Of a stretch of DNA of 64,000 nucleotides, positions 1-64,000 are shown one piece after another. A program made the position numbers and the translations under genes. This DNA is from Bradyrhizobium sp. 164 (GTDB taxonomy: Bacteria > Pseudomonadota > Alphaproteobacteria > Rhizobiales > Xanthobacteraceae), in NCBI RefSeq assembly GCF_023073715.1, contig NZ_JADPKA010000040.1, positions 62,001 through 126,000 of the forward strand, in the 5' to 3' direction. Positions within the stretch are counted from its first letter, which is position 1; every line of letters starts with the position of its first letter. A model generated the notes under the pieces. That model did no database searches, was not told the DNA's origin, and worked only from the letters and a program-made list of their open reading frames with translations.

Positions 1-534
1 TTCCTGTTCGAGGACGGCGAGTTCTACTTCATCGAGATGAACACCCGCATCCAGGTCGAGCATCCCGTCACCGAGAGCATCACCGATATCGACCTCGTGC
101 TGGAGCAGATTCGCATCGCCGCGGGCGGGGATCTGCCGGCGCGGCAGGACGAGGTCCAGGTCATCGGCCACGCGATCGAGTGCCGCATCAACGCCGAAAA
201 TCCGCAAACCTTCCGCCCCTCGCCCGGCCGGATCCTGCAATATCACCCGCCCGGCGGCCTCGGCGTCCGCATCGATTCCGCCGTCTACCAGGGTTACACG
301 ATCCCGCCCTATTACGATTCCCTGGTCGGCAAGTTGATCGTGCACGGCAAGACCCGCGCCGAATGCCTGATGCGACTGCGCCGGGCGCTGGACGAGATGG
401 TTGTCGAGGGCATCGAGACCACGCTGCCGTTGTTCCGCGCGCTGGTGCGCGAGGACGACATCATCAACGGCGACTATCACATCCACTGGCTGGAACAGTA
501 CCTGGCCGGCAAGGCGGAACCTACCCCCAGATAA
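1..534 (+). CDS. accC: Acetyl-CoA carboxylase biotin carboxylase subunit, C-terminal part
   Basis: Reading frame 1 is open from the first base and ends at TAA 532-534, so only the last 177 residues of a roughly 450-residue protein are present. The visible start of the fragment is the end of the ATP-grasp domain, with the metal and bicarbonate-binding segment FIEMNTRIQVEHP (the Glu, Asn, Arg and Glu of this motif are catalytic in biotin carboxylases). The biotin carboxylase C-terminal domain follows (ECRINAENP, then the GVRIDS and PYYDSLVGKL blocks). The enzyme carboxylates biotin on AccB with ATP and bicarbonate, the first step of fatty acid synthesis. The short GKAEPTPR tail is typical of a complete C-terminus. 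accB should lie just upstream, outside the window. Confidence 0.97.
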   Translation, partial: FLFEDGEFYFIEMNTRIQVEHPVTESITDIDLVLEQIRIAAGGDLPARQDEVQVIGHAIECRINAENPQTFRPSPGRILQYHPPGGLGVRIDSAVYQGYTIPPYYDSLVGKLIVHGKTRAECLMRLRRALDEMVVEGIETTLPLFRALVREDDIINGDYHIHWLEQYLAGKAEPTPR

Positions 535-604
535 TCTTCCTGCTTCTGGAACCGTTTGGCCCTGATTGCGTTCTGGACCGCGGGGACAGTTCCAAGGGGG
601 CGTT

Positions 605-2149
605 TTGAATTCTGCTGAACCTAAGACCGTCGTGAAGGCTTGGGCGCAGCGACGGCGCGCATTTTGGCAGATCCTGCTGTTCTCGGCGGGCCTTTTGGTG
701 CTGACCGTGATCAGCGCCGGCTCCGTTTACCTCGTCAACAAGGCCAGGGATGACAGCAAATGGGTCATCCACACCATCGAGGCGGAGAACCAGATCAACG
801 CCCTCCTGCTGGAAATCCGGCGTGCCGAAAGCGCCGCCCGGGCCTACCTGCTGACGCGAGGGGCGGATTTCAAAGCCGACCATGACAAAGCTGTAGCGGC
901 CATCGTACCTGCCCTCGACAGGCTTACGCACCTGATCGGCGATAATCCGGAACAACGCAAAAGCATCGACAAGCTGAGCTCGGCGATCGAGACGCGGCTC
1001 GGCCAATTGGCGCAGGAGATCGATTTCATCCGCCAGGATCAGCCGGAGAAGGCCACAGCGCTGGTTCGCGAGTTCGCCTCTACCGACGCCACGGCCGCGA
1101 TCGCCGAAATCGCGACCGGAATGCTTCAGGAAGAGGAACGGCTGTTCCGCCTCCGTACGGTCAATTCCGACCGCAGCCAGACCCTCGCCGCATCGATGAC
1201 CGGCATTGGCTCCGGCCTCGTCGTGCTACTGGCAATGATCTCAATCTGGCTGGTGCGGCGCTCGGCGCGGGCCCGCGACGAGGCCGAGAACCGCCTGCGC
1301 GATGCCTATGCCAACCTCGAGACGGTCGTCGATGAGCGCACCGCGGACCTGCGCGAAGCCAATGACGAGATTCAGCGCTTTGCCTACATCATCAGCCATG
1401 ATCTGCGCTCGCCACTCGTCAACATCATGGGCTTTACCAGCGAGCTCGAAGAGCTCGGCGGCGACATTTTCCGTCGTATCGGCGGTCTCACCCATGTCCC
1501 CGCCGACGGGCCGCCGCCCGCTTCCGGCGAGATCGTGCTCGAAGGCGCCGACAAGCAGCTTTCGGAGGACTTCTCCGAGGCGCTCGGCTTCATCAAGACG
1601 TCGATCGCCAAGATGGATCGGCTGATCTCCGCCATCCTCAACCTCACCCGCGAAGGCCGCCGCGAATTCCAGCCGGTGAAAATCGATACAAGCGAGCTGA
1701 TCGGAGCCATCGTGTCGACGCTGGCGCACCAGGCCGCCGAGGCACAGGCTGAGATTCACGTCGAGCCCTTGCCAAACCTCGTCAGCGACCGCCTCGCGCT
1801 CGAGCAGATCTTCTCCAACCTGATCGACAACGCGATCAAATACCTGAAGAGCGGCGTGCCCGGCGAGATCAGAATCCGCGGGCGCACCAAACTCGGCTAC
1901 GCGATCTTCGAGATCAGCGACAACGGCCGTGGCATCGATCCGAAGGATCACCAGCGGATATTCGACCTGTTCCGCCGCGCGGGAACCCAGGACAAGCCCG
2001 GCCAGGGCATCGGTCTTGCACATGTGCGTGCACTTGTGCGTCGCCTCGGCGGCACCATGTCGGTATCATCGGAACTGAACGCTGGCAGCACCTTCACGAT
2101 CACGCTGCCGATCGCCTGGAACGTGAGCAACCGGAACGCAGATCGATGA
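605..2149 (+). CDS. CHASE3-type membrane sensor histidine kinase
   Basis: The protein has 514 residues from the TTG at 605, chosen because AAGGGGG sits about 5 nt upstream; an in-frame TTG at 566 lacks such a site. Two membrane helices (about 20-42 and 196-218) enclose a helical periplasmic segment with the spacing of a CHASE3 sensor. The kinase core has the phosphoacceptor His265 in SHDLRSPL, an N box NLIDNAIKYL, and G boxes DNGRGID and GQGIGLAH. A segment rich in Gly and Pro interrupts the usual dimerisation hairpin after His265. The stop overlaps the next start as ATGA, so kinase and receiver are probably translationally coupled. The signal sensed is unknown. Confidence 0.9.
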   Translation: MNSAEPKTVVKAWAQRRRAFWQILLFSAGLLVLTVISAGSVYLVNKARDDSKWVIHTIEAENQINALLLEIRRAESAARAYLLTRGADFKADHDKAVAAIVPALDRLTHLIGDNPEQRKSIDKLSSAIETRLGQLAQEIDFIRQDQPEKATALVREFASTDATAAIAEIATGMLQEEERLFRLRTVNSDRSQTLAASMTGIGSGLVVLLAMISIWLVRRSARARDEAENRLRDAYANLETVVDERTADLREANDEIQRFAYIISHDLRSPLVNIMGFTSELEELGGDIFRRIGGLTHVPADGPPPASGEIVLEGADKQLSEDFSEALGFIKTSIAKMDRLISAILNLTREGRREFQPVKIDTSELIGAIVSTLAHQAAEAQAEIHVEPLPNLVSDRLALEQIFSNLIDNAIKYLKSGVPGEIRIRGRTKLGYAIFEISDNGRGIDPKDHQRIFDLFRRAGTQDKPGQGIGLAHVRALVRRLGGTMSVSSELNAGSTFTITLPIAWNVSNRNADR

Positions 2150-2586
2150 CTCAGCCAGTTACCATCATCATGATCGAGGACGACGAGGGCCACGCCCGCC
2201 TGATCGAGCGCAATATCCGAAGGTCCGGCGTCAACAACGAGATCGTCTCCTTTGCCAACGGCACGGACGCGATGAGGCACCTGTTCGGTGCCGACGGCTC
2301 CGGGCTCGTGCAGAAGGGCAATGCGCTCCTGATCCTGCTCGACCTCAACCTCCCCGACATGACCGGGATCGACATCCTGAAGCAGATCAAGGAGAATAAA
2401 TATCTGAAGGCTTCGCCCGTGGTGGTGCTGACCACCACCGATGATACCCAGGAGATCAAGCGCTGCTACGAGCTCGGCTGCAACGTCTACGTCACTAAGC
2501 CGGTCAACTACGAGAACTTCGCCAATGCTATCCGGCAGCTCGGCCTGTTCTTCTCGGTCATCCAGGTCCCGCCCGCCGCCACATGA
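2146..2586 (+). CDS. Single-domain response regulator (Rcp1-like)
   Basis: The protein has 146 residues and consists of a receiver domain only. The acidic pocket is IEDDE at 10-14, the phosphoacceptor is Asp66 in LLDLNLPD, the switch Thr is in VVLTTTDD, and the conserved Lys is Lys118 in VTKPVNY. With no DNA-binding or enzymatic output domain, it probably passes phosphate on or acts by protein contact, as receivers of the Rcp1 class do. It overlaps the kinase upstream and the receiver-kinase downstream by ATGA at each end, so the three genes form one coupled unit. Confidence 0.93.
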   Translation: MTQPVTIIMIEDDEGHARLIERNIRRSGVNNEIVSFANGTDAMRHLFGADGSGLVQKGNALLILLDLNLPDMTGIDILKQIKENKYLKASPVVVLTTTDDTQEIKRCYELGCNVYVTKPVNYENFANAIRQLGLFFSVIQVPPAAT

Positions 2587-3686
2587 ATCAGCACACGCCA
2601 ACACTGCTCTACATCGACGACGACGACGCGCTGGCGCGCCTGGTCGATCGCGGCCTGACGCGGCGCGGCTACAGGGTCGTTCATGCCGCGAGCGGCGAGG
2701 AAGGCCTTGAGCGCATCCGCCGCGCGGGCGCCGAGGGCGGCATCGATGTCGTGGCACTCGATCAGTACATGCCGGGCCTCGACGGGCTGGAGACGCTGGA
2801 GCAGATCATGGCGATCCCGGACGCGCCCCCGGTGGTGTTCGTCACCGCGTCGCAGGATTCCAGCATCGCGGTCACCGCGCTGAAGGCCGGGGCGGCCGAT
2901 TACCTGGTCAAGGACGTCCAGGGCGATTTCATCCCGCTCCTCCACGTCGCCGCCGAAGGCGCGCTGCGCCAGGCCGAATTGCAGAGGGCACGCGAGGAAG
3001 CCGAAGCCGAGATCCACGCCTCGCGCGACCGCTACGCGGCGCTCGCCGCCGAACGCGAGCTGCTGCTGCGCGAGGTCAACCACCGCGTCGGCAACTCCCT
3101 CCAGATCATCGCCTCGCTGCTGCACCTTCAGGCGAGCTCCGCCGCGCAGGACGAGGTCAAGGCGGCGCTGACCAATGCCATGGGTCGCGTCGCCGCGGTC
3201 GCGCAGGTGCACCGCCGCCTCTACACCTCGCAGGACCTGAAGAGCGTGGTTCTGAACCAGTATCTGGACTCGCTGCTCGAGGATCTCAGGCGCTCGGCCG
3301 AAGGCAACCGGATGTCGCGCCTGACGCTGAAGGCCGAGCCGATCGAGATCGATCCGGACCGCGCCGTCGCCGTCGGCATCATCGTCAACGAGCTGGTGAT
3401 GAATGCGGTGAAATATGCCTATCCCGATGGCGCCGGCCCGATCCATGTCGAGCTGACCTCGCACAACGACGATCTCCTGCTGTCGATCACCGACGATGGT
3501 GTCGGCGACAACGGCAAGGCGGATCCGCGCTCCACCGGCATGGGCCAGCGCATCGTCGCGGCCATGGCCGCCAAGCTCGACGCCTCCGTGAAGCGTGATC
3601 CCGCCCATTCCGGGACCCGCATCGTGCTAAGGTTCCGCCGCGTACCCACGGCCCCCGGCAAGACCAACCACGCCGCCGCGGGCTGA
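2583..3686 (+). CDS. Receiver domain fused to HisKA_2-type histidine kinase
   Basis: The protein has 367 residues and no membrane segment. An N-terminal receiver (acidic IDDDD, phospho-Asp60 in ALDQYMPG, Lys110) is followed by a coiled-coil linker (about 125-160) and a HisKA_2 core with His167 in [12 protein letters not shown]. An ATPase domain with the Asn-box [15 protein letters not shown] and the DDGVGDNG box completes it. HisKA_2 kinases often act in alphaproteobacterial general stress or light pathways, but no PhyR, NepR or EcfG gene is nearby. It starts within the previous gene (ATGA). A phosphorelay from the kinase at 605 through one or both receivers is an inference from gene order. 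Confidence 0.9.
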
Positions 3687-3748
3687 CGGGCGCGAGGCTT
3701 TGCGTCACCCATCGCAACCACATTGCGATCCTGCTATTGTCGCGCGCC

Positions 3749-4429
3749 ATGACGTCTCGCGACTCTGCCTCGTCTGAAATCACGCCGGCCGTGCTGTTGC
3801 GTGCCTATGCCTGCGGCATCTTTCCGATGGCGGAAAGCGCCGACGATCCGACCCTGTTCTGGGTCGAGCCGGAGCTGCGCGGCGTGATCCCGCTGGAGGG
3901 ATTTCGCGTCGCCTCGCGCCTCGCGCGCACGGTGCGCTCGGATACGTTTCGCGTGACCGTCAACACCGCGTTCAAGGCGACCATCGCCGGCTGCGCGGCG
4001 CCGCAGGCCGGGCGCGAGGACACCTGGATCAACAAGCGCATCCGCGATCTCTATGGCGGCCTGTACGAGCTCGGCCATTGCCACAGCGTCGAGGCTTGGC
4101 AAGGCGACGATCTCGTCGGCGGGCTCTACGGCGTCAGCTTGGGCCGCGCCTTCTTCGGCGAGAGCATGTTCCACACCGCGCGCGACGCCTCGAAGGTCGC
4201 GCTGGTGCATCTGGTCGCGCGGCTCATCCATGGCGGCTTCGAGCTGCTCGACACGCAATATGTCACCGAGCACTTGAAGAGCTTCGGCGCGGTCGAGATT
4301 TCGCGGCGGCGCTACACCGCGCTGCTCGACAAGGCGCTCGCAGGCGAGCCCGGCGATTTCCTGAGGCTCTCTGCGGGCGAACCGATCCCGGGCGCACGCG
4401 CGCTCGATATCATCGCCTCGCGGCAATAA
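3749..4429 (+). CDS. aat: Leucyl/phenylalanyl-tRNA-protein transferase
   Basis: The protein has 226 residues, close to the usual size of about 230. Aat moves Leu or Phe from tRNA to proteins with N-terminal Arg or Lys, marking them for ClpAP through the N-degron pathway. Family blocks are present: [12 protein letters not shown] at the N-terminus, [20 protein letters not shown], the central [18 protein letters not shown] and the later [14 protein letters not shown]. The ATG at 3749 was preferred to the in-frame TTG at 3737. It lies 62 nt after the signalling cluster and converges with the DUF2155 gene, the two stops being 9 nt apart. Confidence 0.96.
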
Positions 4430-4438
4430 TCACTGAGT

Positions 4439-5464
4439 TTACCGGCTGAAGCCCGGGAAATTGAACAGGCCCGGCTGCTGCTGTGGCGGCGGCGGTGGCG
4501 GCGCGGGCTGCTGTTGCGGAGGTGGCGGCAAGGGCTGCGGCGGACGCTGCTGCACGGCCTGCTTCGGCGCAGCCTTCTTCTGCGCAGGCGGTGGCGGGGC
4601 CGGCTTGGCCGCGGGATCCGGCGCTGCGGTCGCAATGGTCTGCTGCGGTTCTTTGCAGTCGGTGAGCCAGATGTCGTAGATCGGGTGCTCGACGCCGTGC
4701 AGACCGGGGCTTGCGGCATACATCCAGCCCGAGAAGATGCGCTTCACCTCGCCCTGCAAGGTGATCTCGTCGACCTCGACGAACGCGTCGGTGTTGGTGG
4801 CCTCCGTTGCCGGCCGCGTATAGCACGCGTCGGTCTTGACCCGCAGCGCGCCGAACTGGACGGTCTCGCCGATCTCCTCGTCGAAATTGATAATGCGTCC
4901 GGTGATCTTGTCGAGACCGGAGAAGGTCGCCTTCTTGTTCACGATCTTCTGGGCCGGCGGCTCGGTGACGACCTCGTCGCCCGGCTGGAGGCTCGCCGGC
5001 GCCTGCGGGACTGCGCCCTTCTGCTGCGGCTGGCGCTGACCGGGCCCACCTGGGGCACCTTGCGGACCGGGCGGAGCGATCGCCGCGGATGGCGGCTGGT
5101 TCGGCGGAGCCACGGTCGAGCCCGGCGGCGGCGCCAGAGGCTGGGTCTCGACCGGCCCCGGCATCACGTTCCCCTGCCGGCCCGGAGGCGGCGGCATCGG
5201 GCGCGACGGGAGCACGCGACCCTGCGGCGGCAGCTCCGGCACCTCTTCGTCGTCATCGGGGATCTGCTGCGGCTGCGGCTGGCCGCGCGGAATGTTGCCG
5301 GGCGGCCGCAGCGGCGGCGGATCGGAGAAGATCGTGCCGATCTGCGCCTGCGCAGGCGTCGCAACCGTCAACACGGTGGCGGCCAGCAGTGCCGCAAGGC
5401 CTGTCAGGGAAAAGGTTTTGAACATCTCGCGCGGCTTCAACAGCGAATCGGGCTCGTTGGACAT
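4439..5464 (-). CDS. DUF2155 secreted protein with Pro/Gln-rich flanks
   Basis: The protein has 341 residues from the ATG at 5464. A signal peptide (FSLTGLAALLAATVLTVATPAQA) follows a short charged N-terminus. A long Pro/Gln-rich stretch (about 40-170) precedes the DUF2155 core, which reads KATFSGLDKITGRI, then ETVQFGALRVKTDACYTRP and RIFSGWMYAASPGLHGVEHPIYD. The C-terminal 70 residues are again Pro/Gln-rich repeats. The core is the part conserved in alphaproteobacteria; its function is not established and an envelope location is inferred. An upstream in-frame extension to 5674 is rejected because it lacks a signal peptide and overlaps the divergent esterase start. Confidence 0.88.
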   Translation of the reverse strand: MSNEPDSLLKPREMFKTFSLTGLAALLAATVLTVATPAQAQIGTIFSDPPPLRPPGNIPRGQPQPQQIPDDDEEVPELPPQGRVLPSRPMPPPPGRQGNVMPGPVETQPLAPPPGSTVAPPNQPPSAAIAPPGPQGAPGGPGQRQPQQKGAVPQAPASLQPGDEVVTEPPAQKIVNKKATFSGLDKITGRIINFDEEIGETVQFGALRVKTDACYTRPATEATNTDAFVEVDEITLQGEVKRIFSGWMYAASPGLHGVEHPIYDIWLTDCKEPQQTIATAAPDPAAKPAPPPPAQKKAAPKQAVQQRPPQPLPPPPQQQPAPPPPPPQQQPGLFNFPGFSR

Positions 5465-5672
5465 TTTATAGGGGATACCGCCGCTCGCAGGCCCTCCGGT
5501 TAACACGGCGAATACGGCGGGGGAAGGGCGGCATCCCTGCCCCGCCCCGGCGCCGACTGGCCAGACCGGCTTCCGGATGGGATAGTCGGAAGACACCCCC
5601 TTCCCGGCAGGCGGGCATCGCCGTGCGAAAACGACGTCCAACCAGAACTGGAAACCCAGAAGGCCTCTGCCC

Positions 5673-6620
5673 ATGCCCGTTGTGCTCGATCCCGATGCTG
5701 CTGCCGTCTACAAGGCCTTCCAGCAGGCCGGCCGCCCGGCCTACGAGACCCTGACCGCACCGGAGGCGCGCGCCTATTATTCGCAGGCGCGCTTTGCCAC
5801 CAACCCCGAGCCGCCGGAGCTCGCCCGCGTCGCAGAGCTCGCGATCCCAGCGCCGCATGGGGTGATCCCTGCGCGCCTCGACGTGCCAAACGAGCCGCGC
5901 CGGCACGACGGCCTGTCGCCGGCGCTCGTGTTCTTCCATGGCGGCGGCTGGGTGATTGGCGATCTCGATTCCCACGACGTTGTCTGCCGCCAGCTCGCGG
6001 TCGAGGGCGCGCTGATCGTGATCTCGGTCGACTACCGCCTTGCGCCTGAGCACAAGTTTCCCGCCGCACCCGAGGACGCTATCGCCGCGACCGGATGGGT
6101 CGCCGCCAATGCGCGCGAGCTCGGTATCGACGCCTCGCGCCTCTCGATCGGCGGCGACAGCGCGGGCGGCAATCTCGCCGCGGTCGTGGCGCTCGCCGCG
6201 CGCCACGGCAACGGTCCCGCCCTCGCAGGACAGGTGCTGATCTATCCGGCGACCGATTTCGCCATGACGCACGGCTCCCACAGCGAGCCCGAGACCAGCG
6301 TGCTGCTGACCCATTCGGTGATCCGCTGGTTTCGCGACCACTATCTCAATGGCGCCGCCGACATCCATGACTGGCGCGCCTCGCCGGCGGGCGCGACGAG
6401 CCTTGCCGGCCTGCCGCCGGCCTACGTACTCACCGCCGGTGCCGATCCCCTGCGCGACGAAGGCGCCGAGTACGCCGCGCGCCTCAAGCAGGCCGGCGTG
6501 CCCGTCACTTACAAGCATTATCCCGGCCAATTCCATGGCTTCTTCACCATGGGAAAATTGCTGCGAGAGGCCAATGTCGCCGCGCGCGAGATCGGCGCGT
6601 GGTTGAAGGGATTGGGCTGA
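5673..6620 (+). CDS. HSL-family alpha/beta hydrolase (esterase)
   Basis: The protein has 315 residues with the hormone-sensitive-lipase signature: the oxyanion-hole motif HGGGW (89-93), the nucleophile Ser163 in GGDSAGGN, Asp258 in AGADPLRDEG and His288 in GQFHGF, giving a complete Ser-Asp-His triad. No signal peptide is seen, so it should be a cytoplasmic carboxylesterase; the substrate is unknown. It is divergent from the DUF2155 gene and 11 nt ahead of the permease at 6632, so the two are probably cotranscribed. A paralogue with the same motifs begins at the right end of the window (63540). Confidence 0.92.
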   Translation: MPVVLDPDAAAVYKAFQQAGRPAYETLTAPEARAYYSQARFATNPEPPELARVAELAIPAPHGVIPARLDVPNEPRRHDGLSPALVFFHGGGWVIGDLDSHDVVCRQLAVEGALIVISVDYRLAPEHKFPAAPEDAIAATGWVAANARELGIDASRLSIGGDSAGGNLAAVVALAARHGNGPALAGQVLIYPATDFAMTHGSHSEPETSVLLTHSVIRWFRDHYLNGAADIHDWRASPAGATSLAGLPPAYVLTAGADPLRDEGAEYAARLKQAGVPVTYKHYPGQFHGFFTMGKLLREANVAAREIGAWLKGLG

Positions 6621-6631
6621 ACGCCGTTTGC

Positions 6632-7639
6632 ATGGCCTCTCATCTTCGATCCCTCTTCGCCCTCCCCCTGCGCGGGCTGACATGGCTCGGCGGCCAGGGC
6701 ACCCGCGCGGTGGCGGCCATCGTGTTCATCGCCGTCGCCGTGCCGCCGCTCGGCGCGCTCCTGCGCCCCTATGTCACCGAGGCGATCTTCTTTCTGCTCT
6801 GCATCTCCTTCATGCGCGTCGATCTCGTGGCGCTGTACGGACATCTGCGCCGGCCGGCGCTGGTCGCGGCTGCCACCGCCTGGACCACGATCGGAGTGCC
6901 GCTGATCGTCGCCCTCGCCGCTTACGTGAGCGGGCTCACCACTAGCTCGCCCGGCCTTGCGCTTGCACTGATGCTCCAGGGCACGGCCTCGCCGATGATG
7001 GCCTCGCCGGCGCTCGCCGCGCTGATGGGCCTTGATGCCACCTTGGTGCTGGTCACGCTGGTGACCTCGACCGCGCTCGTGCCCTTCACGGCGTCCCTGT
7101 TCGCGAGCCTCTTTCTCGGCGGCATGCTCAGCATCTGGCCGCTGACGCTCGGCCTCAAGCTGCTCGGCATCCTCGCTGCCTCGCTGCTTGCCGCGACGAT
7201 CATCCGTCGCCTGTTCGGCACCGAGACGATCCAGCGCCACAAGCGGCCGATCGACGGCCTCAACATCGTTATCCTGCTGGTGTTCGCCTCTGCGGTGATG
7301 GGCAACGTCGCCACCGACCTCATCGCCGATCCCCTGTTCACGATCGCCGTCGCGCTGCTCGCGTTTATGGTCTACTTCACGCTGCTCGCCGTGACGACGC
7401 TGATCTTCCGTCGCATCGGCACCGAGCGCGCCTTCGCGATCGGCCTAATGGTCTCCCAGCGCAATCTGGGCCTGATGCTGGCAGCAACCGCCGGCGCGCT
7501 GCCGGCGACGACCTGGCTCTATTTCGCGCTGACGCAGTTTCCGATTCATCTTGCGCCGTACATGCTGATGCCGATCGCGCGGCGATTGACCGCGCGCGCA
7601 AATACTTCCGACGGGGCGACGGCAAGTAGCGCTACTTAA
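6632..7639 (+). CDS. BASS-like (bile acid:sodium symporter type) membrane permease
   Basis: The protein has 335 residues and about nine or ten hydrophobic helices with short polar loops. The repeat-like segments (LALMLQGTASPMMASPALAALMG and AIGLMVSQRNLGLML) fit the BASS superfamily, in which such broken helices bind sodium and substrate; BASS members carry organic anions. The ATG at 6632 was chosen over the GTG at 6599 because the latter lies inside the preceding esterase gene. Close spacing suggests the esterase releases, or acts on, the transported compound, but nothing in the sequence names it. Confidence 0.75.
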   Translation: MASHLRSLFALPLRGLTWLGGQGTRAVAAIVFIAVAVPPLGALLRPYVTEAIFFLLCISFMRVDLVALYGHLRRPALVAAATAWTTIGVPLIVALAAYVSGLTTSSPGLALALMLQGTASPMMASPALAALMGLDATLVLVTLVTSTALVPFTASLFASLFLGGMLSIWPLTLGLKLLGILAASLLAATIIRRLFGTETIQRHKRPIDGLNIVILLVFASAVMGNVATDLIADPLFTIAVALLAFMVYFTLLAVTTLIFRRIGTERAFAIGLMVSQRNLGLMLAATAGALPATTWLYFALTQFPIHLAPYMLMPIARRLTARANTSDGATASSAT

Positions 7640-7873
7640 GCAACGCATAATTCCGGATGTCTGCTTTTCGAGCGCAATCGGACGGGGGTCCCACGCTGCG
7701 AATGTCCTCTGTACGCCGAATCAGACGTTCAGTGCAGCATTCAGCTACAATGCCAGTTAACGCGGCCACTGTTTAAGTGTTTAAATCGTATATAACCTGC
7801 TTAGATCCTTAATTCGCAGGCCGCCGGCGGAGCGTATCCCGCGCCCCCTCAATGTTTCGATGACTGAGCGTCC

Positions 7874-8047
7874 TCAAACGGCTCTTGCTCTGCGGCCCAC
7901 TTTGGCACGCCGTCTTCGGCTGATTGTTCTCGCTTCTACGTTTCGGAGCCTTCTTCGAAGCGTCTCCACTTCTCTAAGCTCCGCCACAATCGCTTGCAAA
8001 CGTTCGCGCAGGACAGCGCAAGTATAAACCTGATCAGTGCTGGACAT
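7874..8047 (-). CDS. Small basic coiled-coil hypothetical protein
   Basis: The reading frame has 57 residues from the ATG at 8047, with GAGG 6 nt upstream. It holds a predicted helix (LRERLQAIVAELREVETLRRRL) and a strongly basic tail (SRRRRAKVGRRARAV). It lies 84 nt downstream of, and on the same strand as, the 45-residue gene at 8132-8269, so the two may be one transcript. I do not recognise the family, and a chance reading frame cannot be excluded. Confidence 0.45.
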   Translation of the reverse strand: MSSTDQVYTCAVLRERLQAIVAELREVETLRRRLRNVEARTISRRRRAKVGRRARAV

Positions 8048-8131
8048 CGCTGCCTCAGAATATGATTTGAACTCAGAAGTCGACGAAAACATCAAGAACA
8101 CCAAGGAAGTGAATATTCGCGAGGCCGAAAC

Positions 8132-8269
8132 TCAGTGAGCTAAAGCTGCAGTCGCCAGATGCTCCCAGTACTCTGCCTCTGCGAGCAATTTCCAGCTTCT
8201 CTCAGGGTAAAGCGCGGCAGTTTGCCGGCAAAGTGACGCCATTGCGCGAAAGCGGCGGGCAGCTTCCAT
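8132..8269 (-). CDS. 45-residue hypothetical protein, aromatic-rich helix
   Basis: This short gene runs from ATG 8269 to TGA 8132-8134 and is preceded at ideal distance by GGGAGG (5 nt). The protein begins MEAARRFRAMASLCRQ, continues with an ALYPERSWKLLAEAEYWEHLA core and ends in AH. This resembles small, cytoplasmic, probably helical proteins of unknown function that I associate with Bradyrhizobium. The Shine-Dalgarno site, the composition and the resemblance together make it a credible gene despite its size. Confidence 0.7.
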   Translation of the reverse strand: MEAARRFRAMASLCRQTAALYPERSWKLLAEAEYWEHLATAALAH

Positions 8270-8752
8270 TCCAACCTCCCGTGTTTTCCCCAACATATTT
8301 TTTTATTTTATGGTGGAGTCATCACGATTATCGAACATAACTAAATTTGTTATTTTGTCGCAGTTAATTAGGTTCCGACAGCGTGCCACGCGTGAACTAT
8401 TTTCGCTTTTGGCTTCACATCAATTTCGAATGCTTCAGTACTAGGTCGTGTTGCGCGCCGATTGCGCATCTCCGCCCAATCGGGCCTCCCCGCCGGAGCG
8501 TGCCGGGCGGCAACACAGCTATGCAAGCTCGTGAGCGAGCATCCCAGTGTCAGAAACCGAACCGACTGCCACCCGCGAACTCCTTTCTAATTGATCCGTT
8601 GCTGAGAACCTGAATCTTATTGGCGATTTAGCCCGGCGCAAATGCCGGGCTTATTCGCCATGCTCATCTCTGCGCCCAGCTCGAAGAACGACCACGTGCG
8701 TCGGCACCCGAGCCTTACCGGCGGCCATTCCACCAGCGGTCTCGTTCGGGGC
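8270..8752. other. AT-richer intergenic stretch with candidate structured RNA
   Basis: This is about 480 nt without a credible protein gene. Bases 8284-8375 are markedly AT-rich for this genome. Segment 8448-8516 can fold with closing arms GTGTTGC and GCAACAC around an inner CCGATTG/CAATCGG hairpin and a GC-rich second hairpin. A terminator-like hairpin lies at 8630-8651. Confidence 0.3.
8630..8655. terminator. Terminator-like hairpin
   Basis: A perfect 8-bp stem AGCCCGGC / GCCGGGCT with a 6-nt loop is followed by TTATT. It sits about 100 nt past the stop of the NYN gene (minus strand) and about 110 nt after the structured segment at 8448-8516, so it could end transcription from either side. 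Confidence 0.55.
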
Positions 8753-9376
8753 TCACTCCTCGAGCAAGCTATCATTTCCCTTGGGTCCCGCGATGGTCTG
8801 ACCTGGTGCCGGGCGATAGCGCAACTCGCGCTCGCGAGGTGCCGGGCGGTCAGACGGGTCGCGGCCGAGCTTGGATTGCAGCTCGAGGAGGTCGGTAAAG
8901 ACGTCGGCCTGGCGGCGCAGCTCGTCGGCGATCATCGGCGGCTGGCTGGCAATGGTGGAGACCACGGTGACCCGCACGCCGCGGCGCTGGACGGCCTCGA
9001 CCAGGGAGCGGAAATTGCCGTCACCCGAGAACAGCACCATCTGGTCGATATGCTCGGCGAGCTCCATGGCATCCACGGCGAGCTCGATGTCCATGTTGCC
9101 CTTGACCTTGCGGCGGCCGGAGGCGTCGATGAATTCCTTGGTTGCCTTGGTCACGACAGTGTAGCCGTTGTAGTCGAGCCAGTCGGTCAGGGGACGGATC
9201 GAGGAGTATTCCTGATCCTCGATGATGGCGGTGTAATAGAACGCCCGCAGCAACGTCCCCTGGCTCTGAAATTCCTTCAGCAGGCGCTTGTAATCGATGT
9301 CGAAGCCGAGCGTCTTGGCCGTGGCATAGAGATTGGCTCCGTCGATGAAGAGCGCAATCCGGTTGGAAGATGACAT
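8753..9376 (-). CDS. NYN-domain (LabA/DUF88-like) protein, putative ribonuclease
   Basis: The protein has 207 residues from the ATG at 9376 (AAGG 6 nt upstream). It matches the NYN/PIN-like fold: ALFIDGANLY with Asp12 at the first strand, the central GNMDIELAVDAM block, and LFSGDGNF with a further conserved Asp. These acidic residues form the metal site in NYN nucleases. The C-terminal 35 residues are polar and probably disordered. LabA/DUF88 proteins are taken to be RNA-acting, but no substrate is known here. It appears to be a single-gene unit. Confidence 0.88.
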   Translation of the reverse strand: MSSSNRIALFIDGANLYATAKTLGFDIDYKRLLKEFQSQGTLLRAFYYTAIIEDQEYSSIRPLTDWLDYNGYTVVTKATKEFIDASGRRKVKGNMDIELAVDAMELAEHIDQMVLFSGDGNFRSLVEAVQRRGVRVTVVSTIASQPPMIADELRRQADVFTDLLELQSKLGRDPSDRPAPRERELRYRPAPGQTIAGPKGNDSLLEE

Positions 9377-9877
9377 GATGCCTTGACTTCTGGGACGAGG
9401 TGGCATGCCGCGGGCTGAGTGCACATTAACGAAGGCGGCACGTTCAAACCCCTTTAAAAGCTCATGCTATACCGGCGATCATTAGCCTTCAAACGATTTG
9501 CTGTGAGCCGAAGATTAATTCGCAATATCCAAAGCACGGACAAACGTCTCGGATGAGACAGCGCATCTCCGTGGATGGGTGAGCCCGGGGCATTCTCGAC
9601 CTGTCCGCAAGCGCTGCAATCAAATCCTGATGCGCTTCAGTGCGCCATTTCCGCTGACCTATTTAGCCCACCCGCCTGGCGGCAAGAGGGGCTCAACCAC
9701 ATGAACTAGCCACTGCATTTTGCAAGCGTGAGCTGCTGGGAGCGCGTTCGGATTCGGCTCAGGATCTCGCAGCGGGCACACAATGAATCCATGGCGCTGC
9801 CAGATTTGAGCCGCATCGCGGCCCATCTTGCCGCGAAGGGTCGAACTGGTAGGGGGGCGCAACACCGGGAGTTTTCG
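9377..9877. other. Intergenic region, no supported feature
   Basis: Roughly 500 nt between the divergent NYN and secreted-protein genes. Short frames on both strands lack ribosome sites and recognisable products. The proximal part presumably holds the two promoters, but I cannot point to convincing -35/-10 pairs. Confidence 0.4.
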
Positions 9878-10615
9878 ATGTCCGGTTATTTGCGGCTTTG
9901 CTTGACGAGTTTAGTTCTTGTTGGAGCTCTTGCAGCGACACCTGCGTTTTCCAACCCTTTTGCCGATTTTTTCGGTAACGCTTCGCGCGAGCCCGCAGCA
10001 AGCCCTCCCGTGCAAGCGGAATGCTTGCCGCGGCCCGGCGACTCGCCCGGCGCGGGCCAACACTGGGTCTATCGGCGGGACGGCCATCGCAAATGTTGGT
10101 TCCTGGCCGAGGGTGTCACGAGGGTGCAAAAGCCGGCACATCGTCGCGCGGCCAACCGCGGCGCCAATCCCGACCAGAACGATGCCGCGCGGCTCAGGCG
10201 GAGCCCGGTGGTTGATGCACGCGCGGAGTTGCAACGCTCCGCACCGGCAGAGGGGGTCCAGCCGCCGCCGCCTGCACGCGAAGTCAAGGTAGCTGATGCC
10301 GCTCTCGTTGTCGGCACGGGCACGACGGCCGTGATGCCAGCCGCACCTTTCACCGCTCTTCCCACCGGCCAGTTCACGTCCGAACATTCCGTGCCGTTCC
10401 AAATTGACGTGGAGAAGCCCCTCGCGGCGGTACGCGACGCGGCCGCCGCCTCGGTGCCACCGGCTATTCCGGTGGGCATGCCCCCTGCGGAGGCGGGCGA
10501 TGGAGGAAAGGGCTGGACAGCAACCTGGCTGGGCTTGCTGCTGATGGTCCTGGGAATCGGCTCTGTCTTAAGCTCGAGCCGCGTGCTGCGCGAAGCGGTG
10601 CTGTTGCGCAGTTAA
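9878..10615 (+). CDS. Secreted hypothetical protein with C-terminal membrane helix
   Basis: The protein has 245 residues from the ATG at 9878. A signal peptide (LRLCLTSLVLVGALAATPAFS) precedes a small cysteine-containing domain (ECLPRPGD, then HWVYRRDGHRKCWFLAEG). I associate that second block with many short secreted proteins of Bradyrhizobium. The middle is low-complexity Ala/Pro/Arg, and a C-terminal hydrophobic stretch (TWLGLLLMVLGIGSVL) could anchor it. Two cysteines may form a disulphide. The function is unknown and no operon partner is evident. Confidence 0.75.
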   Translation: MSGYLRLCLTSLVLVGALAATPAFSNPFADFFGNASREPAASPPVQAECLPRPGDSPGAGQHWVYRRDGHRKCWFLAEGVTRVQKPAHRRAANRGANPDQNDAARLRRSPVVDARAELQRSAPAEGVQPPPPAREVKVADAALVVGTGTTAVMPAAPFTALPTGQFTSEHSVPFQIDVEKPLAAVRDAAAASVPPAIPVGMPPAEAGDGGKGWTATWLGLLLMVLGIGSVLSSSRVLREAVLLRS

Positions 10616-10852
10616 CGGAACGAAGCCCTGGCGCCACACCAGGCGGAGGAGCCCCAGTTCGGCGCGGACTGGCGGCTGGCGTGTCGCCTGATCGGCAACT
10701 CAATCTCGAGGTCGAGGCAGCGCCGGCGGCGTGACGGCCGCAAACTTTCCGCACGTCTTCGAGAACTCGCGCCGACGTCTCAGGCACGGTATCCGTCGCC
10801 TTTCAAATGCCGATGCGTTGGACCGCACGGCGAGGCCTCGTCCTCGCGCGCC

Positions 10853-11797
10853 CTAACCTGCCCGTGCCGCGCGCCGCAGCGCCTGTGGCGGCTGGCCGAA
10901 GGCGCGGATGAAGGCGCGGCGCATTCGCTCGGGGTCGCCGAATCCGGTCACTTCCGCGACGAGCTCGATCGCCTCACGCGAGGACTGCACGCGCTCGCGT
11001 GCCGCTTCGAGCCGCAACCGCTCGATCGCCTTGGACGGCGTCGTGCCGGTCTCGGCGGCAAAGGCACGGGCGAAATGTCGCGCGCTCATGCCGGCGCGAT
11101 CGGCAAGGTCCTCCACCGTCAGCGGCGCGTCGAGATTTTCGCGCGCCCAGGACAACAGTGCGCCGAAGCGGCCGTTCGGCGCCTTCAGCTCCAGCAGCGA
11201 GGAGAATTGCGACTGGCCGCCGCTGCGGCGATGATAGAGCACGAGCTGGCGCGCGGTCTGCTGCGCGATCTCTTCGCCGTGGTCCTCGGTGACCATCGCG
11301 AGCGCGAGATCAATGCCCGCGGAGATGCCTGCCGAGGTCCAGACATTGCCGTCGCGGGTGAAGATCTGGTCCGGCTCGAACTTCACCTTGGGATATCGCG
11401 CGACGAAATCGCGCGTCCGCCCCCAATGAGTGGTGGCGCGGCGCCCGTCGAGCAGGCCGGCTTCGGCCAGCACGTAGGCACCCGAGCAGACGCTGGCGAC
11501 CCGCACGCCACGCCGCGCCAGCCGCTGCACGAAGGCGCGCGTGACCTCACAGCGCGCGGCGTCCGCGACGCCCGCGCCGCCGGCCACGACCAGGGTCGTG
11601 ATCGCATTCGCCGACTTGAAATCGCGCGCCATCATCTCGACCCCGGAGGAGCTGCGCACGAGGCCCGCTTTCGCCGCCAGCACGCGAATGCCCGGCGCCA
11701 TGCCGGTGCAGCGCGCTGCGACCTCGAATGCCGAGATCGGGCCCGCCGCGTCGAGCAACTGAAAATCCGGGAAGATCAAGATGCCGATCATGGTCAT
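10853..11797 (-). CDS. GlxA-family transcriptional regulator (DJ-1/PfpI plus AraC HTH)
   Basis: The protein has 314 residues. The N-terminal half is a DJ-1/PfpI fold (IGILIFPDFQLLDAAGP, then ASVCSGAYVLAEAGLL with the elbow Cys). The C-terminal third is an AraC-type double helix-turn-helix (LTVEDLADRAGMSARHFARAFA, then VAEVTGFGDPERMRRAF). Starts at 11797 and 11791 are both possible. It is divergent from, and 85 nt away from, another DJ-1-fold gene at 11883. This arrangement suggests it controls that gene and that its N-terminal domain may sense a related ligand. The longer frame upstream is a shadow of the neighbour. Confidence 0.92.
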   Translation of the reverse strand: MTMIGILIFPDFQLLDAAGPISAFEVAARCTGMAPGIRVLAAKAGLVRSSSGVEMMARDFKSANAITTLVVAGGAGVADAARCEVTRAFVQRLARRGVRVASVCSGAYVLAEAGLLDGRRATTHWGRTRDFVARYPKVKFEPDQIFTRDGNVWTSAGISAGIDLALAMVTEDHGEEIAQQTARQLVLYHRRSGGQSQFSSLLELKAPNGRFGALLSWARENLDAPLTVEDLADRAGMSARHFARAFAAETGTTPSKAIERLRLEAARERVQSSREAIELVAEVTGFGDPERMRRAFIRAFGQPPQALRRAARAG

Positions 11798-11882
11798 GTC
11801 CGAAACTGAGGGAATTACGTCATTTCGGACGGAAGGGCACCATGCGATCCTGCCGGCGTCAAGCTCATCCTCGGAGGCTCCC

Positions 11883-12569
11883 ATGTCGTCACCGCTCCAG
11901 ATCGGACTCCTGGTGTTTCCGCGTGTCACCCAGCTCGACTTCACCGGGCCCTTGCAGGTGTTCGCCATGCTTCCGGGCGCGAAGCTGCACCTGATCTGGA
12001 AGCGGATCGAGCCCGTGCCGAGCGATTCCGTGCTGACGCTGACGCCGACCACGACCTTTGCCGACTGCCCGCAACTTGACGTCATCTGTGTGCCCGGCGG
12101 CGGCGGCACCAACGACCTGCTCAACGACGAGGAGGTGCTCGATTTCCTGCGCCGGCAGGCCGAAGGCGCCAAATACGTCACCTCGGTCTGCACGGGATCA
12201 CTGGCGCTTGGCGCCGCCGGCCTGTTGAAGGGCTACCGCGCCGCCACCCATTGGAGCGCGATGGAGATGCTCAGCCAGTTCGGCGCAACGCCGACCAGGA
12301 CACGCGTCTGCATCGACCGCAACCGCATCACCGGCGGCGGCGTCACCGCCGGCATTGATTTCGCGCTGACCCTGGTCTCGATCCTGGTCGACCGCACCAC
12401 GGCGGAAGCAATCCAGCTCCAGATGGAATACAATCCCGCCCCGCCGTTCAATTCAGGCTCGCCCGACACCGCGCCTGCCGAGGTGCTGGCCCTGCTCCGC
12501 GAACGCGGCGCGCAAAACCAGGCGCGGCGGCTCGAGGCGGTGAAGCGCGCAGCGGAGCGGATGGCGTAG
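11883..12569 (+). CDS. DJ-1/PfpI protein, isonitrile hydratase-like
   Basis: The protein has 228 residues from the ATG at 11883 (GGAGG upstream). It matches the isonitrile hydratase InhA subgroup of DJ-1 proteins, which convert isonitriles to N-substituted formamides. The pattern is FPRVTQLDFTGP with Asp19, PGGGG, and the nucleophile elbow SVCTGS with Cys103-Thr104, corresponding in spacing to the Asp, Cys and Thr known to matter in Pseudomonas InhA. The GITGGGVTAGID-like block follows. It is probably cytoplasmic and likely controlled by the divergent GlxA-type regulator. The real substrate may differ from isonitriles. Confidence 0.85.
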   Translation: MSSPLQIGLLVFPRVTQLDFTGPLQVFAMLPGAKLHLIWKRIEPVPSDSVLTLTPTTTFADCPQLDVICVPGGGGTNDLLNDEEVLDFLRRQAEGAKYVTSVCTGSLALGAAGLLKGYRAATHWSAMEMLSQFGATPTRTRVCIDRNRITGGGVTAGIDFALTLVSILVDRTTAEAIQLQMEYNPAPPFNSGSPDTAPAEVLALLRERGAQNQARRLEAVKRAAERMA

Positions 12570-12654
12570 CCTGCGCTCTCGCGTCCCCGACGCGGCCAAC
12601 ATGTAGCGCTGCGCTGCGTCTGGGGCACGTGACCTTCGTGCTGGTCCCCCAAAG

Positions 12655-12690
12655 AAAAAGGCCGCTCGGTTTCCCAAGCGGCCTTTCCTG
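12655..12690 (+). terminator. Rho-independent-type terminator
   Basis: The stem GGCCGCT (12660-12666) / AGCGGCC (12677-12683) has a 10-nt loop, an A-rich 5' side and a TTTCCTG tail. It lies about 90 nt after the isonitrile-hydratase-like gene and probably ends that transcript. Confidence 0.65.
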
Positions 12691-12983
12691 TCTTACGGCG
12701 GCTGCACATTCCATCGGGCGATTTCGAACTTCCAGACCGGGGGCCTATCTCCGCGATCGAGTCCTGGTCGGCGGCCGCTGCATCTCGGGACAGTCGCGAA
12801 CTGTTGCCCGAACCGAACGCGATGGTCTCCCATCTCCGTAAGATGGGACCATTGAGCCGCATCGCTGGCGTGAGCGCAACGCCGGCGCAGGCGGCATCCC
12901 CGCTGTTCCCGTTGTCCCCAGCGGCGCGAAACGGATGCGCGTGCATCCAATGTCGCGATAAAGATTCGCGTCCGGGCAGACGC
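12691..12983. other. Intergenic region, no supported feature
   Basis: About 290 nt between the terminator at 12655-12690 and the convergent end of the NDUFA12 gene. Several frames cross it, but none has a ribosome site or recognisable product. Confidence 0.4.
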
Positions 12984-13394
12984 TCAGTTGGCCGGGGTCC
13001 AGGGCTGATAGTCGCCGGTCGCCTTCGGCCGCCGCCCGCTGGCAAGGGTCGAGCCCGAAGGACGGTAGGCCTTCGGCGTACCGGTGAGATTCGGCTGGTG
13101 CGGCTTTTCCCACTCGCGCGGCTGATAGTTGGTCTCGGTCGGCGGCACATCGACGACGTGATGGATCCAGCCGTGCCAGGACGGCGGGATGCGGCTCGCT
13201 TCGGCATAGCCGTTATAGACGACCCAGCGCCGCTCGAAGCCGAGCGTCGGATCAATCGCCCCGCCGCGAGTGCGATAATAGAGATTGCCCTGCTCGTCCT
13301 GGCCGACCAGCTCGCCGTACCGTTTGGTCCAGAGCTGGGTGCCAAACGTCTGGCCATTCCACCAGGTGAAGAACTTGAGAAAGAATTGTTTCAT
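12984..13394 (-). CDS. NADH:ubiquinone oxidoreductase accessory subunit NDUFA12
   Basis: The protein has 136 residues from the ATG at 13394. It carries the family pattern throughout: KFFTWWNGQTFGTQLWTKR, GELVGQDEQGNLYYR, ERRWVVYNGYAEASRIPPSWHGW and the C-terminal KPHQPNLTGTP-AYRP block. NDUFA12 (B17.2) is an accessory subunit of complex I shared by alphaproteobacteria and mitochondria and sits on the peripheral arm. It stands alone here, away from the nuo operon. In many relatives it lies close to accC, aat and DUF2155; here the same genes occur but are spread over 13 kb. Confidence 0.95.
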   Translation of the reverse strand: MKQFFLKFFTWWNGQTFGTQLWTKRYGELVGQDEQGNLYYRTRGGAIDPTLGFERRWVVYNGYAEASRIPPSWHGWIHHVVDVPPTETNYQPREWEKPHQPNLTGTPKAYRPSGSTLASGRRPKATGDYQPWTPAN

Positions 13395-13634
13395 GCGGCA
13401 AGGCCCTGCTTCCTCGGGTCCTGATGCCATCCGAACGGCGAAATGTCCAGTTCGGAGGGTGCGTCGGTGCCTCCGCAGATCCGGCTACCGAGCAAGATCT
13501 GCCGCAAAGCGGCCGCGATCCATTCATCCCGGGTACAGCGGCACCGGCTGAAGCTCTCTTTCGCACGCAAACCGGCGTGATCCCAGGAACCCCAACGCTT
13601 TCATAGGGTTTGCTTCCGGGAAAGGAGTTTGACC

Positions 13635-14300
13635 ATGAACAGTCTGAAATACCTGAGTGCTGCCGCGGCGATGGCGTTGGTTCTTCCCTTGGCGAGCCCG
13701 AGTTTCGCGCAGAGTCGTGCCGCCGTGGTCGGAGCGGGCGGCGCCCATGTCGGCGGTGGCGGCGGTGGTGGCGGTGCTCATTTCGGCGGAGGCGGTGCAC
13801 GTATGGGCGGCGGCGGCGCCGCGTTCCATGGCGGTGGCGGCAATTTCGGGGCCGGTGCAGCGGTTCGTCCGAGCGGCGGCAGTTTCGCGGCCGGCACTGC
13901 GATGCGTCCCAGCGCTGGCAGTTTCGCGGCCGGCACGGTGAGCCGCCCCGCGATGTCGCCGTCCTTCAGCGGCAGCCGCAGCGTCGCAACCGCGGGCAAC
14001 TGGCAGGGCGGGAGCAACTGGAGCGGTCGCCACTGGCATCATCGGCGCGGCGGCTTCTGGCCCGGCTTCGCGGCAGGTGCGGCGATCGGCGGCCTCGGCT
14101 CGTACGCCTATTACGGCGGCGGCTATGGCTATTATGACGACCCCTATTACTACGACAGCTATTATGATGAGCCGACAGTGGCCGTGGTGCCAGACAGCGG
14201 CGGCGACTCGTACGCTTATTGCGCGCAGCGCTACAAGTCGTACGACCCGGCCTCGGGTACGTATCTCGGCTATGACGGCCAGCGGCATCCCTGCCCGTAA
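13635..14300 (+). CDS. Gly-rich secreted protein with BA14K-like C-terminus
   Basis: The protein has 221 residues from the ATG at 13635 (AAAGGAG upstream). A signal peptide (to about residue 28) is followed by Gly/Ala-rich low-complexity repeats (about 35-120), a hydrophobic glycine-zipper-like stretch (GFWPGFAAGAAIGGLGSYAYYGGG), Tyr/Asp-rich runs and a BA14K-like end (YCAQRYKSYDPASGTYLGYDGQRHPC). Such proteins are envelope-associated; the Brucella 14 kDa antigen is the type member. The biochemical role is unknown. It appears monocistronic with a terminator-like hairpin just after the stop. Confidence 0.82.
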   Translation: MNSLKYLSAAAAMALVLPLASPSFAQSRAAVVGAGGAHVGGGGGGGGAHFGGGGARMGGGGAAFHGGGGNFGAGAAVRPSGGSFAAGTAMRPSAGSFAAGTVSRPAMSPSFSGSRSVATAGNWQGGSNWSGRHWHHRRGGFWPGFAAGAAIGGLGSYAYYGGGYGYYDDPYYYDSYYDEPTVAVVPDSGGDSYAYCAQRYKSYDPASGTYLGYDGQRHPCP

Positions 14301-14322
14301 GCCGATCTGCGGCATTTGAAGC

Positions 14323-14353
14323 AAAAGGCGTCGCAGCGATGCGGCGCTTTTCT
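14323..14353 (+). terminator. Likely terminator hairpin
   Basis: AAAAGGCG at 14323 and GGCGCTTTT ending at 14351 flank an imperfect GC stem (GCGTCGC around an AGC turn). A T-rich tail follows, just downstream of the BA14K-like gene. Confidence 0.5.
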
Positions 14354-14526
14354 CGTATTGGTCGTGCGCTTCACTTGCTTCGCGCCACTTTTGGATCACG
14401 CTTCATTCAAATGGACCTTTATTCACCGCGCCGTGCATATCAATTGCCATCCAATCCAAAATTGACCCGACCCACGATTCGCGGATATCACCATCACAGT
14501 GGGGACCTCGATTGCTGGGAAGTGTC

Positions 14527-14949
14527 ATGCCGCGTATTCTCGTGGTTGATGACGATCCGATGGTCGGCGCAACCATCGAAGTCCTCCTCCAACGTCAGGG
14601 CTTCGACGTCACGCTGACCGACGGCGGAGAAACGGGATTGGCTGCGCTCGAAACACAGGCTTTCGACGTGATGCTGGTCGACATCTTCATGCCGCACATG
14701 CGCGGCTTCGAGTCCATCCGCATCTTTCACGAGCGCGCGCCGGCCACGCCGCTGATCGCGATGTCCGGCTACGCCTTCGCCTCATCCGCCTCGCCTTCCC
14801 CCGACTTTCTCCGCATGGCGCTGGAGCTCGGCGCGACCCGCTGCCTGCGCAAGCCGTTCACCCCGGACGCGCTGCTGACCACGATCCGGGAATGCCTCGC
14901 CGGTGCCGCCGAGAGCGCACAGCCGAAGGACAAGAAAGAAGCCCCTTGA
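14527..14949 (+). CDS. Single-domain response regulator
   Basis: The protein has 140 residues: receiver only, with acidic residues VVDDD at 6-10, phospho-Asp52 in LVDIFMP, and Lys109 in LRKPF. There is no output domain. It precedes the hybrid kinase at 14946 with a TTGA stop-start overlap, so the two are made together. It may be the phosphate acceptor of that kinase or a brake on it. Confidence 0.92.
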   Translation: MPRILVVDDDPMVGATIEVLLQRQGFDVTLTDGGETGLAALETQAFDVMLVDIFMPHMRGFESIRIFHERAPATPLIAMSGYAFASSASPSPDFLRMALELGATRCLRKPFTPDALLTTIRECLAGAAESAQPKDKKEAP

Positions 14950-17237
14950 TCCCAACGCAGCGCGTCATTCTCGGTGCTGGACTTGCCATCCTCCTGATCA
15001 TCACCGCAGCCTCGATCGCCCTCGACTTCAAGTCGCGGTCCGATGCGGCCTGGGTCAACCACGCCGTCCAGGTGCAGAAGAAGATCTCCGACCTGCGCGT
15101 GCTGCTGCGCCGTGCCGAGGGCGCCGCGCGCGGCTACGAGCTCTATCGCAGCGCGGGTTTCAGCGATGAGTTCCAGGCAGTCCGCGCCCGGATCGCGCCG
15201 GCCCTCGCCGAGCTCAAGCGCGACGTGCGCGACCATCCGGATCAGGTCGCGCTGCTGGAGGGCACGGAGCCGCTGGCGCTGCGCCGGATCGAGATCGCCG
15301 CCGCGGCGATGCGCCTGCGCACTGAGAACGACCAGGCCGGCATTGCCGCACTTAACGGCAAGGCCGAGGGCCGCGGCCTCATGGACACGGTGATGCGCAA
15401 TCTCGACCATCTGAGCGCCGAGGAAGAACGCCTGCTCACCGCGCGCTCCCAGGATTCGCGCCGCACCGGCATCGTGCTGCTCGGCATCGACGTTGCGGGC
15501 GCCGTGCTGATCCTGCTCCTTGTCGCGCTGGTGATGCGCGAGAGCCGGCGGACCACTGTCGCGCTCCAGAGCACGCTGACCGAGACCACGGCCGCCAAGG
15601 AGGCGCTCGAGGCAGCGGTGGCCGAGCGCACCGAGCATCTGGTCGCAGCCCATGACGAGCTGCGCCTGTCGGTCAACGTGCTCCAGAGCACGTTTCGCAG
15701 CATGGCGGAGGCGGTGCTGGTTATCGATGCCGAGGGCACCGTCCTGCTATCCAATCCGGCCGCCGAGCGCATGTTGTTGCATCGTGCCGGCATGAATTTG
15801 CGCAATCTGCGCGCGCTGTCCGATGTGTTTCACGGCGACGGCGTCACGCCGCTGAAGGCCGACGAGCTGCCGTCGACGCGCGTGCTGCGCGGCGAGCAGT
15901 TCGAAGAGCTGGAGATGATCGTCCGCCCGCACAGTGACAATTCTCCCCGCCATCTCATGATCAGCGGCCGGCCGATGCGGGACGGGCAAGGTAATATCTC
16001 CGGCGCTGTGCTGGTCTATCACGACGCCACCACCTCGCGCGAGACAGAGCGCCAACTCTATCAGTCGCAGAAGCTGGATGCCATCGGCAAGCTGACCGGC
16101 GGCGTCGCGCACGACTTCAACAACATGCTGACCGTGATCTCCGGCAACACGGAGACGCTGGTGGCGAGCCTGAAGGACCAGCCCGAGCTCCAGCGCACGG
16201 CGCGGCTGATCGACGATGCCGCAGAGCGCTGCGCCGATCTCATCCAGCATCTGCTGGCGTTCGCGCGCAGGCAGCCGCTGCAGCCGCGCAACGTCGAGAT
16301 CAGCGCCGCGGTCGCGGATATCGCAAAGCTCCTGCGCCCCACTCTCGGGGAGCAGATCCAGATCGAGACCGTGCTGGAGCAGGGGCCGATGACGGCGCAT
16401 ATCGATCCGTCCCGGCTCACCAATGCCGTGCTCAACATGGCGATCAACGCTCGTGACGCCATGCCGAACGGCGGCAAGTTGCTGTTCGAGGCCCACCGGG
16501 TCGAGCTCGACGAGGCCTATGCGCAGAACAATCCGGACGTCCGGCCCGGCCCTTACGTGATGCTCGCCGTCAGCGACACCGGCACCGGCATGCCGGCCGA
16601 GGTCCAGCAGAAGGCATTCGAGCCGTTCTTCACCACCAAGGAAGTCGGCAAGGGCTCGGGCCTTGGGCTGTCCATGGTCTACGGCTTCGTCAAGCAGTCC
16701 GGCGGCCATATCAAGATCTACAGCGAAGAAGGCTACGGCACCACGATCAAGCTCTATCTGCCGCCGGGTGAAGGCACGGTTGATGTGGCCACTCCCGTCG
16801 CGCCGCAGGCCCAAGGCGGCGCCGAGACCATCTTCGTGGTCGAGGACGACACGTTGGTGCGCAACTTCGTCACCGCGCAGCTGCAGAGCCTCGGTTACAA
16901 GACGGTGGCCGCGCCCGACAGCCGCGCCGCACTGCAATTAATCGAGGCCGGCCAGCCGTTCGATCTGCTCTTCACCGACGTCGTCATTCCCGGCGGCATG
17001 AGCGGCCGCGAGCTCGCCGAGGAGGTGGCCAAGCGCCGGCCCGGCCTGAAGGTGCTCTACACCTCCGGCTATACCGACAACGCCATCGTCCACCACGGCA
17101 AGCTCGACGACGGCGTGTTGCTGCTGACGAAACCCTACCGCCGTAACCAGCTCGCGGAGATGATCCGGAAGGCGCTGGGCGGCGGGATCGCGGCAACCAA
17201 AATTAGCGCGTCGCCAGCACCACGGCGGCCAGCGTGA
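14946..17237 (+). CDS. CHASE3 hybrid sensor histidine kinase with PAS and receiver domains
   Basis: The protein has 763 residues from the TTG at 14946, which overlaps the receiver gene stop; an earlier in-frame start (14892) cannot be excluded. In order it has: membrane helix 1 (about 6-28); a CHASE3-like helical sensor; membrane helix 2 (about 174-198); a PAS domain (about 250-360); a HisKA core with His389 in GGVAHDFNNML; a HATPase domain (NMAINARDAMP, DTGTGMP, GSGLGLSM); and a C-terminal receiver with phospho-Asp in LLFTDVVIPGG and Lys in LTKPYR. Its CHASE3 region resembles that of the kinase at 605 in layout. Its 3' end overlaps the convergent DMT gene by 35 nt. Confidence 0.92.
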   Translation: MIPTQRVILGAGLAILLIITAASIALDFKSRSDAAWVNHAVQVQKKISDLRVLLRRAEGAARGYELYRSAGFSDEFQAVRARIAPALAELKRDVRDHPDQVALLEGTEPLALRRIEIAAAAMRLRTENDQAGIAALNGKAEGRGLMDTVMRNLDHLSAEEERLLTARSQDSRRTGIVLLGIDVAGAVLILLLVALVMRESRRTTVALQSTLTETTAAKEALEAAVAERTEHLVAAHDELRLSVNVLQSTFRSMAEAVLVIDAEGTVLLSNPAAERMLLHRAGMNLRNLRALSDVFHGDGVTPLKADELPSTRVLRGEQFEELEMIVRPHSDNSPRHLMISGRPMRDGQGNISGAVLVYHDATTSRETERQLYQSQKLDAIGKLTGGVAHDFNNMLTVISGNTETLVASLKDQPELQRTARLIDDAAERCADLIQHLLAFARRQPLQPRNVEISAAVADIAKLLRPTLGEQIQIETVLEQGPMTAHIDPSRLTNAVLNMAINARDAMPNGGKLLFEAHRVELDEAYAQNNPDVRPGPYVMLAVSDTGTGMPAEVQQKAFEPFFTTKEVGKGSGLGLSMVYGFVKQSGGHIKIYSEEGYGTTIKLYLPPGEGTVDVATPVAPQAQGGAETIFVVEDDTLVRNFVTAQLQSLGYKTVAAPDSRAALQLIEAGQPFDLLFTDVVIPGGMSGRELAEEVAKRRPGLKVLYTSGYTDNAIVHHGKLDDGVLLLTKPYRRNQLAEMIRKALGGGIAATKISASPAPRRPA

Positions 17238-18099
17238 AGATCAGCGCGGCGATCTGGCCCGCGCCAAGCGGCTCGCCGAGCGCGATCGCCGAGGCGACGA
17301 CGCCGATGACCGGCACGGCCATGGTGCCGATCGCGGCGACAGAGGCCGGCAGGCGCGCGAGCGCGGCGAACCAGCTGACATAGGCGATGCAGAACTGCAC
17401 CACGGTCGAATAGACCAAGAGCCACCAGCCGAGCGGCGTCACCCGCGACAGATGCGTGGTCTCGACCAGGAGGCCGATGATCGAGATCGGCAGGCAGCCG
17501 ATGCCGATCTGCCAGGCCGCCGCCGTGATCGGCGGCAGGCGGATCGGGTACTTTTTCGAGAACACCGTGCCGACGGCAAAGCCGAACGCGCCGCACAGCG
17601 CCATGATAATGCCCGGCAGCTTTTCCGCGCTGGCGGCAATGCCATTGCCGCCCATGATCGAGGCAAGACCGGCAAAGGCCATTGCCAGCCCCAGCGTGCG
17701 CAAGAGGGTCGGCCGCTCCCCCAGCACCGGCCAGGCGATGATCGAGGCCCAGACCGGCATGGTGTAGGCGATCAGCGCCGCCTCGCTCGCCGGCAGCCAG
17801 AGCAGCGCCAGACCCATCAGCACCATCCAGCCGGTGACGTTGAGCACCGCGGCGGTCAGTAAGCGCGGCCAGACCACGCCCTCGACCCGCAGGCTCTGCC
17901 GTCGCACGACCGCGAGCAGCGCCAGCAGCACCGCGCCGAGCACGCCGGTGACCCCGCGCAGCGTCAGCGGCGGCAGCTCGGCGAGCAGGAATTTCGTCAC
18001 CGGCCAGTTGAAGCCCCAGCCGATCGAGGTGATCGCGAGGAACATCAGTCCGGCCGGGGCGATGCGCGGCCGCGCATCCCGGCGGGTCGAATCATGCAT
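17203..18099 (-). CDS. DMT-superfamily (EamA) transporter
   Basis: The protein has 298 residues from the ATG at 18099, with ten predicted membrane helices in two EamA repeats. The first begins LMFLAITSIGWGFNWPVTKFLL; the second holds LCGAFGFAVGTVFSKKY and later AIGTMAVPVIGVVASAIALGEPLG. EamA proteins are usually exporters of amino acids or other metabolites; the substrate is not predictable here. Its stop lies 35 nt inside the 3' end of the convergent hybrid kinase gene. Confidence 0.9.
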   Translation of the reverse strand: MHDSTRRDARPRIAPAGLMFLAITSIGWGFNWPVTKFLLAELPPLTLRGVTGVLGAVLLALLAVVRRQSLRVEGVVWPRLLTAAVLNVTGWMVLMGLALLWLPASEAALIAYTMPVWASIIAWPVLGERPTLLRTLGLAMAFAGLASIMGGNGIAASAEKLPGIIMALCGAFGFAVGTVFSKKYPIRLPPITAAAWQIGIGCLPISIIGLLVETTHLSRVTPLGWWLLVYSTVVQFCIAYVSWFAALARLPASVAAIGTMAVPVIGVVASAIALGEPLGAGQIAALIFTLAAVVLATR

Positions 18100-18856
18100 G
18101 GGGTTGGTCCGGCAAAATCGAAGGTCAGCTTGGCGCGGATTCGCTGCGCAAACCACCACCTCGGGGGGCATGCCTGCCCTCACCTTCCGTAGGGCTACGT
18201 GAGTCCCGCTGACGCAATCCCATCGGCCAAAAATATACCTGCCCTGTGAACAGCGGGATGAAGAGTTGCGAACAGTGCGGCATGCAAATTTTTTTGGTTG
18301 GGAATCCCTGAGGACTCACTGATACTTGGCTCCACAGCAGGCGCGGCCGAGACCCCTGTTATCCCCCACAATCCACCATATTTAGTATTTGATTCAGGAA
18401 CTCGCACTAGTTCTTGACGGGCGCAGCGGAGAGTCCTAGCTTTCGGTCCGTTCGGCGCGAGTGAGTTTGCGTCCCGCCGGCACTCCCCCAAAGGGTCTCG
18501 CAAATCAACACTCCGCCCGCCAGCCAAAGGCAGCGGATGAGGGCTTGTCTGCCCTTTGATGGAGGACGTTTCGGGCGCCAGAACGGGCCGGCAACAGGCT
18601 CGCATGGCAACGGTTGAAGTGACGGCGGGGCGTTGAACGCATGTCGGGCTCATTCCCTTGGGGCGGATGGGCCTGGACATGCCGGCGGATGTGAGGTGCG
18701 CGCACCGAACAATCGCGTCGGGAGAACAAGGGCCGGGTTCACCGGCTGAACTGCGATGCCCGAGGCCGAACGGCCAAAAGGACTCGCGAAGCGAAATGTC
18801 GACGGGAACGCCTGAACGGAGGCGGTTCGGTCAAAGATTAAGGACGGGGCAAGACC
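18100..18856. other. Long intergenic leader upstream of nrdJ
   Basis: This is about 750 nt with no credible gene. It contains a poly-T/A patch near 18285-18300, an AT-rich patch at 18360-18395 and GC-rich potential hairpins from 18480 onward. I looked for the cobalamin riboswitch B12 box and its conserved core and did not see them, although the downstream enzyme uses B12. Confidence 0.5.
18375..18386. promoter_or_regulatory. Possible NrdR-box-like site
   Basis: ACCATATTTAGT is an imperfect dyad (8 of 12 positions symmetric) resembling the A/T-rich core of NrdR boxes that repress ribonucleotide reductase genes. NrdR boxes normally come in pairs about three helical turns apart; the second candidate (near 18402-18418) is weak. 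The site is about 470 nt before nrdJ, which is far. Confidence 0.2.
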
Positions 18857-21800
18857 ATGCGGATTGAGCGGCGCCACACCACTTCGGGACAGTCACCTTA
18901 TGCGGGAATCGATTTCCGGCTGACCACGTCGGAGATTCGCAATCCCGACGGCTCGGTCGTGTTCAAGCTGGAGAACGTCGAGGTGCCGACCGAATGGTCG
19001 CAGGTCGCCTCCGACGTCCTTGCCCAGAAATATTTCCGCAAGGCCGGCGTCGCCGCGCGCCTGAAGAAAGTCGAGGAAGAGTCCGTCCCCTCCTTCCTGT
19101 GGCGCTCGGTGCCCGACACCGAGGCGCTTTCTGTCCTACCTGAGAAAGAGCGCTATGTCAGCGAGCTCAGCGCAAAACAGGTGTTCGATCGCCTCGCCGG
19201 CTGCTGGACCTATTGGGGCTGGAAGGGCAAGTATTTCTCGACCGAGGAAGACGCCCATGCCTTCTTCGACGAGCTCCGCTACATGCTCGCCATGCAGATG
19301 GTCGCGCCGAACTCGCCGCAATGGTTCAACACCGGCCTGCACTGGGCCTATGGCATCGACGGGCCCGGCCAAGGCCATTATTACGTCGACCCCTTCACCG
19401 GCAAGCTGACCAAGTCCAAGTCGGCCTATGAGCACCCGCAGCCGCACGCCTGCTTCATCCAGGGCGTCGGTGACGACCTCGTCAACGAGGGCGGCATCAT
19501 GGACCTCTGGGTCCGCGAGGCGCGCCTGTTCAAATACGGCTCCGGCACCGGCTCCAATTTTTCGCGCCTGCGCGGTGAGGGTGAGAAACTCTCGGGCGGC
19601 GGCCGCTCGAGCGGCCTGATGAGCTTCCTCAAGATCGGCGACCGCGCCGCCGGCGCCATCAAGAGCGGCGGCACCACGCGCCGCGCCGCCAAGATGGTCG
19701 TGGTCGACGTCGATCACCCCGACATCGAGACCTATATCGACTGGAAGGTGAAGGAGGAGCAGAAAGTCGCCGCCCTCGTCACGGGATCCAAGATCAACCA
19801 GAAGCACCTCAAGGCGGTGCTGAAGGCCTGCGTCAATTGCGAAGGCTCGGGCGACGATTGCTTCGATCCCGAGAAGAACCCTGCCCTGCGCCGCGAGATC
19901 AAGCTCGCGCGCCGCAGCCTCGTGCCTGACAATTACATCAAGCGCGTCATCCAGTTTGCCAAGCAAGGCTACAAGGACATCCAGTTCGACACCTACGACA
20001 CGGACTGGGACTCGGAAGCCTACCTCACCGTCTCCGGCCAGAACTCCAACAACTCGGTCTCGCTGAAGGACGATTTTCTGCGCGCCGTCGAGACCGACGG
20101 CGACTGGAATCTGACGGCTCGCACCTCCAAGAAGGTGACGAAGACGCTGAAAGCGCGCGACCTCTGGGAGAAGATCGGCCACGCCGCCTGGGCCTCGGCC
20201 GACCCGGGCCTGCACTTCAACACCACGATGAACGACTGGCACACCTGCAAGGCGTCCGGCGACATCCGCGCGTCCAATCCGTGCTCGGAATACATGTTCC
20301 TGGACGACACGGCGTGCAACCTCGCTTCCGCCAATCTGCTGACGTTCTACAACACCACGACGAAGCATTTCGACGTCGAGGGCTACGAGCATCTCTGCCG
20401 GCTCTGGACCCTCGTGCTCGAAATCTCGGTGATGATGGCGCAGTTCCCGTCCAAAGCGATCGCCGAGCTCTCCTATGAGTTCCGCACGCTCGGCCTCGGC
20501 TACGCCAATATCGGCGGCCTCTTGATGACCATGGGCCTGTCCTATGACAGCAAGGAAGGCCGCGCGCTCTGCGGCGCCCTGACTGCGGTGATGACCGGCA
20601 TCACCTACAAGACCTCGGCCGAGATCGCCTCCGAGCTCGGCACGTTCCCCGGCTACAAGAAGAACGCCGCGCACATGCTGCGCGTGATCCGCAACCACCG
20701 CCGCGCCGCGCATGGCGAGTCCTCCGGCTATGAGGCGCTCAGCGTCAACCCGGTGCCGCTCGACCACGCCTCGTGCCCGCAGCAGGACCTGGTCGCGCAT
20801 GCCAAGGCGGCCTGGGATGCGGCGCTCGAGCTCGGCGAGCAGCACGGTTATCGCAACGCCCAGACCACGGTGATCGCGCCGACCGGCACGATCGGCCTCG
20901 TCATGGATTGCGACACCACCGGCATCGAGCCCGACTTCGCGCTGGTGAAATTCAAGAAGCTCGCCGGCGGCGGCTACTTCAAGATCATCAACCGCGCGGT
21001 CCCCGCAGCGCTGCGCGCGCTCGGCTATCGCGAGAGCGAGATCGCGGAGATCGAAGCCTACGCCGTCGGCCACGGCTCGCTCTCCAACGCGCCGGGCATC
21101 AACGCCTCGACCCTGAAGGCCAAGGGCTTCACCGATGAAGCCATCGCCAAGGTCGAAAAAGCCCTGCCGACCGCCTTCGACATCAAGTTCGCCTTCAACA
21201 AGTGGACCTTTGGCGAAGACTTCATCCGCGACCAGCTCGGCATCGGCGCTGAAGCCATTGCAGCCCCCGGCTTCGACCTGCTCCAGGCCGTGGGCTTCAC
21301 CAAGCGCGAGATCGAGGCGGCCAACGTCCACATCTGCGGCGCGATGACGGTGGAAGGTGCCCCGCACCTCAAGGCCGAGCACTATCCGGTGTTCGACTGC
21401 GCCAATCCGTGCGGCAAGATCGGCAAGCGCTATCTCTCGGTCGAGAGCCACATCCGCATGATGGCGGCGGCGCAGCCCTTCATCTCGGGTGCGATCTCCA
21501 AGACCATCAACATGCCGAACGACGCCACGGTGGAGGACTGCAAGTCCGCCTACATGCTGTCGTGGAAGCTCGCGCTGAAGGCCAACGCGCTCTATCGCGA
21601 CGGCTCCAAGCTCTCCCAGCCGCTCAACTCGCAGCTCATCAGCGACGATGAGGACGAGGACGATGCGGTCGAGCAGCTCTACGAAAAGCCGATGGCGGCG
21701 CGTGCCGCCCAGGTCTCGGAGAAGATCGTCGAGAAGCTCGTCGAGCGCATCATCGTGATGCGCGAGCGCGAGAAGATGCCGGATCGCCGCAAGGGCTACA

Positions 21801-22630
21801 CCCAGAAGGCGGTCGTCGGCGGGCATAAAGTCTACTTGCGCACCGGCGAGTATGACGACGGCCGTCTCGGCGAGATCTTCATCGACATGCACAAGGAAGG
21901 CGCCGCGCTCCGCTCCTTCATCAACAACTTCGCCATCGCGGTGTCGCTCGGCCTGCAATACGGCGTGCCGCTCGACGAATATGTCGACGCCTTCACCTTC
22001 ACCCGCTTCGAGCCGGCGGGACCCGTGCAGGGCAACGACAGCATCAAGTACGCGACCTCGATCCTCGACTACGTCTTCCGTGAGCTGGCGGTGAGCTACC
22101 TTTCTCGCTTCGACCTCGCCCACGTCGATCCCAACGAGACCGGCTTTGACGCGCTCGGCAAGGGCGTTGAGGAAGGTAAGGAGCCGGACGAGGACGGCGG
22201 CCACCACGCGACCAAGCTGGTCTCGCGCGGCCTCACCCGCTCGCGCACCGACAAGCTGGTCGTGATGCGCGGCGGCTCGACCGCGGTCTCGCAAGGCAAC
22301 GACAGCGCGCCGTCAGGCGGCAGCAAGGTCACGGCGATGGCCTCGCATAGCACGAGTGCTCGTGTCGGCGATGCCCTCGAAGGCGCCGTCGCCCTGAAGC
22401 AGGAAGCCCAGCACGATCTCTCCCCCACGGAGAAGCTCGAGCAGCTTCAGTGGAGCAAGGCCAGCAGCGCCGGAACGGTCGCGGTCCCCAGCAAGGCCGA
22501 GCGCCGCGCGGAAGCCAAGGCCAAGGGCTACGAGGGCGAGATGTGCTCGGAGTGCGGCAACTTCACCCTGGTGCGGAATGGCACCTGCATGAAGTGTGAT
22601 ACTTGCGGAAGTACGACGGGTTGTTCGTGA
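18857..22630 (+). CDS. nrdJ: Vitamin B12-dependent (class II) ribonucleoside-diphosphate reductase
   Basis: The protein has 1257 residues, the size of the long class II enzymes of alphaproteobacteria. It reduces ribonucleotides to deoxyribonucleotides using adenosylcobalamin to create a thiyl radical, independent of oxygen. Visible features are the N-terminal reductase domain ([16 protein letters not shown]), the ACFIQ region with the first redox Cys, the active-site block NPCSEY with Cys and Glu, the [21 protein letters not shown] block, and a C-terminal Cys-rich tail (CSECGNF, then [14 protein letters not shown]). That tail probably re-reduces the active site or binds zinc. A Cys/Asp-rich insertion ([11 protein letters not shown]) lies at about 325-335. 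It is a single gene followed by a strong terminator. Confidence 0.98.
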
Positions 22631-22653
22631 ACTCTTACTTGGGTTGAACATGT

Positions 22654-22683
22654 AAAGGCCGCTCAAACGAGCGGCCTTTATTG
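22654..22683 (+). terminator. Strong rho-independent terminator of nrdJ
   Basis: A perfect 11-bp stem AAAGGCCGCTC / GAGCGGCCTTT (22654-22664, 22669-22679) with an AAAC tetraloop and a TTTATTG tail begins 24 nt after the nrdJ stop. Confidence 0.92.
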
Positions 22684-22714
22684 CAATCAAATTGACAACC
22701 TGTGCGAGCCTCAA

Positions 22715-23300
22715 ATGGAGAAGCGTACCGATACTCGTGGATGGCCTTTAAAACTGATCGGCACCCTCGAACAGCCAACGTCTGAGATTTCGACCCCCGG
22801 TCACCATTATCGGAATTGCTCTCTTCATTTTGCTTGTTGTTGTTGGCTTTCTAGCGATCGGATGGCTGCTGGCAGATCTGCTGAGCGGAGATCAAAAGCG
22901 AGCTGCTGATGCTGCTAAGGCTGCCCTTCCCGTCTTAGCAGGCGCAGTGGGTCTCCCACTCATCGTGTGGCGCTTGCTGATTCTCGTCAACAAACAAGAA
23001 TCAGTGAAGCCAAGACTGATATCGACAGAGAGACTCATTACACATCGATTTTTTCTCGAGCCATCGAACAACTTGGTCAGACAAGAGAACTGAAACCTAC
23101 CATTGAAAGTGAGGAATTCGGACAGGGAGATCCGTGACATCGACCTGCAGGACGTTATTGACTTCTATCCAGACGATCTAAGGGGACTTAAAGCAAATCA
23201 GCGGTCGGTTCATCCCAAGATGCGGATCGGCCGCCGACTTGGCCTCCGCTCGATCTTCTCGGTCGAGATATCGACGACGAGATCACCTTTTAATGTTTAG
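22715..23300 (+). pseudogene. Frameshifted remnant of a two-membrane-segment gene (pentapeptide-repeat-protein-like N-terminus)
   Basis: Translation moves across frames. From ATG 22715 a soluble N-terminus (MEKRTDTRGW...SEIST) runs to a C-rich tract near 22797. A +1 shift then opens two membrane helices (VTIIGIALFILLVVVGFLAIG, then LPVLAGAVGLPLIVWRLLIL). Another shift near 22995 opens SEAKTDIDRETHYTSIFSRA followed by IEQLGQTRELKPTIE before a stop at about 23136. A third frame continues REIRDIDLQDVIDFYPDDLRG. This order (two helices, then the THYTSIFSRAIEQLG block) resembles N-terminal regions I associate with larger rhizobial pentapeptide-repeat proteins; no pentapeptide repeats remain. The gene is clearly broken; the family name is tentative. 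Confidence 0.65.
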
Positions 23301-23633
23301 TGAGCAGCAGCAGGCGGCGGTGGATTACGCCTTCGGCTAATCTATACGACGGGCTCGCTCCGAGCGATCAAGCCTCAGTCTCCGAAAATCCCCGTCTATC
23401 TCATCATCCACACCACCGCCGCCGCCATCTTCCTGCTGCCCTCGACGCTGAGATGACGCCCGTCGGGACCGACGCTGCCCGGTTCCGCCGGACTGACATG
23501 TAGGTGTTACCGCAATCCAACATCGTCTCCGTGACCCGCCGCCAAAATTTCTTTTGCTGTCGAGCCCTCACCTCCTAAACTTCTAACCTCACCGGCATGG
23601 GTTCGGACGGGCCCGGTAGATGTGGAGTCAAGT
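23301..23633. other. Intergenic region with dispersed-repeat-like fragment
   Basis: About 330 nt without a credible gene. GGCGGTGGATTACGCCTTCG near 23313 matches the style of short intergenic repeats I associate with Bradyrhizobium. The rest shows short frames without ribosome sites and may be further decay of the neighbouring pseudogene. Confidence 0.35.
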
Positions 23634-24149
23634 ATGCCCAAACCGGAAAGCTTCCCGATCGAGAAGATCTTCGTTCCCACGAAGCAGAAGAAAGCACTCA
23701 AGCCCGAGATCGTCGGGGAGATCGCGGAAAGTATCCTGGACATCGGACAACAGACCCCGATCTCCGTTCGGCTCGATGGAGATCGCCTCGTCCTTGTCGA
23801 GGGACTGCATCGGCTCGAAGCCTGCAAGGCGCTCGGAGAGACGACCATTCTCGGCGTGGTCGTCACAGTGGAGTTTGCTGAGCACAAGCCGCTGCGCGCC
23901 GAGCGACCCGAAATCGAGGCAGAGCGTATCAAGATGGCGCGATTGAAACAGTTGCGCCTGGAGAAAGAAGCCGCGGAGGCATCGACGGCTACCTTGAAGA
24001 GCGCTGGCGCAACGGAAGCGCCGCGCAGCCGCCCAACGAAAGGCGACCGCGACAATTCGAGGGCATCGCAGGGCCGGACTGCGAAAGCGAAACCCAAGAC
24101 ATTGTCGGACTGGATCACGCAACAAAAGGGCAGCGGCGGCCGCTATTGA
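23634..24149 (+). CDS. ParB N-terminal-domain-like protein
   Basis: The protein has 171 residues from the ATG at 23634 (GGAG 8 nt upstream). The N-terminal 85 residues follow the ParB/Srx fold: IEKIFVPTKQKKALKPEIVGEIAESI, QQTPISVRLDGDRLVLVEGLHRLEACKALGE. The LVEGLHRLEA segment aligns with the GERR-type nucleotide-binding box of ParB and Noc. It lacks the central HTH and dimerisation domains of a plasmid-partition ParB; the rest is a charged, probably disordered tail ending in LSDWITQQKG. It may act as a CTP/ATP-binding regulator or nuclease; no ParA is nearby. Confidence 0.8.
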   Translation: MPKPESFPIEKIFVPTKQKKALKPEIVGEIAESILDIGQQTPISVRLDGDRLVLVEGLHRLEACKALGETTILGVVVTVEFAEHKPLRAERPEIEAERIKMARLKQLRLEKEAAEASTATLKSAGATEAPRSRPTKGDRDNSRASQGRTAKAKPKTLSDWITQQKGSGGRY

Positions 24150-24214
24150 TGGCCAGGTTTCAGCGGGATTGAACCAAACGCCCCATCATAAATCGATCAG
24201 TTCGTCGTCCTACG

Positions 24215-24247
24215 GGAGAGATAGCCGCAAGCCGCGGCTATCTCTCC
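24215..24247. terminator. Bidirectional terminator
   Basis: A perfect 14-bp stem GGAGAGATAGCCGC / GCGGCTATCTCTCC with an AAGCC loop stands between two convergent genes (ParB-like and gapR). It lacks a long T-run on the plus side. Confidence 0.75.
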
Positions 24248-24266
24248 TTGCATTACCGCGATCCTC

Positions 24267-24533
24267 TCACGCCGCTTTCGCCTGCTCCGGCGACGCCGTC
24301 TCCATCGCGCGCATGTAGAGATCGAGCAGGCTTTCGCGCTCATCGCGCTCGTTCTTGTCTTCCTTGCGCAGCTTGATGATCTCCTTGAGGATTTTCACGT
24401 CGAAGCCCTCGCCCTTGGCTTCCGCGAAGACTTCCTTCTTCTGTTCGCTCAACTCCTGCATTTCGCTGTCGAGGTTCTCGATCCGCTCGACGAAGGAACG
24501 GATCTTGCCGCCGGGAATGGTGATGTCGGACAT
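24267..24533 (-). CDS. gapR: GapR family DNA-binding protein (DUF2312)
   Basis: The protein has 88 residues from the ATG at 24533. It matches GapR over its length: SFVERIENLDSEMQELSEQKKEVFAEAKGEGFDVKILKEIIKLRKEDKNERDERESLLDLYMRAM. In Caulobacter, GapR is a nucleoid-associated protein that clamps overtwisted, AT-rich DNA ahead of replication and transcription and stimulates topoisomerases. The protein is all-helical with a coiled-coil dimer region and Lys/Arg residues lining the DNA channel. The extended upstream frame to 24644 is not needed. Confidence 0.93.
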   Translation of the reverse strand: MSDITIPGGKIRSFVERIENLDSEMQELSEQKKEVFAEAKGEGFDVKILKEIIKLRKEDKNERDERESLLDLYMRAMETASPEQAKAA

Positions 24534-24642
24534 GGTGCCTCTTTGCTGACTGGGATCGTGAAAATGCCCGCAAAGAAATGACCAATGTGTTAACCTCGTC
24601 GCCCGCCCATTGCCTGCTGAAAAACGCCGAGGGAGCCGTTGC

Positions 24643-25425
24643 ATGCCCGAGCTTCGCTTCGATGACGGTGCCGCCTATGAGCAGGTGATGGGAGTCTGGA
24701 GCCGTTCGGTCGGCGAGGTCTTTCTCGACTGGCTTGAGCCGGCACAAGGGCTGCGCTGGATCGATGTCGGTTGCGGCAATGGCGCCTTCACCGAGCTCAT
24801 TCTTGCACGCTGCGCACCCAGCGACGTGCAGGGCATCGATCCCTCCGAGGGACAGCTCGCCTTTGCCCGCAGGCGTCCCGGCGCGCGCGGGGCCGTGTTT
24901 CAAACCGGCGATGCCATGGCACTGCCCTTTGAGGCGGCAAGTTTCGATGCCGCGGTGATGGCATTGGTTCTCGTGTTCGTGCGGACCCCCTCGCAAGGTG
25001 TCGCGGAATTGGCGCGCATCGTTCGTCCCGGCGGCCTCGTTGCGACCTACATGTGGGACATGCTGGGCGGCGGATTTCCGCTCGATCCGATCCTCGATGA
25101 GATGTACGCGATGGGGCTGTCGCCGACGCGTCCGCCGCATATGGAAGTGTCCACTCTTGCAGCGCTTCAGAGCCTTTGGAGCGCGGCCGGGCTGCAGCAG
25201 ATCGAGACCCGCGAGATCGCCGTGCAGCGGACGTTTGCCGATTTCGACGAGTTCTGGAATGTGGAGACGAAGGCCCCCTCCACCGCACCCGTGATCGCGG
25301 TCATGCCGGCGGCCGACGTCGCCGCACTCATGCAGCGCGTGAGGGCGCGCCTGCCCACTGATGCGGACGGCCGCATCACCTGCAGCGCCCGCGCGCACGC
25401 GATCAGCGGACGTAAGCCGCGCTGA
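24643..25425 (+). CDS. Class I SAM-dependent methyltransferase
   Basis: The protein has 260 residues from the ATG at 24643 (GAGGGAG upstream). It has a Rossmann-like methyltransferase core: motif I WIDVGCGNGAFTE (residues 44-56), the acidic end of strand 2 in VQGIDPSEGQ, motif II GDAMALPFEAASFDAAVM, and motif III RIVRPGGLVATYMWD. It resembles Methyltransf_11 enzymes such as UbiE-like small-molecule methyltransferases, but the acceptor is unknown. It is divergent from gapR (109 nt), so a shared regulatory region is possible. Confidence 0.87.
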   Translation: MPELRFDDGAAYEQVMGVWSRSVGEVFLDWLEPAQGLRWIDVGCGNGAFTELILARCAPSDVQGIDPSEGQLAFARRRPGARGAVFQTGDAMALPFEAASFDAAVMALVLVFVRTPSQGVAELARIVRPGGLVATYMWDMLGGGFPLDPILDEMYAMGLSPTRPPHMEVSTLAALQSLWSAAGLQQIETREIAVQRTFADFDEFWNVETKAPSTAPVIAVMPAADVAALMQRVRARLPTDADGRITCSARAHAISGRKPR

Positions 25426-25470
25426 ACATGTGGGGAAGCAGGAATTCCTGTGACAACCCGCAGGAATCGC

Positions 25471-25564
25471 GGTGACAGTGCACTAAATTCGTCCGCCATC
25501 GCCGCCCTGCCGAATCTGCGGCTCGATTCACGCTTGGTCGGTGTCAATTAAGTGCACTGTCACC
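25471..25564. repeat. Inverted repeat around a 64-nt spacer
   Basis: GGTGACAGTGCACT (25471-25484) and its exact reverse complement AGTGCACTGTCACC (25551-25564) are 14-bp arms. Similarity continues beyond them (GAAT on the outside, AATT on the inside). The arms could form a long hairpin or be ends of a miniature mobile element; no coding sequence lies between. Confidence 0.7.
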
Positions 25565-25711
25565 GTAATTCATGCGCCGGAGACGCTAGCGGCCTCGCTC
25601 CGCCCGGCTCCCGAGCCCGCCATAATTTTTCCTTTGCACACGCGTTGTGTTGGACAGCGGCGAGACCTATCCTTCCAGTGATCGGACCGCCTCCCATTGA
25701 CGCCCGACCGG

Positions 25712-26692
25712 ATGGAGAGCGCATCGGTGCCTGAAACGAGCGACCCCAACCCTGATACCCACAAGCCTGATGCCGACAAGCCTGACACCGCCAAGCCGGA
25801 CGAGGCGCGCGCCGACGGCGGGCTGGCGCGAGCCTATGACCGGATCAAGAGCGCAGAGGAAGACCTTGCGCGGCTGGACCGGCTGGTTTCCGGAATGGAA
25901 CGCAACAGCGAAGGCCAGCGGGCCTCGCACGCCAGGGCCGGTGCGACGGCAGCCGCAACTTCCGAAAGCAAGGCGCTCGCGCCTGATGCCAAGGTTCGCG
26001 ATCACGGCTTGAAGGGAGACCGGACCATGGTGCGCGCTTTGGTCGGCCTGGTGCTGGCAATCGGCCTTCTCGGTGCCGCCTTCGCGTCGCAATATCGCGA
26101 TGAGGCCAAATCGATCAGCACGTCGATCATGGCACGATGGGTTCCGTCGGCCGCGAGCAAGCCCCCGCCCGCGGTGGAAACTCCGGCGCAGCCGCCGGCA
26201 GTGCAACTGGCTGCTGCGGATGAGTCGAGCCCGCTGCCCGCGCCGCCGACAGCTAAGGAAACGGAAAGCGCCCCAAAGCCTGGCGCCACAGCGCCTGACC
26301 CGTCATCGTCTGATCTTGCGCAATCGCTCAAGGCCATCACGAGCGAGCTTGCGAGCATCAACGGGAAGCTTGAACAACTGAAAAGCCGCAACGAGCAGAC
26401 CCAGCGTGAGCAGGCCGACACCATTCAACAGCTCAAGGCGGCGCAGGAGAAGGATGCCGCGGACAATGCGCGCCTCGCCGCGCAGGTCCAGGCGCTGCAA
26501 ACGCAACTCACCGCTTCGTCCGCGTCTGCAGCCGCGAAGCCCGTCGTGCGAAGCGTGACGAACAACGATGCGGCTGCGCATGCCCGGCCGCACGTATCAG
26601 CGGCCGAACCCCGACGGCCCAGACCGCCGCGAGGCCCCTGGATGCCTCCGCCGCCCTACATGGTCGAACCTTACGGCTATCCGGATTGGTGA
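25712..26692 (+). CDS. Membrane-anchored coiled-coil protein, Ala/Pro-rich
   Basis: The protein has 326 residues from the ATG at 25712 (a TTG at 25697 is the alternative). An acidic N-terminus with tandem Asp-Lys-Pro-Asp units (about 12-30) and a short coiled coil (YDRIKSAEEDLARLDRLVSG) precede one membrane helix (MVRALVGLVLAIGLLGAAFAS, about 107-127). The outer part has an Ala/Pro linker and a coiled coil (LKAITSELASINGKLEQLKSRNEQTQREQADTIQQLKAAQEK broken at intervals by Gln), ending in a Pro/Tyr-rich tail. The protein at 44560 has the same layout, so the two look like paralogues. The function is unknown; a cell-envelope scaffold is a guess. Confidence 0.78.
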   Translation: MESASVPETSDPNPDTHKPDADKPDTAKPDEARADGGLARAYDRIKSAEEDLARLDRLVSGMERNSEGQRASHARAGATAAATSESKALAPDAKVRDHGLKGDRTMVRALVGLVLAIGLLGAAFASQYRDEAKSISTSIMARWVPSAASKPPPAVETPAQPPAVQLAAADESSPLPAPPTAKETESAPKPGATAPDPSSSDLAQSLKAITSELASINGKLEQLKSRNEQTQREQADTIQQLKAAQEKDAADNARLAAQVQALQTQLTASSASAAAKPVVRSVTNNDAAAHARPHVSAAEPRRPRPPRGPWMPPPPYMVEPYGYPDW

Positions 26693-26715
26693 GCCCGCAG
26701 GGCGGGCTTTTTTCC
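26691..26715 (+). terminator. Terminator overlapping the stop codon
   Basis: The 7-bp stem AGCCCGC / GCGGGCT with an AGG loop is followed by six T residues (26708-26713). It begins within the TGA of the preceding gene. Confidence 0.88.
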
Positions 26716-27018
26716 CGAAGGCGCGATTGGATTTGAAGGTCCAGAACACCTTGTATGACACGCTGTGCCGGCGATCGTCGTCCTCGATCGCGATGCCGGA
26801 GTACCTGTGCTGCGCTTCATGATCCGGTAGCTTCGACCGTGGATGTCAGAGAGGATGCGATTCCGAATCCGTTGACGGTCTCCGCCTTGCTGATGTTGAC
26901 GCCATGGAGCCGCGAGCGAAAGTGCGCAGCGGTTTTCCGCAAAGATCATGCTCAAACAAATAGCCTAGATTGCATTAACCAAGTCCATCATCTGCGCTGG
27001 TCGCACTCCCGAAACGGC
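26716..27018. other. Intergenic region, no supported feature
   Basis: About 300 nt upstream of the lytic transglycosylase gene. A long in-frame extension of that gene crosses it, but composition and lack of a ribosome site argue against coding. Confidence 0.4.
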
Positions 27019-27816
27019 ATGCCAAAGAAAAGCAAGCGCCTCCTCTCTCGCCTTCGCAAGCTCCGGCGAGGCGCCCGGTGGATGCGCAAGACGTTCGTGC
27101 GATCACCGCGGATGGTTCGGATCGCGGCTGGCGTCGCAATCCTGCTTGCGGCCATCGCGCTTCTGAACATGGCCTATCAGTTGATCCGCAAGCCGACCGA
27201 GTTGTTCGTCCTTCTCGGACATGCCCTCGACAAGGAGCCGGCGGAGACGTGGGCGAATTACGGGTCGCTCTTCCGCACCTATTCCACCGCTGTCGTCACG
27301 CCGGAATTGCTGGCTGCGCTGGCGCAGGTCGAAAGTTCCGGCAATCCCGTCGCGCGCACCTATTGGCGCTGGCGATGGAGCTTCAATCCGCTCGCGATCT
27401 ACCGGCCGGCCTCCAGCGCCGTCGGTCTCTACCAGATGACCGATCCCGCCTTCGCTGAAGCGGCCCGGTTCTGTGTCCGCGGCAACGCAGTCACGGAGAC
27501 GGCTTGCGGGTTCAACAGCTTCTACATCCGCGCGATCCCGAGCCATGCCGTCGAGCTGGCATCGGTGTATCTGGACCGCCAAGTGGCCTTGGTTCTCACC
27601 CTCGCGGGCGATCTCAAGGCAGGCGCGCAACAGAAGCAGGATCTGGCCGCCTTCATCCATCTCTGCGGCGCAGGTCCCGCCACAGCCTATGCGCGCCGCA
27701 AGTTTCAGATGCTGGCCGGGGAGCGCTGCGGCGATCACCTCGTCGCAAGCTACGTCGCCAGGGTCAACGCGATGAAGCGGCAGTTTCAGCGCCTTGCGGC
27801 GGATGACGGCGATTAG
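27019..27816 (+). CDS. Membrane-anchored lytic transglycosylase-like protein
   Basis: The protein has 265 residues from the ATG at 27019. A very basic N-terminus and one membrane helix (about 33-55, RIAAGVAILLAAIALLNMAYQ) place the rest in the periplasm. The catalytic domain shows LLAALAQVESSGNP with Glu105 as the likely catalytic acid, then SAVGLYQMTDPAF and HLCGAGPATAYARRKF. This matches the goose-lysozyme-like SLT fold (E-S-x-x-N-P, GLYQ, and a late Tyr/Ala helix). It should cleave the glycan strands of peptidoglycan. It stands alone. Confidence 0.85.
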   Translation: MPKKSKRLLSRLRKLRRGARWMRKTFVRSPRMVRIAAGVAILLAAIALLNMAYQLIRKPTELFVLLGHALDKEPAETWANYGSLFRTYSTAVVTPELLAALAQVESSGNPVARTYWRWRWSFNPLAIYRPASSAVGLYQMTDPAFAEAARFCVRGNAVTETACGFNSFYIRAIPSHAVELASVYLDRQVALVLTLAGDLKAGAQQKQDLAAFIHLCGAGPATAYARRKFQMLAGERCGDHLVASYVARVNAMKRQFQRLAADDGD

Positions 27817-27834
27817 ATGATGCGTTTCGCAGAC

Positions 27835-27940
27835 CGTAGGATGGGCGGAGCGACTTGTCCGCCGTAACTCGGCGAGCGGAAGCGATACTAACGACGCTGC
27901 GCGCGACGACGGGTTTCGCAAGAGCTCGACCCATCCTACG
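27835..27940. repeat. Dispersed intergenic palindromic repeat
   Basis: CGTAGGATGGG (27835-27845) and CCCATCCTACG (27930-27940) form an 11-bp inverted repeat around about 84 nt. The GTAGG(A/G)TGGGC core is a kind of repeat I associate with Bradyrhizobium intergenic DNA; related units occur here at 56643. Confidence 0.65.
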
Positions 27941-27960
27941 AACTACGCTCTACGCGCGCC

Positions 27961-28467
27961 TCACCGTATCTCGCTCATCGTCACCTGTCCGGCGATCCCG
28001 CTCAACTCGGGCTCTTGCGGCGCAAGCTCCTCATCGGAAGACGGGCCTACCGAAACTTCGGCCATTCTACGCTTGACCTGTTCGCAAGTCTTGCGGACGT
28101 CCTCGGTGAACAGCGCGCATTCTTCGATGCGCTTGAAGATCCTCCGTCCCTCTTCACGATACCCCGCCGCCGTCTCTCGCATGAACGCGATCGCATCATG
28201 GACCTGGGCTGTCAGCGCCTCGCATTTGTGCGCGGCGTCGATCAACTCGGTGCCCATGGCCTCGATCTCTTTTGCAGCAGACTCGTAGTCGCGGATGACC
28301 GCCTCTGCACTGAGCGCGCCGACGCGCGACACGCCCGCGGTGTGCTCGACGTAATCAGGCAGAGCAATGGAAGTAATAGAGCTTCCCGAGCGTACCGACG
28401 CAATGTCCGCTTCGAGTTGGACCAGATTCACTCCGTCCCGTCTGCGCAATTGTTCAACACTTGCCAT
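27961..28467 (-). CDS. Hypothetical helical protein
   Basis: The protein has 168 residues from the ATG at 28467, with GGGAGG 8-9 nt upstream. The first 50 residues are mixed; residues 60-135 are predicted as long amphipathic helices (VIRDYESAAKEIEAMGTEL, then TAAGYREEGRRIFKRIEEC) that could form a helical bundle or coiled coil. The C-terminus is acidic. There is no signal peptide and no catalytic motif. The family is not recognised, and it is flanked by a dispersed repeat at its 3' end. Confidence 0.72.
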   Translation of the reverse strand: MASVEQLRRRDGVNLVQLEADIASVRSGSSITSIALPDYVEHTAGVSRVGALSAEAVIRDYESAAKEIEAMGTELIDAAHKCEALTAQVHDAIAFMRETAAGYREEGRRIFKRIEECALFTEDVRKTCEQVKRRMAEVSVGPSSDEELAPQEPELSGIAGQVTMSEIR

Positions 28468-28860
28468 GATTGATCCTCCCAATACGCACCCCGAACCCTT
28501 AACAGCATTGGGTTTATTACGGGGATAAATGTCATTCTACCTCAATGAATCCTTGACAGTCTCAGGTTTGCCATTTTCCTAATCGCTGACGTCGCACGCA
28601 GCGATGTTGAACCTGGACGTGCTCAACCTGTTCTGATCGCGGGTGGCGGAGATGGGAGGTGCGCAGGGACTCGAGCTGTCGAGCGAGAAATAAGCGGTTG
28701 TGTGAGCGTGGCCCGGAGCGCGCGTGGCGAAATCCGGGTGTTGTGCCCGCGCATTCGGCGCGCGGCCTATCATCGGCCGGCGTTTTCCGCCGACCGCAAG
28801 CCGGTCAGTTCTGCGTCCGTCGATGGCCGATCACCACATGCCGCAGAATCTGATGGTTGT
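28468..28860. other. Intergenic region with repeat-like sequence
   Basis: About 390 nt. Bases 28690-28760 carry paired GC-rich motifs (GCGTGGCCCGGAGCGCGCG and later GCGCGCGGCC) in the style of the dispersed palindromes seen elsewhere in this window. No credible gene. Confidence 0.35.
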
Positions 28861-29142
28861 TCACCACCAGTATGGCCACCGCCATCCCTCATAGCGGACC
28901 CACGACGAAACCAGTGGCGGGCCGTATGGATCGACCCGGTCGTCTTCAGGACGATAGCGATATCGTGGAACGATATAGTAATCCCACGGCGTTGGCCTGA
29001 GCACGGGCGCCGTGACGATAAGTCTCTGCTGGGGTTCACGAACGACTTGCGCCTTCCGCGCCCGGGCTTCAGCACCTGACGTTCCAAGGCTGCACAGCAC
29101 CAGGGCCGTTCCGAGCGCACACGCGGCGGTCATTGTCTTCAT
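28861..29142 (-). CDS. Small secreted hypothetical protein
   Basis: The protein has 93 residues from the ATG at 29142. A clear signal peptide (TMTAACALGTALVLCSLGTSGAEA) is followed by a short Arg/Pro/Tyr/Trp-rich mature region (WDYYIVPRYRYRPEDDRVDPYGPPLVSSWVRYEGWRWPYWW at intervals) that ends in two Trp. Similar small aromatic-rich exported proteins are frequent in Bradyrhizobium. The function is unknown. Confidence 0.75.
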   Translation of the reverse strand: MKTMTAACALGTALVLCSLGTSGAEARARKAQVVREPQQRLIVTAPVLRPTPWDYYIVPRYRYRPEDDRVDPYGPPLVSSWVRYEGWRWPYWW

Positions 29143-29265
29143 GCGTTGGCCTCCTTCCCGCCAGAGTGCGCAAGGACGCAAAGCAAGGCAAGCCTAATTC
29201 GTTTTCGACCTGCTCGAACGCCCGCTGCCGGCTTTGGCGAATCCGGCCGCTCCGCCACCAGCCGC

Positions 29266-29901
29266 CTACTCCCGCGCCCGACGCACCGCCTCCTCCAGCT
29301 TCATCCTCTGCTTGTCCCACCGGCTCTGCTCCGCCTCCGCACGTTCATCGAGGGCAGCCCGCTCGGCTTCGATCTCTTCGGTGCGAGCCTCGTGCTCGCG
29401 CCTCGCCTTGTCCAGCGCCGCCTGCGTGCTCGCGACCGCCTTGTCGCGGCGTGCGCGCTCCTTGGCGCGGGCGGTCTCCTCTTTCCTGCGCTCGGCTTCG
29501 CGCCGCCGCTCTTCCTTCTCGAACGCCGCGGCGGCCTCGCGCGCCTGTCGATCGTCAATCTTGCGGGACGGTGTCTTTGCCGTCTTGGCCGGACGCTTGC
29601 TTGGCTTGGGTTTACGTTTCGGCCTGGCCTCGCCGTCGCCGAGGTCAGTCGGCAGTTCGGCGCTTTCGGTGAACGGGCCGTCCGAGCCGACCGGACGCCT
29701 GAGCACAACCCCGGGGCTTGCCATGGTCGCGGCGACGATGTCGGGGTCGTCGGTCTCTTTCGCCACGCCTTGATGGAACAGGTTGGAGCTGGCGCCCCAC
29801 GCCTCCAGCGCTGCCTTCATCGAGGGCGCGGCGACCGCCTGGTCGTAGAAGCCGAGCGAAGTCTGATAGGTCTTCAGTTTTCTTTTGAGTTTTTTTGGCA
29901 T
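29266..29901 (-). CDS. Charged coiled-coil hypothetical protein (TolA-like composition)
   Basis: The protein has 211 residues from the ATG at 29901. The first 80 residues form a small domain (KTYQTSLGFYDQAVAAPSMKAALEAWG, with SSNLFHQGVAKETDDPDIVAAT following) and the rest is a Lys/Arg/Glu/Ala-rich continuous helix. Automatic annotation often names such proteins TolA because of composition, but it has no membrane anchor and no TolA C-terminal domain, so that name is not supported. The N-terminal domain is the part likely to carry function. Confidence 0.78.
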   Translation of the reverse strand: MPKKLKRKLKTYQTSLGFYDQAVAAPSMKAALEAWGASSNLFHQGVAKETDDPDIVAATMASPGVVLRRPVGSDGPFTESAELPTDLGDGEARPKRKPKPSKRPAKTAKTPSRKIDDRQAREAAAAFEKEERRREAERRKEETARAKERARRDKAVASTQAALDKARREHEARTEEIEAERAALDERAEAEQSRWDKQRMKLEEAVRRARE

Positions 29902-30153
29902 CTCGCCCCACGGCCTGGCGACGCACCAGCTTCCGTCGCACCGGCGCCATCATGCCAGTCTGCCCCTGTTTTGCCCGACGAGTCAAACGCTATTCGGGAT
30001 CGCCGAAGTCGGCCCGGAGCATCGGTGCCACGTGCCCTGCTCGCCCGATCGGAAAAATATTCGGACTTGCAGAACTCTGAAATCCCTCATGTTTTCTACT
30101 GTGCATGGGGTTGTTTTCACAACTTTGCTTTGACCGGCTCCGCCCCGCTCGAC

Positions 30154-30555
30154 CTAAGCCCCGAGCAGCGCGTCATATCCGCGCTCGCTGAACGCCAGCA
30201 GACAGAAGCCGTGCCCGAACGGATCGGCCAGCATCGCGATCCGCCCATAGGGCGCATCGCTTGCGACAACTTCGAGGATCGCGCCGGCGCGCAGCGCGCG
30301 TTCGACGGCGGCATCGACATCATCGACGACGACGTCGATATGCACGGGCGTCCAGTGCCGCGCGTAGCGACGGCGATCGCCGCCGGCGCCGATTGTGCCG
30401 GCCTGCTTGGTGAGCAGATACACCGGCGCCGGCCAACCCAAGAGCTCGACGAAGTCGGCGTCGAAGCGGCGGCCGACCGTCAGGCCGAATGCTTCGGTGT
30501 AGAAGGTCGTCGCTTGCGCGACGTCGGGGACGTCGATGTTGAGGAGGAAGGTCAT
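30154..30555 (-). CDS. VOC-family (glyoxalase/dioxygenase fold) protein
   Basis: The protein has 133 residues from the ATG at 30555. Two beta-alpha-beta-beta-beta modules are visible: FLLNIDVPDVAQATTFYTEAFGL then FVELLGWPAPVYLL; and VHIDVVVDDVDAAVERALRAGA followed by YGRIAMLADPFGHGFCLLAF. VOC proteins bind a divalent metal at the module interface and act as glyoxalases, dioxygenases or resistance proteins; the ligand residues His and Glu are only partly evident. The substrate is unknown. Confidence 0.85.
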   Translation of the reverse strand: MTFLLNIDVPDVAQATTFYTEAFGLTVGRRFDADFVELLGWPAPVYLLTKQAGTIGAGGDRRRYARHWTPVHIDVVVDDVDAAVERALRAGAILEVVASDAPYGRIAMLADPFGHGFCLLAFSERGYDALLGA

Positions 30556-30581
30556 GATGGACTCGTTGCGCGGTTGCGCAG

Positions 30582-30660
30582 CGAGCGTAGCCCGAATGGA
30601 GCGTCGCGCAATCCGGGATGGCGCCGCAGGTGCAGTCCCGGATTTCGCTTGCGCGCCGGG
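30582..30660. repeat. Dispersed intergenic palindromic repeat
   Basis: AATCCGGGA (30610-30618) and TCCCGGATT (30636-30644) form a stem within GAGCGTAGCCCGAATGGAGC-type sequence, a form I associate with Bradyrhizobium intergenic repeats. It fills most of the gap between the VOC and cyclase genes. Confidence 0.6.
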
Positions 30661-30668
30661 CGACGGTC

Positions 30669-32075
30669 TTACGGGATTTCGTACACCGACACCTTGTCCG
30701 CGATCCCGCTCAGCGCGACGCTGCGACGCGTCGGGTTGAGGCCGCCGGCCTCCAGCAGCGTCCGCGCCTCGGCGTTGTCGACCACCGCCTCCGTCACTAC
30801 GATCGCGCGCGAGGCGGCGAGGCTCTGGACGCGGGAGGCGATGTTCACGGTCTGGCCGAAATAATCCTGCTGGCCGTTGAGGGTGACGGCGAGGCACGAG
30901 CCCTCGTGAATGCCCATCTTGAGCAGCAGGCCCTGGTGCTGACGCTGGGCGCCGAGCTCGCTCATGGCCTCGCGCATGCGGATCGCGGCGGCGATGGCAC
31001 GATCGGGCGTCTCGAAGGTCGCCATCACGGCATCGCCAATGGTCTTGACCACCGCGCCCTGCTCGGAGGCGATGATCTCCTGCAGCAGGCGGAAATGCTC
31101 ATTGACGAGATCGAAGGCGACGAGGTCGCCGACATGCTCGTAAAGCCCGGTGGAGTCCTTCAGGTCCGAGAACAGGAAGGTCAGGCTGAGGATCTTGAGG
31201 CGCTGGCCGATCGCGAGCGTATCGGTGCGATAGAGATCGCGAAAGGTCTGGTTGGTGAGCAGGCGCTTTGCGGTGAGGCTCGGCTTGCGCCGGGTCAGGA
31301 GATCATCGAGCCGCTGGTTCATCACCCACACCGCCGGCAGTACGCGGCCGTCGGTGCGGTTCTCCAGCGTCAGCCGCAGCGGGCCCGGGCGCAGGCTCAC
31401 GGCGTCGACCGGGACCTCGGTCCTGTTCAAGATTAACGACAGGGTCTGGCGCTCGGCCGTCTCCTCGCCCTTCACCTCGATATACTGTGCGGTGTGGGTC
31501 ACGGGATCGAACACGATCAGCATGCCCGGCTGCACTTGCAGCGAGAGAATGGCGCGCTCGCCCGGCGGCAGGTCGACGGATTCCAGGGTCAGCTCGCGAA
31601 GCAGGCCGTCGAGGTCGGGCGGAAGCTCGATCGCCGAGCTCCAGAACACCTGGCGGTAATATTCGGCGAGCGGCAGCTCCTCGGCATTGTGCGCGGCGAT
31701 CCTGCGCACGCGCGGGCTGACCGCGAAGGTCACCTCGACCAAATTGTCGAGCGTCGTCTCATAGCCGGCGGCGCAGAAGGCGCAGTGATATTGCGGGCTG
31801 TTGACCGTCTTCAGGCTCTTGTTGGCCGAGAGCACGCCGGCGCAGCTCGGGCACATCACGCTCCAGGTCATCTCGAGGATGCCGAGCCCGACCGCATGCA
31901 GCAGCCCCGCGATCACCTGCTCTTCGCCGAGATTGGCCATCCTTGCCAGATGCAGCGCATTGATCTTGCACAGGGCATGGTCCGGTCCCTCCCGCACCAT
32001 GCGCTCGAGCATGTCGACGACGGGCGCGTCGGCCGACTGGCGCAGGACACCGAACAGGGTTTCGATCTCGCTCAT
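30669..32075 (-). CDS. Adenylate/guanylate cyclase with zinc-ribbon-bearing N-terminal domain
   Basis: The protein has 468 residues from the ATG at 32075. The N-terminal region holds four cysteines in two pairs (C75-x2-C78 in CPSC, C98-x2-C101 in CAFC), a probable zinc ribbon within a DUF5939-like region. The C-terminal class III cyclase domain has both metal-binding Asp residues (FLFSDLKDST, and VVKTIGDAVMATF) and the transition-state Asn/Arg pair in VNIASRVQS, so it should be active. The product (cAMP or cGMP) is not certain. No membrane helix is seen, so it is cytoplasmic; the ribbon may respond to metal or redox state. Confidence 0.9.
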   Translation of the reverse strand: MSEIETLFGVLRQSADAPVVDMLERMVREGPDHALCKINALHLARMANLGEEQVIAGLLHAVGLGILEMTWSVMCPSCAGVLSANKSLKTVNSPQYHCAFCAAGYETTLDNLVEVTFAVSPRVRRIAAHNAEELPLAEYYRQVFWSSAIELPPDLDGLLRELTLESVDLPPGERAILSLQVQPGMLIVFDPVTHTAQYIEVKGEETAERQTLSLILNRTEVPVDAVSLRPGPLRLTLENRTDGRVLPAVWVMNQRLDDLLTRRKPSLTAKRLLTNQTFRDLYRTDTLAIGQRLKILSLTFLFSDLKDSTGLYEHVGDLVAFDLVNEHFRLLQEIIASEQGAVVKTIGDAVMATFETPDRAIAAAIRMREAMSELGAQRQHQGLLLKMGIHEGSCLAVTLNGQQDYFGQTVNIASRVQSLAASRAIVVTEAVVDNAEARTLLEAGGLNPTRRSVALSGIADKVSVYEIP

Positions 32076-32221
32076 GCCGTGATGTTACATGGAAGGGGGT
32101 GACGCGGACATCCGCTTTCCGATTACCTATGCCGGGTAAGGAGGAGCGCAAGCCATCGTCGTCAATTGCTGCGTCACGATGATGGGAGTTTGCCGAGCCC
32201 GGCAAAGGCCGGATTTCCCTT

Positions 32222-32355
32222 GTTTTCCCCATCCCCGCCGCTATCGCTTCGCGCGCCCACCAAGTGGTCGGTGTGACCGAGCGCGATTGCGGTGGCGTTG
32301 CCCTGCGGCGCGATCCATTCGGCGTCATCGGTGAACAGCGCCGCGATGCGTGCTG
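32222..32355 (-). pseudogene. Fragment of a SnoaL/NTF2-like gene
   Basis: On the minus strand a conserved-looking segment reads GRDAARIAALFTDDAEWIAP followed by QGNATAIALGHTDHLVG, typical of the first helix and strand of SnoaL-like/SgcJ-type NTF2-fold proteins. It has no start codon in place and does not continue into a full domain. It ends where the plus-strand HTH fragment begins. Confidence 0.6.
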
Positions 32356-32356
32356 C

Positions 32357-32585
32357 GTCGCGGCCATCTGGCGCGGCTGTTCGAGCGCAAGGTCGGCGCC
32401 ACGCCGCATCCGCTTGCCAAGACGCTGCGCGTGCAACGCGCCAAGCGCCTGCTCGATGCCGGTGATCACACTATAACTGAGATCGCGTTCCAGGCCGGCT
32501 TCGGCTGCCTGCGCCGCTTCAACGCCGCTCGCCGAACTCTTCGGCCGCTCGCCGTCGAGCCTGCGCGCGCGTCCAATTTCGTCGT
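32357..32585 (+). pseudogene. Fragment of an Ada/AlkA-type AraC HTH domain
   Basis: The plus strand encodes HLARLFERKVGATPHPLAK, then TLRVQRAKRLLDAGDHTITEI and AFQAGFGCLRRFNAA. After a +1 frameshift it continues LAELFGRSPSSLRAR. This is the C-terminal half of the AraC-type helix-turn-helix found in Ada and in AlkA fusions of DNA alkylation repair. No upstream methyltransferase or downstream glycosylase domain is present, so it is a decayed fragment. Confidence 0.7.
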
Positions 32586-32652
32586 TCATGGTCGCACGAG
32601 GGGGCGGATGGCGCGCGCGGCGAGACCCGCCTGCCCTTCATGCGATGTCAAC

Positions 32653-32907
32653 TCAGCGGGCTGCGCCCGTCGTGACGTCCGCAGTCTTGACCTTGTGGGG
32701 GCTGAGCACCTTCAGTTGGTGCACTGAAGCAACCGTCGTGGGCGCCGCGACCTGCTGCTCGACATGGGCCGCACCGAGGACGCGCACCTGCAAGGGCGAG
32801 ACCGGAAATCCGTTGGCCTCATAGGTCGGCAGCTCAGCGGCGAAAGCCGAAGTCGCGCCCGCGATCGTCAGGACGGTGGCGGCGATCGTCAAAGTCTTCT
32901 TGTTCAT
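32653..32907 (-). CDS. Small exported hypothetical protein
   Basis: The protein has 84 residues from the ATG at 32907. A standard signal peptide (TLTIAATVLTIAGATSAFA, cleavage after AFA) is followed by a 60-residue mature region beginning AELPTYEANGFPVSPLQVRVLG. That block resembles small periplasmic proteins I associate with Bradyrhizobium. The function is unknown and no partner genes are evident. Confidence 0.77.
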   Translation of the reverse strand: MNKKTLTIAATVLTIAGATSAFAAELPTYEANGFPVSPLQVRVLGAAHVEQQVAAPTTVASVHQLKVLSPHKVKTADVTTGAAR

Positions 32908-33076
32908 TGGTGATGCTCCTGATGGAAGATTCCGAGCACATTTAAGCGCGTCATGCTGCATTGCGACATCCGCTGTTGCATTGCAACAGCGCACGCAGCG
33001 CATGGCGATATGCTTAATGCGTACAAAGTCTTGGCCGAATCACGCCGGCCGGGCCATCGCGCTTTGCGGGCGGAGG

Positions 33077-33283
33077 TCAGCCGCCGAGCACGTTGCCCCA
33101 ACCATCGAAGAGGTAGGCCTTCCAAGCTACGGTTCCATCCTCACGTGGCCGGCTGGCCTTCCGGTAGTCATCGGCCTGTTCGGCGGTCCAGGTAATGATC
33201 GTGTCGGACAGACGATCGTGCAGGATGGCGGGCTCGGTGGGATCGAAGTCGTCCATGGGACGAAGCGAGGAATGCGTGCTCAT
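33077..33283 (-). CDS. Hypothetical protein, 68 residues
   Basis: Starts at 33283 or, internally, 33256. The protein reads DDFDPTEPAILHDRLSDTIITW, then TAEQADDYRKASRPREDGTVAWKAYLFDGWGN at intervals. It is acidic and Trp-containing with no signal peptide. Codon use is similar to its neighbours. I do not recognise the family. It lies between two small secreted or pilin genes. Confidence 0.6.
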   Translation of the reverse strand: MSTHSSLRPMDDFDPTEPAILHDRLSDTIITWTAEQADDYRKASRPREDGTVAWKAYLFDGWGNVLGG

Positions 33284-33369
33284 GGGCCGATCAACGCACG
33301 GCCGTGCGCAAAGTTGCCGCGAAGCGCCAGGCGTCTTGTCAAACAGCCGATCGCGAACCCCTTGACCGC

Positions 33370-33540
33370 CTATTTCAGCGCGGTCGCGAGCGATTGCAGT
33401 TTTGCGACAAGGTTGGTGCCGAGCGCATAGATGATCTCGATAATCGCGAGTGCGATGCCGGCCGCGATCAGACAGTACTCGATCGCAGTGGCGCCGGATT
33501 CATTGGCGACGAATTCGGCCCATTTGCATTTCAACTTCAC
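33370..33540 (-). CDS. Flp-family type IVb pilin
   Basis: This 56-residue gene starts with GTG 33540 (AGGAAGG 7 nt upstream) and ends with TAG 33370-33372. After a short basic leader comes the Flp signature FVANESGATAIEYCLIAAGIALAI, with the processing-site Gly followed by ATAIEY (the conserved Glu-Tyr) and a hydrophobic helix, then a short C-terminus (LVAKLQSLATALK). TadV/CpaA prepilin peptidases cut such pilins for Tad (tight adherence) pili. No tad or cpa genes are nearby, so it is an orphan pilin. Confidence 0.85.
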   Translation of the reverse strand: MKLKCKWAEFVANESGATAIEYCLIAAGIALAIIEIIYALGTNLVAKLQSLATALK

Positions 33541-33885
33541 TGACGTGCCTTCCTATTGCTACCAGAAATTGCGGGCCCGCGAAAAGTGCATTAAAGCAAT
33601 CCAAGATTGAGTAAATGGGGTTCGCTCAATTTGACGACAAACCGGCTGGTTGCAGGCATTCCGTCGCAGCCGCACATGCGGCCGCCATGGAACCCGCGTT
33701 GCAACTTCGCAACACCTCTTCGAAAAGCCCGTTTTCGTTGATTTACGCCATTGCGCCGCCACACCCTCTTCCGAACAATTGACGTGCTGCGTGCCTTTCC
33801 GTGCAAGACTGTTTGCATCAAGTCTGTTTGCATCATGACTGTTCGAACAAGACTGGTTCGAACAGAACGTTTGGAGGCAGGGATC
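33541..33885. other. Intergenic region ahead of the M15-like gene
   Basis: About 345 nt with no credible gene. Its 3' end carries four imperfect 15-bp tandem repeats (33804-33865) and a GGAGG ribosome site just before 33886. Confidence 0.5.
33804..33865 (+). repeat. Four imperfect 15-bp tandem repeats
   Basis: Units read AGACTGTTTGCATCA, AGTCTGTTTGCATCA, TGACTGTTCGAACA and AGACTGGTTCGAACA. They end about 20 nt before the start codon of the M15-like peptidase gene, so they fall in its promoter or leader. Confidence 0.7.
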
Positions 33886-35187
33886 ATGAATGATCGGCGG
33901 TCTCTTCTTGTGGCGGTCTCATGCCCCTCCGCTGTTCTCGCTGCTTGGCTGGTGCTCTCCCTGTCGGCCTACGCGCCAGCCCTTATCGAGAACAGCGGCG
34001 CCAATGCGGCTGCCGTCTCGCGCGCGAAGGATCTCGGTCGCCTCGACCTCGCCGACGTCCCGCGCGCTGCGACCATCGAGGACGGTGTCGCCTTGACCGC
34101 CGACATTGCGGCGGCTGCGGCGAGCCTCGTAACGATCGAAGCGGCAGCCACGCCGGAGGCGGAGGTACCTGCCCCCGCCGTCCAGCTCGCGTCGGCCGAT
34201 CCCGCGCTGATATTGTCGGCGGAGCCGCCCGCGCCTCAAATTTCGCTTGAACCAGCACCGAGCGTCAGCGAGGCTCCGCCTGCGCCGGCGCCAGAGCCCT
34301 TCAAACTCGCATCTGCCGATCCCACCGAGATCGTGACCACGGACGCGTTGTCCCCCGCCACGATCGCGAGCGGATCCGCCCCCGTTGCAAGCAAGGCGTC
34401 GCCACCCGCGGACACCGTCGCCGTGCTCGACGAATGCTTCGTCGTGGACGCCTGCATCGATCGCTATCTCTGGGCGCTCTACCAGCGCACGCCTAAGGAG
34501 GATTCGATCAAGGTGCAGGAACGCCGCGCCGTCACCGTCAAGCGCAAGGGCAAGACGGTGACCGTGATGCGCAGCTTCACCAAGCTGGTCGACGAGGATT
34601 TCGGCTGGAAGGATCCCAAGGCGGCCGAGCATGCCGGCATGTCGATGATGGATTACGTCATCGGCGGCATGGACAAGAGCTTCAAGCGAAAGCTGTTTCG
34701 GACGCTGCTCGCCGCCGAAGCCGCCGGCCTCTCGCCGGGCATCACCAGCGCGTTCCGTGACGATTATCGCCAGTCGATCGCGAGCGGCCTGAAGGCCGCC
34801 TCCGACCGCTCCTATCACGGCGGCAGCACGCGTGGTGGTTACGGGCACGGCATGGCCGCCGACATCGTCAGCACCCAGGGTAGCAATCGCGCGCAGCGCT
34901 GGGTCTCGACTGAAATCCTGTGGAAGTGGGTCGATGCCAACGGCAAGGCATTCGGCATCGGCCGGCCCTATCTCGGCCGCGATCCGCCGCATGTCGGCCC
35001 GATCGACGGCCAGGAATACATCTCGCGCCGGGGCACGGCGGAGCGCAAGGAAGCCGCCAACGCGAAGCCCAGCAAAGTGCGCGCTGCGGCCCACGCAAAG
35101 CCGCCCAAAGCACAGGCCATGCGTGAGCAGAAGAGCCCGGCAAAATCGCAGAAGGCGGCGCAATCGGCCGGCAAACGCGCGACCTGA
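33886..35187 (+). CDS. Exported peptidase M15-like (D-Ala-D-Ala carboxypeptidase type) protein
   Basis: The protein has 433 residues from the ATG at 33886 (TTGGAGGCAGGGATC upstream). A signal anchor (SLLVAVSCPSAVLAAWLVLSL) leads to an Ala/Pro-rich stretch with two copies of KLASADPTEI/QLASADPALI-like units (about 95-185). A folded region (about 185-385) follows with LFRTLLAAEAAGLSPGITS, FRDDYRQSI, GYGHGMAADIV and, later, DPPHVGP. The His/Asp in GHGMAADIV and the His in PPHVGP resemble the zinc ligands of VanY-type M15 peptidases, but the spacing is unusual. A Lys/Ala-rich tail ends it. It probably acts on peptidoglycan. Confidence 0.75.
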   Translation: MNDRRSLLVAVSCPSAVLAAWLVLSLSAYAPALIENSGANAAAVSRAKDLGRLDLADVPRAATIEDGVALTADIAAAAASLVTIEAAATPEAEVPAPAVQLASADPALILSAEPPAPQISLEPAPSVSEAPPAPAPEPFKLASADPTEIVTTDALSPATIASGSAPVASKASPPADTVAVLDECFVVDACIDRYLWALYQRTPKEDSIKVQERRAVTVKRKGKTVTVMRSFTKLVDEDFGWKDPKAAEHAGMSMMDYVIGGMDKSFKRKLFRTLLAAEAAGLSPGITSAFRDDYRQSIASGLKAASDRSYHGGSTRGGYGHGMAADIVSTQGSNRAQRWVSTEILWKWVDANGKAFGIGRPYLGRDPPHVGPIDGQEYISRRGTAERKEAANAKPSKVRAAAHAKPPKAQAMREQKSPAKSQKAAQSAGKRAT

Positions 35188-35189
35188 AG

Positions 35190-36008
35190 CTACGGCTTGC
35201 GGGCCGGCGTGGGCAGCGGCACGAGACGCATCTCGGCTGTGCCGGCCTCCTGCGTGCGCACCAGCACCGCAAAGATGGTTTCGACTGCCAGCCGCACTGC
35301 CACCTCCGTCGTCAGCCCCTTGGCGAGATGCGCCGCGATCAGGCCGGTGAGAAGGTCGCCCGTGCCATAGGGCCGGATCGGCAGACGCAGCGTGGCAAAG
35401 CGCGACAAATGGCCCTCGGCGCAGAGGATCGTCTCCAACTGTCCTTCGGGCGTGTCCGCCAGCGTGCAGCCGGTGGCGACGACGTCGAGGCCGGCCTGTC
35501 CCGCGAGTGCCGCGCAGGCCGCGCGCAGGTCCTGCGCATCGGCAATCGTGAGGCCCGCAAGCAGCTCGAGCTCGAACCGGTTTGGCGTGGTCAGGTTCGC
35601 GGCCGGCAGCAGCCGGCGCCGGAGCACGTCCAGAATTCCATCGGCGACATAGACGCGACCATCGTCTCCGATCACGGGATCACAGAGATAGACGAGCTTC
35701 GAATTGCGCACCAAGGCCCGCTCGACGAAATCGGCAACGACGGCGGCATTGCCGGGCGAGCCGAGATAGCCGGTGACGACCACGGCCGCCTCGTCGACGA
35801 GATCGCGCTCTTCTACGCCCCTGAGAAGATCGGCGACCAGCTCGGTCTCCAGCACCCGCCCGCGCAGGCTCGGATAGCGTGGATGGTTCGACAGCAGCGT
35901 CGTCGGCACCGCCGCGACATTCACACCCTCCGCCTGCACGGCGTAGGCAGCCGCGCTGTTGCCGACGTGGCCGTGGACCACCTGACTTTGAATGGAGATG
36001 ACGAGCAT
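35190..36008 (-). CDS. pdxY: Pyridoxal kinase PdxY
   Basis: The protein has 272 residues from the ATG at 36008. It belongs to the ribokinase-like PdxK/PdxY group: ISIQSQVVHGHVGNSAA at the N-terminus (the SxQS-VxxGxVGN substrate-binding motif), the GYLGSPGNA block, CDPVIGDDGRVYV, TPNRFELELL, and the anion-hole GTGDLLTGL with its catalytic Asp. The enzyme phosphorylates pyridoxal to pyridoxal 5'-phosphate in the salvage pathway. Its stop is 2 nt from that of the convergent M15-like gene. Confidence 0.95.
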   Translation of the reverse strand: MLVISIQSQVVHGHVGNSAAAYAVQAEGVNVAAVPTTLLSNHPRYPSLRGRVLETELVADLLRGVEERDLVDEAAVVVTGYLGSPGNAAVVADFVERALVRNSKLVYLCDPVIGDDGRVYVADGILDVLRRRLLPAANLTTPNRFELELLAGLTIADAQDLRAACAALAGQAGLDVVATGCTLADTPEGQLETILCAEGHLSRFATLRLPIRPYGTGDLLTGLIAAHLAKGLTTEVAVRLAVETIFAVLVRTQEAGTAEMRLVPLPTPARKP

Positions 36009-36118
36009 CAGAGTCCGTAGGGGCAAATACTACGCAAGGCAAGTGCAGCAATCATAGCCGAGATAGAGCGCACCTCCATCCTAGCTACAGGATTGCGGCA
36101 CCACGTGCCGGCAATGCC

Positions 36119-36751
36119 TCAGCGCCGCGCCAGCCTTGTAAGATAGGCGCAGAACATGTCGGCGATGGCATCGGCATAGGCTGCGATCTCCGCCTCGCTC
36201 CGCGTCTCTTCCGAAAAACTCCTGCCGACCTCGCTGAGCGTCGTCGCGATCAGCTCGCCGGCGAGGGTGCGCGTCGCATCCGAGGCTTTGGGCAGCGCCT
36301 CCCGCATGAAGGCGGCGACGATGCCCTCGCCGGCCGCCCGTGCGTCCTGCGCCTCCGGCGCGTCGCGATAGAGCGGCGCGGCATCGCTGAGCGCGACGCG
36401 GATCGCAGCCTCCTCGCATTCGGAGCGGATGAAGGCATGGACCAATGCGCGCAGCCGCGCCAGCGGGGGCCTCGCCCGGTTCGCCAGGATGCCGCGCAGG
36501 AGCTCGCTGGTGCGCCGCCACTCGTCGCTCTGGAGGCGGAACAGGATCGCCGCCTTGTTCGGAAAATATTGGTAGAGCGATCCAACGCTCACCCCGGCCC
36601 GCTCCGCCACCCGCGCCGTCGTGAAACGCTGCGCCCCCTCCTTCGCCAAGACCTGAATAGCGGCATCCAGGATGGCCGCCACCAGCCCGGTGGAGCGGGC
36701 CTGTTGCGGCTGTTTTCGCGAGGAAATTGAACGACTTCGACGGTCGGCCAT
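36119..36751 (-). CDS. TetR-family transcriptional regulator
   Basis: The protein has 210 residues from the ATG at 36751. The N-terminal HTH (RFTTARVAERAGVSVGSLYQYFPNKAAIL at intervals) has the usual TetR recognition helix; the remainder is a helical ligand-binding domain ending in FCAYLTRLARR. It is divergent from the O-methyltransferase at 36849, and a 24-bp dyad (36777-36800) lies midway between the two starts. It very likely represses that gene and itself. The inducer is unknown. The longer upstream frame overlaps the operator and is rejected. Confidence 0.93.
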   Translation of the reverse strand: MADRRSRSISSRKQPQQARSTGLVAAILDAAIQVLAKEGAQRFTTARVAERAGVSVGSLYQYFPNKAAILFRLQSDEWRRTSELLRGILANRARPPLARLRALVHAFIRSECEEAAIRVALSDAAPLYRDAPEAQDARAAGEGIVAAFMREALPKASDATRTLAGELIATTLSEVGRSFSEETRSEAEIAAYADAIADMFCAYLTRLARR

Positions 36752-36776
36752 GGTGCCTGCGAGCAATGCGAATAGG

Positions 36777-36800
36777 AAATGCGACGAATTAGTCGTATTT
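36777..36800. promoter_or_regulatory. Probable TetR operator
   Basis: A 24-bp imperfect palindrome with symmetric blocks AAAT, CGAC, AATT, GTCG and ATTT (20 of 24 positions symmetric). It lies 25 nt from the TetR start and 48 nt from the methyltransferase start. Confidence 0.75.
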
Positions 36801-36848
36801 CGGTCTCCGCGCAAGCACGCGCTTCGCCGCGAACTCTGGAGACGCCAA

Positions 36849-37514
36849 ATGACCACCCCAACCACCACATCGCTTACGCCGCTGCTGGATCGACTGTTCG
36901 ACGAGGCCGAAGCTGCAAGCAGCGCAACGCTGGCCGCTATCGCCGACTTGTCCGATGCCGACCGGGCGCGGATGATGCGCAGCAAGACCGCTTACCGCGA
37001 CCTCTATGGACGCCTGAGGGACGCTCCGCTCGCGGTCTCGCGCGAGACCGGCAGCCTGCTCTACATGCTGGCCCGCAGCTCCCGCGCCAGGGCAATCGTC
37101 GAGTTCGGCACCTCGTTCGGCATCTCGACCCTGCATCTTGCCGCAGCTCTGCGTGACAATGGCGGCGGCCGCCTCATCACCAGTGAGTTCGAGCCGTCCA
37201 AGGCAGCGCGGGCGCGGGACAACCTGTCGGCCGCCGGTGTAATCGACCTCGTGGAAATCCGCGAGGGCGATGCGCTGAAGACGCTCAGTGCCGATCTGCC
37301 CGATACGATCGACCTCGTGCTGCTCGATGGTGCCAAGGCGCTCTACTCGGATATCCTGGATCTGCTCGAAGGCCATCTCAGGCCGGGCGCGATCATCGTC
37401 GCCGACAACGCCGACGACAGCCCCGACTATCTGGCGCGTGTGCGCAAGCCCGGAAACGGCTACATGTCCACGGCCTTTGCCGAAGACGTCGAGCTGTCGG
37501 TGCGGATCAACTGA
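36849..37514 (+). CDS. O-methyltransferase (class I, catechol-O-methyltransferase-like)
   Basis: The protein has 221 residues from the ATG at 36849. The fold matches the cation-dependent O-methyltransferase group: AIVEFGTSFGISTLHLAAAL (motif I, with FGTSFG in place of GTGxG), then GGRLITSEFEPSKA, VEIREGDALKTL, and IDLVLLDGAKALYSDIL with the catalytic-site Asp, followed by IIVADNADD with the Asp-Asn metal ligands. Substrates of this family are usually catechols or related phenols. It is controlled, by inference, by the divergent TetR protein. Confidence 0.88.
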   Translation: MTTPTTTSLTPLLDRLFDEAEAASSATLAAIADLSDADRARMMRSKTAYRDLYGRLRDAPLAVSRETGSLLYMLARSSRARAIVEFGTSFGISTLHLAAALRDNGGGRLITSEFEPSKAARARDNLSAAGVIDLVEIREGDALKTLSADLPDTIDLVLLDGAKALYSDILDLLEGHLRPGAIIVADNADDSPDYLARVRKPGNGYMSTAFAEDVELSVRIN

Positions 37515-37721
37515 CGCCGTGTCGACGCACCGCGGCATCTCGTGCCGCCACGCGATGGATCGCGCGGCGGCTTCGTGTTGCCTCGGCCGCGTCATCGTCC
37601 TGTCCGCATTCCAATCGGTGTCGCAGGTTCGTCACTCACGCGTGTTACCTGCTCACGGCAAAAGCCCGTTCCAGGGGGCTCGACGTATACCGCACAGAAT
37701 CTTTCTTACGCCGAGAGGCTC

Positions 37722-38066
37722 ATGACCTCCGCCTTCAATGCTTACGCGGCGCTCGCACTTGCCATCGTGTTCGAAGTCACGGCGTCCGCCTTCCTGCAGC
37801 AATCCGCTCAGTTCACGCGACCCTGGCCGACCTTGGCGATGGTGCTGTTCTATGTCGCCTCGTTCTATGCGCTGTCGGCGGCAATCCGCATCATCCCCCT
37901 GAGCATCGCCTATGCGATCTGGGGCGGGGCCGGCATCATCCTGACCGCCACGGTGTCCTTCGTGCTATTCCGCCAGATGCTCGATGGCGCCGCCTTCGTC
38001 GGCATCGCCCTGATCGTGTCCGGCGTCGTGGTGATCAACCTGTTCTCGGAGACGACGGTGCATTGA
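37722..38066 (+). CDS. Small multidrug resistance (SMR/EmrE-like) transporter
   Basis: The protein has 114 residues from the ATG at 37722, the size of EmrE, with four membrane helices. Glu18 in LALAIVFEVTASAFLQQS occupies the place of the essential proton/drug-binding Glu14 of EmrE. Other family blocks are TRPWPTLAMVLFYVASFYAL, IPLSIAYAIWGGAGI and the end VVVINLFSETTVH. It works as a dimer in the inner membrane and exchanges protons for cationic compounds or guanidinium-like substrates. A single gene with about 200 nt of untranslated DNA upstream. Confidence 0.95.
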   Translation: MTSAFNAYAALALAIVFEVTASAFLQQSAQFTRPWPTLAMVLFYVASFYALSAAIRIIPLSIAYAIWGGAGIILTATVSFVLFRQMLDGAAFVGIALIVSGVVVINLFSETTVH

Positions 38067-38088
38067 CGCCCGGCAGTCCCGGCACGCG

Positions 38089-38409
38089 CTACTGGCCCTG
38101 CACCGGTTTGGGCGGACGCTGCGCGGATCGCGGCGGTTTTGCGCCAGGCTTGGCCGCATTACGGGGTGGCGGCCCATCGACCGACTCCAGATAGGCGGCG
38201 AGCGCCTTGGCGGAATCGGAACTGGTTGCGTAGTGGTCCTTCAAGAACCAGGACAACGTCAGGCTGAAGCGTCCCCTGGCAAGGCCCCGTGGGGTGCGGT
38301 GACAGCTCGCGCAACCGTCGGCAAAGAGCCTTGCGGGTGACTTGCCGGCGTCAAGGTTCTGCGCGGCTGCAGCCGTCGCCGTCAGGACGGCGCCGGCGGC
38401 AAGACTCAT
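38089..38409 (-). CDS. Small c-type cytochrome-like protein without a distal Met
   Basis: The protein has 106 residues from the ATG at 38409. A signal peptide (MSLAAGAVLTATAAAAQ) is followed by the haem-attachment motif CASCH (Cys33, Cys36, His37). The later helix LKDHYATSSDSAKALAAYLESV is typical of class I cytochromes c, but no methionine follows the CxxCH motif, so the sixth ligand must be another residue (His59 is a candidate) or be absent. A Pro/Lys-rich tail ends the protein. It converges with the SMR gene (22 nt apart). Confidence 0.8.
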   Translation of the reverse strand: MSLAAGAVLTATAAAAQNLDAGKSPARLFADGCASCHRTPRGLARGRFSLTLSWFLKDHYATSSDSAKALAAYLESVDGPPPRNAAKPGAKPPRSAQRPPKPVQGQ

Positions 38410-38478
38410 CAAGGGGCGATCAAGCCGCGCCCCGGTCGAAACAGCGAAATCAACATTGTCCCCTGGACCGCCTTGCGG

Positions 38479-38658
38479 TCACGCCGCCGACAGCTGATCG
38501 AATTCGGGCGGCGCATAGGCCTTGCCGTCCTGATCGGTGATGACGACCTGCCACCCCTCGCTGGCCCACACCCTGGCCTTGGCCACGATGAGCAGCCGGC
38601 TCTCGCGGGCGAAGCTATACTTCTCGTTGTCGCGTTCTGCGACCATTTTGTAGGCCAA
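38479..38658 (-). CDS. Hypothetical protein, about 60 residues
   Basis: Start uncertain: TTG 38658 has AGGGGAT in front, giving LAYKMVAERDNEKYSF; the ATG at 38646 begins at MVAERDN. The core KYSFARESRLLIVAKARVWASEGWQVVI, with TDQDGKAYAPPEFDQL following, resembles a small protein family I associate with Bradyrhizobium. It may be a single alpha/beta unit. A much longer in-frame extension (to 38880) lacks a ribosome site and is probably not translated. Confidence 0.62.
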   Translation of the reverse strand: MAYKMVAERDNEKYSFARESRLLIVAKARVWASEGWQVVITDQDGKAYAPPEFDQLSAA

Positions 38659-38948
38659 TGCATATCCCCTGGCGTTGCCCTGCACCCCGCCCCTCTCGTG
38701 GCAGCGGGCTTTGGCGGCAATTCGCCAGGAGCGTGGCAATTTGGTGCCATCCGCAGACAGTACGGCGCCGGCGCGCTCGCAGCCCGGTAACAAGATGAGC
38801 GCGCGCCGCATCAGGGATGCGCTTCTGCTGTTGCGGGTTTGCTTGCCGCCAAGCGTGCAGCGCCGCAGGCGCGTCGTCACATCGTGCCGAATCGTCCCCC
38901 GGCGCCGTCACGACTGTCACGGAACCGATAGCGCCTGCGCGAGCGTCG

Positions 38949-39227
38949 CTAGTGCACCCGGATGATGTGCGGCCGGCCAAGATTGATCAGCCCCTGCACC
39001 GCCGACAGGCGATCGTCGAGGGCTGCGATCGTGAGCTGCAGATTGTTGCGGCGCTCGTCGAGCATGCCCATCTCGGCGCCGGTGAGCTTTGCGCTCGCCC
39101 GTTCCTTGTGGATCGCTTCGAGAGATTTGCGCAGTCCGGCAATCAGGCTGGACAGCTGCTTAGCCTCCTTGGTCATCGACCGCTTCGCGACATTTTGGCG
39201 GCGCGTCTCCGCCTGACTCTGTCTCAT
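38949..39227 (-). CDS. Small coiled-coil hypothetical protein
   Basis: The protein has 92 residues. GGGAGG directly touches the ATG at 39233, so the ATG at 39227, six nt further, is the better start. A basic N-terminus (QAETRRQNVAKRSMTKEAKQ) is followed by two heptad-like helices (LSSLIAGLRKSLEAIHKERAS, then LDERRNNLQLTIAALDDRLSAV) and a short GRPHIIRVH tail. It is probably a dimeric helical hairpin. The function is unknown. Confidence 0.73.
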   Translation of the reverse strand: MRQSQAETRRQNVAKRSMTKEAKQLSSLIAGLRKSLEAIHKERASAKLTGAEMGMLDERRNNLQLTIAALDDRLSAVQGLINLGRPHIIRVH

Positions 39228-39359
39228 CGTCATCCTCCCGTGCCCCGCTGCCCCGAGTGGATGCTTACAGCTTTGAGTAGATATATTACGATCGATGAAA
39301 TCTGCTCGCGAAAAACTTCCTTAAATTGTATGCGCAGAGAACCTGGGTCCGACAAGCAG

Positions 39360-39389
39360 AAAGCCCGGCGCAAGGGCCGGGCTTTCCTA
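39360..39389. terminator. Terminator hairpin
   Basis: A perfect 10-bp stem AAAGCCCGGC / GCCGGGCTTT (39360-39369, 39376-39385) with a 6-nt loop lies 8 nt after the stop of the minus-strand SH3 gene. A-rich and T-rich flanks allow either direction. Confidence 0.8.
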
Positions 39390-39396
39390 AGCAACG

Positions 39397-40359
39397 TCAG
39401 TGCTTCTGATGGCCGCCACCGGGGCCGCCCGCTGGCGGGCCACCACGCGGCGCATTGATGTGCGGAGCGCCGCCGCCGGGGTGCGGCATCGCAGGTGCCG
39501 CCGCGCGCGGCGCCGGCATCTGCGCTCGGGCATTCATCGGCGAGCCGTGGCTGACGTTCGGCTGGGCGACGTGCGGCATCGCGGGCCGGGCTGCAGGCGC
39601 GGCCGACACGCGCGGCACTTCATGGGCGCGCGCCATCGGCTGCGCGCGCACGGCGGCACGGCTCGCAGCATGGTCGTGCATCATGCGCGCCTGCGCGTCG
39701 CGCGGACTCCGGCTCTGCACGACGGTTCGCTCATTCGCGATGCGCTCACTCCGCGCGGCGCGGGTCCGGTCGATCGTAACCGCGGCGTCGCGCTTGGCGA
39801 TTGCATTGGGCCGCCCGACGGCGGCATCCCGTCCGGTGACCGCGACATTACCCCTGGCGTGCACGCCGCTGCGCTCGAGTGCGATCGCCGCATCGCGCGT
39901 TGCCGCGCGGCCGATACGGGCCGCACGTGGATCAAGCGTCATCCGCGTCGCGAAACGCTGATGCGAAGTCCAGTAATTATTCCAATAGGCCTGGCGGCGA
40001 TACCAGGGACGTCCCGCATAGTAGTTCGACCAATACGAGGTCAACACGAAGGGGACGACGGGCACGTCGATCTCCTCGACATAATCGGGGAGATAGACGT
40101 AGTGGTTGCGATAGAGGTATTCGAGATATTGCGACGATACCCAGCCGCGATCGTCGGAGAAGCTCACGTCGCACCAGGCATTGCCGCGCAGGCAGCCATG
40201 GATGTTGACGCGGGCACCACCGGGGATGCGGTCGACCAAGGGAAAGCCCGTGCCCGGTCCGGCACGCAGGCCGGTCGAGACGGTGACGATGCCCGGCGCG
40301 GCCAGCGCGGCCGTCGGGGCGAGCAGCAATGCGGCAAGTAAAACGCTTTTGAGTCTCAT
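39397..40359 (-). CDS. Exported SH3-domain protein with long Ala/Arg/Pro tail
   Basis: The protein has 320 residues from the ATG at 40359. A signal peptide (LKSVLLAALLLAPTAALA) is followed by a bacterial SH3 domain (VTVSTGLRAGPGTGFPLVDRIPGGARVNIHGC, then GNAWCDVSFSDDRGWVSSQYLE at intervals). A Tyr/Trp-rich bridge (WSNYYAGRPWYRRQAYWNNYW) then leads to a low-complexity Ala/Arg/Met/Pro region (about 170-320). SH3 domains in exported proteins often bind peptidoglycan. A disulphide between the two SH3 cysteines is plausible. The tail is basic and may be disordered. Confidence 0.85.
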   Translation of the reverse strand: MRLKSVLLAALLLAPTAALAAPGIVTVSTGLRAGPGTGFPLVDRIPGGARVNIHGCLRGNAWCDVSFSDDRGWVSSQYLEYLYRNHYVYLPDYVEEIDVPVVPFVLTSYWSNYYAGRPWYRRQAYWNNYWTSHQRFATRMTLDPRAARIGRAATRDAAIALERSGVHARGNVAVTGRDAAVGRPNAIAKRDAAVTIDRTRAARSERIANERTVVQSRSPRDAQARMMHDHAASRAAVRAQPMARAHEVPRVSAAPAARPAMPHVAQPNVSHGSPMNARAQMPAPRAAAPAMPHPGGGAPHINAPRGGPPAGGPGGGHQKH

Positions 40360-40512
40360 GGCGTGTTCCTCCTCTGCCAGTCGGAACGCGCAAGCGGAAC
40401 GGGCGTTCCGCATACGGTGGTCGCACGGGTCGAAAGATCGAAATGCACACCCGCGCGGTTCAATATTCACTCGCCGTTCATTGCCACAGCGCTCCGGCGC
40501 GCAGCCGGGCCG

Positions 40513-42435
40513 TCAATTCGCCGGCAACATGACGGCGTCGAAGTACGACGCAAGCGCAGCAAAGCCGTCGAGCGGCAGCACATGCGCGACATACTGGTCC
40601 GGCCGCACCACGACCATGCAGCCGGCTTTCCGGTCGATGCTGCGCATGGCGAAGACGTCGTTGCCGCTCTTGAGATCGGGACAGAACATCTTCTCGTAGT
40701 CGATCAAGCCGTAGCGGCCTTTGCGCGGGAGCAGTAGCGACGGCATCGCCTCGAGGGCAAGCTCGCGATGATCTTGCTGGAAGATAGCGCGCAGGTCGAT
40801 CACGCTGTCGATGTCGGCGCCGACCCGCGTGTATCGCCTGATCGGCGACGCCCTGGCTTCGGCGAGGAAATTGCACAGGGCGCGAATGGCCGAGCCCGCT
40901 GCGGCGGGATCTTCCGCAGGCGAAAACGCGTAGATGCGGAAGCGGCCGTCGGCCTGCGCCGCATGACCGAGATGCACCGGCTTGGCGTCCGCCAGCCGGA
41001 TCACCGGCGCGGAGTGGAAGCGCTTTCCGATCACAAGACCTGCCGCGAGATGCTGATGCGCGGCCGTGCCGGTGAGAAGCGAGGGACGGTAATGCGTCGC
41101 GGTCCCGGCCGTGTAACGGCCGTGCCGGACGAAATAGTCCTGCGTCCTCGCCGCATCGGCACCGCCGGCCTTCGCGGCGGAGGCGAGAATCCCCGCCCAT
41201 TCACGATCGAAGTCGATCAGCTCCTTGGCAACCGCCTGGCGCTCGGCCGAATAGGAATGCAGCAGGCCTGGGGCGCACTGCCTGCGCAGGACGGCGGCGA
41301 GCTTCCAGCCGAGATTGAAGGCGTCCTGCATCGAGACGTTCATGCCCTGCCCCGCTTTCGGGCTGTGGGTATGGCAGGCATCGCCGGCGATGAAGATACG
41401 TGGCTGGCGGGTTTCGATCTCGGCGTCCGGCACGTCATCGAACTTGTCGGTGAGGCGCTGGCCGATCTCGTAGACCGACCACCAGGCGATCTCCTTCACC
41501 TCGAGCGTATGCGGCCTCAAGATCCGCTGCGCCTTGGCGATGACGTCGTCGGCACTGATGTTGCGATTGGCGACGCGCTCACCGATCTCGAGCTTGGCGA
41601 GCTCGACATAGAGGCGGACCATGTAACCGCCTTCACGCGGGATGATCAGCAAGCTGCCGTCCTTCGCGGACTGGATCAGCGACTTGAAGCGGATATCCGG
41701 GAAGTCTGTCACCGCCAGCACGTCCATCACGCCCCAGGCGTGATTGGCGGAATCGCCGTGCAGCTCCCGGCCGATCGACTTTCGTACCGTGCTGCGCGCG
41801 CCGTCGCAGCCGACGACATAGCGCGTCTTGATCGTTTCGATCTTGCCCTCGCTTCCGGCATCGACGCGGGCGAGGCGGACCGTCACGGCATAATCGCCGG
41901 CACCGGCGGCCGGATCGACATCGAGATCGAGCACGCGCCGGCTGTAATACGGCTCGAGCTTGGCCGGCGATTTCCGCATGACGTCGAGAAAGCCATCATG
42001 GATGCGGGCCTGGTTGAGGATGACGTGCGGAAATTCCGACAGCCCGTCCTCGACGTCCTGGACCCGGCCGCTGCGGACGATCGTCTTGGGCTGCCGCTCG
42101 TCCGGCTTCCAGAACGTCGTCTCGTTGACCCAATAGGCCTCCTTCAGCACGCGCGCGCTGAAACCAAAGGCGTGAAACATCTCCATGGTGCGGCAGGCGA
42201 TGCCGTCGGCCTGGCCGACCAGCAGGCGGTCTGCTTTCTGCTCGACGATGCAGGTCCTGATATCCGGAAATTGCGCGAGCTGGGCGGCGAGCGTGAGGCC
42301 GGCGGGCCCGCAGCCGACGATGAGGACATCGACCTCTTCAGGCACCGCGCCCGCTGCACCCGAGGGTTGAACGCGCTCGGCGGGATCCGCAATCTCGGGA
42401 TCGCCCGGCTGAAATCCATTCAGATGGAATTGCAT
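40513..42435 (-). CDS. FAD-dependent aromatic monooxygenase (phenol 2-monooxygenase/3-hydroxybenzoate 4-hydroxylase type)
   Basis: The protein has 640 residues from the ATG at 42435. The FAD-binding GxGxxG is VGCGPAGLTLAAQL (about 42-55), the DG motif is VVGCDGARSTVRKSIG, and the GD motif is IFIAGDACHTHSPKAGQGMNVSMQD. The C-terminal third is the thioredoxin-like dimerisation domain of phenol hydroxylases (FRIYAFSPAEDPAAAG, and RPDQYVAHVLPLDG). It should hydroxylate a phenolic or hydroxybenzoate substrate with NAD(P)H and oxygen. It is divergent from the MarR gene, whose operator lies between the two. Confidence 0.92.
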   Translation of the reverse strand: MQFHLNGFQPGDPEIADPAERVQPSGAAGAVPEEVDVLIVGCGPAGLTLAAQLAQFPDIRTCIVEQKADRLLVGQADGIACRTMEMFHAFGFSARVLKEAYWVNETTFWKPDERQPKTIVRSGRVQDVEDGLSEFPHVILNQARIHDGFLDVMRKSPAKLEPYYSRRVLDLDVDPAAGAGDYAVTVRLARVDAGSEGKIETIKTRYVVGCDGARSTVRKSIGRELHGDSANHAWGVMDVLAVTDFPDIRFKSLIQSAKDGSLLIIPREGGYMVRLYVELAKLEIGERVANRNISADDVIAKAQRILRPHTLEVKEIAWWSVYEIGQRLTDKFDDVPDAEIETRQPRIFIAGDACHTHSPKAGQGMNVSMQDAFNLGWKLAAVLRRQCAPGLLHSYSAERQAVAKELIDFDREWAGILASAAKAGGADAARTQDYFVRHGRYTAGTATHYRPSLLTGTAAHQHLAAGLVIGKRFHSAPVIRLADAKPVHLGHAAQADGRFRIYAFSPAEDPAAAGSAIRALCNFLAEARASPIRRYTRVGADIDSVIDLRAIFQQDHRELALEAMPSLLLPRKGRYGLIDYEKMFCPDLKSGNDVFAMRSIDRKAGCMVVVRPDQYVAHVLPLDGFAALASYFDAVMLPAN

Positions 42436-42471
42436 GAGCACCTCTCCCGCCAGCTTCTTTGGATATTGCTC

Positions 42472-42494
42472 AGTATGCTGACTATCAGTATACT
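42472..42494. promoter_or_regulatory. Probable MarR operator
   Basis: Arms AGTATGCTGA and TCAGTATACT, separated by 3 nt, match at 9 of 10 positions as an inverted repeat. The site is 6 nt before the MarR start and 36 nt from the monooxygenase start. Confidence 0.78.
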
Positions 42495-42500
42495 TGTCAA

Positions 42501-43001
42501 ATGACCGGACCCCGTCCCTGCCAAACGGAGAATTCAGTGAAAGACAACAACCACATGCCCGGGCATCTGGCGCGCCGGTTCCAGCAGATCGCGGTCGCGG
42601 TATTCCTGGCTGAAGTCGCAGATGCCGGCTTCGATCTCACTCCGGTGCAATATGCCGCGCTCGCGACCATCAAGGCCAATCCGGGGCTCGATCAAGTGAC
42701 GCTCGCGGGTTTGATCGCCTACGACCGCACCACCATCACCGGCGTGATCGATCGCCTGGTGCAGAAGGGCCTTGCCGAGCGCCGCCCGTCCAGCCGCGAC
42801 CGCCGCGCGCGCGAGCTCGAGATCACCGACGAAGGCCGGCGCACGCTGCGCAAGATCACGCCTGCCGTCGAGTCTGCGCAGCGCATCATGCTGCGCGGCC
42901 TCACCGCGAAGGAAGGCGAGGAGCTGATGCGGCTCTTGCGCAAGGCGATTGCCGCCGGCAACGAGCTCAGTCGCGCGCCGCTGCGCGATGTGGAGGTATA
43001 A
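42501..43001 (+). CDS. MarR-family transcriptional regulator
   Basis: The protein has 166 residues from the ATG at 42501. The winged HTH is visible: LTPVQYAALATIKANPGLDQ, TLAGLIAYDRTTITGVIDRLVQKGLAERR, and the wing RDRRARELEITDEGRRTL. MarR proteins of this type are released from DNA by aromatic compounds. With the divergent aromatic monooxygenase and a palindrome touching its own start, it probably represses both genes until the phenolic substrate is present. Confidence 0.93.
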   Translation: MTGPRPCQTENSVKDNNHMPGHLARRFQQIAVAVFLAEVADAGFDLTPVQYAALATIKANPGLDQVTLAGLIAYDRTTITGVIDRLVQKGLAERRPSSRDRRARELEITDEGRRTLRKITPAVESAQRIMLRGLTAKEGEELMRLLRKAIAAGNELSRAPLRDVEV

Positions 43002-43119
43002 GCCCGTCGTTTTGTACGTATTGTCGCAGCGCCGCGAAACTTGGAACTAACGTTCGGCTGCTACGGTCGGCCCGTTCGGCGTTTAACGCGCGGTTAACTT
43101 TGCGGCTCGGGGGTTTCGG

Positions 43120-43548
43120 ATGTTCAGGTTCGTTGTTGCGGCCGCGGCGATCGCGCTCTCGGCAAGTCATGCGCTCGCAAACGGCCATGGCGGCGACTCT
43201 CCGCCTCCGCCGAAACCTGAGGCGACGATCGCGCCGGCGAAGGTGGTCCTGACCAAGCAAGGTCCCAAGCTGGTCGATCTCAGGGGCATGACGCTCTACT
43301 ATTACGAGCGCGACACCACCGGCAAGACATCGAACTGCAACGGCAAGTGCACCGAGAGCTGGGTTCCGCTCGCCGCGACCGCCGACGCCAAGGCCGTCGG
43401 CGATTTCACCGTGATCAACCGCAACGACGGCAGCAAGATGTGGGCCTACCGTTATCGCCCGCTCTACACCTCGCCCGCCGACAAGGCGCCGGGCGATGCC
43501 AACGGCAATGCCACGACGCTGCAATGGCGGATCGCCAGGCCGGAATAG
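43120..43548 (+). CDS. Exported secreted-repeat (Lipoprotein_15-like) protein
   Basis: The protein has 142 residues from the ATG at 43120. A signal peptide (FVVAAAAIALSASHALA) and a short Pro linker precede two copies of the Lipoprotein_15 unit: VDLRGMTLYYYERDTTGKTSNCNGKCTESWVPL at intervals, and INRNDGSKMWAYRYRPLYTS. The first includes the C-x3-C pair typical of the family (CNGKC). The function is unknown; it is periplasmic. No lipobox is seen. A single gene. Confidence 0.85.
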   Translation: MFRFVVAAAAIALSASHALANGHGGDSPPPPKPEATIAPAKVVLTKQGPKLVDLRGMTLYYYERDTTGKTSNCNGKCTESWVPLAATADAKAVGDFTVINRNDGSKMWAYRYRPLYTSPADKAPGDANGNATTLQWRIARPE

Positions 43549-43617
43549 CGCGACGCCCCATGTCGCCGGATTGCTGGAAATGATCGCGAGCGACAGAAGC
43601 GACCGATCGGTCAGCCC

Positions 43618-44271
43618 TCAGCTGCGCCAGCGCGTGCCCGTCTCGGCCTGCGCGTTCTGCCCGGGCGGCAGCACCACGACCATCGAATTGAGCTTCACCC
43701 GCTCATAGAGATCGATGACGTCCTCGTTGCGCATCCGGATGCAACCCGAAGAGATCGCCTGCCCGATATATTCGGGCTGATTGGTACCGTGGATGCGGTA
43801 GAGCGTGTCCTTGTTGCCGACATAGAGGTAGATTCCCCGCGCCCCCAGCGGATTGGCCGGACCACCGGGAACGCGCGCCGGATATGGCCCGAGCCGCGCC
43901 TGGATATCCGCCGTCGGAACCCAGTCCGGCCATTCCGCCAGGCGGCCGACGCGGGCGACGCCTGAGAACGCCATGGCTTCCTCGCCGACCGCGACGCCGT
44001 AGCGGATCGCCTTGCCCTCGGGCAGCACGAAATACAAATAGCGCGCATCGGTATCGACCAGGATGGTCCCCGGTTGCTCCTTGCGATGGTAGTCGACGAT
44101 GTGGCGCAGATATTGCTCGGGCACGCTCGCCTTCGCGTAAGGCACATGCGCGAGCAGCTGCCGGTCGCGCGGTGTCATGCTCGCGTCGGTCGACGGGGAG
44201 AGAGTCGTCTGCATGCAGCCGCCGAGCGGCAGCAGAGCAGCAACGAATAGAACGATTAAAGATCTTGGCAC
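43618..44271 (-). CDS. L,D-transpeptidase (YkuD) lipoprotein
   Basis: The protein has 217 residues from the GTG at 44271, chosen because it gives a clean lipoprotein signal (SLIVLFVAALLPLGGC, lipobox LPLGGC with Cys19 as the lipidated residue) and has GGGGG upstream; GTG 44310 is the alternative. The catalytic YkuD motif is complete: HGTNQP, then SSGCIRM with the nucleophile Cys. Such enzymes make 3-3 cross-links in peptidoglycan or attach outer-membrane proteins or lipoproteins to it. Confidence 0.9.
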   Translation of the reverse strand: MPRSLIVLFVAALLPLGGCMQTTLSPSTDASMTPRDRQLLAHVPYAKASVPEQYLRHIVDYHRKEQPGTILVDTDARYLYFVLPEGKAIRYGVAVGEEAMAFSGVARVGRLAEWPDWVPTADIQARLGPYPARVPGGPANPLGARGIYLYVGNKDTLYRIHGTNQPEYIGQAISSGCIRMRNEDVIDLYERVKLNSMVVVLPPGQNAQAETGTRWRS

Positions 44272-44559
44272 CGCTGGCCCCCGATAGCGGGATATCACCC
44301 CCAGCGCCACTACATGCTGTCAAAATCGTGCAAAAAACAAGGCGAACGCGGAACAATTACACGTGTTCGACAAGGCGGGTTCCATCACCACAAACGGCAG
44401 GAGAGCGTCGCATCATCTCCATCTCCTTGCCTTGCTTTGGTCAAACCCGGCTGGACTCGTGCTCCCTGGGACTTGGGATGGGCCCACCACAACAGATGAT
44501 CGGCTCGCGCCAATGCGGACGACCAAGGCTTTAAACATCTGGGCTTCAAAGGAGCTGCG
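44272..44559. other. Intergenic region, no supported feature
   Basis: About 290 nt between the divergent L,D-transpeptidase and coiled-coil genes. AAAGGAG ahead of 44560 is the only clear signal. Confidence 0.45.
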
Positions 44560-45573
44560 ATGCTGGCGACGCTGAACAGCAAGCAAATCGTCGACGAGAT
44601 CGTGAAGGACTTGGTCAAGGACAACGATCCGCACGACTCGGTTCAGATTTCTCCCGAGATCGTGCTGGACTCGCGCCCGGGGAGCGCGGCACCGGCGCTG
44701 GCGCCGGAGCTCGCGCGCCGTCCGGAGCCGAAGTTCGCTCCGAGTCAGGCGCGTGCGCCGGAGCCCACCATCAACGTCGTCTACGGAAAACCCGCCGCGG
44801 CACCTTCAGTCGACACGGCGGTTCGCGTGACGGCCAGCGATGGTGCCGGCCATCGGAAGCGATCCGCGGTCGGCAAGTGGCTGCGCGGTGCGTTCGTCAC
44901 GTTCCTGTTCGCGGGAGGCAGCGCGGCTGCCGCGATTGCCTGGGAGAAGCATGGCGACACAGCAAAGCAAATGTTCGCCGAATGGACGCCGGTATTGGCG
45001 TCGCTGATGCCTTCGACGTCGCTGATGTCTTCGACGTCGCAGACGACGCCCGTCGCCGCGGCGCAGGCCGCCCCGCCCGCAGCACCAGCGGCAGCCGAAC
45101 AAACGGCGGAGCAATCTGCGACGCCGCCTGCAACCCAGCTTGCCGCCGCGCCCGCGACAGCGCAGCCCGACACCGCGCAATCGATGCAGTCGATGCAGTC
45201 GATGACGAACGATCTCGCCGCGATGGCGCAGCAGATCGAGCAGCTCAAGGCCAACATCGCCGAGCTGAAGGCCGGACAGGAGCAGATGGCGCGCGAGATG
45301 GCGAAGCCGCCTGCGCCCAGGCCCGTCGCTGTTGAGACCAAGCCGGCCGATCCGCGCGCCCGCACCTCTGCGCTGCCGCCGCGGCCTGCGACGCCGCCAG
45401 TTCGCAAGCCCAAGCCGGCCGTTAGCCAGACCTACATGCCGGCCTATACGCCAGCACCGCTTGCACCTCCGCCGCCATCGCAGGCTGCCGCGGTCCCGCC
45501 GCCGGTTGCGACGACGCAAGCCGTAGCCGATGACGATGGACCTGTCGTACGTCCGCCAATGCCGCTGCGCTAG
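44560..45573 (+). CDS. Membrane-anchored coiled-coil protein, Ala/Pro-rich (paralogue of 25712)
   Basis: The protein has 337 residues from the ATG at 44560 (AAAGGAG upstream). The N-terminus has an amphipathic helix (LNSKQIVDEIVKDLVKDN); one membrane helix lies at about 108-128 (AFVTFLFAGGSAAAAIAW). The outside region has repeated PSTSLMSSTSQ, QSMQSMQSM and Ala/Pro runs, then a coiled coil (MAQQIEQLKANIAELKAGQEQMAREM) and a Pro/Ala/Tyr-rich tail. Layout and coiled-coil pattern match the protein at 25712, so the two are probably paralogues. The function is unknown. Confidence 0.78.
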   Translation: MLATLNSKQIVDEIVKDLVKDNDPHDSVQISPEIVLDSRPGSAAPALAPELARRPEPKFAPSQARAPEPTINVVYGKPAAAPSVDTAVRVTASDGAGHRKRSAVGKWLRGAFVTFLFAGGSAAAAIAWEKHGDTAKQMFAEWTPVLASLMPSTSLMSSTSQTTPVAAAQAAPPAAPAAAEQTAEQSATPPATQLAAAPATAQPDTAQSMQSMQSMTNDLAAMAQQIEQLKANIAELKAGQEQMAREMAKPPAPRPVAVETKPADPRARTSALPPRPATPPVRKPKPAVSQTYMPAYTPAPLAPPPPSQAAAVPPPVATTQAVADDDGPVVRPPMPLR

Positions 45574-45944
45574 CGCGACACCACAGCGTCGCAACGTCGC
45601 CTACGCTGTCCGAGTCGACGAGTCCGGACGATTACGGGAAGCGATGCTTTGCGTGTCTTCCGCTGAAGAGAAAAGGCCGTCGGGATCTATGCCGGCGGCC
45701 TTCTCTTGCAACTGCCGGTTCCCGGAGCCCGGTTCTGTTGCAATTCGATGCTTTATGATCACGCCGCATATTTAATAAATTCTTAATGAACCCGCTTGCT
45801 GCACATCATTTCTGCGCCATAAGCACAGAGATTGCGCGGCCGGTTCATTCGAAACGATCGACTCAGTGGTACCATGCCGGATGTGTCGAGACTTCCGTTG
45901 AAGACTTGCTTTTCAAACTTGGGTCGTCACACCGGGGAATTCGG
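45574..45944. other. Intergenic region with terminator
   Basis: About 370 nt. It contains the terminator at 45668-45706 and an AT-rich stretch (45760-45790) that may be part of the promoter of the DUF6894 gene. Confidence 0.45.
45668..45706 (+). terminator. Terminator hairpin
   Basis: AAGGCCGTCGG (45673-45683) pairs with CCGGCGGCCTT (45692-45702), with one G-U pair and an 8-nt loop. Flanking GAGA and TCTC extend the stem and a CTTG tail follows. It is about 95 nt after the coiled-coil gene. Confidence 0.7.
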
Positions 45945-46175
45945 ATGCCTTACTACTCCTTCGATCTTGTGGTCGGTGAAGAGTTCAAGAACCAGGGTGG
46001 AATCATCCTCGAAGACATCGAGGTCGCCTCCGATCGGGCCGATCAATTGGCGACCGAGCTGTCGCAGGTGAAGCCGGAGCTCCAGCAGAAGGGTTGCTCG
46101 GTGCGCGTCACGGACCGCGATCACAACGAGGTCTATCGCACGCCGCTCGATCCCGTCCCTGCGTGGCAGCGCTAG
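45945..46175 (+). CDS. DUF6894-like small protein
   Basis: The protein has 76 residues from the ATG at 45945. It follows the common rhizobial pattern MPYYSFDLVVGEEFKNQGG, with IILEDIEVASDRADQLATEL and VRVTDRDHNEVYRTPL. It is cytoplasmic, alpha/beta and of unknown function; such genes occur in many copies in Bradyrhizobium. Its stop (46173-46175) directly adjoins the stop of the convergent SDR gene (46176-46178). Confidence 0.8.
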   Translation: MPYYSFDLVVGEEFKNQGGIILEDIEVASDRADQLATELSQVKPELQQKGCSVRVTDRDHNEVYRTPLDPVPAWQR

Positions 46176-46961
46176 CTATACGTCAACCACTGGCGCTTCG
46201 AACCAATTCGTCAGCGACAATCCACCGTCGACGACGAACGCTGCGCCGGTGACATAACCGGACAGCTTGTTCGACAAGACGGTCAGCGCCATCGGTGCGA
46301 GGTCATCGGCCTCGCCGAGGCGCCCGAGCGGAATGTGCCGCGCCAGCGAGGCATCCGCGACGAACCCGCCGGCTGCGATCGCGCCGGGCACCAGCGCGTT
46401 GACACGGATGTCGTGGCGGCCGAACGTCTTGGCGAGCTCCTTCACCAGCATCGCCATTGCCGCCTTCGCCGTCGAATAGTGCGGCAGGTTGCGCGGCGTG
46501 CCGGCATGCAGCGAGGTGAGAAACAGGAACGAGCCCGGCCGCTTCGCGGCGATCAGCCGTGTCGCGATCTCGCGCGCCAGATGAAAGCCGGCATCGAGAT
46601 TGACGGCATGCATCTGCTGCCAGGTCTGGCGATCGACCGCGAGCGCATGGTCCGCCTCTCGCCGCGGCGGAGACGCGCTGTGGATGAAATGCGTGATGTC
46701 CCCGAGCGCTGCCTGCGCCGCGGCCAGCAGCTCATCGCATGCCTCGAGCCTGGCGAGATCGCCGATCCAGGGCACCGCCAGTTCGGGTCTCTTGCTCGCG
46801 CTGATCGCGACCCTCACCCGCTCGGCATTGATATCGGCAAACACGGTCCGGACGCCCTCGCCGACCAGAGCCTGCGCGATCGCGCGGCCGATGCCGTTGC
46901 CCGCGCCGGTGACGAGCGCGGTGTCGCGTGCGGGATCGAATGGCGTGCTGAACAGGCTCAT
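46176..46961 (-). CDS. SDR-family oxidoreductase
   Basis: The protein has 261 residues from the ATG at 46961. It is a classical short-chain dehydrogenase/reductase: TGAGNGIGRAIAQAL at the nucleotide-binding turn, NLDAGFHL in place of the NxxG turn, Ser in FLTSLHAG, and Tyr-x3-Lys in HYSTAKAAM. RVNALVPGAI and VVDGGLSL complete the fold. ADIN after strand 2 hints at NAD(H) rather than NADP(H). The substrate is unknown. A single gene. Confidence 0.9.
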   Translation of the reverse strand: MSLFSTPFDPARDTALVTGAGNGIGRAIAQALVGEGVRTVFADINAERVRVAISASKRPELAVPWIGDLARLEACDELLAAAQAALGDITHFIHSASPPRREADHALAVDRQTWQQMHAVNLDAGFHLAREIATRLIAAKRPGSFLFLTSLHAGTPRNLPHYSTAKAAMAMLVKELAKTFGRHDIRVNALVPGAIAAGGFVADASLARHIPLGRLGEADDLAPMALTVLSNKLSGYVTGAAFVVDGGLSLTNWFEAPVVDV

Positions 46962-47089
46962 GTCGCGTTCCGGGGCCGGCGGACGACCAATCTAGCGCGC
47001 CGCGCCGAGGAACGACAATGGCCTCCCGGCACCATTGCGGAGCAGCGCGGCGGACGCTAGCCTCTCAAAAAACGGAGGAGATACCAAGG

Positions 47090-47482
47090 ATGCGCACCGG
47101 TTTTCTGATGACGGGCTTGTTGCTGCTGGCCGTGCCGGCCCAGGCGGCCGACGCGCCGCCGCGGTCGACCTATGTGACGATGGTGTTGCAGGCCTTCGCC
47201 GCCAAGGTCGAGTGCCCCAACACGGATCTCGTCTATCAGGACCTCGTGCAGAAGGCGCAGCAGATGCACCTGCCTGATGGCACCACCGAGAAGGTGCGCA
47301 AGGCGATCGCCTGGATGCACACCGGCGGCAAGATGGGCGAGAAGCAGGACGATGATTTGATGGCGGAGGTCGCCGTCGCCACCCAGGCGACCGACATGGA
47401 CCAGCGCCGCCTCGGCATGCCCGGCTGGTGCGAGGCCCAGAAGACCAACCTCGCCGGATTGATCCGCAGCAAGGGCGGCTGA
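47090..47482 (+). CDS. Exported hypothetical protein
   Basis: The protein has 130 residues from the ATG at 47090 (GGAGGAG upstream). A signal peptide (GFLMTGLLLLAVPAQAADA) is followed by a helical mature domain of about 110 residues with two cysteines (VECPNTDLVYQDLVQ and MPGWCEAQKTN), probably a disulphide. The family is not recognised. It stands about 110 nt upstream of another small secreted protein gene on the same strand, but with no evident functional link. Confidence 0.72.
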   Translation: MRTGFLMTGLLLLAVPAQAADAPPRSTYVTMVLQAFAAKVECPNTDLVYQDLVQKAQQMHLPDGTTEKVRKAIAWMHTGGKMGEKQDDDLMAEVAVATQATDMDQRRLGMPGWCEAQKTNLAGLIRSKGG

Positions 47483-47595
47483 CAAGGCGGCTGTTGCAGC
47501 GTTAAGCACGCTCCCAACAGCCGACGCTCCCGACCAAAAATCGTCACAATTCTCCACAGCATGCGGCCTCTTCGAATTCGAACCGGAGAGCCCTC

Positions 47596-47844
47596 ATGCG
47601 GAGTATCCATTTCGTTTTCGCCGGCGCGATTGCGGCCGCCACGGTGTTGACTGCGCCCGTGCTGGCGAAGAATTCCGACGCCCAGAGAAGCGAGGAAAAA
47701 TCCACTTCGTCGCCCTGTACTGCCTATCAGCAGGCGCCGGACGGCTCGTGGGAACCCCTTCCCTGCAAAGCCACAGGCGAGCGGGCGCAGCCCCAGACGC
47801 AGAATCGACGTTCGACGCAAGCCACCGATCACGGCGAGCGTTGA
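47596..47844 (+). CDS. Small exported hypothetical protein
   Basis: The protein has 82 residues from the ATG at 47596. A signal peptide (FVFAGAIAAATVLTAPVLA) precedes a polar mature region with a Cys pair (SPCTAYQQAPDGSWEPLPCKATGE). The block TAYQQAPDGSWEPLPC recurs in small rhizobial exported proteins. The remainder is Gln/Arg-rich. The function is unknown. Confidence 0.72.
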   Translation: MRSIHFVFAGAIAAATVLTAPVLAKNSDAQRSEEKSTSSPCTAYQQAPDGSWEPLPCKATGERAQPQTQNRRSTQATDHGER

Positions 47845-47864
47845 GTACGTCCGCGCTTAAGTCG

Positions 47865-48050
47865 TCAGCTCTGGTGCGGACCGCGCATGATCTTCATGGC
47901 GTCGGCGATGTGACGCCATTCCTTGGCCTCTTCGGCCTCGCCGCGGCCCTCGCAGGCCTGCGCCTGCTCGGCGGCCTTCGCAATCGCAGCGAATCCATGC
48001 TGTTCCAGCATCTGCCGCGCGACGGTGTGGACCTGGAGCTCGGACATCAT
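47865..48050 (-). CDS. Small helical hypothetical protein
   Basis: The protein has 61 residues from the ATG at 48050 or 48047, with GGGAGAG about 5 nt upstream. It is nearly all helix: SELQVHTVARQMLEQHG, then AAIAKAAEQAQACEGRGEAEEAKEWRHIADAMKIM at intervals. It lies downstream of, and on the same strand as, minE, but a terminator-like hairpin stands between. The family is not recognised, though similar small proteins are frequent in Bradyrhizobium. Confidence 0.72.
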   Translation of the reverse strand: MMSELQVHTVARQMLEQHGFAAIAKAAEQAQACEGRGEAEEAKEWRHIADAMKIMRGPHQS

Positions 48051-48154
48051 GGGCGCTCTCCCGTTTGAAGGAAACCGCGGCGCCCGGCTCGGCGGCGCTG
48101 CGCGGGTCTCCCACAACGATCTCGCCGTGCGACCCGTTCCGCTTACCTCACGAC

Positions 48155-48188
48155 AAAGGCGGCCCGCCATGCCCGGCGGACCGCCTTC
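48155..48188 (-). terminator. Terminator after the min operon
   Basis: AAGGCGG (48156-48162) and CCGCCTT (48181-48187) enclose inner CCGCC / GGCGG arms and a short loop, forming a long GC-rich hairpin about 35 nt past the minE stop. Confidence 0.65.
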
Positions 48189-48222
48189 ACCCACCCCAAT
48201 TGAAAGTCTTCGGCCGCGTCCC

Positions 48223-48507
48223 CTACGCGACCGCCACGCGCTTGCGCTCGAAATCGTTGGGTACCTCGATATCGACCTCCAGGGTCGACACGTCGTCGCC
48301 GCGCTCGAGCCGAACGATGACCTTGGTCGGGTCCAGCTTGACGTGCTTGGACACGACGGCGAGTATTTCCTCACGCAGCACCCCGAGCAGATCGGGTTGG
48401 CCGCGTATCCCTCGTTCATGCGCGAGCAGGATCTGCAACCGTTCGCGAGCGACGGGAGCAGACGAGGCCTTGTTGCCGCGCAGAAGTCGGAGCAGACCCA
48501 TGCTCAT
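48223..48507 (-). CDS. minE: Cell division topological specificity factor MinE
   Basis: The protein has 94 residues. The ATG at 48507 overlaps the minD stop (ATGA) and is preferred; ATG 48501 is inside. The N-terminal membrane-targeting and MinD-contact helix is LLRLLRGNKASSAPVARERLQILLAHER, followed by the dimer beta-strands (LREEILAVVSKHV, KVIVRLERGDDVSTLEVDIEVP). MinE stimulates MinD ATPase to drive Min oscillation and keep MinC away from midcell. Last gene of minC-minD-minE. Confidence 0.97.
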   Translation of the reverse strand: MSMGLLRLLRGNKASSAPVARERLQILLAHERGIRGQPDLLGVLREEILAVVSKHVKLDPTKVIVRLERGDDVSTLEVDIEVPNDFERKRVAVA

Positions 48508-49319
48508 GCAGCCCTCCGTCGCAGCAGACGATCCATGAAGCCCTTGCGCTCGGTCGGAACCTGCATCGGCACGGTGTCGCCGCACAGCCGCCGCGCCGCG
48601 TCGATATAGGCCCGCGCGGGTGCGCCGTCCGCGTTCGACAGCGTCACGGGGGTACCGACGTTCGAGGCGCGCAACACGTCCTGGCTCTCGGGGATGATGC
48701 CGAGCAAAGGCGTGGCGAGGATCTCGAGAATGTCGTCGATGGTCAGCATCTCGCCGCGCGCGGCGCGGGAGGGATCGTAGCGGGTGATGAGAATGTGCTT
48801 CTCGACGCGCTCGCCCTTCTCGGCGCGCACCGTCTTGGAATCGAGCATGCCGATGATGCGATCGGAATCGCGTACCGAGGAGACTTCCGGATTGGTGACG
48901 ATCACGGCCTCGTCGGCAAAGCGCATGGCCATCGAGGCGCCGCGCTCGATGCCGGCCGGGCTATCGCAGATCACCCAGTCGAACCGGCTGCGCAGATCGG
49001 CGATGACCTTGCCCACGCCCTCCTCCGTCAGCGCATCCTTGTCGCGGGTTTGCGAGGCCGGCAGCAGCCAGAGATTCTCGAGCCGCTTGTCTTTGATCAG
49101 CGCCTGGGGCAGCTTGGCTACGCCCTGCACTACGTTGATGAGGTCGAACACCACGCGGCGTTCGGCGCCCATCACGAGGTCGAGATTGCGCAGGCCGACG
49201 TCGAAATCGACGACGACGACCTTGTCGCCGCGCTGCGCGAGCGCGGCCCCCAGTGCGGCAGTGGTCGTGGTCTTGCCGACCCCGCCCTTGCCTGATGTCA
49301 CGACCAGTACCTTAGCCAT
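48504..49319 (-). CDS. minD: Septum site-determining protein MinD
   Basis: The protein has 271 residues from the ATG at 49319. The deviant Walker A motif KGGVGKTTTT has the signature Lys (about 11-20). The other ATPase blocks are VVDFDVGLRNLDLVMG, VICDSPAGIERG and VTNPEVSSVRDSDRI. The C-terminus (LLRRRAA) is the amphipathic membrane-targeting helix. MinD binds the membrane with ATP and recruits MinC. It lies 19 nt after minC and overlaps minE. Confidence 0.98.
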   Translation of the reverse strand: MAKVLVVTSGKGGVGKTTTTAALGAALAQRGDKVVVVDFDVGLRNLDLVMGAERRVVFDLINVVQGVAKLPQALIKDKRLENLWLLPASQTRDKDALTEEGVGKVIADLRSRFDWVICDSPAGIERGASMAMRFADEAVIVTNPEVSSVRDSDRIIGMLDSKTVRAEKGERVEKHILITRYDPSRAARGEMLTIDDILEILATPLLGIIPESQDVLRASNVGTPVTLSNADGAPARAYIDAARRLCGDTVPMQVPTERKGFMDRLLRRRAA

Positions 49320-49338
49320 CTCAAAAATCTCCTTCTGG

Positions 49339-50037
49339 TCAGTTCAGCGCGGTAATTCGCATGGTGTTGCCTTGCAGAAAGGCTTGGGCAGGCTGGCCGC
49401 GCAGGGCGGCGTCGATATCGTCGGCAGTCTGATAAAACCCATCGATTGCAAGCAGTTCGGCTTCGATCTTCTGGCAGTAGATGCGCGCACTGGTGTGACC
49501 GTTGACCCCGGCCATGGCGCGGCCGCGCAACGCGCCGTAAATGTGAATTGAGCCGCCGGCGACGACCTCGGCGCCGGAGCCGACGGAGCCGAGAATGGTG
49601 ATGTCGCCCTCGGGGAAGATCACGGTCTGGCCCGAGCGCACGGGAGCCTCGAGCAGCAGCGAGGTCGGCTTGGTCTCGGCCTTCGTCTCGGTCTTCTTGG
49701 GCGCGTTCGGCTCGACCACACAGCTGCGTCCGCCCGACAGCAGCGGTGGCATCGTCGGGGTCAGCCTTGCCTCCTCCACGCCTTCAATGCCGAGCACGCG
49801 GATGTTGCGGTCCTGCAGGCTGGTCAAGAGATGGCCGATGCCGGCTTGGCTCAGATCGACCGAGGACAGGTCGATCACTACGGGCCGACCGGCAAAGAAG
49901 CCCGGCGAGCGGGCGATCGTCGCATCGATCTCCTGGAGCCAGTCCAGGATCGGAACGGTCGGCACGAACACGAAGGCCACATAGGAGCGCCCCCGCAGGC
50001 GCACCATTTGGCGTTGAGTTTTTACTGCAGCCTCCAT
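49339..50037 (-). CDS. minC: Septum site-determining protein MinC
   Basis: The protein has 232 residues from the ATG at 50037. The N-terminal FtsZ-inhibiting domain (about 1-105) is followed by a Lys/Thr/Glu linker and the C-terminal beta-helix that dimerises and binds MinD: FPEGDITILGSVGSGAEVVAGGSIHIYGALRGRAMAG at intervals, then ARIYCQKIEAELLAIDGFY. It inhibits Z-ring assembly at the poles. First gene of the operon. Confidence 0.97.
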   Translation of the reverse strand: MEAAVKTQRQMVRLRGRSYVAFVFVPTVPILDWLQEIDATIARSPGFFAGRPVVIDLSSVDLSQAGIGHLLTSLQDRNIRVLGIEGVEEARLTPTMPPLLSGGRSCVVEPNAPKKTETKAETKPTSLLLEAPVRSGQTVIFPEGDITILGSVGSGAEVVAGGSIHIYGALRGRAMAGVNGHTSARIYCQKIEAELLAIDGFYQTADDIDAALRGQPAQAFLQGNTMRITALN

Positions 50038-50302
50038 ATCGGCCGACTCGTTCCCAATTATTGAATGGTTAACGATGCGGCGGATATGGTTAATGGCCGG
50101 TTAATTTCTCCGCGGAGCTACGTGGAATCCATCGGGCTCGCGGCCGCGCGTCCGACGGGCGCTCTCGTCCAGCCCACCGCTGTCATCACCCGCGGCGGCA
50201 GGTGATCGAGTACTCCGAGATGGTTGTGGGTGCTAGACAGGCCGCGGCATATTGGATGCCCCGCCTGCGCGGGGGCATGACCGCGGCATGTGGGGACAGC
50301 CC
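50038..50302. repeat. Intergenic DNA with dispersed hairpin repeat
   Basis: The gap between minC and the binding-protein gene. Bases 50256-50278 form a hairpin (ATGCCCCGC / GCGGGGGCAT) inside GGATGCCCCGCCTGCGCG, a form I associate with Bradyrhizobium intergenic repeats. Bases 50105-50210 look like further parts of the same repeat family. Confidence 0.55.
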
Positions 50303-51319
50303 CTACTTCTTCACCTTGCTTGCATCCATCTTGATGGAGGGATCGAGCATCTTGGTCGTGAACGCCGTCGACACGTCGAACGGCTTCTCCATACCGAGAT
50401 AGGTTTGGACCAACTCGTAGTCTTTCTTCATCCGCTCGCCGTCGATCCAGCCGAGCGACTTCGTCGTCGTGAATTCGTCGGTCATCAGGGACTTGATGCG
50501 TTCCCACTGGCGCTCCTGGTTCTCCCTGTCGAGACCGGAGACCTGATCGAGCAGCGCCTTCAGGCATGGCGTGACGTCGGCGACGCAAGCTGCAAAGGCC
50601 TTCTGCGTGACGCGCACGAATTCCTCGACCACCTTGGGATTCTTCTGCAGATAAGCGCCGTTGACGATCAGCGAATTGCCATAAGGATTGAGCCCGATGT
50701 CCTTCCAGTTGATGTAGCCGAGATCGGGTCCGAACTCGATCACTTTCAGATCGTGCTCGTTGTAGAAGTCGCTGATGATGTCGACGGTGTGGCTCTTCAG
50801 CGCCGCGATCTTCGCGGTCGGCCCGACATTGACGAAGCCGACTGAATCTGGCGCAAGACCTGCGGCCTTGGCGAAGGCCGGCCACATCACGCGCGAGGCA
50901 TCGCCAGGCGGGTTGCCGATCTTGTGCCCGGCAAAGTCCTTCACGCCGTTCACGCCATAGCTCTTCAGCCAGTAGAAGGTCTGGCCGGTATTGGCATAGA
51001 CGCTCATCACCGCAACCGTGTCAGCGCCCTTGCTCTTGGCCACCAGCATGGTGGCGAGATCGGCGACGCCGAACGGCGAGCCGCCGGAGCCGACCTTGGC
51101 CGCGGAGACGCCGGAGCCTTTGCCGGTCTCGATCGTCAGGTCGATGCCCGCCTTCTCGTACCAGCCTTGAGCCTTGGCGTAATAATACGGCGAGTGATCG
51201 GCCGTCGGCGTCCAGTTCAGGATCAGATTGACCGCCTCGCCCGCGCGCGCAGGCATCGCCCACAGAGCGAGCGTCAGCGCCAAGACCAGGGCAGAGCCCG
51301 CCGCCTGCAAATGCTTCAT
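50303..51319 (-). CDS. ABC transporter substrate-binding protein (NMT1/THI5-like)
   Basis: The protein has 338 residues from the ATG at 51319 (GAGAGGTGCG upstream). A signal peptide (AGSALVLALTLALWAMPARA) leads to the NMT1/THI5 fold: VNLILNWTPTADHSPYYYAKAQGWYEKAGIDL, GVADLATMLVAKSKG and DLGYINWKDIGLNPYG at intervals. Family members bind thiamine-pyrimidine precursors, riboflavin, taurine-like or other small molecules. It is divergent from the TetR gene and, with the permease (52149) and ATPase (55850), makes a complete importer. A GNSLIVNGAYL block is conserved in the family; the ligand cannot be named. Confidence 0.92.
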   Translation of the reverse strand: MKHLQAAGSALVLALTLALWAMPARAGEAVNLILNWTPTADHSPYYYAKAQGWYEKAGIDLTIETGKGSGVSAAKVGSGGSPFGVADLATMLVAKSKGADTVAVMSVYANTGQTFYWLKSYGVNGVKDFAGHKIGNPPGDASRVMWPAFAKAAGLAPDSVGFVNVGPTAKIAALKSHTVDIISDFYNEHDLKVIEFGPDLGYINWKDIGLNPYGNSLIVNGAYLQKNPKVVEEFVRVTQKAFAACVADVTPCLKALLDQVSGLDRENQERQWERIKSLMTDEFTTTKSLGWIDGERMKKDYELVQTYLGMEKPFDVSTAFTTKMLDPSIKMDASKVKK

Positions 51320-51401
51320 CGCACCTCTCCTCATTGCCGCGACCCGGCTTGTCGCTCTCCCCATGTGAGGATACCAATGCAACAAGCCCGCCCTCAACTT
51401 G

Positions 51402-51417
51402 TCAACTATTTGGTTGG
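51402..51417. promoter_or_regulatory. Probable TetR operator (site 1)
   Basis: TCAACTATTTGGTTGG matches the perfect palindrome at 52068-52083 at 12 of 16 positions, including both outer half-sites TCAAC and GGTTG. It lies 2 nt before the TetR start and 82 nt from the binding-protein start, so it could control both. Confidence 0.7.
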
Positions 51418-51419
51418 AA

Positions 51420-52067
51420 ATGCCTGCAAAACGATCTGGCGACACCGTGCCGCAGCGCCGTGATCCCGTCGCCACCCGCAACAAGCTGCTCACCGCGGCG
51501 CGGCTGGAATTCGCCCGGCACGGCTTTGCGGGGGCCCGCGTCGACGAGATCGCCGAGCGTGCCGGCGTAAACAAGCAACTCGTCTATCACTATTTCGGCG
51601 ACAAGGACGCGCTCTACCTCGCCGTGCTCGAATGGGTCTATGAGGACATCCGCGAGCAGGAGCGCAAGCTCAAGCTCGAAGGCCTGCCGCCGGAAAAGGC
51701 CATCCGCAGGCTGATCGAAGCCTCGTTCGACCATCTAGCGGCAAACCCCGATTTCATCGTGCTTCTGAACGACGAGAACCGCGGCGGCGCTCGCCACGTC
51801 CGCGGCTCGACGCGGCTGGAGGCGATGCACTCCCCGCTGGTGAGAAGCGTCTCCCACATCCTCAACGAGGGGGTGCGCGCCGGCGTGTTCCGCAAGGGGA
51901 TCGATCCCGTTCAGCTCTATATCTCGATTGCGGGCCTCAGCTATTTCTTCTTCTCCAACACGCCGACGCTGTCGGCGATCTTCGGTAAGGACCTGTCGAG
52001 CCGCACCCAGCGCCGCGCCCGCCGCAGGCACGTCGCCGATTTGGTGCTGCAGTCGTTGCGGCCTTAA
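51420..52067 (+). CDS. TetR-family transcriptional regulator of the ABC cluster
   Basis: The protein has 215 residues from the ATG at 51420; a TTG at 51399 would overlap the operator. The N-terminal HTH is typical (LLTAARLEFARHGFAGARVDEIAERAGVNKQLVYHYFGDK at intervals), with the recognition helix NKQLVYHYF. The C-terminal domain holds a TetR_C-like helical bundle (DHLAANPDFIVLLNDENRGG, YISIAGLSYFFFSNTPTL). It very probably represses the divergent binding-protein gene, itself and the permease operon through the related sites at 51402 and 52068. Its inducer should be the transported compound or a breakdown product. Confidence 0.94.
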   Translation: MPAKRSGDTVPQRRDPVATRNKLLTAARLEFARHGFAGARVDEIAERAGVNKQLVYHYFGDKDALYLAVLEWVYEDIREQERKLKLEGLPPEKAIRRLIEASFDHLAANPDFIVLLNDENRGGARHVRGSTRLEAMHSPLVRSVSHILNEGVRAGVFRKGIDPVQLYISIAGLSYFFFSNTPTLSAIFGKDLSSRTQRRARRRHVADLVLQSLRP

Positions 52068-52083
52068 TCAACCAGCTGGTTGA
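52068..52083. promoter_or_regulatory. Perfect 16-bp palindrome, probable TetR operator (site 2)
   Basis: TCAACCAGCTGGTTGA is exactly its own reverse complement. It begins right after the TetR stop (TAA 52065-52067) and is 65 nt before the permease start. Confidence 0.82.
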
Positions 52084-52148
52084 AACTTCGCTCAAGGCCG
52101 GTTAGGCTCGTCGTAACGGCAAGTGACCGTCGCAACAGGGAGCAATCG

Positions 52149-52919
52149 GTGACAGGAGACGCGGCCCGCACCTCGCGCAGCTTTGCGATCATCCTGATCG
52201 TGCATCTTGCTGTGCTCGTGCTCTGGCAGGTCGCGGTGGATGCTTTCCACGTGCCGAAATTCATCCTGCCCTCGCCGCTTGCCACCGTGCAGACGCTGGC
52301 AACCACAGGCTATGCCTGGGGTGCCAACACGCTGGTGACGTTGATCGAGATCCTCGGCGGCTTCGCGCTTGGCGCCTTCGTCGGTGTCGCGCTGGCCGTG
52401 ATCTTCAGCTGGGCGCCGCTGCTCAGCCTCGCGCTGCTGCCGCTGTTCGTGACGCTGAACATGATCCCGAAGGTCGCGCTCGGCCCGCTCTTCATCGTCT
52501 GGTTCTCCTACGGCATCGTGCCGAACATTTTGATCGCCTTCAGCATCTGCTTCTTTCCGATCCTGCTCACCACTGCGCGCGGCCTGCGCGAGGTCGAGCC
52601 CGATCTGCTCGATCTCGTCAAATCGTTGCGCGGCTCGCGCTGGACGCTGTTCCGCAAGATCCAGTTGCCGGGATCGCTGCCTTACATCTTTTCCGGCATG
52701 AAGGTCGGCGCCATCCTCGCGGTGGCCGGCGCCATCGTCGGCGAGTTCATCGCCTCCGAGCGCGGGCTGGGCTACCTCATGATCCAGGTGCAATCGTCGC
52801 TCGACACGCCCGCGATGGTGATGGCCGTCGTGCTGCTGACGCTGCTCGGGGTCGCTCTCTACGGCCTGGTGCTCGCCCTCGAACGCATGTTCGTGGTTGG
52901 CGACGCGACACGGACCTGA
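52149..52919 (+). CDS. ABC transporter permease (SsuC/TauC/ThiX-like)
   Basis: The protein has 256 residues from the GTG at 52149 (AGGGAG 8 nt upstream). Six membrane helices are visible. The EAA loop (LVKSLRGSRWTLFRKIQLPGSLPYIFSGMKVG) and the AIVGEFIASERGLGYLM block are diagnostic of binding-protein-dependent permeases of the taurine/sulfonate/thiamine-precursor type. It is the first gene of a plus-strand operon and lies just after the operator at 52068. It should form a homodimer with the ATPase at 55850. Confidence 0.93.
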   Translation: MTGDAARTSRSFAIILIVHLAVLVLWQVAVDAFHVPKFILPSPLATVQTLATTGYAWGANTLVTLIEILGGFALGAFVGVALAVIFSWAPLLSLALLPLFVTLNMIPKVALGPLFIVWFSYGIVPNILIAFSICFFPILLTTARGLREVEPDLLDLVKSLRGSRWTLFRKIQLPGSLPYIFSGMKVGAILAVAGAIVGEFIASERGLGYLMIQVQSSLDTPAMVMAVVLLTLLGVALYGLVLALERMFVVGDATRT

Positions 52920-52945
52920 CAACGGCAGAACTAAGGACCAAATCC

Positions 52946-53983
52946 ATGTTGCTCACCCGCCAGACCCTGCCGAAGACCATCCCTGACGTCGCCGCGCTCG
53001 ACGAGCTCCTGTGCCGGCCGACGCAGGCACTGATCGACGACCTCGGGAAGGTCGAGGGCGACATCATGATCCTTGGCGTCGCCGGCAAGATGGGCCCGAC
53101 GCTGGCGGGGCTCGCAAAAGCTGCCGCGCCGGATCGCCGCGTCATCGGTGTCGCGCGCTTCAGCGACGCCAGCGTCAAGGACTGGCTGCACGCGCGCGGC
53201 ATCGAGACGATCAATTGCGATTTGATGGACGAAAGCGCCATTCACGCGCTGCCGAAGGCGCCCAACATCATCTTCATGGCCGGCCGCAAGTTCGGCGCGG
53301 AGGGCGATCTGTCGCTGACCTGGGCGATGAACGCGCATGTGCCGGCCCTGGTCGCGCAGGCCTTCCCCGCGTCCCGGATCGTGGCGTTCTCGACCGGCTG
53401 CATCTATCCTTTTGTCCCCGTCGACGGTAAGGGCTCGACCGAGGACATGGCGCCGAACCCGCCCGGCGAGTATGCCCAGTCCTGCGTCGGACGCGAGCGC
53501 ATGTTCGAATATTTCTCGCGCAAATTCGGAACACCGGGCCGCCTGTTCCGCCTCAACTACGCGATCGACATGCGCTATGGCGTGTTGCACGACATCGCCA
53601 TGAAAGTGCTGACGGGCACGCCAATCGACGTCAGCCTCGGCCACGTCAACTTCATCTGGCAGGGCGATGCGTCCGCCCAGGCGCTGCGCTGCCTCGCCCA
53701 TTGCACGACACCGACCTCCCCGATCAATGTCAGCGGCCACGAGATCCTCGCGGTGCGCGATCTCGCGCAGAAGTTCGGTGCGAGGTTCGGCCGCGCACCG
53801 GTGCTGACAGGCAAGGAAGAGCCGACGGCATGGCTGACCGACACGTCGAAAGCGGTCGAGTTGTTCGGTTTGCCCGTCGTCGACACCGAGCAATTGATCG
53901 CCTGGACTGCGGACTGGGTCTCTCGCGCCATGCCGACGCTCGGCAAGCCCACCAAATACGAGGTGCGCGATGGACGCTACTGA
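52946..53983 (+). CDS. NAD-dependent epimerase/dehydratase family protein with altered active site
   Basis: The protein has 345 residues from the ATG at 52946. It has an extended-SDR fold: the nucleotide turn ILGVAGKMGPTL (a variant of GxxGxxG), VIGVARFSD after strand 2, SxxxIY in FSTGCIYPF, and Tyr176 in the active-site motif. The usual Tyr-x3-Lys is Tyr-Ala-Gln-Ser-Cys (176-180), so Lys is replaced by Cys180. The C-terminal domain is intact (WQGDASAQALRCL, INVSGHEILAVRDLA). It overlaps the downstream GNAT gene by 14 nt. Its role in the pathway could be redox, epimerase or lyase chemistry on the imported compound. Confidence 0.88.
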   Translation: MLLTRQTLPKTIPDVAALDELLCRPTQALIDDLGKVEGDIMILGVAGKMGPTLAGLAKAAAPDRRVIGVARFSDASVKDWLHARGIETINCDLMDESAIHALPKAPNIIFMAGRKFGAEGDLSLTWAMNAHVPALVAQAFPASRIVAFSTGCIYPFVPVDGKGSTEDMAPNPPGEYAQSCVGRERMFEYFSRKFGTPGRLFRLNYAIDMRYGVLHDIAMKVLTGTPIDVSLGHVNFIWQGDASAQALRCLAHCTTPTSPINVSGHEILAVRDLAQKFGARFGRAPVLTGKEEPTAWLTDTSKAVELFGLPVVDTEQLIAWTADWVSRAMPTLGKPTKYEVRDGRY

Positions 53984-54791
53984 CGGTCTGTCCGTCATCA
54001 AGCTCGGCGTCGCCGATGCGAACGCCGGGCTGGCGCTGTCGACGGAAGCGCACTGGAACCAGACCGAAGAGGATTGGCTCGTTTTCCTGCGCGATGGTGT
54101 CGTGTTCGGCATCCGCGAGGGCGCGCGACTGGTGGCGACCGCAGCACTGCTGCCGTATTCCGACAACAACGCCTGGATCAGCATGGTGCTGGTGTCGGCA
54201 ACGCATCGCCGCCGTGGTCTGGCGACACGCCTCGTCGATGCCTGCCTGGAAGCGGCGCGCAAGAACGGTCTCACGAGCTGGCTCGATGCGACGCCCGACG
54301 GAGCCGCCGTCTACGGGCGCCTCGGCTTCACACCGACCCTGCAATTGCGGCGGCTGAAGCTGATGAAACCTACGCCGGCATCTGCGGAGGCGCCGTCGGC
54401 CGCAACGCTCGAGGCGCTTTGTGCCCGCGACCAGCGCGCCACAGGTTTCGACCGGACCGCTCTGCTGACCGCCCTCGCACAGCGCGCCGGGTCGCGTATC
54501 GTCGCAGCCAATAGCAGCATTGCGCTCGTCCGCGATGGCAGAACCGCGCGCCATATCGGCCCCATGTTCGCGGATCATGCCGTCGAAGCGCTGGCTCTGG
54601 TTCGCGTGATTGCGGGATCCGAGAATGGCCCGCTCCTGCTCGACGCTGTCGCCTCGCAACCCGCGTTCCTCGACGGATTGACCGCCTCGGGCTGGACCAT
54701 CGAGCGGCCGTTTCAGCGCATGCGGTTCGGCCCACCCACCGCCGCCGCCGAAGAAACGCCATTCGCCGTCGCCGGCCCCGAATTCGGATAG
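53970..54791 (+). CDS. GNAT acetyltransferase with C-terminal YitH-like domain
   Basis: The protein has 273 residues from the ATG at 53970. The N-terminal GNAT domain has the acetyl-CoA loop in VSATHRRRGLATRLVDACL (about 87-105) and the ATPDGAAVYGRLGF strand-helix. The second half (TGFDRTALLTALAQRAG, and GPMFADHAVEALALVRV, then GPLLLDAVASQPAFLDGL) resembles the YitH/HolE-type acetyltransferase domain that often follows a GNAT domain. It probably acts on a small molecule of the pathway. It starts within the epimerase gene and ends 6 nt before the DapA-like gene. Confidence 0.88.
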   Translation: MDATDGLSVIKLGVADANAGLALSTEAHWNQTEEDWLVFLRDGVVFGIREGARLVATAALLPYSDNNAWISMVLVSATHRRRGLATRLVDACLEAARKNGLTSWLDATPDGAAVYGRLGFTPTLQLRRLKLMKPTPASAEAPSAATLEALCARDQRATGFDRTALLTALAQRAGSRIVAANSSIALVRDGRTARHIGPMFADHAVEALALVRVIAGSENGPLLLDAVASQPAFLDGLTASGWTIERPFQRMRFGPPTAAAEETPFAVAGPEFG

Positions 54792-54797
54792 GACATC

Positions 54798-55853
54798 ATG
54801 CACCACAGCCAGATCAACAGCGACATCCGCAAGCTGATCGCCGAGGGCACCGTGCTGCCGGCGCATCCCCTCGCCCTCACCGCCGAGCGCCAGCTCGACA
54901 AGACGCATCAGCGCGCGCTGACGCGCTATTACGTCGATGCCGGCGCAGGCGGCCTTGCTGTCGGCGTGCACACGACGCAGTTCGCGATCCGCGACGTCGG
55001 CCTTTACCGTCCCGTGCTTGAGCTCGCCGCCGAGACAGCCGCGAGCTGGACCAAGCGTCCATTGGCGATGGTCGCAGGCCTTGTCGGCCCAACCAGCCAG
55101 GCAACCGCCGAGGCCCGCACCGCACGCGACATCGGCTATCACGCCGGCCTGCTCAGCCTCGCCGCGATGAAGAGCGCCTCCGAGGATGACATCATCGCGC
55201 ATTGCACGGCCGTGGCCGCGGAGATCCCGCTGGTCGGCTTCTACCTCCAGCCGGCCGTGGGCGGTGTCATCCTGTCCAGCCAGTTCTGGCAGCGCTTCGC
55301 CTCGATCGACAATGTCATCGCGATCAAGATCGCGCCGTTTAACCGCTATAGGACTCTCGACGTGCTCCGCGGTGTCGCAGCCGCAGCCGCACTCGACCGC
55401 GTCGCGCTCTACACCGGCAATGACGACCACATCCTGCTCGACCTCACCCTGCCATTCGACCTGCGCGACAAGGGCATCACCACGCGAACCTACTTCAAGG
55501 GCGGCCTGCTCGGCCATTGGTCGGTGTGGACCGCGAGCGCCATACAACTCTTCGAGCGCTGCAAGGCCGCGCGGCACAAGGACAGCGTTCCGGCCGACCT
55601 GCTCGCGCTCGATGCCCGCGTCACCGACTGCAACAGCGCGTTCTTCGACGTCGCCAACAACTTTCACGGCTGCATCGCCGGCTGCCACGAGGTGCTGCGG
55701 CGTCAGGGCCTGATGCAGGGCCTGTGGTGCCTCGATCCGAACGAGGGCCTCAGCCCCGGCCAGAAGCAGGAGATCGACCGCGTCTGTCGCGAGCACGCCG
55801 ATCTCAACGACGATGCCTTCGTCGCCGCCCACCTGAACAAATGGCTGGCATGA
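54798..55853 (+). CDS. DapA-family (dihydrodipicolinate synthase-like) lyase/aldolase
   Basis: The protein has 351 residues from the ATG at 54798, somewhat longer than the usual 290-310. The TIM-barrel markers are PLALTAERQLDKTHQRALTRYYVDAGAGGLAVGVH, VGFYLQPAVGG with Tyr149 (proton relay Tyr of the family), and NVIAIKIAPFNRYR with Lys177 as the Schiff-base lysine. GTTGE, a motif of true DHDPS, is replaced by GVHTT, so the product is not dihydrodipicolinate. Members cleave or form C-C bonds of 2-keto acids or related compounds. It overlaps the ATPase gene (ATGA). Confidence 0.88.
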   Translation: MHHSQINSDIRKLIAEGTVLPAHPLALTAERQLDKTHQRALTRYYVDAGAGGLAVGVHTTQFAIRDVGLYRPVLELAAETAASWTKRPLAMVAGLVGPTSQATAEARTARDIGYHAGLLSLAAMKSASEDDIIAHCTAVAAEIPLVGFYLQPAVGGVILSSQFWQRFASIDNVIAIKIAPFNRYRTLDVLRGVAAAAALDRVALYTGNDDHILLDLTLPFDLRDKGITTRTYFKGGLLGHWSVWTASAIQLFERCKAARHKDSVPADLLALDARVTDCNSAFFDVANNFHGCIAGCHEVLRRQGLMQGLWCLDPNEGLSPGQKQEIDRVCREHADLNDDAFVAAHLNKWLA

Positions 55854-56623
55854 GCTCCGAGCCCTTCATCAGCCTGCGCGGCGTCCGGAAAGTCTACCGC
55901 AGCGGCGGCGCCGAATTCCTGGCAGTCTCCGACGTCACCATGGACGTGCAGGAAGGTGAGCTGGTCTCGCTGGTCGGCCCTTCCGGCTGCGGCAAGACCA
56001 CGGTGATGAAGATCCTGGCCGGGCTGCACGGCGCCGACGGCGGCACAGTGACAATCGGCAACGCCAAGAGCCCGTTCGATCCGACCCGCGACATCGGCAT
56101 GGTGTTCCAGCAGGCGCTGCTCTTGAAGTGGCGCACCATTCTGGACAACGTGCTGCTGCCGGCCGAGATCGTCGGGCTGCCGATGAAGGCCGCGCGCGCG
56201 CGGGCGCACGATCTGCTCAATCTGGTCGGGCTTGCCGGCTACGAGCACAAATATCCGCAGCAGCTCTCCGGCGGTATGCAGCAGCGCACCGCGATCGCGC
56301 GCGCCTTCATTCACGATCCAAAGCTGATCCTGATGGACGAGCCGTTCGGTGCGCTGGATGCGCTGACGCGCGAGCAGATGAATCTCGAGATGCTGCGGAT
56401 CTGGCGTGAGAGCGGCAAGACCATCATCTTCGTCACGCACTCGATCCAGGAAGCCGTCTTCCTGTCCTCGCACTGCGCCGTGCTGACGGCGGGTCCGGCG
56501 AAGATGGCCGATTATTTCCCGATCGACCTGCCCTTCCCGCGCGACCTGCCGCTGAAAACCACGGATGCGTTCGGCGTCTATGCGCGAAGGATCTATGCGA
56601 AGCTGGGGCTGGGCGCGGCGTAG
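55850..56623 (+). CDS. ABC transporter ATP-binding protein
   Basis: The protein has 257 residues from the ATG at 55850, which overlaps the DapA-like stop. All ATPase motifs are present: Walker A GPSGCGKTT (about 41-49), Q-loop MVFQQALLLKW, signature LSGGMQQR, Walker B LILMDEPFGALD and the H-loop VTHSIQEA. It is of the SsuB/TauB/nitrate type and energises the permease at 52149. Last gene of the operon; dispersed repeats follow. Confidence 0.96.
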   Translation: MSSEPFISLRGVRKVYRSGGAEFLAVSDVTMDVQEGELVSLVGPSGCGKTTVMKILAGLHGADGGTVTIGNAKSPFDPTRDIGMVFQQALLLKWRTILDNVLLPAEIVGLPMKAARARAHDLLNLVGLAGYEHKYPQQLSGGMQQRTAIARAFIHDPKLILMDEPFGALDALTREQMNLEMLRIWRESGKTIIFVTHSIQEAVFLSSHCAVLTAGPAKMADYFPIDLPFPRDLPLKTTDAFGVYARRIYAKLGLGAA

Positions 56624-56642
56624 CTCGCCACACGAAAATTCT

Positions 56643-56735
56643 CCAGGGTGGGCAGAGCGAAAGCGTGCCCACCCTGGCAAAGTGGAGCAAGGTATGGCGG
56701 GCACGGCGCAAATGCGCCTTTGCCCACCCTATGAG
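56643..56735. repeat. Dispersed intergenic palindromic repeat (double hairpin)
   Basis: CCAGGGTGGGC (56643-56653) and GCCCACCCTGG (56667-56677) form a perfect 11-bp hairpin. A further GCCCACCCT at 56722-56730 repeats one arm. It is related to the GTAGGATGGGC repeat at 27835 and may end both convergent transcripts. Confidence 0.75.
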
Positions 56736-56745
56736 AGCTGCGCGC

Positions 56746-57837
56746 TCAGCTCTTGTTGCGTGTCTTGCTGAGCAGATAATTGTCGTAGAAGTTCTCCGCG
56801 ATCTGCGTGTAGAACAGCAGCTCCTTCATATAGGCGTCGTGGCTGTCCTTCGTCCGCCTGAACAGATCGCTCTTGGCGGCGAGCTCGTTCAGATGATCAT
56901 GAGTCGCGTTGTAGCAGGCCTCCAGCACCGGCTGCGGGAATGCCCTCAGCTCCGCGCCGTTGGCGATCAGCCGCTTCAGCGCCGCCGGATTCACGCTGTC
57001 GTACTTCTCGAGCATCCAGGCGCCGGCCGCAGATCCCGCCTGGTTGACGATCGCCTGATATTGCTTGGGCAGCGAGGCCCATTTCTCATCGTTGACGATC
57101 ATGTGCAGCATGGCTCCGCCTTCCCACCAGCCCGGGAAATAATAGTATTTGGCGACCTTCTGGAAACCGAGCTTCTCGTCGTCATAGGGACCGACGAATT
57201 CGGCGGCATCGATCGTGCCCTTCTCGAGGGCCGGATAGACATCGCCACCGGCGATCTGTTGCGGGACGACGCCGAGCCGCGCCAGCACATGGCCGCCCAT
57301 GCCCGCGATGCGGAATTTGAGTCCTTTGAGGTCGTCGACGGTCTTGATCTCCTTGCGGAACCAGCCGCCCATCTGGGTGCCGGAATTGCCGCAGAGGATG
57401 GCGTGGGCCTTGAAGGGTTTGAGCGCTTCGTTGGTGAGGTCGGCGCCGCCGCCGAAGTGCCACCATGATTCCTGGTGGCGATGGTTCATGCCGAACGGCG
57501 CGCCGGTGGCATAGGCCAGCGCCGGCTCCTTGCCGATGTAGAAATAGAGCGGCGTCTGCGCCATCTCCACCGAGGCGGTGCTGACGGCATCGAGCGCCTG
57601 CAGGCCGGGCACGAGCTCGCCGGCGGCGAAGGTCTGGATCTGGAATTTATTGTCGGTCGCTTCCGCGACGTATTTCGCGAACGTCTGCGCCGTACCGTAG
57701 ATGGTGTCGAGCGACTTCGGGAAGCTCGAGGTTAGGCGCCATTTGATCTCGGGCGCGCCTTGCGCGAGCGCAGGGGCCGCAACCAGAGTCGTCGCGCCGG
57801 CGACTGCGCCGCCCTTGAGGAATGTACGGCGTTTCAT
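56746..57837 (-). CDS. TRAP transporter substrate-binding protein (DctP-like), Tat-exported
   Basis: The protein has 363 residues from the ATG at 57837. The leader MKRRTFLKGGAVAG has the twin-arginine Tat signal RRTFLKG. The mature protein matches the DctP fold: WRLTSSFPKSLDTIYG, ALAYATGAPFGMN, LKGLKFRIAGMGGHVLARLG (the carboxylate-binding Arg lies in KFRI), and DAAEFVGPYDDEKLG. Such proteins deliver organic acids to the DctQM membrane subunits. No DctQ or DctM gene is next to it. It converges with the ABC operon; a link is not evident. Confidence 0.9.
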   Translation of the reverse strand: MKRRTFLKGGAVAGATTLVAAPALAQGAPEIKWRLTSSFPKSLDTIYGTAQTFAKYVAEATDNKFQIQTFAAGELVPGLQALDAVSTASVEMAQTPLYFYIGKEPALAYATGAPFGMNHRHQESWWHFGGGADLTNEALKPFKAHAILCGNSGTQMGGWFRKEIKTVDDLKGLKFRIAGMGGHVLARLGVVPQQIAGGDVYPALEKGTIDAAEFVGPYDDEKLGFQKVAKYYYFPGWWEGGAMLHMIVNDEKWASLPKQYQAIVNQAGSAAGAWMLEKYDSVNPAALKRLIANGAELRAFPQPVLEACYNATHDHLNELAAKSDLFRRTKDSHDAYMKELLFYTQIAENFYDNYLLSKTRNKS

Positions 57838-57942
57838 TGGGGTCTCTCCCTAAAATTAAATCTCAAGCATATCGGCGTTCGGCCACGATGTCCGTCCTCG
57901 AATTGCGCTGGGGTCCATGGGACCTGCGGGACTGTGAGCCCC

Positions 57943-58200
57943 TCAGAGCAGCTTCGCACTGACGAACAGCGCGCGCACGGCGTTGGTTGCCTGCACTGCC
58001 AACATGGCGTTACCGGCAGCGCCCTCCAGCGCCTCGACAGCATCCTCATGCAGGGAGCGGAATTCCATCCATTCCACAGACTTGAAATTGGTCAGGAACT
58101 GATAGGCCTGGCCGACGGTCGCAATCGCCAGCGTGTCACCGTTCAGCTTGATCTTGAACGTCGTCCGCAGCGGGGTCTCGGAGTTTGATGGATCACTCAT
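57943..58200 (-). CDS. DUF982 protein
   Basis: The protein has 85 residues from the ATG at 58200. The pattern VGQAYQFLTNFKSVEWMEF, with AVEALEGAAGNAMLAVQATNAVRALFVSA, fits the small rhizobial DUF982 family. It is cytoplasmic and helical with no known function. Such genes are numerous in Rhizobiales. It lies 66 nt downstream of, and on the same strand as, the DUF2778 gene. Confidence 0.85.
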   Translation of the reverse strand: MSDPSNSETPLRTTFKIKLNGDTLAIATVGQAYQFLTNFKSVEWMEFRSLHEDAVEALEGAAGNAMLAVQATNAVRALFVSAKLL

Positions 58201-58266
58201 GGGCTGCTTCTGGACGAGGACGACTTAACGAAGGGGAAACGGCAGCCCCGCCGCGGCACGCAAGTA

Positions 58267-59286
58267 TCAGGAATCAGTGCTCGCGCGCTGCGAGGCGGTC
58301 GCAGACCCGCGCAGGCTCGGCACCACGACCAGACGGTTGAACTCGCCATTGTCGTAGGCCTTGATGAAACGGTCATAGTCCTTGATCGAGACGCAACCGT
58401 TGGAATCGCCGCGCGGTCCGAGCATGTAATTGTGGGTGAGCAGGCCGACGCGCCCAAGCGCGTTGGTGCCTTCGACCGGCGTCATGCGCAGCGCGCGGAC
58501 GCCATGGAACGGCTTTTCGCGCGGCTTCAGCTCGTAGGTTGCCGGCGGCGTCGCGCCGACCATGCGCCGATCGACATGGTCGGGGTTGTCCATCAGCGGG
58601 CCTAAGCCGGAATGGGCCTCGAGCGCCACGCCGCTTGGCAGGTAAACCGCCTTGGCCGAGATGTCATAGACCGCTGTCCGCGAATCGTAGCCGAGGGCCG
58701 CAAGATCGGGCGCCTTGCCGAACAGGCCGCTGTCGGGCGTCAGCGAGGCCAGCTTGATCTTGTCGGTGAATTTTTCGAAGAAATTGCGGTTATCGACCCG
58801 TGAACCAGTGTCGGCATACGCTTGGCTGGATGCGATCTGGGAGGCGAGATCGGCCTGGACCGGGCGCGAGCGCGGCATCGGGATGGTGTCGGCGCGCTGC
58901 GAGGGCCTCGCCTCCTCGGCCGCAGGCCGATCCTCTTCGGTCAGGATCGAGCGCCAGTCGTCGCCCTGGAGCCTCTCAGCCAGCATGGCCTTGGCATCGC
59001 GAAGCTTGAGCTGGACCGCGTTCAGGGCGGAGCGCTCCAGCGTCCGGAAGCCGAGTTCGCGGGCCGGCGGATTACCGGAGGCCGAAGCGAAGCGATCCTC
59101 GAATGAAGGGGCATTGGCCGGCGGCAACGCGGCGGAGACCAGTGGAGACGAATCGCCCATATCCGCGACCCACGCGGCGGCGCCAAGCGCCAGCGCGATC
59201 GCTGCCAGAGACAGCAAAATCGCTTCGGCTCGCCCGACACGGCGGCGCGACAACAGCCTCCCGGCATGTGCTGCGTCGGAAACCAT
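58267..59286 (-). CDS. DUF2778 (L,D-transpeptidase-like) membrane protein
   Basis: The protein has 339 residues from the ATG at 59286. One membrane helix (AILLSLAAIALALGAAAWVAD, about 22-42) is followed by a linker of about 150 residues. The C-terminal DUF2778 domain has TAVYDISAKAVYLPSGVALEAHSGLG, PFHGVRALRMTPVEG, and LLTHNYMLGPRGDSNGCVSI at intervals. The His of THNY and the Cys of SNGCVSI resemble the His/Cys pair of L,D-transpeptidases. It probably acts in the periplasm on peptidoglycan. Confidence 0.87.
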   Translation of the reverse strand: MVSDAAHAGRLLSRRRVGRAEAILLSLAAIALALGAAAWVADMGDSSPLVSAALPPANAPSFEDRFASASGNPPARELGFRTLERSALNAVQLKLRDAKAMLAERLQGDDWRSILTEEDRPAAEEARPSQRADTIPMPRSRPVQADLASQIASSQAYADTGSRVDNRNFFEKFTDKIKLASLTPDSGLFGKAPDLAALGYDSRTAVYDISAKAVYLPSGVALEAHSGLGPLMDNPDHVDRRMVGATPPATYELKPREKPFHGVRALRMTPVEGTNALGRVGLLTHNYMLGPRGDSNGCVSIKDYDRFIKAYDNGEFNRLVVVPSLRGSATASQRASTDS

Positions 59287-59429
59287 CAGATCCCCAAATC
59301 GACCCCGGGGGTGCCCAACCCCCACCCGGAGACTCTATACCAGCTACCACATTGGGAGCCAAAAGTTAGGCATAATCGCGGCCGGCAAGGGCTGGCAACG
59401 GGTCCGGCAGGGCTTTCCCAAGGTATCCA

Positions 59430-59870
59430 ATGACCGATCCTTTCGATCTCGAGCGCTTTATCCGGGCCCAGGACCCGGTCTATCGCGACGTGCAGGGCGA
59501 GCTGGCCCGGGGCCGGAAGCAGACTCACTGGATGTGGTTCATCTTCCCGCAGGTCGCCGGCCTCGGCGTCAGCGCCATGTCGCAGCGCTACGCGATCGGC
59601 TCCCGCGCGGAGGCCCAGGCCTATCTCGCCCATCCCGTCCTCGGGGGGCGCCTGATCGAATGTACCAGGCTCGTGCTCGCCGTTCAGGGGCGGACCATCA
59701 ACGCGATCCTGGGCGCGCCGGATGATACGAAATTCCGCTCGTCGATGACGCTGTTCGGTGCGGTTTCCGATGAGCCCGTTTTCGATCAGGCCCTCGCCCG
59801 CTACTTCGCCGGCGAGCGCGACCGCGCCACGCTGGAGATCCTGGCGAAGCTCGATCGAGCATCCGGCTGA
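59430..59870 (+). CDS. DUF1810 protein
   Basis: The protein has 146 residues from the ATG at 59430. It follows the family over its length: FDLERFIRAQDPVYRDVQGEL, GRKQTHWMWFIFPQVAGLG, YAIGSRAEAQAYLAHPVLG and DDTKFRSSMTLFGAV. The Trp-rich HWMWFIFPQ block is the hallmark. It is a soluble helical protein; its function is not established. A single gene divergent from the DUF2778 gene. Confidence 0.9.
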   Translation: MTDPFDLERFIRAQDPVYRDVQGELARGRKQTHWMWFIFPQVAGLGVSAMSQRYAIGSRAEAQAYLAHPVLGGRLIECTRLVLAVQGRTINAILGAPDDTKFRSSMTLFGAVSDEPVFDQALARYFAGERDRATLEILAKLDRASG

Positions 59871-59963
59871 GTTGACACGAGCGGCAGCGTAAACCCGAGA
59901 TTAATACCGGCTGCCTATCTTCCGAGCAAAATAATTCTCCCCGCGCCAATTGCCGGACAGATC

Positions 59964-62045
59964 ATGAAAATCGGTACGCTCCTGACCACCGCCATCGTCT
60001 CGCTCTCGACCGTCGGCGGCGGCCTCGCCGTCTACGTCGCCGTGACCAAATATCAGACGATGGAGCGGATCGGCGAGGCGCAAGGCCGCCTGGCGATCGT
60101 CCGCGCGGCCAGCGACATCCCGCGCTATCTCAACCCCGAGCGCGGCTTTTCCACCAACATCCTCTACGGCCCCGCCACGATCGACCCTGCGCTGCTCGCC
60201 GAACAGGACAAGCTGCGCAAGCAGACCGACGGTGCCCGCGAGAGGATGAACGCGCTGCGCAAGGAGCTGCCCGGCTCCTTCGACGACGGCAACATCATCG
60301 GCAGCAACATCGACGGCATCAATGCGAAATTCACGGCGCTGCGGGAGGCCATCGACAAGGCGCTCGCAGGGCCCGCAGAGGCCCGCAAGGACGCGGCCAA
60401 GAAGATCGTCGCCGACAATGCCGTGCTCAACAGCGGCGTGACCGCGCTGCTCAACGAGCAGGTCCGCCGCATGGCGATTCTCAACGGCGACGCCTACCGG
60501 CAGGCCAGCTACGCCAACATCGCCATGACGCTGCGCGACGTCGGGGGCTTCAATTCCAGCCTGCACAAGAATCTCATCGGCGGCAAGAAACCGGCGACCG
60601 ACGCCGAGAAGGCCGAGATCAGCCGCTCGCAGGGCCGCAACGATCAGATCGTGATGACGCTACAGGAACTGCGCGGCAATCCGGCGACTCCGGCGAACGT
60701 CGCCGCTGCGCTGGAGAAGTTCAACGCGGTCTATGTCGAGGAGTTCGGCCGCGAGCTCAAGCTGGTGAAGGACGGTGCGGTCAGCGGCAAGTACGAACAC
60801 GACGTGGACACCTATTACGCCGCCACGCAGCGCGGTCTCGGCACCATCATCGATGTTCGCGACGCCTTTTATGATAATGCCGAGCAGATCCTTGCCGGCG
60901 CCTCCTCGGCCGCACGCACCAGCTTCACCGTCGCCCTCGTCGGCCTCCTTGCCGTGCTGATCGCCAGCGTCGGCCTCATTGTGGTGGTTCGCCGCCGCGT
61001 CTGCGCCCCAATCGTCAGCCTGACGACGCGGATGTCACGGCTTGCCGATGGCGAGGTTGCCGACGGCATCCCCGGTGCCGAGCGCTCCGACGAGATCGGC
61101 GCGATGGCCGCGGCGGTTCAGGTGTTCAAGGACAACATGATCCGGGCCGACCGGCTCGCCGCCGAGAAGCAGGCCGAGAACGACGGCAAGATGCGCCGTG
61201 CCCAGGCGCTCGACGACCTCACCCGCGCCTTCGAGGCCAAGGTCACCGAGCTGGTCGGCGGTCTGTCCCGGGCCTCCGCGACGATGGAAAGCACGGCGCA
61301 GTCGATGACCTCGACCGCGGCCCAGACCAACAGCCAGGCCGCAATCGTCGCCGCCGCCTCCGAACAGACCTCGACCAACGTGCAGACGGTTGCCAGCGCC
61401 ACCGAGGAGCTGACCTCCTCGATCGCGGAGATCGGCCGTCAGGTCGCGCAATCCACCGAGATCGCCGCCCGCGCCGTCGACAATGCCCGCCGCACCGGCG
61501 ATACCGCGCGCACGCTCGCCGAAGGCGCGCAGAAGATCGGCGACGTCGTCACGCTGATCCAGAGCATCGCCGAGCAGACCAACCTGCTGGCGCTGAACGC
61601 GACCATCGAGGCCGCCCGCGCCGGCGATGCCGGCCGCGGCTTTGCGGTGGTTGCTTCCGAAGTGAAGTCGCTGGCGGGCCAGACCGCCAAGGCCACCACC
61701 GAAATCTCCGAGCAGATCACCGCGATCCAGAGCGCGAGCGACGAGACCGTGGCCGCGATCCGCAACGTCGCCGACGTCATCGCCGAGATCGACCAGATTG
61801 GCGCTGCGATTGCCGCCGCGATCGAGGAGCAGGGCTCAGCCACCAAGGAAATCGCCCGCAGCGTCCAGGAGGCCGCCCGCGGCACCCAGGAAGTCAACAG
61901 CAACATCTCCGGCGTGCAACGCGCCGCGGATGACTCGGGAGCCGCCGCCCGGGAGGTGCTGGGCGCCGCCGAGCAGCTCTCGACCCAATCGCGCGATCTC
62001 GCCGGACAGTTCGACCGCTTCCTTGGCGAGGTCAGGGCGGCGTAA
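59964..62045 (+). CDS. Methyl-accepting chemotaxis protein
   Basis: The protein has 693 residues from the ATG at 59964. The order is: membrane helix 1 (about 6-28); a periplasmic helical sensor of about 290 residues; membrane helix 2 (about 317-338, [20 protein letters not shown]); a HAMP domain ([23 protein letters not shown]); and the signalling hairpin with the conserved tip [40 protein letters not shown] at intervals. The C-terminal WxxxF receptor tether is absent, as in many alphaproteobacterial receptors. The ligand is unknown. A single gene. Confidence 0.95.
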
Positions 62046-62051
62046 GACGTC

Positions 62052-62642
62052 TCAATAAGGCGGCGCCGTGCGCGCCCGCTGCGCTTTGGCCGCCTCGATC
62101 CACCACGCAAGATCGTCGGCAAAGCGCGGGAACGAGCGTTCCAGCGCCTTGCCGCCGTCGCCGATCGGCTCTCCGTCGTCCGACAGCGTCTGCGCGATCG
62201 GGCCGACGCCGATCGTGCTCGACACCACCACCATGCCCATCTCCGACAGCGTGCCGTGCCAGGCGGTCGCGGCGCGCGCGCCCGAGAGCCGGCCGGCCGA
62301 GTAGCTCACGATCGCGGCCGGACGCCAGAACCATTCTTCGAGGAAATGGTCGGTGAGGTTCTTCAGGCCGGGCTGGATGCCCCAATTGTATTCGCCGGTG
62401 ACAAAAACAAAACCATCGGCGCCGCGGATCTGTCCGGCCAGCCTTTCCAGCGCCTCCGGCGCGGTGCCTTTGGGATATTCCTTGTACATGCGGTCCAGCA
62501 TCGGCAGGCCGATCGTCTTGGCGTCGATGAATTCGACCTCCTGGCCGCGGCCGCGCAGACGATTGATGACGAAATTCGCAAGGCGGATGCCCATGCGCTC
62601 GGAACGATAGGAACCGTAGAGGACGAGGATGCGATTGCTCAT
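62052..62642 (-). CDS. NADPH-dependent FMN reductase family protein
   Basis: The protein has 196 residues from the ATG at 62642. The flavodoxin-like pattern is ILVLYGSYRSERMGIRLANFV (phosphate-binding loop GSYRSER), then MYKEYPKGTAPEAL, GADGFVFVTGEYNWGIQPGLKN with the isoalloxazine-contact loop GEYNWG, and IVSYSAGRLSGARAA. It should reduce FMN, quinones or azo compounds with NADPH. Convergent with the chemoreceptor, 6 nt apart. Confidence 0.92.
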   Translation of the reverse strand: MSNRILVLYGSYRSERMGIRLANFVINRLRGRGQEVEFIDAKTIGLPMLDRMYKEYPKGTAPEALERLAGQIRGADGFVFVTGEYNWGIQPGLKNLTDHFLEEWFWRPAAIVSYSAGRLSGARAATAWHGTLSEMGMVVVSSTIGVGPIAQTLSDDGEPIGDGGKALERSFPRFADDLAWWIEAAKAQRARTAPPY

Positions 62643-62688
62643 GATGGCCGCATCCTAGCATGTCGCCGGGGCGCGCAGAGATTCTCTT

Positions 62689-62752
62689 TGTCGCGGCGCT
62701 GGAGTGTCGCGGTACTTGAGCGTCGCGATGCTCGAGCGTCGCGGCGCTTCAG
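62689..62752. repeat. Four 16-bp imperfect tandem repeats
   Basis: Units TGTCGCGGCGCTGGAG, TGTCGCGGTACTTGAG, CGTCGCGATGCTCGAG and CGTCGCGGCGCTTCAG follow one another, with a partial fifth unit to about 62763. They lie between the FMN reductase start and the 3' end of the next minus-strand gene. Confidence 0.8.
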
Positions 62753-62952
62753 TGCGTCGCGCGATATCTGGCGCGGTGCGGAATGGACCGGCAGGCCAGG
62801 CCGTCGGCCAGCAGCTTCATGTCCTCGTGCTTGCCACTGCGGATCAGCCGGCCGAGCTCCTCGGATGTGAAAGGAAGACTTGGATCGTCATCGATCGGGC
62901 GCCGCATTCGCGGACCAAATAACCGTCGAACCAGGCTAGCCAGCCGCCGCAT
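62749..62952 (-). CDS. Small basic hypothetical protein
   Basis: The protein has 67 residues from the ATG at 62952 (AGGGAA 5 nt upstream). It reads RRLASLVRRLFGPRMRRP, then DDDPSLPFTSEELGRLIRSG and KHEDMKLLADGLACRSIPHRARY. A helix with Leu/Arg spacing may bind membranes. Similar short proteins are found in Bradyrhizobium, but the family is not recognised. The 3' end runs into the 16-bp tandem repeats. Confidence 0.6.
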   Translation of the reverse strand: MRRLASLVRRLFGPRMRRPIDDDPSLPFTSEELGRLIRSGKHEDMKLLADGLACRSIPHRARYRATH

Positions 62953-63084
62953 GTGAATTCCCTCGCGCCAGCAACAAACCTCTCAGTCTGCATATTGTTC
63001 CTCCCGCACCTTCGAGATTGCAAGAGGCCGCTAACGACTCCGCGCCAAAAATTTCCGCCGGAGAATAATCTCCTTCACGTCGTG

Positions 63085-63426
63085 CTATTCGGCAAAACCC
63101 ACGTAGCGCACGAACTCGTCGTTATGTTCGCGGTCCGAGCGAACTGCATTCGCGGCAAAGCTGTCGTCGGAATAGCCCAGCGCGACGCAGGGTCATGATC
63201 ACCTCGTCCTCCGGAATATTCGCGTCCTCGCGCACGATGTCCGAGCGCATGATGCCCTGTCCGTTGATCACCGAACCGAGGCCGCGATCCCACGCCGCGA
63301 GCACGATGCCGTAGCAGAGCGCACCGAGATCGAAATGGCAGACCGCGCCGGGATCGCGCGCGGCACCGGCTCCTTCTTGAAGCCACGCACGCTGCGGCGC
63401 GACTGCACCAACGTTTCGAATTCCAC
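63085..63426 (-). pseudogene. Nitroreductase pseudogene (internal deletion and frameshifts)
   Basis: From GTG 63426 (GGGAGG 8 nt upstream) the N-terminus VEFETLVQSRRSVRGFKKEP is nitroreductase-like. A deletion of roughly 100 residues and a frameshift join it to GAVCHFDLGALCYGIVLAAW, then DRGLGSVINGQGIMRSDIVRE, then IPEDEVIM. After another shift comes CVALGYSDDSFAANAVRSDR, then EHNDEFVRYVGFAE and TAG 63085-63087. The intact family has about 220 residues and binds FMN. The gene is inactive. Confidence 0.8.
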
Positions 63427-63539
63427 CTCTTGAACCTCCCTGCCCGTTCTACCTGCGTTGCAGCGCCGGTTGCCGATGCGGCGCGCAAAATCTATGCTGA
63501 CCCGCAAGCAAGACCAAGAACCCCGCGAGGAGATACGCC

Positions 63540-64000
63540 ATGGCCGCGCCGCTAGATCCCGTCATCGCCCAGATCATTCCGCTCATGCCGATGCGCGATC
63601 CCACCACGATGACGCCACAGAGCGCCCGCGATTCCTTGCGCGCACTGGCTGCCTCGCGCGCGGCCATTCCGCCACCGCGCGTCGATAGCGTGCAGGATAT
63701 CAAGGTGAAAGGCGGCGCTGGCCCGCTCGATGCACGCGTCTATCGGGTCGGCTCCACGCCTGCACCGACGGTGGTGTTCTTCCATGGCGGCGGCTGGGTT
63801 GCCGGCGATCTCGAAACCCATGACCGGCAGGCGCGCAACCTCGCGATCGAGACCGGCGCGGTCGTCGTCTCCGTCGACTATCGCCGCCCGCCCGAGACGC
63901 GCTTCCCCGGCGCCTTCGAGGATGCCTTCGCCGCCGTCAGTGACATCTTCAACCGCGTCGCGGAATTTGGCGGCGATGCGAAGCGCGTCGGCGTAGCCGG
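63540..64000 (+). CDS. HSL-family alpha/beta hydrolase, partial
   Basis: The ATG is at 63540 (GAGGAGATACGCC upstream); the frame runs off the window end after 153 residues. The oxyanion motif HGGGWVAGDLETHDRQ and the VVVSVDYRRPPETRFPGAFEDA block match the esterase at 5673, a paralogue. The catalytic GDSAGG should lie just beyond the window (the end, KRVGVAG, is the strand leading to it). It follows the nitroreductase pseudogene divergently. Confidence 0.9.
   Translation, partial: MAAPLDPVIAQIIPLMPMRDPTTMTPQSARDSLRALAASRAAIPPPRVDSVQDIKVKGGAGPLDARVYRVGSTPAPTVVFFHGGGWVAGDLETHDRQARNLAIETGAVVVSVDYRRPPETRFPGAFEDAFAAVSDIFNRVAEFGGDAKRVGVA

Follow-up and report, generated by a model that had tools for sequence, protein, structure and literature searches.

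The window, a 64,000-nucleotide stretch of the genome of Bradyrhizobium sp. 164, contains seven genes of interest between positions 50303 and 56623. The gene for a THI5/NMT1-type periplasmic solute-binding protein (50303..51319, minus strand; PF09084, 2.4e-40) is divergent from that of a TetR regulator (51420..52067, plus strand), a weakly RutR-like protein composed of a TetR_N and a C-terminal TetR_C_29 domain. Downstream, all on the plus strand, follow an ABC permease (52149..52919; BPD_transp_1), an SDR-fold enzyme of epimerase-like type (52946..53983; Epimerase PF01370, 1.4e-09), a two-domain GNAT protein (53970..54791; Acetyltransf_1 and Acetyltransf_18), a DapA-like TIM barrel (54798..55853) and an ABC ATPase recognised by its family match (55850..56623; ABC_tran). 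The frames of the SDR and the GNAT overlap by 14 nt, 6 nt separate the end of the GNAT gene from the DapA-like start, and the DapA-like and ATPase genes have an ATGA in common. An earlier, sequence-only reading had listed the same seven genes with these gaps and overlaps, and the ORF coordinates and family matches bear it out.

The TetR gene is flanked by two palindromes, both putative operators. The first, TCAACTATTTGGTTGG (51402..51417), lies directly 5' of the TetR start codon and is kept in relatives, while the first base of the second, the perfect palindrome TCAACCAGCTGGTTGA (52068..52083), directly follows the TetR stop codon. We think that the longest frames begin too early in three genes, those of TetR, the permease and the binding protein. 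TTG 51399 (TetR) and TTG 52080 (permease) are unlikely starts because they would fall just before or inside these palindromes; ATG 51420 and GTG 52149, the latter with AGGGAG shortly 5' of it, are the likelier choices. For the binding protein ATG 51319 is likewise probably to be preferred to TTG 51574. Promoter and terminator scans near the operators and at the end of the operon gave no hits (0.2 promoters and 0.4-0.9 terminators expected).

TetR regulator and operator-like sites

A pattern search of the strain's own genome gave a single perfect match to TCAACYANNTGGTTGA, that at 52068-52083. Three further places in this genome match the operator pattern with one mismatch. Where the TetR protein is at least 58% identical, TCAAC-type sites adjoin its gene in every locus (69/69, window included) and 66 of the 69 have at least two, and GTAAC-type sites occur in 23 of 45 loci with a more distant TetR; shuffled-sequence controls for both types gave nearly 0. 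One search of 13 genomes placed 18 of 20 exact sites at this cluster. Among exact TCAAC-type sites, 16 of the 25 in 13 genomes are at this cluster and nine elsewhere; two of these nine were inspected and, judged by eye, one falls in a region of oligopeptide-transporter type and the other in one of polysaccharide type, both seemingly unrelated, so they may be due to chance. GTAAC sites precede both the DapA and the Gfo gene in three loci (L162, L164 and L171) and, with one mismatch, also the SDR gene in L162 and L164, which belong to one genus. Neither operator type is present in a second locus of the strain's own genome (L175). Since at least one site stands beside TetR in all 69 loci with the closer regulator, control of the cluster by TetR, as originally proposed, is well supported by conserved predicted operators.

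RutR is the best-scoring regulator model for this TetR, yet its score of 62.1 bits against a cut-off of 368 (TIGR03613, an equivalog) rules out RutR proper. The operator sites have a CCA-NN-TGG-like core in common with the RutR site, from which their arms differ. The rank of the RutR model, although at 62 of 368 bits, gives some weight to a pyrimidine-like N-heterocycle or nucleoside as the substrate, sensed by TetR, imported by the THI5-type importer and processed in its side chain or ring by the enzymes, an alternative that we regard as doubtful on the evidence set out below.

The DapA-like and SDR-fold enzymes

The DapA-like protein shares with the class I aldolases of the DHDPS/N-acetylneuraminate lyase superfamily its TIM barrel, the Schiff-base lysine of strand 6 and a tyrosine after strand 5. 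Lys177, which aligns with the DHDPS/NAL lysine and sits in model strand 173-178 (barrel strand 6), is present in all 169 sequences compared (170 matches, one dropped as too short), and the tyrosine in 165 of them. The structure model, built from the window protein and 24 of 35 listed non-redundant relatives, has the DHDPS/NAL fold (against 2r8w, one of many tied rows: Z 26.8, rmsd 3.6, 291 aligned). GTTGE is the alpha-keto-acid binding loop after strand 2 in DHDPS. Unlike DHDPS and N-acetylneuraminate lyase, the DapA-like protein replaces this GTTGE-type loop at residues 57-62 with V-H-[TSA]-T-Q-F in 169/169 sequences (VHTTQF in the window), and it carries further conserved residues in its C-terminal part. 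Its match to DHDPS PF00701 is weak (3e-07; 29.9 bits, passing the 22.1-bit cut-off) and is its only Pfam match, DUF993 not being among them; two NCBIfam matches fall far under their cut-offs (23.4 of 278 and 18.8 of 281). When its profile is compared with that of DUF993 (PF06187) the two are colinear to the YTG motif, where the alignment ends; the motifs would suggest homology, at an hhalign probability of 0.6 and an E of 0.1, which is not significant.

The SDR has in common with extended SDRs such as GalE and TerB the Rossmann fold, a Gly-rich nucleotide loop (GVAGKMG) and the conserved tyrosine. Its model, made from the window protein and 24 of 40 listed non-redundant relatives, superposes on TerB (6nd7) with Z 27.1 and rmsd 3.1 over 290 aligned residues at 21% identity. 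It differs from them in the YxxxK pair: among the 128 aligned relatives retained from 159 matches (31 were too short) the tyrosine is invariant and the lysine is found in none; 124 sequences have Cys in its place and four have Val (YAQSC in the window). The labels 'DapA-family lyase' and 'epimerase-like' given at first are only partly apt, since each protein has lost motifs that are central to its family.

Binding protein and importer

The family matches show a THI5/NMT1-type importer, with an NMT1/THI5 binding protein, a BPD permease and an ABC ATPase, the same families as in importers of thiamine-pyrimidine, sulfonate and nitrate. Unlike these, the window transporter is linked to SDR, GNAT and DapA-like enzymes and stays below the specific cut-offs among the matches listed (25 of 185 for the ATPase). 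Solved relatives of the binding protein include 4nmy (2.3e-17; no ligand named) and 3ix1 (8.1e-16; formylaminopyrimidine-binding). All those with a named ligand or role (3ix1, THI5 and THI13) are pyrimidine-type, binding or making thiamine-pyrimidine precursors, which again favours the N-heterocycle. THI5-type binding proteins are not known as usual binders of sugars.

An organosulfonate or similar acid, as with the SsuA/TauA transporter relatives, might also be considered, as an SsuA-family model matches the binding protein (51.5 bits) and a taurine ATPase model the ATPase (207.6 bits). However, the cut-offs of 163.5 and 357 bits are far from reached, TauA scores 31.1 against 304.25, and no sulfonate-cleaving enzyme was named in the ten cluster representatives scanned; such a substrate is thus very improbable. 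Sulfonate or taurine uptake was rejected on the same scores.

Conservation and partner genes

All seven genes occur in the same order and on the same strands in 67 of 80 named relatives; these 80 loci, mostly from Bradyrhizobium, are the top-ranked of 568 relatives. Among these closest loci, then, the enzymes and the transporter are regularly found together, where rare co-occurrence would have spoken against a functional cluster. The sequence sets are redundant, with near-identical Bradyrhizobium sequences and some genomes entered both as genome and as named locus. Distance matrices of DapA, SDR and GNAT correlate at 0.78-0.80 (62 loci), values in which co-evolution and shared ancestry are not separable. 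Seventeen of 20 plasmids carrying the gene are predicted to be non-mobilizable; the plasmid loci inspected were 11 of 20 matches.

The DapA-like and SDR genes are found together in Proteobacteria, Actinomycetota, Bacillota and Planctomycetota. Their importer is not fixed: sugar-type ABC, tripartite tricarboxylate, MFS and second THI5-type transporters are also seen beside the two genes. In other lineages the SDR, GNAT and DapA-like genes stand beside a Gfo/Idh/MocA dehydrogenase, xylose-isomerase-like barrels, DUF993 and an enolase-like protein. Among 76 DapA loci, 66 have the SDR, 57 the GNAT, 20 the Gfo, 19 and 15 the PF01261 barrels, 15 DUF993 and 22 the enolase-like protein, counts from a simple ORF picker that mis-started some frames and may have missed some genes. 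Across 296 genomes of the family the DapA-like gene is present in 55, the enolase-like gene in 103 and both in 34 (odds ratio 4.0, significant); outside the genus of the window the association is weak (15 with both, odds ratio 1.9, p 0.08). The failure to find the SDR in 10 of the 76 loci, some of which are short contig ends, could suggest that the neighbours are merely adjacent and serve more than one pathway. This is already hard to hold, and very improbable, in view of the conserved order, the overlapping frames, the common operators and the recurrence of the same pair with other transporters in other phyla.

In the strain's own genome the Gfo, DUF993 and xylose-isomerase-like partners sit in the second locus, apart from the window. 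A complete pathway within the window is ruled out by this, and the window holds part of the pathway only. The Gfo partner of this genome resembles scyllo-inositol/L-glucose, anhydrofructose-type and other putative dehydrogenases. Two of the second-locus proteins are very close to 3oqb (oxidoreductase) and to 3ju2 (SMc04130) and 3qc0, and the DUF993 partner of L149 to the DUF993 relative 4dnh, all of which are listed without a specific function. The Sinorhizobium meliloti genes SMc04130-04134 occur in two papers and SMc04135-04139 in one of these; the passages mention some of them in connection with PhaR and with regulatory networks and give no function. The catabolism of levoglucosan (LgdA/LgdB/LgdC) likewise combines a Gfo/Idh/MocA dehydrogenase, PF01261 barrels and an ABC transporter (PMC10066097), and the main text of that paper is without the words 'dihydrodipicolinate' and 'aldolase'. 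The Gfo partner from L138 scores 58 of 650 bits with the levoglucosan dehydrogenase model, so that the level of LgdA is not reached.

The partners also bear on the N-heterocycle. In L134 the SDR-DapA pair has a nitrilase-like gene on one side and, on the other, genes that look RutA-like, aminotransferase-like and hydantoinase-like (named by eye), as would suit such a substrate. However, neighbours of this kind were seen in that locus only, whereas Gfo/Idh/MocA and PF01261 proteins are the partners that recur. The pair adjoins sugar-type ABC genes in Streptomyces, Glaciihabitans and Paenibacillus, and the ten cluster representatives scanned gave no dihydropyrimidinase or ureidopropionase family match. 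In Aquisphaera the SDR/GNAT/DapA trio is near a Gfo, a PF01261-type gene and a PF06439 3-keto-disaccharide hydrolase.

Proposed function

We suggest, at a probability of about one half, that the genes of this locus form an island, repressed by TetR and induced by a ligand, for the uptake and catabolism of a polyhydroxylated ring compound of the sugar, cyclitol or glycoside kind, with aldol-type cleavage as the last step. What the sequences show directly is the order of the genes, the conserved operator-like sites, the partners and the changes in motif; the class of substrate, the sequence of reactions, what SDR and GNAT do, and that TetR acts as a repressor are inferred. With ligand absent, TetR on the two operators would silence the binding-protein gene, tetR itself and the permease-SDR-GNAT-DapA-ATPase operon, until an inducer, probably the imported compound or its product, frees it from the DNA. 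The THI5-type importer would then take up a sugar, a cyclitol, or a glycoside with an aglycone suiting the THI5-type pocket. The Gfo/Idh/MocA dehydrogenase of the second locus could oxidise a hydroxyl, and the resulting ketone might be isomerised or dehydrated by the xylose-isomerase-like barrels, after which the SDR without its lysine and the Schiff-base enzyme of DapA type may take the carbon skeleton to aldol-type cleavage. The probable task of the GNAT is to acylate an amino intermediate or to protect a by-product. Counting against this reading are the THI5-type binding protein with its pyrimidine-type solved relatives, the N-heterocycle-like company in L134, the weak DapA/enolase-like association outside the genus, the lack of operators in L175, the nine exact TCAAC-type sites away from the cluster, the DapA-DUF993 profile comparison and the mostly non-mobilizable plasmids.

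The sequence-only reading had proposed import and breakdown of one compound by this cluster. The linkage of transporter and enzymes on which it drew is conserved; the cluster is incomplete, with partners in a second locus, and its importer is variable. Breakdown of the imported compound is, like the identity of that compound, put forward here by inference. A module for salvage, repair or detoxification, in which the lysine-less SDR would be a non-redox isomerase or dehydratase and the GNAT would disarm an amine, is consistent with the loss of the lysine in 128/128 SDRs, the GNAT in 57/76 DapA loci and the variation of transporters between lineages. The importers and the dehydrogenase/isomerase partners have a catabolic look, however, which makes such a module unlikely.

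That the cluster is undescribed, as first claimed, agrees with its absence from curated equivalog families and from the literature searched. The papers searched yielded no literature on DUF993, and combinations of family words brought up nothing explaining the two central enzymes in records judged mostly by title and the start of the abstract. Literature on a psychrophile sugar isomerase held nothing relevant among the matches listed.

More tentatively, and going beyond the polyhydroxylated-ring island itself, the pair may represent a phylum-spanning catabolic route, probably spread horizontally as its patchy distribution suggests. Here the lysine-less SDR and a Schiff-base aldolase that has lost its recognition of alpha-keto acids would work as a pair to break a C-C bond in the ring of an oxidised sugar or cyclitol, with the enolase-like protein and DUF993 as further undescribed steps and transporters that differ by lineage. 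If this is right, the solved structures 3oqb, 3ju2/3qc0 and 4dnh, DUF993 and a protein of ~480 residues without a Pfam family would become steps of one testable pathway, with the TetR and its predicted operator as the way in. Two new chemistries would then be there to assign, that of the lysine-less SDR and that of the VHxTQF aldolase-like protein. The presence of the pair in at least four phyla suggests a substrate that is probably widespread in the environment.

Gene content and distribution

The frames found at 50303-56623 bear out the set of seven genes proposed by the sequence-only reading: the minus strand encodes a binding protein of THI5/NMT1 type, and the plus strand carries genes for a TetR, a permease, an SDR-fold protein described earlier as epimerase-like, a two-domain GNAT, a DapA-like protein and an ABC ATPase. 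The spacing reported with them (a 14-nt overlap, a 6-nt gap and an ATGA overlap) was recovered exactly. All seven proteins fall within known Pfam families, with weak scores for the DapA-like protein (29.9 bits) and the SDR (38.2 bits). Among the matches listed (25 of 185 for the ATPase) none reached an NCBIfam cut-off, and the SDR had no NCBIfam match. Directly upstream, at 48223-50037, lie what we take to be MinE/MinD/MinC-like cell-division genes, and convergent with the operon is a gene, presumably for a TRAP-type solute-binding protein, at 56746-57837.

In the best 80 of 568 relatives, which are Bradyrhizobium for the most part, all seven genes occur in the same order and orientation at 67 loci, so the possibility that the enzymes rarely accompany this transporter does not hold among close relatives. 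The remaining 13 are loci at contig starts (L066, L082, L113), three that lack a TetR match (L095, L101, L102), L104, and the forms from Burkholderiales (L108, L109), Rhizobiaceae (L110-L112) and Falsigemmobacter (L114). At 2659-4896 L104 encodes a large protein, dimethylformamidase-like by eye, near its GNAT and DapA-like genes. At family level 55 of 296 genomes contain strong matches (E at most 1e-40); at class level the figure is 35 of 385 and at phylum level 12 of 398. Twenty plasmid records also matched, 19 of them covering at least 80% of the query; 17 of the 20 are predicted to be non-mobilizable, and carriers include Streptomyces, Rhodococcus, Paenibacillus, Mesobacillus and the planctomycete Aquisphaera. 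Eleven plasmid neighbourhoods were inspected, one without annotation, and in all ten annotated ones an NAD-dependent epimerase or oxidoreductase gene adjoins the DapA-like gene or lies one gene away.

Active-site features

Lys177, which corresponds in alignment to the Schiff-base lysine of DHDPS and NAL, is invariant in all 169 DapA-like sequences. The predicted structure (mean pLDDT 75.6) has the DHDPS/NAL fold, its best match being 2r8w (Z 26.8, rmsd 3.6, 291 aligned), with many entries tied. In that family a GTTGE-type loop binds the keto-acid carboxylate; whereas the aligned chain has GGSTGE at this loop, VHxTQF occupies the position in 169/169 DapA-like sequences. For the SDR, 31 of 159 matches were too short to use; the other 128 all have the active-site Tyr, but at the +4 lysine position they carry Cys (124) or Val (four). 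The SDR model (pLDDT 86.4) is closest to TerB (Z 27.1), which, unlike it, retains lysine at the aligned +4 position. Two changes coincide in one subgroup of four loci (L117, L123, L165, L172), where DapA Tyr149 is replaced by Ala or Ser and the SDR reads YANSV (Cys180 to Val), and these paired changes may be one inherited event. Genes for a CoA-transferase, an enoyl-CoA hydratase and an FAD oxidoreductase lie close by in L117 and L123.

Putative TetR operators

The palindrome TCAACCAGCTGGTTGA (52068-52083) starts at the first base past the TetR stop codon; the TetR start is preceded by a near copy (51402-51417). Because of these palindromes the TTG starts of the longest frames are unlikely, and TetR and the permease more probably start at ATG 51420 and GTG 52149, respectively. 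With at most one mismatch allowed, TCAACY-N4-RGTTGA stands beside TetR in 69/69 loci whose TetR is at least 58% identical (window included), at least twice in 66 of them. Where TetR is more distant (45 loci), 14 have this site, 23 have GTAACY-N4-RGTTAC and eight neither; shuffled flanks gave nearly zero sites. When a narrower pattern was applied to the 71 loci where TetR adjoins the permease, the best site upstream of TetR differed from it at 0-2 positions in 69 loci and the best downstream site did so in 65; control stretches inside the TetR gene differed at 3-7 positions. Perfect sites over 77 loci (1.37 Mb) numbered 33 and 37 for the two types, and six control palindromes gave 0, 0, 0, 0, 3 and 0. 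If one mismatch is allowed, one of the controls, GATCA, equals the operators in frequency.

A genome-wide search of 13 genomes for exact GTAAC sites gave 20, of which 18 lie at the DapA cluster; two of the genomes had none. The corresponding TCAAC search, again over 13 genomes, gave 25 exact sites, 16 of them at the cluster and at least one there in each genome. Reversed controls gave 9 and 2, respectively. In the window's own genome a perfect TCAACYANNTGGTTGA match occurs only at this cluster. Such concentration suggests that TetR is a local, dedicated regulator, and repression would be its mode of control by analogy with its family. The conserved operator-like sites thus lend good support to the proposed control of the cluster by TetR.

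A probable larger pathway

Recurrent partner families were obtained by clustering ORFs from 77 loci, mostly outside Bradyrhizobium and including the second locus (L175) of the window's own genome, each name resting on one representative per cluster. The 76 loci with a DapA-like gene commonly have the SDR (66), GNAT (57) and TetR (52), followed by an enolase-like protein (22), a MetE-like protein (21), a Gfo/Idh/MocA dehydrogenase (20), two PF01261 barrels (19 and 15), DUF993 (15), a CrtO-like flavoprotein (15), an amidase (11) and PhyH (8). The enolase-superfamily-like protein (e.g. L145 6031-7476) has about 480 residues and a weak muconate-cycloisomerase match alone; the representative scanned lies outside every Pfam family, and its own-genome relative had no PDB sequence match. 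DapA-like and enolase-like genes co-occur significantly across genomes overall, weakly outside the window's genus.

GTAAC operators in L162, L164 and L171 lie between or before the binding-protein and DapA genes and again before the Gfo gene. In L162 and L164, from one genus, Gfo is the first gene of a Gfo-DUF993-PF01261 run, and a one-mismatch GTAAC site lies between the SDR and MetE-like genes. These sites tie the genes concerned into one regulon. L175 (contig C99, 5000-24000; genes at 1882-10654) encodes a TetR, its own THI5-type ABC set, an enolase-like protein, a Gfo/Idh/MocA dehydrogenase, a DUF993-cluster protein and a PF01261-type barrel, among them close relatives of 3oqb and 3ju2; a scan of this locus found neither operator type. 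The DUF993 partner in L149 is a close relative of 4dnh. The interpretation as an import-and-degradation cluster needs widening, because the window holds the importer and a single module of a larger pathway. We found no literature description of that pathway in a search that mostly did not reach subscription papers, so novelty is not proven.

Substrate class

A sugar-, cyclitol- or glycoside-like substrate ranks first, with a probability of about one half. Named relatives of the Gfo partner include scyllo-inositol/L-glucose dehydrogenase and anhydrofructose reductase, and the top model for its cluster, far under cut-off, is levoglucosan dehydrogenase. The recurrence of PF01261 barrels, sugar-type ABC genes alongside in Streptomyces, Paenibacillus and Glaciihabitans, and an additional PF06439 3-keto-disaccharide hydrolase in Aquisphaera also point to a sugar-like ring. 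The substrate may instead be an N-heterocycle, as the solved relatives of the binding protein suggest. This is also consistent with L134 (2273-12364), where, with genes named by eye, the SDR-DapA pair is flanked by a nitrilase-like gene on one side and by RutA-like monooxygenase, class III aminotransferase and hydantoinase-like genes on the other. A conjugate of a sugar and an N-heterocycle would fit both lines of evidence.
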